Positions 1 through 64,000 of a stretch of 64,000 nucleotides of DNA are shown piece after piece. A program made the position numbers and the translations under genes. The notes beneath the pieces are model-generated. The model was not told the DNA's origin. It saw nothing but the letters and a program-made list of their open reading frames with translations, and searched no databases. The DNA lies in assembly GCA_003116995.1 (NCBI GenBank), contig BDSL01000072.1:310001-374000 (forward strand), written 5' to 3'. The DNA comes from Yamagishiella unicocca. Its lineage: Eukaryota > Chlorophyta > Chlorophyceae > Chlamydomonadales > Volvocaceae. Each line of letters begins with the position of its first letter. The stretch's first letter is position 1.

Positions 1-14569
<14,569 letters not shown>

Positions 14570-15180
14570 CGTCTACCTCGGCCTCGTGTGGTGGTGGGGG
14601 GGGCGGCCGGAATGCAGAGGCAGCGGACAGTGCGCGATTCGCTGACCATGGAAGTCGCCGGTGATTCCGGGAAGGTGGCACAACTTCCCGACCGGCCATC
14701 GTGCGCACCCTGGGCATCCTTAGATGTGTTTCATTACATGATGAGGCTAGGGCAAGGTACTAGGCCAAGGTACTGTTGGGAATGTCGCGCGCACAGTTCT
14801 TGAACGCCGAGGCGTCTTTCTGGCATGTAACGTTGATTGCACCGCCCAGGGCTGGAGCAGCAGGCATGGTCAGGGCATTGTAGATTAGATGTCATCACTG
14901 TTGTGAGGGTCAATAACGACGGGTCTCGGGCCTGCCAGGTGGATGATGCGTGACTTAGGTTCAGCACCACCTCGGCTTTTGACATTGCCTAGATTCTCCC
15001 CATGGCGCACGTTGATGGTGCGTGGATCTCTGCACGTGCGGGTTGGTTGGTTGACGAAATCCTGGTTAAAATCACGGAGCTTGGAGGCTCGTGGCCGGTA
15101 ACACCATCAGTAAACCTGAGTAAACGAGCTTCCGGCCTGCCACCGGGACTCTTATCTCCTGTAGGTTGCCCGTATTCAAG
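14570..15180 (+). other. PRP8 3' UTR and downstream flank
   Basis: No gene seen. A TGTAA motif at 14826-14830, about 260 bp after the stop, is the probable poly(A) signal. The segment is repeated with small indels at 23734-24310, so it belongs to the duplicated unit. Confidence 0.6.
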
Positions 15181-15220
15181 TATCCAAAAGTAGCAATCCA
15201 TCTCGTGAGAGCCGATGGTA

Positions 15221-15228
15221 CCAGTTTT
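15221..15228. repeat. Target-site duplication, left (CCAGTTTT)
   Basis: Eight bases directly outside the left inverted repeat, repeated exactly at 18530-18537. The empty site appears once, with one mismatch (CCAGTGTT), at 24384-24391 and at 30443-30450. Confidence 0.9.
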
Positions 15229-15571
15229 CCCGCCCGGCCAAACGGGCCCTTGGATTCAGGGCCCTGGCAACAATGGGACGAGCTCTTGCAATACGTTGTA
15301 CAAGTTCAATTGGGGGCCCTGGGGGGTGTACAGCTTTTCCTCACTCTTGCAAGCGCTTTTAAACAAGCCAGAGAAACAGCTTTCTTATTCAAGATGCAAT
15401 TAAAGATATGTGCTCACGAACCAGCAATGTAGAGAAGGCGAGAACGAGTAGCGAGGAGTAGGGGGAGTGCAGTCATTCAATCGACGAATCCCCTGCGAAC
15501 GACGCCCATTCAGGGACATAACCATAACGGCCGCTTCATAGTTGAATGATAACCTTGAACGCCCGGAACGA
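15229..15571 (+). repeat. Left terminal inverted repeat
   Basis: It matches the reverse complement of 18188-18529 with scattered mismatches and single-base indels, then diverges sharply after a GGAACGA stretch. Confidence 0.9.
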
Positions 15572-16417
15572 TTTGCACGCGATGGCACAGGGCCCGAGCC
15601 TTGCTCGGCGCCAAGTTGCAAATGCACCAATCCAATCAGCCATATACCAAAAAGAAGTAGAGATCATAGTGATACACGCGAGCTATAATACCGAACGACG
15701 TTAGCGAGTATGAGTGCCGTCATAAATGTCCCTGCTGCCAGAGTTAGAAAGTAGCAAAAGGTTCATTAGGCATATCTCAGGTAGAATTCATGCGGCGTCG
15801 AACGCCATTGGCCTAGCGTTGAACTACGTTACACCAGACGGTTGCTGTGTAGCGACAAAAGGTGGAAAGGAGTATTTGCTTTATCCGCAACAGAAAATAT
15901 CACATTCATCCCTAACATATTAAAGCAGCCTTACCATATTCGAAGTTTCTTAATGCCAGCAAGAGCGGCGGAGGGTGCAAGTTTACCGCGGTCGACCATG
16001 TACAGATCAAACTGGTTATTAACCAGCTAATAGCTGAGGGCGGATTTCCTGGCTGGTTCTTGCACACCCTGGGGCATAAAGATCGTCACAAAGCCAGGCC
16101 AGGCATTGTTTTGCAGCATGCTGGATGTAGCCGGAAGCTGAGGGGTCGTGTTATTCCTATGAACTTAGCAAGTACCACTTCGCTGCTGTGTTTGGGTGCA
16201 CGCAGCAAGGTGACGGTGGCAGGTGAGGCTGCTGTATGTCAAACTTTCCCGTCACAAATGGTTGTTCGTAAGGCGCATACACGCGATCAAACTATTAGCA
16301 GGGAACGATTCCTTAGCAAAAAAAGGGGAAGAACGCCTTGCCCCTTGGCACACCATACCGAATCGAGTAGACCGAATTTCAAGCGAGCCTAGAAAATATT
16401 TCCTTTGGCGATCACAG

Positions 16418-16852
16418 GTGGCGGTAGTGGGGCAGACATGGGCGGAGAAGGACAAGGATGTCATGCAGGTGGAGTTCTTTGGGCGCTGCATTCATCTCAT
16501 TACCCTGTATCAGTTCCAAGACGGCCGCCGGAACCGTGCCATCGCGCAACAATGTCTACGTTGGGCCCAGCAATAGTGCGTCGTGATGTTTCCTCGCAAG
16601 TAGGGCGCCAAAGTGCCCACACGATCATGCCTCATAGCTGTTTGTAACACCTTTGCATCGTTCCCCGATGTGTACGTGTGCCCCTTATTTGTGCACCACC
16701 ATGTATGCCCGTAGCCCGTTACGGCTGCATTATATCCATCATGACTTCATTGCCTGTACAGGTGCAAAGCCTAAAGTCTTGTTGAGTGCCATTATTGAGC
16801 ACTGGAGCAAGGCAAACCCAGCACTGCCATCGCACTGCAGCCTTTGGGAGAG
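16418..16852 (+). other. Possible transposase exons (unrecognised)
   Basis: Two stretches have splice-like borders. An open stretch from 16418, after an acceptor CAG, reads VAVVGQTWAEKDKDVMQVEF and runs to a stop at 16576. A second, 16762-16852, is bounded by CAG and GT and includes KPKVLLSAIIEHWSKANPAL. They look protein-like and lie inside the TIR transposon, but no family was recognised and they could be decayed. Confidence 0.25.
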
Positions 16853-17266
16853 GTGATACACAGGGTATGCTAGTTTCATTATTGCCATGTATGTGGAGGG
16901 AAATATCGTACAGTTGACGTATGCAAATATAACTGCTTTGTAGGAAGTAGCGGAACAGCGGAAAGAGCGGATAGGGGTGTAGGACTTCTCCAATGCCGAG
17001 TCCATCCTGGGTGGAGTGACCGCCATGCTCTTGAGCGCCTCAATACTTTAGATCTGCGGTCTGACTCTGGACGTTCAGCCAGGTCTGATGAACAGGTCGC
17101 TTCTGTCCTGGACCGTGTCAGGGCTTGGATAACTTCGCTGGATACCGTCACGGAGCGACAAGGAGCCCCTGGTGCCGAATGAGAAGAAAAGAAGAGACGG
17201 AAGAAGGGGCGAAAGCTAGGTGATGAGGAGAGCCCCGCAGAACCGCACTGGTGCGGGGCCCCTCAG

Positions 17267-17833
17267 GACCTGGCTTGGAGCCCCACCCAGCGGAGCCACG
17301 TTCGGACTTTGTTGCGTTTCGATTTTCACCCCGTGCTCTTGGGGCTGGGATTATAACTGTATGTATGTGCTGCGTACAAAGTTTTTGGTCGAACGGCCGT
17401 TGTCGGATTTCCCAGGGTTGGGCTGCGGCGTCCCCCAGGGCTGGCTTGGAGCCCCATGGAACCCCACCCAGCGGAGCCACGTTCGGACTTCGTTGCGTTT
17501 CGATTTTCACCGCGCTCTTTTGGGACTTGGATTATAACTGTATGTATGTGCTGTGTACAAAGTTTTTGGTCGAACGGCCGTTGTCGGATTTCCCAGGGTT
17601 GGGCTGCGGCGTCCCCCAGGGCTGGCTTGGAGCCCCATGGAACCCCACCCAGCGGAGCCACGTTCGGACTTCGTTGCGTTTCGATTTTCACCGCGCTCTT
17701 TTGGGACTTGGATTATAACTGTATGTATGTGCTGTGTACAAAGTTTTTGGTCGAACGGCCGTTGTCGGATTTCCCAGGGTTCGGCTGCGGCGTCCCTCAG
17801 GGCTGGCTTGTAGCCCCATGGAACCCCACCCAG
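17267..17833. repeat. 181-bp satellite array A (about 3 units) inside the transposon
   Basis: Consecutive units show TGTATGTATGTGCTG at 17358, 17539 and 17720, a period of 181 bp. Two units are nearly identical. Each unit includes GGTCGAACGGCCGTTGTCGG and CTGGCTTGGAGCCCC. The open frames in it are by-products of the repeat. A diverged array of the same family lies at 58228-59150. Confidence 0.88.
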
Positions 17834-18187
17834 GAGACGCCAGAAGAGCTAAGAGGACGGGATGAGCCCAACAGAATGTACGACCGGCTCGATCAGAAGT
17901 CGACAGTTCGGTCAGTTCCGGCATTAGCGCAATCGTTAGGGGTTCTCGATGCAACATGCTACATGCCCAAATATTGTTTTCTTGAGCCAAGCACAACGTT
18001 TAAGGGGTCTGGTCACTTGTTTTAGGGGAGGATGTCTTTCGTGAATACATAATTGTTAGAGCTTAACCGGTCTGCGGGGTTCTAGCCAATCGCAATCTGG
18101 TAGCTGTCCAAGGGTACAGAACTATCGCCACTGTGGTTTGGCTAGCGTTCTACAGCGTTCTATGAACAGGACCACCTGCTCTAAGAG

Positions 18188-18529
18188 TCGTTCCGGACGT
18201 TCAAGGTTATCGTTCAACTATGAAGCGGCCGTTATGGTTATGTCTCTGAATGGGCGTCGTTCGCAGGGGATTGGTCGTTTGAATGACTGCCCTCCCCCTT
18301 CTCCTCGCTACTCGTTCTCGCCTTCTCTACATTGCTGGTACGTGAGCACATATCTTTAATTGCATATTGTATAAGAAATCTGTTTCTCTGGCTTGTTTAA
18401 AAGCGCTTGCAAGAGTGAGGGAAAGCTGTACACCCCCAGGGCCCCCAATCGAACTTGTACAACGTATTGCAAGAGCTCGTCCCATTGTTGCCAGGGCCCT
18501 GAATCCAAGGGCCCGTTTGGCCGGGCGGG
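18188..18529 (-). repeat. Right terminal inverted repeat
   Basis: Reverse complement of 15229-15571; the outer end is GGCCGGGCGGG followed by the 8 bp target duplication. Confidence 0.9.
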
Positions 18530-18537
18530 CCAGTTTT
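18530..18537. repeat. Target-site duplication, right (CCAGTTTT)
   Basis: Exact direct repeat of 15221-15228, immediately outside the right inverted repeat. Confidence 0.9.
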
Positions 18538-18899
18538 GGTTCGACCTCACGTCGTAACCCCGGATACAAATACTTACTAATGCGACGTGCGAAACGGCTT
18601 TGCACCGCCTATGAGGAGTCCAGTATTGTGAATGGTTCAACATTAATAGGGTACTTTAAAGGCGGACACTCTGTCGCAATCCGAATAAGTACGACCCGTA
18701 GCACGTTGGCGGGATCCCACTTTAGGGCTGAATTTCGAAATTTCCCTCGGTACAGTCCTTATCATCTTAGAAACCTGCTCTCCTTGAGCATCTCTCCTCT
18801 CTTCTTCTCAAGCTCTGCTTCCTGTAGAAGTTTCGACTGAGGCCGCTGCCGCAGGGACTTTCACACACGCTTTTACCGTAGTGGCTGAACCGCTCAGCT
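18538..18899 (+). promoter_or_regulatory. 5' flank/leader of CR gene copy 1
   Basis: Non-coding stretch conserved at 24392-24753 and, in pieces, in the fold-back copy at 30451-31790. It should hold the promoter and 5' UTR of the nuclease-kinase gene. No TATA box or other named motif was identified. Confidence 0.4.
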
Positions 18900-21800
18900 A
18901 TGGCAGATGAGCTTGAGCAGGATATCAAGAAGGTACAGCATCAAATTGAGGAGTTGACAACCGCCATCGCGGCGGTCGAGAAGGAGCGATGCCGCCTGGA
19001 CAAGGAGGATCGAGACCGCCGGGACAAGGAGGAGCGAGACTGGCTGGTCAAGAAGGAGGAGCGAGACCGCATGGGCAAGGAGGAGCGAGAACGCCTGTAC
19101 AAGAAGGAGGAGCGAGACTGGCTGAACACGAAGGAGGAGCGGGACCGCCTGGTCATGGAGAAGCAGCAGCTCCGCGCGGAGAAGTTGGAGCTGCACAGGA
19201 CGGAGAATCTGCTGATGGAGGAGCGGGCCAGGAGTGAGTCGGATATCACACAACGTATTCGGGGACATGGCAGGACTGTGCGACCTGACAAGCTATGGAT
19301 CTGCGACCTGCCGTGTTGCTGCCATTATGCTCGTCTGATAGCATTCCGATCTCGTTGTCATCCCTGCACACATTGCATCTGGGCCTCGGTGGACTTCAGC
19401 TGAAGCTGATGGCACGCGCACATGGCTGTGGGGCGTTCCCATTGCCCGCAACTAGGCACCTGCACCCCCACCCTGCCCAGCGCTTACACTTGCAGGGATG
19501 GCGGCTGGCCCTAGCATTGTGGCGGCTGACGGTGAGCCTTGCATGCCCCTGTCGCATCTACTGGCTTGTGGCCGTCACTCTCTCTGGGGCGAGGTCTGCT
19601 GTGTGGTTCATGCAGGTTACTGGAATGCTGCCTGCCTGCTGCCCGTAGGAGAGACTGCAGCCAGAAACGTACAGGCTGCCATTGTCGTCGTGAAGGGCAC
19701 CCCCAGCTCGTTGGGTGAGGTCAAGGCGGCTGAGCCATACCTGCCAGACCCGCGCCGTCCGTCGTCCTGCGTAAAGGTGGCTTTCTTCGGGGGGCGCCCC
19801 TGCGCTGTGCCGCTGTCGACGGCCCTTCCCCTGCTGCTGGTGGCCCCGGAGTTTGGCCTTGTGCACGAGGCCGCGTATGGCAACGGCAACCGGCGTAACA
19901 GTGTATCAATGCAGATGGTCCAGGTATGCAAGACAGGCGGGGGAAGGAAGGGGAACCTCTTAGCCTGGTAGGAAGGAAGGAAGCATAAGCGAAAATAAAT
20001 AAGCATGAGATAAGGACCGAAGAAGAATGCAAGGAAGTAAGAAAGCCCCGTCAGTGGTACCCAGACGTGCTTTCAGATCGTCGCTAGCGGTGTTCACGCA
20101 GGGTAAAGCGTTGTATGCACACCCTGCCAAGGGTCACTCCTGCGCGGAAAAGCTGTGGGTTTGGCTCCCAGTCATGCATGCATGTAAGCAGTCCAATGCG
20201 CGGAAAGGCTGTGGGTTTGGCTCCCAGTCATGCATGCATGTAAGCAGTCCCGCTATCAGGCATGCTGGGCCACAAGCGAACATCCCTGCTCTGCCAAACA
20301 CGCAAAACACTGGTGTATTATGCTGGTGTCGGTGCCCTTTGCAATGCTCACTGCGAGGCAACCCGGGTGCTGGGCAATACAGATATATGTGTTTGTATTT
20401 TGTATAGAAGTTCAAACCGTGATCCATGTTGTAACATGGACCCAGTCTCAAGCATGCGGTGTATGTGTGCGCGCAGGCCGCAGAGGACCTGTGCACCACC
20501 ATGTGCGGGGTGTACCCAGGCGATAAGGAGCGCCAGGACCGGTTCATAAGGTGGCACAACACCTGGTTTGCGTTGAAGCTCGAGGTGCCGCAGCGCTCGT
20601 CATGTACGCAGAACGACGGCCACGCCGTGGTGACGACCAGGCTTGGTTCCTTCACCCTGGTGATTCTGGAGGTCAAGAATGAGCTAGGAGCCTCGGGCGA
20701 CCCGTACTTCCAAGCGCAGCGTTACTACCAGCTGGCCTACACAGATGGTCAGCGCTGGAACACCGACATCGTGGTCCGCGCCAGCCGTGCCCCCGCATTC
20801 TTAATGGACCTGGTGGGTCCCAACCTGGTCATACACGGCGTGGCGCACAAGGGCGGGAACGTGGTGATATGCGAGCCGCTCACGCCCCGGCTATTGCTGC
20901 TGCCCTTGCACTCGCGGCAGCCGGAACACCGAGAGCAGCTTGCGCGGGTGCTGGAAGCATATAGCTCGGGGGTCAGCGCGCTGCACGAACGCATCACACA
21001 GATGGTGGGCCCGGCCAAGGGCAGCACAAGCAGCCTGGGGCAGAGCTCTGGAGCGCAGCAGCCGGAACTGAACGACACGGGCGACGACGAGCCGGCGCCC
21101 CGCAACCCGCAGCAGCTGGCAGGCCTGCTGCAGGGCATGAACCTGAGCCAGACTGTGGCTCCCAAAGTGTCGGGCAGCTCTAGCAGCCCCACGGGTGTGC
21201 ACTTGGCCGCCTATCAGCAGGAGCGACAACTCGTGCCGTACCCCCTGCTAGGCGGCCAGCCCTACAGCCACGTGGAGCGGCTGCGCCAGCCGGAGGCAGA
21301 GCACAGCGACAAGCTGCTGTTTACGTGCGACCATGAGACGCATGGGAAAGTCGTGGTCAAGTTCACACTGCACGACTACCCCGCGGAGGTGAGTGTGGTG
21401 TGGAGCCGAAAACGTGTGAGGATGGTGTCAAGCTTGCTTGGCACGTTGGGATTGACATTGCTCTTGGAATGTGCAAGGGACCTGAAGAGGTGGGGTGGAA
21501 GTGTACCCCATCCGTGCTAAACGGGTGAGCACCCCTCAAGCATCCCTCGTTCCACTTTTCTCCTTGGCACCCTGGCCTCCGGTTTTGGCATGCACCGTCT
21601 GGTGTCTTATGTTTTGGTGCTCAGTCCACGAGTATTGCTCCTGTGCGCTGTCCACCCCATGCGCATGACCCTTTCCAGATCCACTACGCGTGGGCCCGTG
21701 TCGGACTGGCGCCCAGATTGTTCGACGTCGTGCGGCTGCCCGGCGGCTGGCGCATGGTGGTCATGGAGCACCTGCGCAAGGAGGACGGCTGGTGCACACT

Positions 21801-22212
21801 GGACCAGCTATCAGAACCCGATCGGGTTAGCCTGCGGGATGCGGTGGCCACGGCACTTGAAGCGGCGCACAAGGTGCAAGTGCTGCCTCCACGTCCACCC
21901 CGCCATCCCGCTGGGCAGCTGCTGCCTCAGCCAGAGGTTGGCGATGCAGGCGGTGAGCCCAGTGTAGGCGCCCAGCGGCAGCAGGCGGAGGCGCTAAACC
22001 GGCCGGCTGTGCACGGTGACGTGCGCCCGCCCAACGTGGCTGTGCAACTGCCAGCTGGCCAGATCCGGTTCCTTGACCTGGACTGGGCGGGACTGCAGGG
22101 CATGCAACGCTACCCGCATGGCATGAACATGTCCATTGGCTGGCACAAGGCCGCGGGGCCCGGCAAGGCCATGCACACAGAGCACGATCTCTATATGGCG
22201 GGGAAGCTGTGA
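18900..22212 (+). CDS. Crinkler/CR-type nuclease-kinase protein, copy 1
   Basis: Four-exon model: 18900-19233, 19496-19923, 20477-21388, 21679-22212; all GT-AG, phases agree, 735 aa. Residues 1-115 are a highly charged coiled coil built from repeats of the DKEERDR type. Residues 255-350 hold a PD-(D/E)XK-like core with LVILEVKNELG (E319, K321) followed by DPYFQAQRYY, the pattern of Crinkler nuclease domains. A Ser/Gln-rich linker leads to a divergent kinase: VVVK lysine near 549, hinge VVMEHL, catalytic HGDVRPPN at 670-677 and metal-binding DLDWAG at 691-696, followed by the RYP...GWH...HD tail typical of Crinkler kinases. In CR families these domains act as effectors on host nucleic acid or signalling; activity here is inferred. 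ATG 18900 was chosen because it heads the coiled coil and is kept in copy 2. A TGTAA lies at 22631. Confidence 0.72.
20141..20252. repeat. 56-bp tandem duplication in intron 2 of CR copy 1
   Basis: A segment containing CATGCATGCATGTAAGCAGT occurs twice in a row here and only once in copy 2 (near 25985-26036). It is a local expansion after the gene duplication. Confidence 0.85.
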
Positions 22213-22803
22213 GAGGAGCTTAGCCATGGAGACGCGCCAGCATGAGGGCTGTGGCGGTGCGGCCGTTAGCTGTATACACATGGCTAGGGGGCTGCCTAGC
22301 TCAGCTCGCCCTGTACTTGGGTGGGCATGGCGGGTGGTGGGGTGCGATGCCAGGCAGTGGTTGAGTGCGCATGCCGTTAAGTAAGGAATGGAAGCATTGG
22401 ATGGACTTGCACTGTGTCACTGGCTGGAGGTGTGTGGGTCGACTGAGGTCTGTCTCCGAGCTGCTGGCTGAAGGCCACCTAGAGCTGGGCTTGCCCCTCA
22501 TTGCAACAAGCCGGGTCACGGAATGTGAGGCGTTCTCTCGCCGGGTACCACTGCCGGGTGCCAGCGGATGCCACGGTCGGCTCAGTCATCGGAAGGAGGG
22601 GCCATTGCAGTGTTCGTGCGTGAATGGCCCTGTAAGATATGAAATCATATTTGATGCGATGTCTTTCACGTTATTTGATTTGCGGTCAGTTGGAGACACC
22701 AGTTTTTGTTTGATTATCCAGACTTATCATACGAGCCACAAACGTGGAACCCACTCGCCACCCGGGGATGACACAAGTTGAAGAACGTTATTGAGGCGTG
22801 CCG
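22213..22803 (+). other. 3' flank of CR copy 1 to element end
   Basis: No gene seen. TGTAA at 22631-22635 is a likely poly(A) signal. The last ~75 bp (TCATACGAGCCACAAACGTG onward) recur at 28505-28582 and 31802-31880, defining the shared right end of the element. Confidence 0.55.
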
Positions 22804-23733
22804 GGTCCGGTGCATCGTGATGGCGCTGCAGTGGGGCAAGCAGCAGCTGGTCAACCTGCCCTCCAACCTGCCGGACCACGACTTCCTGAAGGACCTGGAG
22901 CCGCTGGGCTGGGCATCCACAATGAGCTGCCGCAGATGTCGCCGCAGGTACGAATGCACCGAGCCGCAGCGGCGAGTTGTTACTACTCATACCAATTGCA
23001 CCTGCCGTTTCTGCTGCTGTCGTCCGTGTCGAACATCGTACCCTGCCAATGCTGTCATCCTTATTTTGGTACATGGGAGAGCCGCAGACGCCTTTGCTAA
23101 CACAGAGCTGATGTTGCCCTCCCGTAGGACGTGATGAGCCGTGCCAAGATGCTGGAGGCCCACCGCAGCTGGGACGGCGAGCGCTGCGTGCTGGTGACGG
23201 TGTCGTTCACGCCGGGCTCGTGCTCGCTGACGGCGTACAAGCTGACACCGGGCGGCTACGAGTGGGGCCGCAGCAACAAGGACGTGTCGGCGAACCCACA
23301 GGTGCGCGAAGGATGTATTAATACATGTGAGGCTCATTTGAACGCGAGCGTTTGCCCCGACATGCCAGCCAAAGGTGATGCCGCTTCCAAGTCCTCGAGG
23401 TCGGAGGTCGCAAACCGGCAAAAGCAGCCACATGTGACGTTTGTGGCTGAAGCGTGCGGAACATTTACGGAAGGAGAGGATTGCGATGTCTTCTAAGCTT
23501 TTACGGGGGGGCAACCCTCGCTCAGGCTTTACGAGGGCATCGATTACTCCTCTAGTGTAAACGTATTGGCCACCCATTGATACATATTCGACGTCCTGCG
23601 ATCATTGGGCAGTTGCTTGATCTGTCCCACCTCCCCTCTCCCCTCTGCCGCCCTCAGGCCGACGCACTTTCTGGAGTTCTCTACGCTGGAGGACGCCGAC
23701 CCGGGGGTCGATGTGGAGAACCACTTCGCTTAA
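22804..23733 (+). pseudogene. PRP8 3'-end fragment, copy 2 (exons 30, 31, 33)
   Basis: Homology to PRP8 begins abruptly inside exon 30 at its fifth codon or so. The fragment has a short deletion and frameshift near 22912-22920, exon 31 at 23128-23301 with its acceptor changed to TAG, a deletion that removes all of exon 32, and exon 33 with its stop at 23731-23733. It covers only part of the Jab1/MPN domain, has no start codon context, and cannot make a working product. Confidence 0.93.
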
Positions 23734-24310
23734 CGTCTACCTCGGCCTCGTGTGGTGGTGGGGGGCCGGCCGGAATGCAGAGGCAGCGGACAGTGAGCGA
23801 TTCGCTGACCATGGAAGTCGCTGATGATTCCGGGAAGGTGGCACGACTTCCCGAGCGGCCATCGCGCGCACCCTGGGCATCCTTAGATGTGTTTCATTAC
23901 ATGATGAGGCTAGGGCAAGGTACTAGGCCAAGGTACTGTTGGGAAGTCGCGCGCACAGTTCTTGAACGCCGAGGCGTCTTTCTGGCATGTAACGGTGATT
24001 GCATCGCCCAGGGCTGGAGCAGCAGGCATGGTCAGGGCATCGTAGATTAGATGTCATCACTGTTGTGAGGGTCATTAACGACGGGTCTTGGGCCTGCCAG
24101 GTGGATGCGTGACTTTGACATTGCCTAGATTCTCCCCATGGCGCACGTTGATGGTGCGTGGATCCCTGCAGGTGCGGGTTGGTTGGTTGACGAAATCCTG
24201 GTTAAAATCACGGGAAGCTTGGAGGCTCGTGGCCGGAAACACCATCAGTAAACGAGCTTCCAGCCTGCCACCGGGACTCTTATCTCCTGTAGGTTGCCCG
24301 TATTCAAGTA
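23734..24310 (+). other. Duplicated PRP8 downstream flank (copy 2)
   Basis: Counterpart of 14570-15180 with small deletions. No gene seen. It shows that the duplication carried the PRP8 3' end and its flank as one piece. Confidence 0.8.
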
Positions 24311-24753
24311 TCCAAAAGTAACATAGCAATCCAACTCGTGCGCGGCTGGGCTGACAAAACGGTGTCCGCGAGAGCCGATGGTACCAGTGTTGGTGCGACC
24401 TCACGTCGTAACCCCGGATACAAATACTTACTAATGCGACGTGCTAAACAGCTTTGCACCGCCTTGAGGAGTCCAGTATTGTGAATGGCTCAACATTAAT
24501 AGGGTACTTTAAAGGCGGACACTCTTGTCGCAATCCGAATAAGTACGACCCGTAGCACGTTGGCGGGATCCCACTTTAGGGCTGAATTTTGAAATTTCCC
24601 TCGGTTCAGTCCTTATCATCTTAGAAACCTGCTCTCCTTAAGCATCTCTCCTCTCTTCTTCTCAAGCTCTGCTTCCTGTAGAAGTTTCGACTGAGGCCGC
24701 TGCCACAGAGAATTTCACGCACGCTTTTACCGTAGTGGCTGAATCGCTCAGCT

Positions 24754-27700
24754 ATGGCAGATGAGCTGGAGCAGGATATCAAGAAGGTACGGCATCAAAT
24801 TGAGGAGTTGACAACCGCCATCGCGGCGGTCGAGAAGGAGCGATGCCGCCTGGACAAGGAGGATCGAGACCGCCGGGACAAGGAGGAGCGAGACTGGCTG
24901 GTCAAGAAGGAGGAGCGAGACCGCATGGGCAAGGAGGAGCGAGAACGCCTGTACAAGAAGGAGGAGCGAGACTGGCTGGACAAGAAGGAGGAGCGGGGCC
25001 GCCTGGTCATGAAGGAGCAGCAGCTCCGCGCGGAGAAGTTGGAGCTGCACAGGAAGGAGAATCTGCTGATGGAGGAGCAGGCCAGGAGTGAGTCGGATAT
25101 CACACAACGTATTCGGGGACATGGCAGGACTGTGCGACCTGACAGGCTACGGATCTGCGACCTGCCGTGTTGCTGCCATTATGCTCGTCTGATAGCATTC
25201 CGATCTCGTTGTCATCCCTGCACACATTGCATCTGGGCCTCGGTGGACTTCAGCTGAAGCTGATGGCAAGCGCACATGGCTGTGGGGCGTTCACATTGCC
25301 CGCAACTAGGCACCTGCACCCCCACCCTGCCCTGCGCTTACACTTGCAGGGATGGCGGCTGGCCCTGGCATTGTGGCGGCTGACGGTGAGCCCTGCATGC
25401 CCCTGTCGCATCTACTGGCTTGTGGCCGTCACTCTCTCTGGGGCGAGGTCTGCTGTGAGGAGGTTCATGCAGCTTACTGGAATGCTGCCTGCCTGCTGCC
25501 CGTAGGAGAGACTGCAGCCAGAAACGTACAGGCTGCCATTGTCGTCGTGAAGGGCACCCCCAGCTCGTTGGGTGAGGTCAAGGCGGCTGAGCCATACCTG
25601 CCAGACCCGCGCCGTCCGTCGTCCTTCGTAAAGGTGGCTTTCTTCGGGGGGCGCCCCTGCGCTGTGCCGCTGTCGACGGCCCTTCCCCTGCTGCTGGTGG
25701 CCCCGGAGTTTGGCCTTGTGCACGAGGCCGCGTATGGCAACGGCAACCGGCGTAACAGTGTATCAATGCAGATGGTCCAGGTATGCAAGGCAGGCGGGGG
25801 AAGGAAGGTGAACCTCTTAGCCTGGTAGGAAGGAAGGAAGCATAAGCGAAAAGAAATAAGCATGAGATAAGGACCGAAGAAGAATGCAAGGAAGTAAGAA
25901 AGCCCCAGACGTGCTTTCAGATCGTCGCTAGCGGTGTTCACGCAGGGTAAAGCGTTGTATGCACACCCTGCCAAGGGTCACTCCTGCGCGGAAAAGCTGT
26001 GGGTTTGGCTCCCAGTCATGCATGCATGTAAGCAGTCCCGCTATCAGGCATGCTGGGCCACAAGCGAACATCCCTGCTCTGCCAAGCACGCAAAACACTG
26101 GTGTATTATGCTGGTGTCGGTGCCCTTTGCAATGCTCACTGCGAGGCAACCCGGGTGCTGGGCAATACAGATATATGTGTTTGTATTTTGTGATAGAAGT
26201 TCAAACCGTGATCCATGTTGTAACATGGACCCAGTCTCAAGCATGCGGTGTATGTGTGCGCGCAGGCCGCAGAGGACCTGTGCACCACCATGTGCGGGGT
26301 GTACCCAGGCGAGAAGGAGCGCCAGGACCGGTTCATAAGGTGGCACAACACCTGGTTTGCGTTGAAGCTCGAGGTGCCGCAGCGCTCGTCATGTACGCAG
26401 GACGACGGCCACGCCGTGGTGACGACCAGGCTTGGTTCCTTCACCCTGGTGATTTTGGAGGTCAAGAACGAGCTAGGAGCCTCGGGCGACCCGTACTTCC
26501 AAGCGCAGCGTTACTACCAGCTGGCCTACACAGATGGTCAGCGCTGGAACACCGACATCGTGGTCCGCGCCAGCCGTGCCCCCGCATTCTTACTGGACCT
26601 GGTAGGTCCCAACCTGGTCATACACGGCGTGGCGCACAAGGGCGGGAACGTGGTGATATGCGAGCCGCTCACGCCCCGGCTATTGCTGATGTCCTTGCAC
26701 TCGCGGCAGCCGGAACACCGAGAGCAGCTTGCGCGGGTGCTGGAAGCATATAGCTCGGGGGTCAGCGCGCTGCACGAACGCATCACACAGATGGTGGGCC
26801 CGGCCAAGGGCAGCACAAGCAGCCAGGGGCAGAGCTCTGGAGCGCAGCAGCCGGAACTGAACAACACGGGCGACGAGGAGCCGGCGCCCCGCAACCCGCA
26901 GCAGCTGGCAGGCCTGCTGCAGGGCATGAACCTGAGCCAGACTGTGGCTCCCAAAGTGTCGGGCAGCTCTAGCAGCCCCACGGGTGTCCACTTGGCCGCC
27001 CATCAGCAGGAGCGACAACTCGTGCCCTACCCCCTGCTAGGCGGCCAGCCCTACAGCCACGTGGAGCGGCTGCGCCAGCCGGAGGCAGAGCACAGCGACA
27101 AGCTGCTGTTTACGTGCGACCATGAGACGCATGGGAAAGTCGTGGTCAAGTTCACACTGCACGACTACCCCGCGGAGGTGAGTGTGGTGTGGAGCTGAAA
27201 ACGTGTGAGGATGGTGTCAACGGTGCAGCTTGCTTGGCACGTTGGGATTGACATTGCTCTTGGAATGTGCAAGGGACTTGAAGAGGTGGGGTGGAAGTGT
27301 ACCCCATCCGTGCTAAACGGGTGAGCGCCCCTCAAGCATCCCTCGTTCCACATTTCTCCTTGGCACCCTGGCCTCCGGTTTTGGCATGCACCGTCTGGTG
27401 TCTTATGTTTTGGTGCTCAGTCCACAAGTATCCCATGTACCTTTTCCCGGACTGCTCCTGTGCGCTGTCCACCCCATGCGCATGACCCTTTCCAGATCCA
27501 CTACGCGTGGGCCGGTGTCGACCTGGCGCCCAGATTGTTTGACGTCGTGCGGCTGCCCGGCGGCTGGCGCATGGTGGTCATGGAGCACCTGCGCAAGGAG
27601 GACGGCTGGTGCACACTGGACCAGCTATCAGAACCCGATCGGGTTAGCCTGCGGGATGCGGTGGCCACGGCACTTGAAGCGGCGCACAAGGTGCAAGTGC

Positions 27701-27990
27701 TGCCTCAGCCAGAGGTTGGCGATGCAGGCGGTGAGCCCAGTGTAGGCGCCCAGCGGCAGCAGGCGGAGGCGCTAAACCGGCCGGCTGTGCACGGTGACGT
27801 GCGCCCGCCCAACGTGGCTGTGCAACTGCCAGCTGGCCAGATCCGGTTCCTTGACCTGGACTGGGCGGGACTGCAGGGCATGCAACGCTACCCGCATGGC
27901 ATGAACATGTCCATTGGCTGGCACAAGGCCGCGGGGCCCGGCAAGGCCATGCATACAGAGTACGATCTCTATATGGCGGAGAAGCTGTGA
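24754..27990 (+). CDS. Crinkler/CR-type nuclease-kinase protein, copy 2
   Basis: Exons 24754-25087, 25350-25780, 26266-27177, 27496-27990; 723 aa. It is a close paralogue of the gene at 18900. Differences are substitutions plus two length changes, both multiples of three: one extra codon in exon 2 and 13 fewer codons in exon 4, in the linker before the catalytic loop. Exon 3 has exactly the same length. The EVK nuclease motif, kinase lysine, HGDVRPPN and DLDWAG are all kept. In copy 2 a stop follows soon after the exon 3 donor, which supports splicing at GAG/GTGAGT. Frame-preserving changes suggest that protein coding is, or was until recently, maintained. TGTAA lies at 28410-28414. Confidence 0.72.
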
Positions 27991-28582
27991 GAGGAGCTTA
28001 GCCATGGAGACGCGCCAGCATGATGGCTGTGGCGGTGCGGCCGTTAGCTGTATACACATGGCTAGGGGGCTGCCTAGCTCAGCTCGCCCTGTACTTGGGT
28101 GGGCATGGCGGGTGGTGGGGTGCGATGCCAGGCAGTGGTTGAGTGCGCATGCCGTTAAGTAAAGGAATGGAAGCATTGGATGGACTTGCACTGTGTCACT
28201 GGCTGGAGGTGTGTGGGTCGACTGAGGTCTGTCTCCGAGCTGCTGGCTGAAGGCCACCTAGAGCTGGGCTTGCCCCTCATTGCAACAAGCCGGGTCACGG
28301 AATGTGAGGCGTTCTCTCGCCGGGTACCACTGCCGGGTGCCAGCGGATGCCACGGTCGGCTCAGTCATCGGAAGGAGGGGCCATTGTAGTGTTCGTGCGT
28401 GAATGGCCCTGTAAGATATGAAATCATATTTGATGCGATGTCTTTCACGTTATTTGATTTGCGGTCAGTTGGAGACACCAGTTTTTGTTTGATTATCCAG
28501 ACTTATCATACGAGCCACAAACGTGGAACCCACTCGCCACCCGGGGATGACACAAGTTGAAGAACGTTATTGAGGCATGCCG
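27991..28582 (+). other. 3' flank of CR copy 2 to element end
   Basis: Nearly identical to 22213-22803. No further gene seen. Confidence 0.55.
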
Positions 28583-29815
28583 GGTCCGGTGCATCGTGAT
28601 GGCGCTGCAGTGGGGCAAGCAGCAGCTGGTCAACCTGCCCTCCAACCTGCCGGACCACGACTTCCTGAAGGACCTGGAGCCGCTGGGCACAATGAGCTGC
28701 CGCAGATGTCGCCGCAGGTACGAATGCACCGAGCCGCAGCGGCGAGGTGTTACTACTCGTACCATTTGCACCTGCGGTTTCTGCTGCTGGCGTCCGTGTC
28801 CAACATCGTACCCTGCCCATGCTGTCATCCTTATTTTGGTACATGGGAGGGCCGCAGACGCGTTTGCTAACACAGGGCTGGTGTTGCCGCCTCGCAGGAC
28901 GTGATGAGCCATGCCAAGATGCTGGAGGCCCACCGCAGCTGGGACGGCGAGCGCTGCGTGCTGGTGACGGTGTCGTTCACGCCGGGCTCGTGCTCGCTGA
29001 CGGCGTACAAGCTGACGCCGGGCGGCTACGAGTGGGGCCGCAGCAACAAGGACGTGTCGGCAAACCCACAGGTGCGCGAAGGATGTATTAATACATATAA
29101 GGCTCATTTGAACGCGAGCGTTTGCCCCGACATGCCAGGCAAAGGTGGGAGCCCCAATTCCTCGAGGTCGGAGGTCGCAAACCGGCAAAAGCAGCCCCAG
29201 CAATGTCCGGAACGTTGCTTCTCCCAACAACCTTGCTTGATGTCCTTGCCAGTCGCCATCGATGTGCCCGTCCTTCGCGACCCGACCGCATGACACCAAC
29301 ATTCTTTCCGCCCGTCCTCCTCGGTTATAACTCGGCCGCAGGGCTACAAGCCGGACTTCTACGTGCCGCTGCTGCTGTCGGACCGCTTCATGGGCTTTTA
29401 CATGGTGCCGGACGCCGGGTCATGGAAATATAATTTTATGGGGGTCAAGCACAGCCCGACGATGAAGTACGGCCTGCGCCTGGCCAACCCCAAGGAGTTT
29501 TACCATGAGATCCACAGGTGAGCGATCTGCTGGGGTAAGGAAAGGAGCTAGTGGGGGAGGAAGGGGCACGGTGTTCTGACATGTGTCAATGTGACGTTTG
29601 TGGCTGAAGCCTGCGGAACGTTTACGGAACGAGAGGATTGCGGTGTGTTCGAAGCTTTTACGGGGGGGGTGCAACACCGGCTCAGGCTTTATAAAGGCAT
29701 CGATTACTCCTCGAGTGGAAAGGTATTGGCCATACGTATTCCACGTCCTGCGATCGTTGGGCAGTTGCTTGATCTGGCCCACCTCCCCTCTCCCCTCCGC
29801 CACCCTCAGGCCGAC
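28583..29815 (+). pseudogene. PRP8 3'-end fragment, copy 3 (exons 30-32)
   Basis: It starts at the same exon 30 breakpoint as copy 2. Exon 30 has a larger deletion that removes the end of its coding part. Exon 31 is 28898-29071; exon 32 is present at 29342-29517 with a six-base in-frame deletion. The final exon is lost: homology ends at its acceptor (CAGGCCGACG) and an 82 bp tandem repeat follows. Copies 2 and 3 decayed by different deletions. Confidence 0.93.
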
Positions 29816-29818
29816 GGG

Positions 29819-30035
29819 TGACTACAGACCTTGATAGGCTGGTCCCTAGTGCCCCGGGCCTCAGACTCTTACTCTGCTGTCCTGTGGAGTCACTCAGCGT
29901 TGACTACAGACCTTGATAGGCTGGTCCCTAGTGCCCCGGGCCTCAGACTCTTACTCTGCTGTCCTGTGGAGTCACTCAGCGTTGACTACAGACCTTGATA
30001 GGCTGGTCCCTAGTGCTCCGGGCCCCCAGACCCTT
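29819..30035. repeat. 82-bp tandem repeat, about 2.6 units
   Basis: ACTACAGACCTTGATAGGCT recurs at 29821, 29903 and 29985, an exact 82 bp period. The third unit is partial and then diverges. Confidence 0.93.
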
Positions 30036-30370
30036 ACTCTGTTGGTACGACGAGCCACCTGGCGTAGACTCTGGACCCGTCGAGGCCAGTCCCCAGGGCT
30101 CCGGGCTTTGCCCTCAAACCTGTAACGGTTCAGTTGATAAACTGCGCCACGCATTCCCCAAAGAGTCTCGTTACGCTGCACGAGCACGTGAGCGAGTCCG
30201 CCTAACAAACTGACAAACCTTCCGCTGCAACTCGATATCTCGATTAGAACTACACCAGTCCCCTACTAAAGTGGAATTCTTCCATAGTCGTCCCGTGGGT
30301 CAAACGCTGCGTTTCCGTCTCCTACGGGCGTAGTGCGGCGACAGTTACTACGCAACGACCTGGGCAGACC
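30036..30370. other. Spacer without recognised features
   Basis: Unique sequence between the 82 bp repeats and the left end of the third CR element copy. No gene or repeat recognised. Confidence 0.5.
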
Positions 30371-30520
30371 TCCAAAAGTAAGATAGCAATTAACTCGTGC
30401 GCGGCTGGGCTGACAAAACCGTGTCCGTGCGAGCCGATGGTACCAGTGTTGGTGCGTTCTTCACGCCGTAAGCTCGGATACAAATACTTACTAAATGCGA
30501 CGTGTGAAACAGTTAAGCGG

Positions 30521-30775
30521 CGGCGAATACGGTACAGACTCCAGGCAGGGATGTCACCGCCTTGAGGAGTCCAGGCGGGGATGCTATGTGAATGGCGCCT
30601 AACAACAACAACAGCTTCTTTGCGCGGGACTTAATAAGGTACTTTATAGGCGGATAATCTATCGCAATCCGAATAACTACGACCCGTAGCACGTTGGCGG
30701 GACCCCACTTCAGGGCTGAATTCTCGAATTTCCCTCGGTTCAGTTCTTATCGTCTTCGAAACCCGGTTGTCAACT
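30521..30775 (+). repeat. Outer arm (left) of the fold-back
   Basis: Its reverse complement is 31540-31790; both correspond to the 5' flank of the CR gene. Confidence 0.8.
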
Positions 30776-31544
30776 CCTTAATTTCATGCTGAGCCTCCTT
30801 AATATCCTGCAGAACCTGCTCCAGCTCATCTGCCACAGCCAGCGATTCAGCCACACAGGAAAAAACGTGTATGGAAGTTGCTGCGTCAGCGGCCTCTGTC
30901 GAAACTTTCTACAGGAAGCAGAAAAGACATGCTCGAGGAGAGCGGATTTCTAATCCTTATGATCTTCGAAACCCGCTCCCCTCTAGCATCACTTGTCTCT
31001 TCTTCTCGAGCTCTGCTTTCTGTAGAAAGTTTCGACCAAGGCCGTTGACGCAGCAACGTTTTTTCCACTGTGGCTAAGTCGCTAAGCTATCGCAGATGAT
31101 CTGGAGCAGGTTTTGTAGGATATTACGGAGGTTGACAACCGCCATCGCGGCGGTCGAGAAGGTCCGAGACCGCCTGGACAAGGAGGAGCGAGACCGCATG
31201 GACAAGAAGGAGCGAGACCGCATGGAAAATGAGGAGCGAAACCGCCTCCCGAGGCAGTCTCGCTCCTCCTTTTCCAGGCGATCTCGTTCGCCCTCCTTGC
31301 CCATGCGGTCTCGCTCCTTCTTGTCCAGGCGTTCTCGGACCTTCTCGACCGCCGCGATGGCGGTTGTGAACTCCTTAATTTCATGCTGAACCTCCTTAAT
31401 ATACTGCAGAACCTGCTCCAGCTCATCTGCCATAGCTAGCGACTCAGTCACTACGGTAAAAACGTGTGCGGAAGTTGCTGCGTCAGCGGCCTCGGTCGAA
31501 ATTTTCTACAGGAAGCAGAAAAGACATGCGGAGGAGAGCGGGTT
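30771..31544. pseudogene. Three inverted remnants of the CR gene 5' end (coiled-coil part)
   Basis: Three copies of the leader and first codons lie in alternating orientation. In the minus copy at 30771-30955 the start codon reads GTG, in the plus copy at 30956-31245 it reads ATC, and in the minus copy near 31246-31451 it is ATG with an open charged coiled-coil frame that runs into the mirrored arm. None has nuclease or kinase exons. Confidence 0.8.
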
Positions 31545-31790
31545 TTCAAAATGATAAGCACTGAACCGAGGGAAATTCGAAATTCAGCCCTGAAGTGGGA
31601 TCCCCCCAACGTGCGACGGGTCGTAGTTATTCGGATTGCGACAGATTATCCGCCTACAAAGTACCCTATATTAAGTTGTACTACCCGCGTAAAGGTGTTG
31701 TTGTTGTTGGGCGCCATTCACATAGCACCCCCGCCTGGACTCCTCAAGGCGATGACATCCCTCCCCGGAGTGTGTACCATATTCGCCTAT
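31540..31790 (-). repeat. Outer arm (right) of the fold-back
   Basis: Inverted counterpart of 30521-30775. Confidence 0.8.
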
Positions 31791-31880
31791 TCAAACCTCT
31801 TCATACGAGTCACAAACGTGGAACCCTCTCGCCACACGGGGACGCCACAAAGTGAACCAGGTTATTTTAGGCGTGCCGCG

Positions 31881-34435
31881 CCGCTGCCGCTGCCATCAAC
31901 TTGCGCCTGACCCAGTTCGATCGCAGCTTCCTTCTGCAGCGGCTCGTGCAGACAGTGTTGAAGCTGGAGTATGCAACCTCGTTGACTTGCCGTACTGCAA
32001 ATGCCCTGTCTGCATGCCCCGATACTTGGCATATGTAAATTCACCGACCCCCGCCGCATGTGAGCATTTCTCGCATTCCCTGGTTTCCGCTGGCAATGGG
32101 GGACATTCAAGAGTGTCACAAACCTAGTTACACGAGGGGCGGGCTCGATGGTTCACAAGGGTGGTGGTCAGCACCGTTGACGACCCAGAGGAAAACCTAA
32201 TAATTTAATAGCAATAAAGGACATGGCGGCGTCATTGGCCGGGAGCTCGGTGTGAAAGCTTCGCGTCCGCGCGCTGGGCTCGGGCACGATTTACGATTTT
32301 TTACATGTCGTACTGGCTCGCGCCAGTAGCATGCGTCCCCCATAACGGACGTCCGTCAAAGGGCGCACTCTCTAAAACTGATACTAGCAAATCGGGATTA
32401 TTCCCGTAATGACTCTGTACGCGCTCTCTATATCTGAGCCAATATCTGGCTCGGGTAGGTGCCGATTGCCGTACGTGTCATAACCCCGCCCACTCTTGGG
32501 GCTCAGGGCGCGTCCGTATGGTTTCGGTCGAATGAAAGGGTCGACATCTGGCTTGGGGCATGCATGCACGTGCACCAGACACGAATCCTTGGCCGCTACT
32601 CCAGGGGTGGCTGCGTTCTCCCCATGCTCGCAGTAGGAAAGGAGCCCGAAAGAGTTGAAGGCATTGTCGCTCGTTTTTCGCATAGTGCTATAGAGGAATT
32701 TTAGGGCATTGGCGGTAAGCTTGAATGGCTGCAGCATCGGATATCAAACTCTTGGTGGCATATTGCTGAGCGTTACCGCTCTGTGACGGTCTGTGACTGT
32801 AAGCATGTTTACGTCCTGTTAGAATGCGAGCTAAACTATTTTCTTCAACGCGATGGCATCAGCAAGCATGTCATCTCAGCGTTCCTCCCGCTCCGCTTCT
32901 TTAGGAAGAGGACCATTTCGGACTACACAAAAGTATTCAGAGCGCAGCGGGGTGGCTCTGTCATGCCCCAGCGCCGGCACGTATGTTTCACCGGCATTGA
33001 TTCCGAAGCCAGGGCATTTGTTTTTCCGCTTACATGCTGTTGCCGTAACTACAGCGCCTCTGTTGCTCTTAGGATTCGGGTTCTTCTCGTTTCGACAGCG
33101 ATAGGGACACGTGTGAATCTCGCAATCCAGGTCGGGCGCAGGGCCCTTCTGACCGGATCCGTTGGTGCCGCACGAGTACTTAACGGAACCACGCCTCATT
33201 CCTCGGCGTGTTGCTTGGTTGTCTTGTTCTGTTGATCGCGTGTAGCCGATTTAGCGTGTAGCAGTTGTTGTTGTAACGGTGTAGCAGTGTAGCAGACACT
33301 GAGTGTTGCAGTGTAGCGGTGTCGCAGTGCTGCAATTCCTGCTGTGTTGTTTTCCAAACTATTATGAGCATGCGCATAGCGTTGCTCATATGTCTTTACG
33401 CCATTGAGGAAAGCCAAAGTGCGTTCGAGGAACAATCCACTTGGGTATATGCCGGTCGCGTCGAGGCTGTCAATTTGCATTTCAAACGGGTCGACAGAGG
33501 TGATGGAACAGGTTCATATGTACACGTGTATACATATTATTGAAGAAGTTCTCCCAGGCACTGTCACTCTGGTAACTTACTGCCCATTCAGTTGACAGTC
33601 CGACCCGCGACCCAAGCCGCCAAGCGGATTCCGTCCAAGTGGGGTGGCTATGCATCCAATACTATAAATATAAGACGAAGTAGTATATGGCAAGTGGGAT
33701 CATATAGTGTCGGATAGTTGTTGTGCAAGTCTGCGGGCGTGCGCTTCCAGGTTGGGAGGGACCCCGCCATGCTTGCCAGTAGCAACGGAACTGAGCGCAT
33801 ACAAATAATCTTTGAAATTGGTATACGACGGTATGAGGATTTTCTGAAGCGTGTACACAATTATGAGCATGGATCGTCCCTTAACGCATCCCACGCCGGT
33901 GATTAATTATAAGTGCAACCGCAGCAGTTAATAATAATGCAACCACCTCAGTGTGGGCTCAAGCTTCTGTGCCGCACCAACTTTGTTTCCATAATGGCAC
34001 TTTACTTTGAAGGAGAAAGCCACACCCTGAAACATTGGCATACATGGAAAATTTTTCAACTCCACTCTCCGCTTCCGCTCCACTCTCACTCTCGCTCCCT
34101 CTCCAGTCACAACCTTCCACTGCAATGCGCACCACTGCGCACCGCTCTGCCAAATGATCCCTAAAATCTGCGCTGCCGCATGTGAAGTGCATGATGCACT
34201 CCAACAAGCGAGCGATGCACCCTTCATTTCGTCATACGAGGCTTAAGCAGCTTAACTAGAATCAAGCCCCGATGCTAGCGCTAATCAGGTGCCAATGTCA
34301 AGTCTTCGCGTTACTTCAATCACTCAAAACTCAAACACTGTACTGACAGGAGCAGGCGTTGACCGTTGTCCGTTGACAGCATAACAAACCATGCATTGGT
34401 CGCGTGGAGGGTCCAACGGCCTCTTAGCGCATATT
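31881..34435. other. Intergenic stretch, no gene recognised
   Basis: Open frames here (for example the 150-codon plus frame at 32783-33235) show no recognisable motifs and overlap frames on the other strand. A low-complexity tract of GTGTAGC-like repeats lies at about 33235-33325. The right part should contain the 3' flank of the MLO gene. Confidence 0.5.
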
Positions 34436-37400
34436 TCATACAGGCACCTCGCAGTCCGCATCTCCGCGGGACGAGTCCCCATGCAGCTGACCGGGCCCCT
34501 GCGGCAGGTGCGGCTGCTGCTGCCCGAACTCGCCGCCACCCTGCTTCGCTTGTGACGTCGAGGAGCCCGCACTCCCCCGGCCGTCACTCCGCCCCTCGCC
34601 CTGCTCCTGGTGCGGGGTGCCTGCGGCCATCCTACGATGACCGCCGAACAGCGGGGCGCACGAGAAACAGGACGGGCGCCAGAGTCATACACAAGCCCTG
34701 CTCTCGTTGCGCACAGACAATGTAAACTCCGCACAGCTGCGCCACAAGCATGGGCGCGCCTTCCTTTGGACGCCAGCATCTTCATTGCACACCACAACAC
34801 GTTGGCTGACATTTAGGCCCCAAAGCGACGACCACGAACTCGTGCTGCCGCTGGTACTTGATAGTCCGCCGCCCAACTACCCCCACAACGCTCCCTGCTC
34901 CAACACCCCGCCTCACCTGTACATACCGCCCAGCATGCCCCGCAGGCTGCCTTCCTTCTTGCTGCTGCTGCCGTTCCTCGAAGCGGCCAGTGTGGGGCGC
35001 GAGCTGTCCGGGGCGGGGCCAGAGTTGGGCGGCCCTTGCATATCCACGACCACAAACGAGGCAGCTGCCTCGGCCGCGCTGCCGCTGGCCTCGTCGCCGC
35101 CCACACCGCCGCCGCCTGCACCGCCAGCAACATCGCCGCCATCCGTCGCGACGGCGGGTGTCCCGACCCGCGGGTCAGGGGCGGCAGCGTTGCCACCATG
35201 GACGGCAGCCGCAACCGGGGGCCGATGCCCGGCCGGATGGCCGTTCCGAGGGCTGGACGCTGCTGGCGAGAGCTGGGCTGCTCGGAGCCTGCGGCATGTC
35301 ACCAGGTTGCAGCTCAGTACGCGAGCTGGATCTCTGAGTGGTCCGGTCAGCGACGGCGCAAGGAGGGACCGCTTCAGCCCAGCTCCAAACGGCGTTTGGA
35401 CCGCGGATGCACAGCCGTGCGAATGCGCCTTCACGCTACTCGCCGGGCTTGCCTGGCACCCTCGGAGGATGCGTCCTGTCGATCAACAGCGCGGCATGCG
35501 AGGGCCATCCCCACCCCGGCCCAAAACTCACCCCTGCCCCCTGTACAATTTGTTTTCTCGCTCTCAACCCCTGCCCTCTGTAATACGGCACACTTTCATC
35601 CCTATTGCCACTCAATCGGTCTGCTCTCCGACCTGCTCCCCGCTTCCCTTTCACCGGCGCCACCTCAGCCTCGGTACACAGGGCGTTGATGCCCTAGCCC
35701 CGCCGCCGCACCGCCCCCACCTGGCCATGGGGTCACGCAGGAGCTCGCTCCGGTTCCGCTCTGCGGACGGCCTCAACCGACCTGACTCATGGCGCAGGGC
35801 CTGCATGAACTGCTGTGCCCCTCTGCTCATGCCCGCACGGCCGAAGCTGCCTTGCCGGCCCGCAGCCTGGTCTCCAGCCTGCCCCTTCGCCGCCGACGGC
35901 TGGAACACCGCCCTCATGCGGCCGAAGAAGGTGGGCTTGGCCGGGGCGGGTTGGGAGGCGTGGGGGCTGGGGGGCGGGCCGTCGTGGCTGCGGACGTAGC
36001 TGCAGTGGCGGCGGTGGTGCGAGCAACAACGGGAGGTTAGATAAGAGAATCCGCGAATCCACGGGGGGTGGCGAGAAGACCCGGTCACACGACACGGCAA
36101 GTGGAGGGGGTGGGGTGGGTGGGGGAAAGGGCGGGAGGGCGAGCGTGTGAGATGGGTAGGTTGAGTGCTGCGGCGGTCCAAGCTGTCGGTTTGCGGGGAT
36201 GCTGAAAACACTTATCGGAAAGGTGACAGCCGGCACTGCGTTGGCGCCCGCGGGCCCCGACACCAAGTAGGGTTGGGTTTCGGAGCGCAACCATTCGGTA
36301 CCCCGTCTATCCCGGCGAGACATCCCGTGTGCAGCAACGGAAGCAACGGTAGCGTCACTGCCAAACAGAGCATGACCTCCCGCGCGCCGTATCCTCCCCC
36401 CGTGCCAACCGCCGCCCACAAAACGTCGCGAAGCCCCCGGCCACCCAGCGGCCGGGCTTCCAGGTGGCATCACTCTCACACGCAGCTCCCCGCGGCGAGC
36501 TGCTGCGCGTTGCGCCGCGCGGCGCACCCACCTTGGCCCCGGCCTCAGCTTCTTGTGGTTGGCCATCCGGAGCCGCACGGCCTCGTCGTGCGCCATGTCC
36601 AGCAAGTCGCGGGGGCAGTGGCTGCCCAGCGGCTGGATGAGTGCGTACAGCGGCAGCACCCCGAGGCTGACCTGGGGGACCAGGCACACGTCCAGGAAGA
36701 GCTGCAGGAAGATGCCCCAAGTCGGCACCGTCTCCCAGGTGCTGACCGAGTCGTACACCTGGGCGGGGGTGGGCAGCCAGGGGTGGGTGGGTGGGTGGGT
36801 GGGTGGGTGGGTGGGTGGGTGGGTGGGTGCGGAGGGGATGTTCGGGGTGAGGAGTGAGGGGGACAGGTGCGGCGGCGGGCGGGGAGAAGATGCGGGGCTG
36901 CTGGTGGGATCACGATTCTTGCGTGTAGCGTATCATTGCTATTATGAATCGGTGGCGCCCATCAACAACCAAAAGCAACGGCTACGATGCCGTCCATGTC
37001 AAGGTGGCGACCCCCACCCCCGACCGCGTTCCGCAAACTCAGCTTCTGTCGACTAACCCCAACCGCTGCACACAACTACTGCCGATGAAACAACAGCTGC
37101 CGGCGAAACAACCGCCGCCGGTGATCCCCACCCTCCCGCTCGAGCGGACGGACAAACGGACGCCCCTCTTACCCCGGCGAGTGAGAAGATGCACATGGCG
37201 ATGGACAGGGAGTTCTGGAAGTAGGCCAGCGTGAAGAGCGCCGTGAGGAAGCGGGGCTTGCCGAACCAGAAGAACTCCTTCGCGTCGTAGTTGTGCACAC
37301 CGCGAGCTTGACGCCGCTCGATGAGCTCCTTGACGTACTGCGAACAAACAGAAGCAGAAGCAGAAACAGGTACGGCGGGATCCACGTGAAGCGGTTTGAC

Positions 37401-40400
37401 CCGGTACGATGGTGGTCAACGCATGCGGGGGCCGCGGCGGTGGGGCGCTGGCAACGGAGGTGGGAGGAGGGCTTGACCAGGTAGGTCGGCTGGTTGGATG
37501 GGGGAGGGGGCGCGAACCGCCAAAAAGGAAGAGGAGGAGCTTCGGCCAAGTATGGAAAGTATGGCAAGTACGGCAGCCCTGGAGGCGCACCCGTCTGATT
37601 TCCTGTCCAGCGTCTCGACCTCACCCGGCGCCCCTCCCCGCCCCGTGCGCTACGTCACTGCCGCAGCCACGCGCCCGTGTCCACGCCACGCTGGCGCACC
37701 TGTGACGAGGTCTGCGCGTACTCGGCGCCGCAGTAGCACGGCCGCAGCAGCAGCGGCACCCGTCGGCGCCGGCCGGAGGGGGTCCGCTGGGTCCTGAAGG
37801 CGGCGGGCCGGCGGACGGGAATGCCCAGCACGCCCCGCGAGGAGCTGCGGGCGCTAGAGTAGCTGGAGCCGGAGTCCGAGCCCGAGCCAGAGGGGGGCCG
37901 CAGCAGCTGCGGGGACGTGAAGCTGTCCTGAGGCTCGAGCCCGATCGTCTGCACCGTCAGCCGAGGAAAGCTGCGCGGCTGGTCGGTGTCGGCTGGTCGT
38001 GCGGCGCCGGAGGTGCCGTTGACGGCCGCGGCGCCGTTGGCTCCTGTTGCGACGGCGCCGGCGTTGCTGGAGCCGTTGTCTGTTGCAGAGGCAGCGGCGG
38101 GGAGTGCAGCAGCTGCTGGCGCTGCCGTCACCGCCGCGTCCCGGGATCCCCGCAGCGCCTGATCCTGAGACCTCCTAGGTGCCTTCTCCTGAGACCTCCT
38201 AGGCGCCGGAGGCTGAGGCCGCTGGGGCAGCTCGCCATGCGGCGGCAGCGGGTGGAAGGAGCTGCGCAGCGAGGCCGCCCTGTGCTGCTGATCTGGGTTG
38301 CGCTGGAAGATTTCAAACACCGACCGGCGGGCAAAGGACCCCGTTTTAGCTGGCGCCGGGCGGCTAGGCCCGGAGAGCGACTGAGTCACCTTCCGCCCTG
38401 CGCCCTTCGGGTCCTGCTGCTGCCGATCCTGATGCTGATGCTGATGGTGATGGTGGTGGTGGTGGTGACGGCCGCCGCCATGCTTCGTCGGCGCCCTGTG
38501 GCTGGGCGACCCCTCCTTAATAATGCTCAGGTGGCGGCCTGGCCCCTCAGGTGGCTGCTCGCCGGCTCCTGAGAACCTCACGTTGCCTCCCGCTAGCTGC
38601 CGCCGCACCGCCGCAGGGGCGCTACCCCTTGCAAGGCCGCTCCGGGTCCCCCTGCTCTGCAACACACCTCCTGCTCCTCCAATACCCCCTCCGCCCCCTG
38701 ACGCGTCTTGCGGCGCAGTCGCCATGGGAGCAAGCTCGCGCGTCGCCGGCTCTGGCGCCGGCTCCGGCCCCGGCGCCGCCTCACAAATCTCCCCACCAGC
38801 AGCAGCAGCGGCCCCGCCGCTGCCGGCTCCTCCGCTACCAACTACGCCGCTGCCAGCCCCGCTGATGCCCACTCGTCCCCCCGACAACGTTGAAGCCATC
38901 GACCGCAGCATCCCCAGTGCCTGCTCGCGTGACGACAGCTGATCGATCGACGCCTCCAGCGGCCTGCGGCCAGCGCCCTCGGCCGCGCCCCCCTTGTCCG
39001 CTGTCCCCCCAGTGCCCGCCGCCATGAGCCCCGGCATCCCGGTTACGCAGTCCAGGAAGCGCTGCTGCATGGTGGGGCTGTTGATGGCGCTGGCCCGCAA
39101 CGACGAGCGGCCCAGAGCCGTGATGCCCGCCTTGGCAAGGGGGTTGGCGGCCATCCGCCCAAATACGACACTCTCGCCGTACTTGATGGCCACCTGCGCA
39201 GTCGTGGAGGGGAGAGGAAGGGAAGGGCGGGGGTGTGTGTATGTGGGCGCCAGGAAGATGGGCGCGTCATCCGTTGTGTCAGGAGGCAGGGGGAGAGCGC
39301 GAGGGGTTGCAAGAAAGGAGGAAAGGAGAAATGGACGAACGGACAAAAGCATAAAAGGACAAAGGACCGGCTACTCGACGTTGGAAGTGTAGCTGGTGGC
39401 TTGCAAGGAAACCCAGTGTAGCTGGTGGCTTGCAAGGAAACCCAGTGTAGCTGGTGGCTTGCAAGGAAACCCAGTGTAGCTGGTGGCTTGCAAGGCAACC
39501 CCGTGTAGCTGGTGGCTTGCAAGGCAACCCAGTGTAGCTGGTGGCTTGCAAGGAAACCCAGTGTAGCTGGTGGCTTGCAAGGAAACCCAGTGTAGCTGGT
39601 GGCTTGCAAGGCAACCCAGTGTAGCTGGTGGCTTGCAAGGCAACCCAGTGTAGCTGGTGCATAGAGTGCGAGGGGGGTGGTATAAAAACCGTATTACGCA
39701 ACGGGACAGGATAGTTGGCGCATGGTCGGTGCATGGTCGGTGCATGGTTGGCGCATGGTTGGCGCATAGTGCGAGGGGGGGGCCAAGTTGGGGCGTGCAG
39801 CGCGGTGGCAGGTACGTGGCATAGGGTATGGAGTGCGGCGGGTCCCGGCCCCGCTGCTTTCCCTCGTCCGGCCCATCCCGTCGCCCCGAAAAAGACGCGC
39901 GTTTCTTCGCTGCCCCCCCCCCTGCCCCCGCCCTCTGTAGCCGCCCCCTTGCTCCTCGCCCCCTGTACCCGCCTGCACTGAGATCTGCCCCAGGATGTCG
40001 ACGAGCTTGGCGCCAATGACGATCACCAGGATCAATGCGATGCCGTACATCCAGAACGACACGAACGCCGGCGAGGGGATGGCGTACCAGAACACGGCGA
40101 TGAGCCACAGGTGCCACTCCGGGCGCAGCTGCACACCGGCACGGCGGGCAGACACGGAGCCAGATGAGGGGGGAGGACGACGACGAGGGACGCGCACCAG
40201 CTGAAGACTACTGTCGAAGACTGCCCGGCCCCTATCCACGGAGCCCGCGGCGGCGGCGGCGCCCCTGAACACCCCAGGCACCTGGCCTACAGCCCCCGCG
40301 GCAGGACGGCTGCTGCCCCTCGCTGGATGACCGCGCACCGCTCCCTAGCGTCCTGCTCTGCCCCCTTGCTTCACCCGCCCCGCCCTCCGCCTGCCATGCC

Positions 40401-42600
40401 GCGACCCCAACCCCTTACTCCCCCAACCGCCCACCGTGTTCATCAGCTCATCCTCCATACTTCTGACGACCAAGTCTACGAGGCGCGGAGCGAGGGGGGC
40501 AGGCAGGGGGGCCAGGCATGAGCTGCTGCCGTACCGTGCCGTACACTGTGGCGGCGCGCGCCGGGTTCGGTGGCGCCTGCCACGGACTGATGAAGCTGGG
40601 AGGGCTGTGTTTTCCAACTGCAAGCACGGCCACCCTTGAGCAGCGCATCTCCTCATGCATCATAACTGGCGCTGATGGCGAGCGCCTCATGTACGGCCCC
40701 TCATGTACGGCCCCTCATGCACGGCCCCTCATGCACGGCCCCTCATGTACGGCCCCACTCAAACCTCGGTACCCCGTGGAAATAGCCCCAGAGGTTTGGG
40801 AGCTATGGGCTCCGGCTCACCGTGAAAGTTGAAGTCGTACGGCAGGCCCATCTTCTCAATGAACATCAGTCGCGCGTTGTGGTACAAGGTCTGGTTTACA
40901 GACACGTAGTACTGGCGCACCAGCATGAGGAAGAAGTGGATGACGGGGTTGCTGCCCACGTTCCGGTACAGCCACCTGCGACCCGTGGGTCGGGTCCGCA
41001 CGTCCTCATGTGAGTGTGTGACCTTCCGGAGCCACCAAGCCCTCTATGCGACCACAGGACCGGACAGGACAGGACCGGGCCGCTGGATGCCCTCAGCAGT
41101 GACCACACAGCTTGCAGTGAGCCCGCAACACCCGTACAAGCAGACCCATCCAGCCCGGCTACCGCTCGTAATTTAACTCCTGGGAGGAGAGGTGCCGCCG
41201 CCAGCCCTCCCTGAAGCCCAGCGCCCCCCCCCAGCCCGCCGCGACCTCAAGACCTACTTTGCAGGCATCTTCATGACCTTCGGGTCGCCGTTGATGGCCT
41301 CCTCGATGGCGGCGTCCTCCCATTCACGCCACCGCTTCACCTGCAGTGCAGCCCCAGGCGTTAGGTACCGCATCCGCGGCAAGGCAGGCCTTGCCAACGT
41401 GTTTTGACCATCAGACAACCCTCTATCGAGCCCGTCCTAGTCCGATTTTGGCTGCTATTGCATGAGGACTGCCCGCGCCCTGCGCGCACGTCTCCACCAC
41501 CACAGTTCGGAAGGTCCGCAGCCCGCACACGACCCCTCTCACCCGCATGAGTGTGAGATATACGGTGATGGTTCCGTACACAATGTGGGTGCAGCCGACC
41601 ACAAAGATGAAGATCTGATGTGGGGCACAAGGCGGACGCGGGGTTCCAGAGCATAAAAATGTTCATGAAGTACCAAAAAATGAAAAAATGTTGACGCGGG
41701 GTACACATCAGGTTGGGAAAGGTTGGTGCTGGTGCTGCGGCCGCGCGGATAGCACAGGGGCACTTTGGTGCGGCTGGTCTGTGGACTGAGAGGAACAGTA
41801 CGGACGTGTGGTACAGCTGCCCTAGCGCAAGCTTGATTAGCAGAAGCTCGAATCTCAGAAGGAATAGTGCATGACAGCTCAAGCCGCCGTCTTCGATGCT
41901 TCAGTGCCGCTTGAGGGGCCTGGTGGGCCTTGTTTCCTGTCGCCCGTATGGAGCTGCTGTCCCCCGTTCCCTTCTCACATGAGTGTCGTGCTGCAGCGAA
42001 ATGGGCCACAGGCTCTGCTTATCCGGCCCGCAGTAATCCGTGTAGCCGCCGCTAAACAATCGACGCCGGTGAGAACTCGCAGGCGTCTCCGTGTCGTGAT
42101 CCGACAGCGGAATGCATATCTGGGCGAGAAGGTCCTGCATGGCGATGATTTTGAGCGTAAAGTGATTGATCAGGGACGGGGCCCATGCTCCAAGGGGGCC
42201 TGGGGAGGCTGGCCCCAAGGGGCCCGAAGGTTCACGACGTGGGGAACCCGACCAATAGGACCGCAGTGACAACCCCAGAGTCTACCGCTGTATGGATATG
42301 CATCTTACCTGGAATGCGCTGAGAAGAAGGGAAATGGAACCGACGAACAGGAGCTCATCTTTGATGTGTCCAAGTGCAATTGACAACCCTCTCTTTGACT
42401 TGAACAAGTGCTCGAAGAAATGTAACGATCGTTCAAGGATGACTGCGTCAAACAATAACTGTGTTTCAGGGCCATGGATACTGAGAATGTGCAGCTCATT
42501 TCTTACGTGTTACCGTCGCAAAGCCCAAGAGAAGGAGAGCCATACGCCATCCTTCCACATCATCCGCATGCGAATTATCTTCCAGGTCTTGTTCTGCCAT
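34436..42600 (-). CDS. MLO: MLO-family seven-transmembrane protein with long loop insertion
   Basis: Fourteen exons, listed 5' to 3' on the minus strand: 42514-42600, 42309-42458, 41979-42134, 41543-41614, 41258-41340, 40821-40975, 40435-40475, 39979-40128, 37700-39193, 37173-37337, 36532-36758, 35721-35987, 34917-35288, 34436-34631; 1204 aa, all phases agree. Plant MLO proteins are plasma-membrane proteins linked to calcium signalling and pathogen response. Family signatures: ISLLLSAF (TM2 region), QICIP, QIFIFVVGCTHIVYG (TM3), VKRWREWE, VVRSMEDELMNT, a WLIAVFW...GAKLVDILGQI pair, then FFWFGKPRFL and the VPQVSLGVLPLYALIQPLGS helix. Exon 9 (residues about 299-796) puts roughly 450 extra residues, rich in Ala, Gly, Ser and Pro with a run of eight His, into a cytoplasmic loop normally near 100 residues. 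The long tail (exons 12-14) is low complexity. The start gives a 29-codon exon that completes TM1. The first intron would be only 55 bp, and exons 7, 13 and 14 are the least certain. Confidence 0.85.
36781..36829. repeat. (GGGT)n microsatellite in an MLO intron
   Basis: About 12 units of GGGT on the plus strand, between exons 10 and 11. The G runs could form a quadruplex; on the transcript strand it reads as ACCC repeats. Confidence 0.9.
39388..39660. repeat. 29-bp minisatellite in MLO intron 8
   Basis: About nine head-to-tail units beginning TGTAGCTGGTGGCTTGCAAG at 39388, 39417, 39446 and so on, with A/C variants at two positions. There are no spacers between units. Confidence 0.95.
40686..40756. 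repeat. 14-bp tandem repeat in MLO intron 6
   Basis: Five units of CCTCATGTACGGCC with a T/C variant (GTACGG or GCACGG) lie between exons 6 and 7. Confidence 0.9.
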
Positions 42601-43981
42601 AGCACTATCAGAACGCGCGTGATAGAAGCAACAAACTAACACGAGCCGTCAATCCTACTTGTGCGGCGAGCGACAGTTGTCCCGCTATCTTCTTGAAGCT
42701 CCAACTCATTATGGGAGACTACGATTTAAACCATAAAGAAGCTGGCGGCTATTGCGTTATGATAAGCTTTGGGAACCACCGGCGGTATCAGCTTCCGTAT
42801 CAATGAGGCCTACTAGTAACTGATATGCCTGCTTCCTGTTTTACGCGGAGGCAGTATAGTAGTGAAGTCCGCCAACGGTTGGAAGTCCGTCACTGTGCTT
42901 GGTCCCATGGGCCTCCAAACTTAACTCCCCGATGCAAGCTAACAATATACATTGGACTGGCGGTACAGATTTGCACATGGATTTCGCATGTGTAATTATA
43001 TGGTGATATCGGCGACAATGGAGCAGGTGAGAGGGGTTCTTCCAGGGTTTTAAAGCAGGAAGCCTCAGTCCTGGATGGTCCTGGCATGCCACGGCTTGTC
43101 CCGGAACGTGGGCACAGAGCCAAGGGTGTCTCTACCAGGTCCGAGGGGCCTGCAGATACATCTTCTAAAGACAGCAACCCGCCCTTCCGAGGCATGTCAT
43201 GGCATGCGTGCTATGTGTCAAGGACAGTGATTGAGTGCGCTTTTGGGTTACTGGATGAACCTTATGACAGCACCTGATGCAGTACCTCCTCGTCCTCTCA
43301 CTACCTCTGCTCAGATGGGACACGGGACCTGCCCGCCACGGCCCGCCCACGTCTCGGTTTCCTGCGGGGTTTATATCCAGCGTATGCTGTCATGCGTGGG
43401 GCCAACCATGGTGTATTCCACTGACATCTTGTCAACTAGATGGGTTACAGTGCATACGGGTCGCCAGCTACGCCGAATATATCGCCGCCAACCAAGTTTC
43501 AATTAGAACTATTGAAGACATTTGCAACCAGTGCGAATGCATTAATCGCAAATTTTCTATAAACATGGATGAAGAACTAGCCTGAGCGACCGGAATCGTG
43601 GGCGTCCGCCAGCCGTGCAACATACGACTGAGTAGGCAAGTAATTGCGAGCGCTGCAACTGCGTCACGAAGCTGAGAATGTAAATTTTCAATAATCGAGG
43701 ACAAATCGCGACATCGCTGATACAATTGTGCGTTCCCGACGCAATCTATTCGCGTGCGATCGTACATACATTGGCCAATGACAGCATTCGTCGTTGAGCA
43801 AGACGTTTAACGGATGCATAGAGCTACAGTGATAGCACGCATAAGTTCTTTACTACCAACACACCTTACTTTTCACGCAGCAAAAGCTTCTCCTCAGGCA
43901 AGCAGGTGTCTAAAGCAGTCAAATCTTGCGTTCGACTATCCTTCTACAGCCGTAACCCTTGATCTTTAAGGAATTACAAAA
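42601..43981. promoter_or_regulatory. Divergent intergenic region between the MLO and EF-hand genes
   Basis: About 1.4 kb between two genes that point away from each other, so it should hold both promoters. No defined promoter motif was recognised. The EF-hand start has an A-rich leader (ACAAAAATG). Open frames at 43277-43585 were not recognised. Confidence 0.45.
43195..43276 (+). other. Possible PIF/Harbinger transposase relic
   Basis: A short plus frame contains SRTVIECAFGLLDE, resembling the VIE-AFG-LK block of PIF/Harbinger DDE transposases. It ends in a stop soon afterwards and nothing else of the domain was found, so chance similarity is possible. Confidence 0.25.
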
Positions 43982-46900
43982 ATGAAGCTAGCTCTCAATC
44001 GCATCCGGGTGTCAACGCCGGCTCTACCCGTCTCACGCCGTGAGTTGGTCGCTTTGCGGCCATGCGTACGCACGGTGCGCTGCCAATCATCTGGGAACCA
44101 AGAACCTAAGGGCAACGGCTCGGAGGATAAGCAGCCAAAAGAGAGCGGCTCGGAGTTAACCGGCAAGCTGAGTGCTCTTCTTGAGGACCTTCAAAAGCAA
44201 GGAATGGATTCAAAGAAGGTATGCAGAAGTGGCGTTTTTATCTGGTCTGTAAGTTCTTCCTGGGATTTAAGGTGCTCCGGAGCGTGTCGAAAGTGAATCT
44301 GCCCGATCACCCAATCCATAGGCACCTTCGGGCGTTGTGTGCCATTATCACATTAAATGTAACGGCGCGCGCCTCGTAGGCCAAAGCGGTGCTGAAGAAA
44401 TGGCGAGAAATGGGGGTTGAGGACCCTGAGCAACTCCGAAAGCTGCTGGTTCGGAGGAGCCTCAAGCCCGCTGCCACTGTCGGTAGGTTCGTTGGACTGT
44501 GTCAAAAGCCCGCTGTCGCCCGGTGTGCGGCACGAACGGCCTGCTCCGATGCACGGAACCGTGGGCCACCCGTCGGCCAGCCCAATGCACACATCCACCA
44601 CTACCGCACATTTAACAGATTTGCGGACATGAGCGCTCGCTGTCTGTCAACCACGTTTGTTCGCACGCAGGAATACAGGCCGTGCTGGACGGCCTGGCTT
44701 GCTGGGGCGGCTTTTACACTTCTGGACTCATCGCCGACTCGCCACCCTTCACCGGCCAGTTCCCGCTCCAGCTCGCGGCGTCCTTCTTCGGGTTCTACTA
44801 CGTCTTGCAGGCGCTGCTTAACCTGTCCGTAGCCTGGGCACTGCTGTTCACGGCCTACAAGTAAGCTCCGCAGCCCGTGCCACACAACCGGTTTCACACG
44901 CCCTTTTTCCGGCCTGTTCCACGTACGCGCCCTGTTTTGCACCTGGATCAATGCTACGTGCTTGCTCTCTTCGGCGGCACACGGGCAGTAAAACAGCCCA
45001 TGCGAAGAAGCGCCGCGTCGTCTCGCACACGAAGGCGACCAGCATGCGGCGAGGCGCTGGGTGCGCTGATGCCAGGTGCGCAAACGCTGACGGTGTCCAT
45101 TCACGCGTTGGGTGAGCTCGGACCTCCCTCGCGGCCATGGCTCAGTAGGCCCAGCCCATGCGCAGCGAGCCGCAGCCCCACGTCACAGTTCCCATGCGCG
45201 AAATCAGCGATGCGTGCCTTTCCAAAAGCATTGCTAGTTCAGTGCGCCTATTCCCCGGGCTCCAATCCACACCAGGTTCATTATACTAGCTGCTGGGGTA
45301 TCTCTCTATGCTCCTGATCAGGCAAGGCGTGACTGCCCGTGCGAACGTATACCCGCCGACACGTGGCGGGACAATGGGAAGGGGCCCACGCTCTCGCGTT
45401 CGTTGTGTGTGTGCCTGGAGGGATGTACACGTGGGAGAACCCCCGGTGATCAGTTTCCCCGGAGCAATGCTACCTCGCCCACCTGGGACCATGACCACGA
45501 CGCGTAGGGGCGTTTTAGTCCGACCGACATCAGATCGGAGCGACGAAACGACACCAGCTACACCACTAGCGCCAGCGGCTAACGATCAAGTCCGGAGGCG
45601 GCTGGTGGAAGATAAACTACTAATGTTTATTCAAGTTGGCGCGCAACGGCGCTGCACGGGCTGCGCTGGTGGGGAGAAGAGGCAGAAGTACGGCTGGCGT
45701 TGCCGCGGCAGCTTCCAATCTCCGTGCCTCTTGCCACCCGGCCAATGCAGGTACGGCACCAACTCAGTGGAGCTGCTGGCGGCAGTGCAGCAGCTGGCTG
45801 GCCCCGCCACCGGCCTGACCGTGCTGGATAAGGCACAGGTGGCGGTCAACACGCTCAAGGTGCTGCAGACCCTGGACGAGATCGCGGAGCTGCTCAAGGT
45901 ACGGCAGGAAGGGTGGGAGTGCCGTGGTAGGATCCAAATGGAGGCGAGGCACGATCCAAAGCGAGACGGGGTGTTGGGAGCCACCAAACCCATCGCTGCG
46001 CAGGCGGCGATGTTTCGTGCTGCTCCCGGAAGTGGGTATGCGTCTTCGTTGGCGGTTAGAGATGTCGCTTCCAGGAACAGGTGGAGTAAATCTAGCTCTG
46101 TTGTGCACGCACCCGCGCCTAGGCGGCCCTCATTCGGCCACCCACGGCCCCGGACCCACGGCCCCGTTGCTCACCCGTCCTTCGCCCCAAGCCCCTTGAA
46201 CGATACAGGATGCATTCCGGCGCCGCGAACAGACCCCCCCCCGTCCCTCCTGTTGCCACCGCTGCCGCCGCCGCCGCCACCGCCGCCACCGTCCCGCCGC
46301 CCCGCTGCCCGCCGGCTGCCGCAGAACATATCGACCACCTCACCCAAGCGCTCCACGCTGCAGAACCTGTCAGCCTATCTGACGCTGGCCCACGCCAAGG
46401 AGCGCCACGGCTTCGACCCAGCGCGCTTCGGGCTAAGCGAGGAGCAGGCGGGGGAGATCGCGTACGTCTTCTCGACCTACGACGTGAACGACGACTACCG
46501 GCTGGAGGTGTCTGAGGTCAAGCGGCTGTGGTGGGTGTGGTGGTCGGGGCCCAACAGAATCCCGTCTACGCCAGAAGCACAGGGCCTAGGAGGTATTTAC
46601 GCTGCGCGCAGGAAGGCGTCGCATCACTTTTGTGCGCTCGCATCTCGCATAGGGGCCACCCGGGTGCCGCTCTGCTAGCACGCGAACGGCCCCTGCCTGC
46701 ACCTCCGTCTCCGCGTCCGGAACTCCTCACCCCCTCTCTGCCTGCCGCCACCCGCTCCGTAGCCAGGAGCTGGGCAAGGACCTCACGGACGACGAGGTGA
46801 AGGAGGCGGTGCGCATTCTCGACACCTCGAAGAACGGCTTCGTGGAGCTGGATGAGTTCTGCGCCTGGTGGGTGTGGCGAGGGGGGTGGGGAGGCTGTGG

Positions 46901-47268
46901 GCTTCACAGCTGGTCTCTCACGCGAGGTCTCCGCCCTAGGCGTGCATAGGACGAAACCCGTGGGTCGGCACTGGCAATAAGAACCGATTAGGCGGGAGCC
47001 AGGGCAACCAGCCAACGCAGCACACAGCACAGCACGCCTTCGCGGCGACATGTTTGATCTTCTTCAACAGTCGGGGGTGGCAGGGTACCTGGAATGTCAA
47101 ACACAAAGGTGTACCGTGCAGGGCGTGCAAGACGTTGCGAGTGTGGCATGTAGGAGTAAAGTTTACAAGTTGACGCCGGGGCCTCCTATCTCCGAAACCA
47201 TCTGCGCCGGACCCTAACCGACCCGATGGCCTTCCCGATGCCGCAGGTGGACTGCCGCCAAGAAGTAG
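43982..47268 (+). CDS. Probable plastid-targeted membrane protein with two EF-hands
   Basis: Seven exons: 43982-44218, 44380-44482, 44671-44860, 45751-45898, 46325-46530, 46763-46867, 47247-47268; 336 aa, phases agree. The N-terminus (Arg-, Ser- and Val-rich, no acidic residue in the first 20) looks like a chloroplast transit peptide, followed by a polar Gly/Ser/Lys linker. Residues about 148-177 are strongly hydrophobic and should cross a membrane. Two EF-hand calcium loops close the protein: DVNDDYRLEVSE at 279-290 and the more canonical DTSKNGFVELDE at 315-326, just before a WWTAAKK end. It is probably a calcium-responsive plastid membrane protein; no named orthologue was recognised. Exon 5 could start 39 bp later, at 46364, in the same frame. 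Confidence 0.7.
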
Positions 47269-49100
47269 GTGCTGCTGCGGCGTAAGGCTCTGCTGGCGTT
47301 TGGGCGATGTGGGTCGGCTGTAGTTGAGATCTGTGGAGCAAGCCGCCGGTGTTGCGGTGCCATATGTAGTTCCGACGGCTGGTGGCCACCGACGGCTAGC
47401 AACGTCTTTCGCGGAATTGCCGGAAGAGGTTGATCCCGCGCCTGGAAGGGGGGATCCTTCATGCGCATGATGCACGACTTGGCCGCTCCCCTCACCCTTC
47501 CCGACAGCATGTAGTGCTCATCATGACAAGGGGGGCACCTGCGCTTCTTGCCATCTGACTTCACTGGCTCGCCCTATGCACTTGCAACCCTGCTGCCCTG
47601 GCGGCGCGGACAGACTGAGGTGCTAATTACGTTGCCTTGTTTGGACACACGCCGTGAGGCGTGTTTACAATATTGAAACGCCTGGGTGCTTATGTTGCTA
47701 AGCCCTTGGAGCTCTCGCCGCCTGGATAAATAAGGAGCTGGAGGTTCTCGACGGTGCGGGCTTCAGTTTGCGTGCTGCACCTTCTGGTGTCGTACGGTTC
47801 ACCGTAAGGGTGGTTCCATTTCAACGGAGCCGTATGTCATACACGCAGGATGTTGATTCACTATGAAGCTTTTTGCAGTGGTGCTTTATTACACGGACGA
47901 AAGGCGGCATGAGGGTGAGGTTCGAGGGTGAGAGATCGCAGCAGGCGCGAGGTGCGAACGAACATGCAAGACGCACCGATGCGGTACGATGGTGTGTAGT
48001 CGCATGGTAACAGAGGCAGGGTGGGGCATTGGATATTTTCCCCTTGACCAATGTATTCCCCGTCGACCTGTAGACGAGAAGTAGATGCTTGCGGTGGACA
48101 GGCGGGAGGTGCCATCCCGGGGTGATGGAACAATTTAACTGAGCGCATGAGGCCGGAAATGGACTTCTGTGTGGAAGTTTTGTGTTTGCGGCTGAGGGAC
48201 TATGACTGGCAGATCAAGTCCAAGTAGGTGGAACGGCGAGTAGGTGGAAAGTGATGAGTGTTGGCACAGCGTCAAGGTATGTGCTGTTGGTGGCGGCTAT
48301 GGCGTCAGCGAGGTCCGCGCCCCGGTGCCGAAGGCCTTGTAACCTACAACGCAACGACCTCAGCTCCTCATTGTCAATTGCGGTTAGGGATTTGCGAGGT
48401 ACCGAAAACGCACTTTCTGCGCTCCTCATGAGCTGTTGTTAGTTGTGCTGGCCTGGCCGTTGGTCCAAGATACCGGTGTGCAATTGCAAGTGCTGAGGCG
48501 CCCGTGCCGAAGTGTTGCGAATGATTAACCTGGGACAGCCCCATGCCGCCCTGCTCGTCTTATCCACCCACCCCCGGCTGTATGCCCCGCTAGAGGCCGC
48601 GCGAAGATAATGTTGCCGCCGCAGCGCACCTGCGCACGCCTGTGCTAATATTGACCCATATACCCGATAGGTTTCGGAGACAACGGTATGGCGCCAGCGG
48701 GTTGGTGCCTGTTGGCGCACGGCCCTGTCAGGGTGTCAACCCAGGGGATCCACTGCATCGTGACGTTTCCAACAGTGACAAGCATTTTACCAACCCTAGA
48801 TTTTTGTAATAATGGACAACCGTGCAAAGGCCAAACAAACCGGAGTGGCCAACCGAATTCTCGTTTCCCGCCAGGCCAGGCCTGCAGGCCATTGTGGCCT
48901 TGGGCCTTGCCCCTTGGCCTCCGTGAGCTGACAGACAGCCCGATGAGACATTGTAGGAATAATATGATATGAAATTAATTTGGATCAATAAAATACATTC
49001 GGCATACAAATGTCGTAGTGTTCGCTTGCTTTTGAAAGTTGATACATACCAGTACATCAAAAGTTCAGCGACGTTACCTCCGGAAAATCATAATCGCAGA
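47269..49100. other. Intergenic, no gene recognised
   Basis: Only short shadow frames. A TGTAA at 48339-48343 is the first one noticed after the EF-hand gene but is over 1 kb from its stop, so its role is doubtful. Confidence 0.4.
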
Positions 49101-49409
49101 CAAGTACTTGTCCAAGGACGGCGGTGATAACTTCCATAAGCCTAAACATCGAAGGTACGCAACTTCGACGTGGTGGCCTCGCAAGGTTGATTCAGGGCAT
49201 TGTGCCGAACGTCGCTGACTCGATTGCCGTCAGCTCGGTCCGAAGCACCGCTATTTGTGTGGTTCATATTCCTTACATCGGAAATGATGTTCGATATGCT
49301 GGGTGTTGCAGGTAGAGAGGCATCGTAAGAACGTCGAACGTGAACGCTGATTTACCTGCAGCACGATAGTATATATCAGAAGCTTGACCTTCGGATCTTA
49401 ACTGCGCAG

Positions 49410-49514
49410 GACGCGTCAAATATCCAAGATGACACTGGCGCCTAAGGATTCGGCTTGGTCGAACCTATTAGCCGGAGCCCTGAACCTGGTCGGATGGGAC
49501 AACAACGAGAACAG
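49410..49514 (+). pseudogene. Exon related to the LPGAWA small-protein family (member a)
   Basis: Bounded by CAG and GTGAGC. The frame reads SAWSNLLAGALNLVGWDNNE, close in pattern to the exon at 53557 (LWSSLL...AGALDMLGWDMD). No matching first exon with the LPGAWA motif was found upstream, so this is a fragment or a diverged member. Confidence 0.35.
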
Positions 49515-51323
49515 GTGAGCATGTTTGTAGGCAGGTTGTTACATGAAAACACTGCAATTTTAGCGTTTCCTGGTACGTATCCCTGCGGGGGAAATTGCTG
49601 GGCGGCCAGCGCGCGCCTTCCCTTGTCTCGTAAACCAAAAAAAACGCTTGCCACGAGCTGATGACGACGATGCCCTCGTCGAAGGTATCAGGCTGCGGCC
49701 ACCTAACGCCTCAATCAACCTTGATGCCGCAGCTGTGCAAAACCGAGCGCTGCGAACAAGCCGAGGTGCCACCGGAAGACCGTTGTAAAGGATCGACGGG
49801 CCGAGTCTGCGGACAGCGATCTCGTTGAGTCGGATTTCTTCATTCCGGTGGTCGTCCTTCCTAACACACACTGGACTTACAAGAATGACTAGACAAGCTG
49901 GTGAGCATGCCGAGATCGCCGTCAGCATCTCGAGCCCATCCCGTCGTGAAGGCGGAAGCGGCGGTGGAGCAACTAGGACCGGATCACGGCGCACGGCGTC
50001 CGGGCTGTGGGGTTAGCCAAACATGCTTGATGTTGTGGGTTGGATGGCTGGCGGTAGTTCAATAAATGACTTTAACGTCGCCGTACGCGCAATTGCGCCA
50101 TGACCGAGTATCGGGATTTATCGGGGCATGAGTTACCATCGACGTACTGAATTGCCGTACACTGCGAGCCATGTAGCTTGCAACGGCAATACGCAGGAGG
50201 TCGCTCCATATGCCGCGCACCAAATGCCTAATCATGTACTTATAAGTGCCGTACCGGTCAGATGTGAGGCGGGGGTCGCCGTGTCACGCTGGCGTCACGT
50301 TGCCCTGGAGGACGACCTGTTTTTGAGTTGTGTACATACATGCCATGGGCAGCACTTGATACTATTTGTGCGAATGCAGTATTACTAGGGCTGTGCAGTT
50401 TTCGAAGAAAAATAGCCAGTTGGTGTGGATGGGCGCGTTAGGTAGATACTAGTGTCCCTGATAGGTTTCCAATGTGTGCCTTGAAGGGACTTCTTTGCAG
50501 TTTTAGCAACGCAGGTCGGGAGCGAGCGCGAGCCTTGTCAGATGTAGCGTTTCTTCCGTCGGACTCATCCAAAATCATGCACTAGAGCCGCCTTGCGTGC
50601 GAATAGTGAGTGCTCCCTGAGCTGTAGCGCGTGCAGGACGATACTAGCATGGGAGCGCGGGGGGCCAGTCCGTGCCAACAGCAGCAAGCCTGCATACGCC
50701 CTAATCCAGGGAATGGCAGCACGATCTTGTGTTTCGAATGCAGGGCCTTATGTAATGTCTGAGAATTGCTCTATGCCGACACCATAACATGTCTCATAAT
50801 CAAATACACCAGTGGGGTACCAAATCTAAGGCTGGCCCGACACCTTATAATGGGCTGCACACAGGGGAAGAAAGCATGGGAGTGTCTTAGGTCGGTTTGC
50901 TGCAGACCAAGAGAAGGCTGGTGCAAGGGTGCGTGTCACCACTGTATGCCCAAATTCGGAATTTGTGCCCTATGGGTGAGAGACACAGTGTGACCGTAAG
51001 AAGGGAGCCTATGGGAAAGCGTAGGCCAAAAATTCCTGGTTACCATCTGTAAAGACGTCGTCAAAGTATGTTCGACCCCAGGGCATGTAGCAGTGGCCTG
51101 TCGCGCCCACACGCGCCCACAGCAGACCCGATACTCTCTGGCTCTGGGACAGCACTGTCCGTCGCCAGGATGTGGAACGTCCAGAACTGACATAGGGCAG
51201 GGGAGACCCTGGCACAGAGCAATCCTCCTGATGCAGTAACCTTTGTGTGTAATCTAGGTCCACGGATTTCGCCATTTTGAGCGGGCCGGATGGTCAACCT
51301 GCAGAAATACGTTTTTCGTCAGT
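49515..51323. other. No gene recognised
   Basis: Short frames only. The Gly/Ser/Arg-rich frame ending near 50016 vaguely resembles the tail at 53950-54155, but not enough for a call. Confidence 0.4.
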
Positions 51324-51690
51324 TTGCAGGCGTGGCTACAGTTCCAGACAGGTCGCTATGTAAGAAGTTGGGACAGGTGCCCCTCCAGAAGCACTTGTCG
51401 GAATGGAGACCTCGGCTGTCCACCTCTGACAGTTAACAGCCTGGAGTTCAAATGTATCGGCACGCACGCTGGATGGATGGGTACGGAGAGGCACCTGAAA
51501 GGGTACATCCCTCCGAAGCCTAGCCTGTGCGCTTTAGGCTGTGTGTCAGGGACATTGAAATTAATCGCCATGGAGGTAGAGACAAGGCGGGGGTGGTGCA
51601 GGGTTTGCAGGAATAGAAGTACCGTTGAAGACGAGAAACACGTTTTGTTTGGGATGCACGGAATACGCTGCTGAACAAGAAGGGCTCTGG
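51324..51690 (+). pseudogene. Non-LTR retrotransposon relic (C-terminal zinc-knuckle region)
   Basis: The frame contains GWCRVCRNRSTVEDEKHVLF (VEDEKHVLF encoded at 51624-51650), the pattern C-x2-C ... VEDE-H-LF seen at the C-terminus of L1-like reverse transcriptase proteins of algae and plants. The usual following CP-Y is degraded and a stop follows at once. No reverse transcriptase core was recognised upstream. Confidence 0.45.
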
Positions 51691-53306
51691 ACGCTTGGTT
51701 TATCCCCTAGCTCAGAGGTGGCCGAAGTCGTGGGCGTTGAAGGCCAGCGAGCTTTGGCGTGTGCCTTACCGTGGTCCCGCAGGTCGAGCAAACTCGGCGC
51801 AATATTTCTCCCGATATCATGTTAGCTGTTTTGCCACGTTTCCACGTTTTCTAGGCCTGCCTTTTTCGCGGTTCATGAGAGCCGTGGCTCGATGGACCGT
51901 ACAAGCCTCAGCTTCACTCAAACACTTTAGGTACCCCCTCCTTGGCCGCCTCACGCTAGCTGTATGCAGTCTGTGCCGTCCGCTTACATGCCTTATATGT
52001 CAAGTGTCGAACGGAACGGTTGCCAGGCCTGGGAGGTTCTAGCGTACGACAAGTAGGCTTAGGCTATGCTTACGCAGATAGAGAACAGCGGGGGATGATG
52101 CCGGAAGGTGAAAGCTCGGGTTGTGAAGGGTTGCTACTAGCCCTTGATTTTTGGTCTAAGGTTTCGCAGCCGCACGTCGCGTGGAGGCCCGTGGCTGGAT
52201 ACCCTCCCCGGACAATGCGTTGGAGATGTTGCTAATCATACCTGTAAAATAATTCCATTATAATGATATCGTAGTGCGCACGGTAAAGTGCGCAAGTGCC
52301 GTCCAGGAAGTCACTGCGCCATAGGATGTAGAAGTGACAAGGCCAGCTACGCTGAGGTGCCACCGACTAGACTGCATCGGTTAATTTGGCTTTCAATCGC
52401 AGCTCCAGACAGTTCACACTCAGCTACCAAAACGTTCCAGTTGTGGAGGTGTACGGCAGTAAGGCCTTGCGAGGCCTTGCGTTAGGAAGCCAGCTGAAGA
52501 TGCATCGCCCCGTGGCAGCTCCACGGGCGATACAAGGTTCCCAACGTCCAGCATTTTCAATCCACGTAATTCATCGCTTGCATACTCTACAAGTTGGGGA
52601 AAGGTCGAACCTAGCAGTGGTACCGTGAACCGTTACGTGCAAGCAGCCATCCGTTCGATCGGCCACTCCCTCATGCATGGGGAAAATTTGTGCTATATAA
52701 TTCTATCAAAGTAGTCAATTTGCTTATTTCCGGGCTGGTACGAGACTTCCAAACTGCCCCATCATATATCTGATACCGGTATCTTTCAAGGAATGGCAGG
52801 ACAGGACGTCACTTACATGGTACGCACTTAACAAATTCGCGTTCAACGTCGTGTAAAACTTCGAATTCTACCAGTAACGTCATGTAGAACATCGTATTCT
52901 ACCAGTAACGTCGGCGCTCGGCGGATTCATCTATCAAATCCGGTGCCTGAAGTCGCGATGCAGGAGTATGCAAAATTAACTCACAATCAGCATTAATTTA
53001 TACGCGTATCTTACGATTGAATGCGTGTCGGCGTGCGTTCCATGTCGCAACAGTCGCATCAGTCGACAATTCGCCCACTCATAACCCCGTGTGCTCACGG
53101 ATCGTTTGCGTCTTATCACATTGATGGATCATTATCATCACAGGAGTTTTGTCCTTAGCATCCGCTTTGGAAAATTTGGCCGCCACGGTTACCATTGATG
53201 ATACCGGTATCCTGTCCCTGTCCAATGCCCCTTTCCTTTCAGGATGTACCTACACACTCTACTGAAGGTACGCATGTGTCACCTTGCTAAGTACGCACAT
53301 ATTGTA
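51691..53306. other. No gene recognised
   Basis: Short frames without motifs. A 32 bp direct repeat (TTCTACCAGTAACGTC at the end of each unit) lies at about 52848-52911. Confidence 0.4.
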
Positions 53307-53760
53307 ATGTCGACTCAATCAATAACCACCTCAACGTTCCTTGCAGCCTACAACGGCGACCCCCTTGGCGTAGCACTGGCTCCATACATCTTACCCGGCG
53401 CATGGGCTCTAGGCGAGGGCGTTGTAAGTCAGCATGCTGAATTGGGGTCGCTGCAGCGTCGGTCTGCTCTGTCCTCTTGCAATGCACCATAGACGACGCA
53501 CTTAACAACGCAACCGACTCGAACTAGCTCGAACCAACCCAACACGCTCACCGCAGGACATCGTAATGCCTGCGCATGGATATGATGGCACCATTTCAAC
53601 GGTACCAGCTGTTTGCCTCTGGTCAAGCCTGCTGGATACCGTAGCTGGCGCCCTCGATATGCTCGGGTGGGACATGGACACCAAATGCAGGTGGGACTCC
53701 CTGCAACAATGGATACGTCACCCTGATCCTGATAATTTTGACGCGGATGGTCCTTGCTAA
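53307..53760 (+). CDS. Unrecognised small protein, LPGAWA family (member b)
   Basis: Two-exon model: 53307-53423 and 53557-53760, GT-AG, phase 0, 106 aa. Exon 1 ends YILPGAWALGEGV at a GTAAGT donor; exon 2 contains AGALDMLGWDMD and ends at a stop. The gene at 59954 has LPGAWAMGDGLIL ending at a GTAAGT donor in the same way, and the fragment at 49410 resembles exon 2. Shared exon design and motifs suggest a small gene family. A donor at 53690 could extend it to further exons, perhaps the Gly/Ser-rich frame at 53865-54155. Function unknown. Confidence 0.4.
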
Positions 53761-56700
53761 GGATTGCAGGAAACACAACCGTAGCAGAAACAGTTGACGC
53801 ATACCTGCTGTAGATTGATACTCATAGTTACTACTACTCATCAACTCATGCCGCATCGACAGCCTTGCCTGCCATGCCGTTCGCGTTGGGCCTCGTCATG
53901 TCATACGGCTTCATTCCGTGCCTTGTCTCGTACACCACCTCAATTCGTTTGGTTGCCACTTCACGCAGGTGCGGCAAGGTGCACGCTCTGAGCGGACGTA
54001 GCAGCTGTCGGAGCAGTAGTGGCGGCGGCGGCGGCTTCAGGCGCAGCGGTAGCAGCAGCTGCGGCGGCAGCATTGATAGTGATTTGATAGATTCAGAGTC
54101 CACGATGTCGGTCATTACCGGCCCCGACAGCCAGTTGAACTTCAAACAAGACTAGCTGCAATGGTCTGTATGCGCCACATGTGGCAATACGGCACTTGCT
54201 CTGACGGCTAGAACCTTGATGGATGGGTGGAAGGATGGAAGAGTGGAAGGATGGATGGGTGCCTACGCGCACCGCCAAGCTACAGATGCCAGCAACGCGC
54301 CGACCGACGATCTAAGTACTGCGAGCTACCTGGAATGAAGAGCTCTGCAGGATTGGAAAAAGCAACGAAGTACTATCCTTGGTGTCAAGAAAAATGATGT
54401 GCATGCCGACGTGATCACGAGCTGCGAGGTGCGGCCTGAAATTGTTTTTTCCTGTGAAGATCCTTCCGTCGTCGCTTCTGAACCGTCCGCGTATCTTAGC
54501 GCCATGGTGTGAAGATCTGTGGGACGTGGGTTCACTACGTGCATAGCCGTGCAACCGAGGGTTTTTCGCGCCTTCCGCCACGCATATGCACGCATGCCTT
54601 CGGGCACGCATACGCACACGTGCATGTAAACGCACACGCACACGTGCATACATGTTTATGACAGGAGTGTGCTTATCGCTGTAGGCTACCGTTGCCGTTT
54701 TAGGCAAAGACTAGCGGGACAGGCAGGCAGGCAGCGGCGCGCACATACACAGCCGCCCCTTCCTGGATGTGCGTGGGGTGAACTACTAGGTTCACTGAGG
54801 ATGGCGTTGATGGCATTGTGTGTGCAGAATGTGTTGGAGTGTTTAGAATTCGCAGGACTCTGACAAATATGGCTGCCTTTTACCCGAGGGACAACTTTGT
54901 TTGGCTGTTTTGGGTGGTGATGGCATGAACGTACATCGCTGTGCCCTACCTGTCTTAGATACTGCATGTTGTTGTTGAGCGGACTTTATAATGTATTATG
55001 CTTTGTTGTTAAATCATGGGTATTCGCACATACCGTATGGCTCTAAGCCGGTACGCGAGTGCAATGTGACGCCGTAACCTGCACGGCCGATCGGTACATC
55101 ATGCGATTAACGCTGGGGCAGATAAACTGTTTTAGGCAGAGCTCTACTTGTCCACGGCACCCCATCCGGGAGCTGCACAAATCGGCACGGGAGCGTCGCT
55201 GGCACTCCAGGTTATGTGCGTGGAGTTGCGTGGGAAATTAACAGGGTATGTGCCGCTGTGTTTTCCTCAGGCCTCTTGATGTGAGTTTGGCGTGGTATTT
55301 TGCCGTACTAGGTCGGGCTTACCGGTTCCGCTGTCGTCCTTTGTCTTTTTGTCTCCTTGCGTGGTCGACGACGCGCACGATGGCTCTGCTTTTCTGTCCA
55401 GGAGGTCCAACGCCCGTTGTAATATCTACTGAACAGAATATTTCCCAGAGGTGATTGCGTACAGTACATTTCTATCGTTGGCTTTCGTAGCTGCGGCTAC
55501 TACCCCTCGTCCCTCATCCGGCGCTCTTCCGTTCCGGCCTATCGGTGCTAACTGGCCACCGGTGCAGAGGCCTTATTTGGAAATCGTATGGCGGTGTAGC
55601 AAAAGCTGTACTGCAGGACTAGAAATAAACACGCACCATGCTTTCATCACAGGGCGGGCGGGCATCGACCGGGAATGGTAGCCGATCAGGGCCCACCCAG
55701 GGACAACACGAGGGCCATCAGCCGCCGACCTGGTAAGGGCACTGTAAGGGCCGCAACCACAAACTGGTAACCCATACCAATGGGCTGACACTGATTGGAC
55801 CAATTGGCATTCCAATCATGGCTGGAAAACTTCCCCCAAAAGGCATAAGCAGCGCGCATTCCCAGGCGTTTCTTTACCGGGCTGAATCAATGTCGCACGC
55901 GCAGCTGCCGTCTTTTTAACTGTGTAATGCGGCAAATCGTATTGAGCAATGGCCGCAGCATTCGAACCAGCCGTACTGAAGGGGAGGCAGGCAAGCCAGG
56001 GGACAAATGGGGACAAAGATACGCACGGGACGTCCCCGTGATGCAAGCGATCGGGGACCTGTTAGCTCTGCGCTCTGGTACCTCCTATCGGAGCACTCTG
56101 ATCACGGTTGGTCCGGTGGTACGGCGCTGCTTACTGAGGGCTGGCTCGTGCTGGCCCCTGTTGGCCCTGGCTGGGGGCTGCCCGAATCTCCTACGTAGTT
56201 GCTAGTGCCAAGCTTCGGGGTGAAATCAATCCAGGTCTGGCCATTGCGTTTGTCCATGACCGACGCAGAGTGCATGTTGCATTGCCCGCATGGCGGGGTC
56301 CAACACGCATGATCATGCCATGTGGGCGGACCCATGTCCCTGGCAGGTGCACGTGCCACTCTTTGCTTCTGCTGCAGGTCCAGGCGCATACGTGAGAGTA
56401 TTGCGAATGCTCGTGCAGTTCTGCGGTAAGATCTTCTGCGGACGCCTTCTATACGCATGGAACGTCAGGCTCCGGTTCCGACGTTCCGTGCCCCCAACAT
56501 ACAGGAGCTTCACCATAGGCAGCTCCTTCCTTTCGCCCTGCCCATCAATGTGGTGTTGTGCTTTATCAACAGTGTAACAGTGTGATGCAAATTCCAATCG
56601 TGCCGCGTCTATACTGCAAAGTTAACTATGCTGCAGCAGGAGGAATGCGTAAAGAAATTGGAGCGCACATTTTTCTTGTTCGATGATTGTGATCACCGCC

Positions 56701-56919
56701 TGTAAGCCATGCGACCGACATGCTAAACAATAAGGTGCTACAATGATAGTATTCTGTCTCCACGCTGTACGCCAGTTGTCAGAGGGCGACTGCAGAGCGT
56801 AGCCATTTTACTATGATTTACATCTATCAAGCATAAGGACTTGTCACCCACAGGAGCTACCGCTCGTCAATTGTGGGCAGGTTTCCACACAGCGACAGCT
56901 TCCAGCGTGCGGTCAGCTA
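53761..56919. other. Repeat-bearing stretch without recognised gene
   Basis: A plus frame at 53865-54155 is hydrophobic, then Gly/Ser/Arg-rich. GGATGGATGG-type repeats lie at about 54218-54262, and an alternating purine-pyrimidine tract of CACGCATACGCACACG type at about 54580-54650. Frames on both strands at 55900-56600 were not recognised. Confidence 0.4.
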
Positions 56920-57091
56920 TGGTTGCGTCACCCTGGGGCACCACGTTTAGTGACGTACAGGGGGAAAAATTGAAATCCAAGCCCAGGCCGCATCTTCTTC
57001 ATGCCTTCGCAAACAATGTTATTATTTTGAGCCACATCGAGCTTGCTGTGAGGAGAAGTCAGTGGGAAAGACGGACCTGCATTTCACGCTG
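56920..57091 (+). repeat. Inverted repeat, left arm
   Basis: GGGGCACCACGTTTAGTGAC through TTTCACGCTG recurs as its reverse complement at 59567-59740 with scattered differences. The arms are about 2.5 kb apart and enclose satellite array B. Confidence 0.85.
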
Positions 57092-58227
57092 AAATTTGCC
57101 AATTTCCAGAACGCAGAGGCTTTACACTATTAAGCAAGTAAAATTAAGGCATTATGTGTGAACATTGTATCGTAATGAGAGCAACCAGCGCTTTGCACAG
57201 CAATCACATTGCGAACCGTGCAAGTATGCAAGCATACCCACAACGCAGGTAAAGAACAATATTACCATCACCCAATTAGATCGATAACCTTCACTTGACA
57301 TCATCGATGTATCCACGCCTCTGCTGATACGGAAGCAGAAGTTGCGTCGGACATGGGTAACTTGGCCCCGCCGGCAGCGGTGCATGCATGCAGTGTGGCC
57401 GGCACACGCACAGCTGGTAGACAGCTCAGGCAGCCCCGGCGTTTGAGGGTAGGTAGGCAGTGCACGCAGGGGGCTCAGGTGACACGCACAGGAAGCCTGT
57501 AACCGTTCAGGCGGCCTGTAACCGTTCAGGCGGCGGCAGCACACGCGGACGGATTGAGGCCGTACGTGTACATGGGGCAGAAGGCGGCGCAAACAGTGTG
57601 CGCAGAAATAATGTTTGCTGCCGCGGGCGGACATCACCTGCTAAAAGCCCTGAATGAACGTACGCATGCATTGCACGTACGGTATTGTTCTGGTATGCAT
57701 GGCGGCAGTATCTATCTCCCGGCTGCAGCTGGCATCTGTATGTCGCAGCGGGCATCGCATCTGCCGGCGGGGCCGGCATCTGCTGTCACAGCGGGGATCT
57801 GCCGGGGCTGGCATCTGCAACGTACGCAGCAACTGCTGGCACCTGCCAGGCGGGGCTGGCATCTGCCGGGGTGTGTGGATGCATGTATGCATGCGCACGC
57901 AGCTGCACGCAGCTGTCCTAGCCTACCTGCTTTTCTACCTACCTGCTTTTCTGCAGCACAGGCAGCAGCTGTTGCTTGGTGCTGCGTGTTGGGGGCGCAA
58001 GCAGCGGCAGGGCGGCAATAGCTAGGCACGGAAAAGGTATAGCTAGCTAGGCACGGATATAAAGCTAGTAATGTCTTTGACTATGTACGTATATATATAC
58101 GGCAGTGGACTAGCTTCTTGCTTGGCTGGATGGGCCGGTGCGTGGCGCTGTTGGAGCCTGCAATATAGGACAGCAGCAGCAGGTTGGAGTGGTTACTGTA
58201 CAGTATGTACGTCTGTGTGCAATTGTA
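57092..58227. other. Interior of inverted-repeat pair, minor repeats
   Basis: A GTAACCGTTCAGGCGGC duplication lies at about 57499-57533. An imperfect minisatellite of GGCTGGCATCTGC-like units lies at about 57720-57880. No gene recognised. Confidence 0.5.
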
Positions 58228-59150
58228 GATAGGCCGAACGGCAGTTGTCCGATTTCCTAGGATTGGGCTGCGGTGGCCCTCAGGGTTGGCTTGCTTGCTT
58301 GCTTGGCTGGAACCCTGCCGCCGGCGGATTGCACCCCACCTGGCGGAGCAGCATTCCGACTGAGAAGCGTATCGATTCTCGCCGCGCGCTTTGGAGGTCG
58401 GGGTTATTACTGTATGTATGTGCTGTGTGCAACGTTGTAAGCCAAATGGCCGTTGTCATGTTTCCTAGGGTTGGGCCGCGGTGGCCTTCAGGGCCCGCTT
58501 GGAGCCCCGTCGGATTGCATCCCACCTGGCGGCGGAGCAGCATTCTGACTGAGAAGCATATCGATTCTCGCCGCGCGCTTTGGAGGTTAAGTTCCTTTCT
58601 GTATGTATGTGCTGTTTGCAAAGTTGTAGGCCGAACGGCCGTTGTCAGGTTTCCTGGGGTTGGGCTGCGGTGGCCTTCAGGGGTGGCTTGGAGCCCCGCC
58701 GGATTATTGCACACCACGCACCTGGCGGAACAGCATTCCGACTGATAAGCATATCGATTCTCGCCGCGCGCTTTGGAGGTGAAGTACCTTTCCGTATGTA
58801 TGTGCTGTTTGCAAAGTTGTAGGCCGAACGGCCGTTGTCAGGTTTCCTGGGGTTGGGCTGTGGTGGCCCTCAGGGCCTGGCTTGGAGCCCCGCCGGATTG
58901 CACGCAGCCCGCCTGGCGGAGCGACGTGCGGACTGAATATCGTATCGATCCTCGGGGCACGCTTTGGAGTTTGGGTTTACCACTGCATGTACGCGCGCCC
59001 TGTACCAAGTTGCATGTGGACGGCCGCCTTTCATGGTTGGGGCTGCGGCGCCCCTCAGGGTCTGGCTTGCACTCCGCCTGGCGGAGGGACGTGCGGACTT
59101 GACAGCGTACCTACCCTTGCTGCGCGCTTTGGAGGCCGGGAGGTGCCGCA
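58228..59150. repeat. ~190-bp satellite array B (about 5 units)
   Basis: The landmark TGTATGTATGTGCTG or a variant recurs at about 58411, 58600, 58793 and 58984, a period of 189-193 bp. Units share GGCCGAACGGCCGTTGTC, GGGTTGGGCTGCGGTGGCC and CTTGGAGCCCC with array A at 17267-17833, so both arrays belong to one satellite family. Units here are more diverged from each other. Confidence 0.88.
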
Positions 59151-59566
59151 TTACCTCCGGTAGCACAGAGGGTTCGATGCAACGCTATACATGCGGAACT
59201 GGCGTTGTTTGCCAAGCAACTGCTCTGTATATCTGACCTAAGTTGCGAATGTTATGTCCGATATGAGTGGGTACCCACGGGCGTGTGGCTTTCCTTGCGT
59301 ACGGGCTGCGCTGAAACTGTGTCGAAACATTGCAGATCTTTCACGGCCTACAACGTGGCATTGTACGAAATAAATATAATACTGCCTATCGATATCCACA
59401 GGTCGTGCGTTGCGTCAAACGCGACTCGCATTGCCAGCAAAGTTGGCACCTGGGCTCCTTTTTCATTGTCCGGCCCTTGGATTGCGGTACTATCCGTCAG
59501 TTCATAACCAACCAATATTATCATATGCCGATTTGTGAACTTCTGCAAGCGGCGCGGCAACCAGCG

Positions 59567-59740
59567 TGAAATGCAGGTCCGTCTTTCCCACTGACTTCTC
59601 CTTACAGCAAGTTCGATGTGGCCCTAAATAATAACATTGTTTGCAAAGAAATGAAGAAGATGCGGCCTGGGCTTGGATTTCAATTTTCCCCCCCTGTACG
59701 TCACTAAACGCGGTGCCCCATCGTGACTGAACCGTCAGCT
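59567..59740 (-). repeat. Inverted repeat, right arm
   Basis: Reverse complement of 56920-57091. Its outer edge lies within five bases of the start of the 3261 bp duplicated segment. Confidence 0.85.
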
Positions 59741-59953
59741 ATCGTACGATTGACGCTACGGCGTAGATTGACGCTACGGCGTGAAGTGCCAACTCATTAG
59801 CAAACTGCCTTTCTGAACTGTTATTTGTAGCATTCCTCATTACTACGCATGTAGGAGTCCTGCGGTGATCAGCACGCGCGCAGGCAGTTACCCGCTTTCC
59901 TTCCTACACGGCGCCCGGTTGTCTCCCCTAATAAACCTAAGGAGATATTGAGA

Positions 59954-60649
59954 ATGGCAGAGTGCACATTTGCTGTCTTTGCGGCCTGCACTCAGGGTGA
60001 GGCTGCGTCGTGCGCGCTGCCAAAACCATACGAAGTCCATATGCCCTTACAGCCGGACATGAAGGAGCAATCGGGTGGCAAGGTATACATAAGAACGGGG
60101 CGTCTATTTCCATTTCGTGCTAGGTTTCCTACTTTAATGGGTGCAACTGCCTCATCCTCACAGAATACCGGAGCCCAGAGCTTTACCAGTGCCACAGGTT
60201 TGTGCGATATTGCGACTACAGTGAGTGCGAAGCAAGCCGTTCGTCTAACGTACTGATTGTTTGTCTACCCGCACGCACATTTTAAGGTATCAGCCCATGG
60301 GACAAGGTTTACAAGAACAAACCGCACCTTTTGGTTTTGCCAGGGGCATGGGCGATGGGCGACGGTCTTATCCTGGTAAGTTAACAGCCCTTCAGGTCGG
60401 CTTTGCACTACTACTCGCGCTCGCGCCCCTTCCGGTCCACCTCAGCCCAGATCAACGTCTTCATATATGCAGGATAACGAAGCCTCCGATTGTCACTCTG
60501 GAGTGCCGTTGACCGTTTCGCCGACTGCGTCTTCATCCGAGAGCCTCGGCTCAAGTATCCTGCGCTTTGCGGGCTCCTTTAGCACAAGCGTTACCGACTA
60601 TTTTGCTGATCTAACTACTGCTTGGACCAGCGACGACAGTAGCCAGTAA
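59954..60649 (+). CDS. Unrecognised small multi-exon protein, LPGAWA family (member c)
   Basis: The last two exons are clear: 60287-60375, ending LPGAWAMGDGLIL at a GTAAGT donor, and 60473-60649, phase 0, ending in a Ser/Thr-rich tail at TAA 60647-60649. The likely start is ATG 59954 (MAECTFAVFAACTQ), preceded by an A-rich leader; the exons between (candidates 59954-60082 and 60164-60220) could not be joined in phase by eye. The start resembles member b (TFLAAYNG against VFAACTQG). An identical copy lies at 63215-63910. Function unknown. Confidence 0.4.
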
Positions 60650-61539
60650 GAAGGGCTGGAGGGAAGGGCCGTTGGGACGCCTGTACGGGAGCTGGGGAAT
60701 AGGACGGGACTTTTCGACGGCGGACCATTTGTCTGACGAACTGCGTTCGTGCTGTCCTCCCGCGTGCAGGGAGGACGGTGATGAGCCCACCTTCGTGAGC
60801 GGCGATATTGCATGGATCCCACGATCTAGCTTGATCCTCGTTGCCACCGACAAGAAACAGAAGTGAACGCTTTCCACCTCCATGGACCTGCGTTTTATTG
60901 CACCCAAGCGTGTGCAGCCTGCCTTGAATTCAAACGGGGGGCAAGAGGTAGAGACGGCAGTGCTGGGCACTGTGCTTGGACGATTGGGGTTTCGTTGAGC
61001 AACGTGCTAGTGCGGCTTTCCGCCTGCGTGACTACTAAAGCCTATGCAGGAGGTCGTGCTCATAGGAATCTAAAACAATTTATGGACGCAGCTGGGGAGA
61101 GGCAGCAGGTTTTGGAGCTGTGTATGTACGAGGCAAGGGTGTACGGGGCGGGGGGACAACTCCAGGAGAAACAATGCCCGACGGAGCGCCCAAGGTGGGT
61201 ATTTTCTGCAAGCTCCGGTTTGTAGCTAGTGCGGTCGCATTGGTTCTTCCTGGACGACGGGCAGAAGTAGCGATATGTGTATACAATTTTGCTGGCAGAC
61301 GTCAAATCTCTAGGTTCTTTCAATCTTCCAGCAGTGCAGCACCATGCATAATTAGTTTTAATAACTCCACAGTCACATTGTGCAGCGGGTCCACGTGGTC
61401 CTTGTGCAGCAGGCGATTGTGTACCTTTATTAGCTTTGCGGGTTATTTTATAGAAGGTGCTGTGGTTCCCATCCCAGCTGGCCCTAAATACCCTAAATAC
61501 ACATGACAGGCATGGCTGGCCATGATGGTCGTTTATTGA
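60650..61539 (+). other. Unrecognised frames in the 3261-bp unit
   Basis: Plus frames at 60672-60866 and 60863-61225 have protein-like stretches (for example SSLILVATDKKQK before a stop) but no recognisable family. They may be further exons of the unit's gene. Confidence 0.3.
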
Positions 61540-61839
61540 TTACAGTGGTGTGATAGCCATGGCTCGGGTTGCATGGTGGTAATTAATTTGGTACACCACA
61601 CCGTGCTGGCCTTCGATTAAAACCCATTTGTCCATTGTACTACTTAAGTCGCTCTTGTTCTCTGCTTCTGTGGGTTGGAAGTAGACGAGGGAGTGTTTTA
61701 GGGATTGTGATCCAACGACGAGGATAGCTGACGGCTTGATCCCGATGTTCAAATTCTGGTGTTGCTTAATGTGTTTGCCATGCAACTTGCGAATCTGGTC
61801 ACTGAAAGGCATATTGCCCTCAAGCCCCATCGCCGGCAC
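61540..61839 (-). CDS. Hypothetical 99-aa protein, unrecognised
   Basis: An uninterrupted minus frame whose composition (Lys, Asn, Gln, Ile) differs from shadow frames in GC-rich DNA. It includes LNIGIKPSAILVVGSQSLKH and DKWVLIEGQHGVVYQINY. No family, splice structure or partner was recognised. Confidence 0.3.
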   Translation of the reverse strand: MPAMGLEGNMPFSDQIRKLHGKHIKQHQNLNIGIKPSAILVVGSQSLKHSLVYFQPTEAENKSDLSSTMDKWVLIEGQHGVVYQINYHHATRAMAITPL

Positions 61840-62183
61840 GTGGTGACCTCTGGGCCCTGCGTCTCTGTGACTAGCTGCCGTATTATGCGGTGATCTTTAG
61901 TGTTAAATTACGCCTCTATTTGAGGCAAGACTATGGCGCTGCGCTTAGCTGCCGGTTGGTTGGTTCCGGAGCAATGGTCTCCAGGCAGGAGACGTGCGCG
62001 CGCGTTCGCCTTCGGTGTTGCACAATGCTACGTCAAATTGTAAGCTGTGGTGTAGCTGGCCTGATCAACCATTGTCACACGTGCAAGCAACTCGGCGCTG
62101 TGGGGAACCATTTTCTGCGACCAAGTAGTCCCCACTAGGCTGGTCACATAGTACCAACTGACGCTGAAAGAGGAGGCTAGGGC

Positions 62184-62441
62184 TTGCAGCAGGTTGCAGC
62201 TGACACCTCAGCGGCGGCTTGGGTGGCAATTGGTGTCCTATTGGTAGGGTTGCCAGGAGATCCTGAGCCGATCAGGGTGGTGGTCAAGGGTTGGTTGTGG
62301 CTGGAGGCTAGGCCACAGCAGCTGCCAGGCAGCTCCATCTACTTGAATGTAAATACGAAGGACAAGAAGCCGTGTGCGATGTACACGCAGCAGTGGTGTA
62401 AAGCTGCGGCTGGCCTGTCTCCTAAAACTAACAACACCTAG
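62184..62441 (+). other. Hypothetical 85-aa frame, unrecognised
   Basis: A plus frame with a hydrophobic stretch (WVAIGVLLVGLP) followed by a protein-like segment (SSIYLNVNTKDKKPCAMY). No recognisable domain; it may be chance. Confidence 0.22.
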
Positions 62442-63005
62442 CTCACGCACAATGAAGCCATGCACCTGCCACTGGCTCACTGAACAAGTGCTGGGCATAC
62501 GATATGGAGACCTACAATACTTACCACCGCCAAACTACAGCATTTGCATTAAGGAAGGACAGTAACCGTATGTGCGGGGTGGACATGGCACATGCACTGA
62601 GGAGGTAGACCTGCCTGCGTGCACAGAACCACCAAAAGCATGTACATTAACCGCCATAACGCAGTTCTACATAACGGTGGATACGGTGCTTTATCATGGG
62701 GCGTGCCGAAGACCCGCCCCCTTTGTTAGCGTGCCATCCAGCGGCTACCAGCCTAGGTGCTGCCTGTCGACCTAGCCGCATCCACGTTAGACATGATCAG
62801 ATGCGACATGCTGTTCATACCCGACCTGCCACTGTGCAACACACAGACACAAGAACCATGTCATGCAAGGGGCGAACACGGGAGGGGTGGCAAGGGGGTT
62901 AGCGTGTAAAGGTGGTGTAGCAGCGCGAAGAGGTTTACACAAGAAGGAGTTCCCAGCTTCTAAACCTTTTTGCGTTGGTATCGGAAACGGTTTCCTTGGA
63001 TGTCA

Positions 63006-64000
63006 TACGATTGACGCTACGGCGTAGATTGACGCTACGGCGTGAAGTGCCAACTCATTAGCAAACTGCCTTTCTGAACTGTTATTTGTAGCATTCCTCA
63101 TTACTACGCATGTAGGAGTCCTGCGGTGATCAGCACGCGCGCAGGCAGTTACCCGCTTTCCTTCCTACACGGCGCCCGGTTGTCTCCCCTAATAAACCTA
63201 AGGAGATATTGAGAATGGCAGAGTGCACATTTGCTGTCTTTGCGGCCTGCACTCAGGGTGAGGCTGCGTCGTGCGCGCTGCCAAAACCATACGAAGTCCA
63301 TATGCCCTTACAGCCGGACATGAAGGAGCAATCGGGTGGCAAGGTATACATAAGAACGGGGCGTCTATTTCCATTTCGTGCTAGGTTTCCTACTTTAATG
63401 GGTGCAACTGCCTCATCCTCACAGAATACCGGAGCCCAGAGCTTTACCAGTGCCACAGGTTTGTGCGATATTGCGACTACAGTGAGTGCGAAGCAAGCCG
63501 TTCGTCTAACGTACTGATTGTTTGTCTACCCGCACGCACATTTTAAGGTATCAGCCCATGGGACAAGGTTTACAAGAACAAACCGCACCTTTTGGTTTTG
63601 CCAGGGGCATGGGCGATGGGCGACGGTCTTATCCTGGTAAGTTAACAGCCCTTCAGGTCGGCTTTGCACTACTACTCGCGCTCGCGCCCCTTCCGGTCCA
63701 CCTCAGCCCAGATCAACGTCTTCATATATGCAGGATAACGAAGCCTCCGATTGTCACTCTGGAGTGCCGTTGACCGTTTCGCCGACTGCGTCTTCATCCG
63801 AGAGCCTCGGCTCAAGTATCCTGCGCTTTGCGGGCTCCTTTAGCACAAGCGTTACCGACTATTTTGCTGATCTAACTACTGCTTGGACCAGCGACGACAG
63901 TAGCCAGTAAGAAGGGCTGGAGGGAAGGGCCGTTGGGACGCCTGTACGGGAGCTGGGGAATAGGACGGGACTTTTCGACGGCGGACCATTTGTCTGACGA
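63006..64000 (+). repeat. Duplicated segment, copy B (cut by window edge)
   Basis: Identical to 59745-60739 at an offset of 3261 bp. The true right end lies outside the window. Confidence 0.95.
63215..63910 (+). CDS. LPGAWA-family small protein, identical second copy
   Basis: Exact duplicate of the gene at 59954-60649, with the last exons at 63548-63636 and 63734-63910. Identity in introns as well as exons means a very recent copy or an assembly artefact. Confidence 0.4.

What the first reader, a model, noticed from the sequence alone, without database searches (positions are those of the whole stretch)
18900..27990. Pair of Crinkler/CR-type nuclease-kinase genes in a free-living green alga context
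Seen: two intact four-exon genes encoding a charged coiled coil, an EVK nuclease core with DPYFQAQRYY, and a kinase with HGDVRPPN and DLDWAG. Known: CR effectors of oomycetes and fungi use this nuclease-kinase combination and were proposed to derive from transposons. Inference: these are algal CR-type proteins carried on a small repeated element; their role (selfish, anti-symbiont or anti-viral) is open. No P-loop NTPase module and no obvious secretion signal were seen.
Basis: partly seen in the sequence, partly recalled or inferred. Interest (0 to 1): 0.82.

Follow-up and report, generated by a model that had tools for sequence, protein, structure and literature searches.

The report
Algal nuclease–kinase (Crinkler-like) gene pair
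Two nearly identical genes in what looks like a green alga encode a predicted nucleic-acid-cutting domain fused to a kinase, resembling a protein of a wood-rotting fungus and the layout of Crinkler toxins; they belong to a large family in the same genome in which some copies have lost a key residue of the cutting domain.

Summary

'Carried on a small repeated element' is not supported: the pair lies in a tandem duplication whose unit is the gene plus a 3' piece of the adjacent Prp8 gene. The genome holds about 48 family loci on 30 contigs, several in arrays.

New: the ExK glutamate is replaced in 6 of 24 scanned motifs (C58, C59, C38, three C125 copies) with the lysine kept, and a degraded third copy forms a long hairpin of exon-1 sequence (-222 kcal/mol, z -23).

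Best guess: an intracellular conflict or defence nuclease gated by its kinase; function untested.

The parts
18900..22212 (+). Copy A, nuclease-kinase gene; five-exon model 18900-19233, 19496-19531, 19649-19923, 20477-21388, 21679-22212 (the four-exon reading has 19496-19923 as one exon)
24754..27990 (+). Copy B; five-exon model 24754-25087, 25350-25385, 25506-25780, 26266-27177, 27496-27990
   Evidence: DNA pieces 96.8-97.1% identical to A
18900..19233 (+). Copy A exon 1: charged coiled-coil header with repeated KEERDRL-like units; no hydrophobic signal
   Evidence: coiled coil judged by eye
20615..20776 (+). Copy A nuclease-like core: DG..ExK..GDPYFQ..YY
22000..22143 (+). Copy A kinase catalytic loop HGDVRPPN and metal motif DLDWAG
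   Evidence: kinase fold of relative P0003
10460..14567 (+). 3' part of the neighbouring Prp8 gene (whole gene not assembled here; Prp8 domains matched from 1340 on)
22804..24320 (+). Truncated Prp8 3' copy, part of the duplicated unit
28583..29816 (+). Second truncated Prp8 3' copy
15229..18529 (.). Separate transposon-like element with 343-bp inverted ends (95.9%), flanked by an 8-bp repeat, between Prp8 and copy A; its coding content was not tested
30522..31787 (.). Third, degraded copy: 5' flank and exon-1 pieces in alternating orientation
31119..31382 (.). Long hairpin made of exon-1 sequence

Best explanation
What it is: two recent tandem copies of a Crinkler/CR-like nuclease-kinase gene, members of a large, fast-evolving family in this genome. 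How it probably works (inferred): the coiled coil drives self-association or placement; the ExK domain cuts nucleic acid inside the cell; the small RIO/APH-like kinase gates that activity by phosphorylation, as kinase domains do in other kinase-nuclease fusions. It is kept as an intracellular conflict or defence effector rather than exported. Shown: gene structure, family, motif conservation, kinase fold of a relative. Inferred: nuclease activity, kinase control, biological role.
Against: No nuclease fold match: 0 PDB sequences for the nuclease profile, no relevant Pfam family in 6 members, nuclease part of both models under pLDDT 50. The ExK Glu is absent in 6 of 24 scanned motifs, and the fungal relative has Arg for the Lys, so catalysis may be dispensable. 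The algal-only profile matched PDB poorly: 12 sequences, the best a designed protein at 0.019, kinases from 0.031. No Crinkler N-terminal family among the Pfam matches. No expression data.
Confidence: 0.5

Rival explanations
1. The kinase is the working part in much of the family, and the ExK domain binds nucleic acid or protein without cutting.
For: Glu of ExK replaced in C58 (Val), C59 (Gly), C38 (Lys) and three C125 copies (Val), with the Lys kept; P0004 has E-M-R; for C58-C59, dN/dS is 0.77 in the nuclease part and 0.14 and 0.48 in the two kinase parts, from small counts.
Against: Glu is present in the other 18 of 24 scanned motifs, including both window copies. C38 also carries a stop, so its change may be decay. 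C93 has Gly at the Asp of the kinase DFG-like motif, so kinase residues are lost too.
Confidence: 0.2
2. Selfish genes: the family multiplies for its own sake and the host silences it, possibly through the hairpin locus beside the pair.
For: Many copies and arrays; a hairpin of the gene's own exon 1, with 15 and 22 of 1246 21-mers perfectly antisense to copies A and B; hairpin RNAs silence the selfish Dox genes of Drosophila simulans (PMC10292708, abstract seen).
Against: No element ends found around the genes in the window; the spread seen there is local duplication. Only 4 and 0 perfect antisense 21-mers to paralogues C58 and C59. No transcript or small-RNA data.
Confidence: 0.15
3. Secreted or transferred effector used against other organisms, as proposed for oomycete Crinklers.
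For: Same nuclease-kinase layout as described for CR effectors (PMC5289972).
Against: No signal-like N-terminus by eye; no Crinkler N-terminal family among the Pfam matches.
Confidence: 0.07

Closest known systems
Hypothetical protein DFH11DRAFT_1607181 of Phellopilus nigrolimitatus (Agaricomycetes)
   Same: Nuclease-like domain followed by a short kinase with GD.R..N and DFDWAG; E 9.0e-32 to the family profile
   Different: No long charged coiled coil (by eye); Arg for the ExK Lys; Met where the algal D of the DG pair stands in one alignment and a gap in the other; kinase loop FGD instead of HGD
CR (Crinkler-RHS-type) proteins with REase plus kinase C-terminus
   Same: Domain order and combination as described in PMC5289972 (section 11)
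   Different: No Ubl/LxLFLAK header found; no direct sequence comparison was made
RIO1, Bud32 and APH-type small kinases
   Different: Fused to a nuclease-like domain; short C-lobe; 17% identity
IRE1 and RNase L (kinase-gated nucleases), as a working analogy only
   Same: A kinase-fold domain beside a nuclease; both are among the structural matches, through the kinase part
   Different: Their nuclease domains are of another fold and lie after the kinase (recalled); no homology claimed

Membership tests
CR (Crinkler-RHS-type), REase+kinase class | PD-(D/E)XK (REase) domain | tested here: inconclusive
   Motif DG..ExK..Q..Y recurs; no PDB or Pfam match; models below pLDDT 50 there
CR (Crinkler-RHS-type), REase+kinase class | Protein-kinase domain C-terminal to the REase | tested here: met
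   fold shown on relative P0003, carried over by homology (33% over 93%)
CR (Crinkler-RHS-type), REase+kinase class | Header domain: Ubl with LxLFLAK, or one of several alpha-helical headers | tested here: inconclusive
   Pfam at E<=10 lists no Crinkler N-terminal family for either copy; a charged coiled coil is present, and the review allows various alpha-helical headers
CR (Crinkler-RHS-type), REase+kinase class | Sequence similarity to a named CR/CRN protein | not tested
   Named crop-pathogen effectors were not fetched; P0004 is labelled hypothetical
CR (Crinkler-RHS-type), REase+kinase class | Toxicity through nucleic-acid cleavage | not testable with these tools
   Needs a bench assay
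Transposon-borne gene | Element ends and target duplication enclosing the gene | tested here: not met
   In the window the repeat unit is gene plus Prp8 3' piece in tandem; the only element with ends and an 8-bp flanking repeat excludes the gene
Prokaryotic defence proteins (PADLOC) | Match to a PADLOC model | tested here: inconclusive
   Three PD-T4-6 models at E 0.011-0.027, 1 of 5 members each; none for copy A itself

The most novel reading that the evidence does not exclude
The family is a toxin system under repeated taming: some paralogues are selected to lose only the catalytic glutamate and act as blunted partners through the coiled coil, and a hairpin born from a broken copy supplies small RNAs that hold the live copies in check, an RNA antidote embedded in the array.
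Probability: 0.06. Interest if true: 0.8.

Novelty: new member of a known kind. Interest (0 to 1): 0.5.

Why it matters
Crinkler-like nuclease-kinases are studied mostly as effectors of parasites (my impression from the paper listings). A large, array-forming family in an apparently free-living alga, with catalytic-site losses and a self-derived hairpin, would let one ask what such proteins do when there is no host to attack, in an organism that can be cultured.

Tried and rejected
Rejected: gene enclosed by a transposon in the window. Rejected as less likely: the four-exon model. Rejected: the palindrome 30522-31787 as a dispersed foldback element. Its end sequence occurs at C29, C73 and C89 and an internal piece at C69, but in the short stretches fetched (0.65-1.0 kb) none of the four shows an inverted repeat of its own.

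Led nowhere: single-sequence protein searches (none at E<=0.001 among 7995 scored; none at E<=10 among 2033), PDB by one sequence (0), viral contigs (none confirmed), bacterial/archaeal contigs (none confirmed), phages (none), Rfam on 14000-34000 (0), tRNAs (0), fold of exon 3 from two sequences (mean pLDDT 31.0). Papers on algal Crinklers: searches listed 20, 20, 10 and 12 titles; by title and abstract start none treats green-algal CR proteins, apart from the general review PMC5289972. The Zhang 2016 paper is not held, so whether it lists green algae is not known to me.

Full report
Observation. With GT-AG introns copy A reads 18900-22212 and copy B 24754-27990. Four exons give 735 and 723 aa. 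The stretch 19532-19648 has intron-like ends in 4 of 4 aligned paralogues, an in-frame stop in C58 and a 4-base insertion in C59, so I prefer five exons (696 and 683 aa). Over the two core exons dN/dS is 0.58-0.71 for the six pairs of four paralogues; the linker between the domains has ratios from 1.04 to 2.28, from small counts. Real proteins, evolving fast.

Family. The window is C72:310001-374000 of an assembly of 133,378,104 bases in 1415 contigs. The exon-3 protein matches 34 places, the kinase exon 47 and the relative P0003 94; a DNA query for the most copied type matches 23. Merging 51 positions that I copied by hand from these lists gives 48 loci on 30 contigs. That count includes fragments and broken copies, may count both versions of one locus on small contigs, and is a lower bound by the tool's own note. 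Arrays: C125 has five copies about 6.17 kb apart, C39 five loci, C55 six.

Relatives elsewhere. Single sequences found nothing. The profile of five algal members found 4 proteins at E<=10 among 7991 scored: P0003 (4.7e-91), P0004 of Phellopilus nigrolimitatus (9.0e-32; Hymenochaetales), and two that carry kinase Pfam domains and score 0.12 and 0.64. Viral, prokaryote and phage collections gave none.

Nuclease. The DG..ExK..GD..FQ..YY pattern recurs across the algal types and P0003 with some variation, and that is all: PDB 0 hits, Pfam nothing relevant, models uninformative. That these motifs mean PD-(D/E)XK is recalled knowledge plus the review. I scanned 20 fetched loci and the window piece with a pattern that demands the Lys but leaves the Glu open: 20 of 20 loci and both window copies match, so the Lys is kept there; 6 of 24 motifs lack the Glu, namely C58 (Val), C59 (Gly), C38 (Lys) and three C125 copies (Val). 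The catalytic-loop pattern H(G/S)D(V/M)R..N matches in 19 of 20 loci; C171 has none, its frame ends early. C93 has Gly at the Asp of the DFG-like motif. C38 has a stop, and 4 of 5 C125 matches contain a TAA that may lie past the exon end. How many of the Glu losses are independent was not tested by a tree.

Locus. Pfam places Prp8 domains upstream. The Prp8 3' end (13316-15192) recurs at 22804-24320 and 28583-29816. Units therefore read gene plus Prp8 3' piece, head to tail, with a third degraded gene copy at 30371-31787. That the extra piece is the end of the next-door gene favours unequal exchange over capture by an element (inference). Between Prp8 and copy A sits a separate element, 15229-18529, with 343-bp inverted ends and an 8-bp direct repeat at its borders; the corresponding empty site in the next unit matches it in 7 of 8 bases. 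C58 and C59 lack the Prp8 piece in the 9-kb stretches compared.

Hairpin. The degraded copy holds exon-1 pieces in alternating orientation. 31110-31390 folds to -222 kcal/mol against -100.2 +/- 5.3 for 200 shuffles, z -23.2. Of 1246 21-mers, 15 are perfectly antisense to the first 620 bases of copy A and 22 to those of copy B; with up to 2 mismatches 111 and 107; a single shuffled control gave 0 at up to 3 mismatches. Perfect antisense 21-mers to the C58 and C59 stretches number 4 and 0. Whether the hairpin is transcribed is unknown.

Judgement. Most likely a CR-like nuclease-kinase family; the class is known (PMC5289972, passages and section 11), so I call it a new member of a known kind. The Glu losses and the self-derived hairpin are what a specialist would look at twice. 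The host was not identified; the assembly size is near the 141.0 Mbp reported for Volvox africanus (PMC10291315, passages), which is no proof.

Noticed in passing
window 31119-31382: Long hairpin built from the gene's own exon 1 within a degraded third copy.
   Followed up: partly
L009, L010, L016, L021, L022: ExK glutamate replaced by Val, Gly, Lys, Val (L021 and L022 are one array) while the Lys is kept.
   Followed up: partly
L020:7740-8288 (-): Reading frame with repeated kinesin-light-chain-like TPR units (named from memory); stretches overlapping or next to it recur in L014 and L027.
   Followed up: no
window 17276-17833: Three 181-bp tandem repeats inside the transposon-like element, with relatives at 58333-58891.
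   Followed up: no
window 39328-39717: Tandem array of a 29-bp unit.
   Followed up: no
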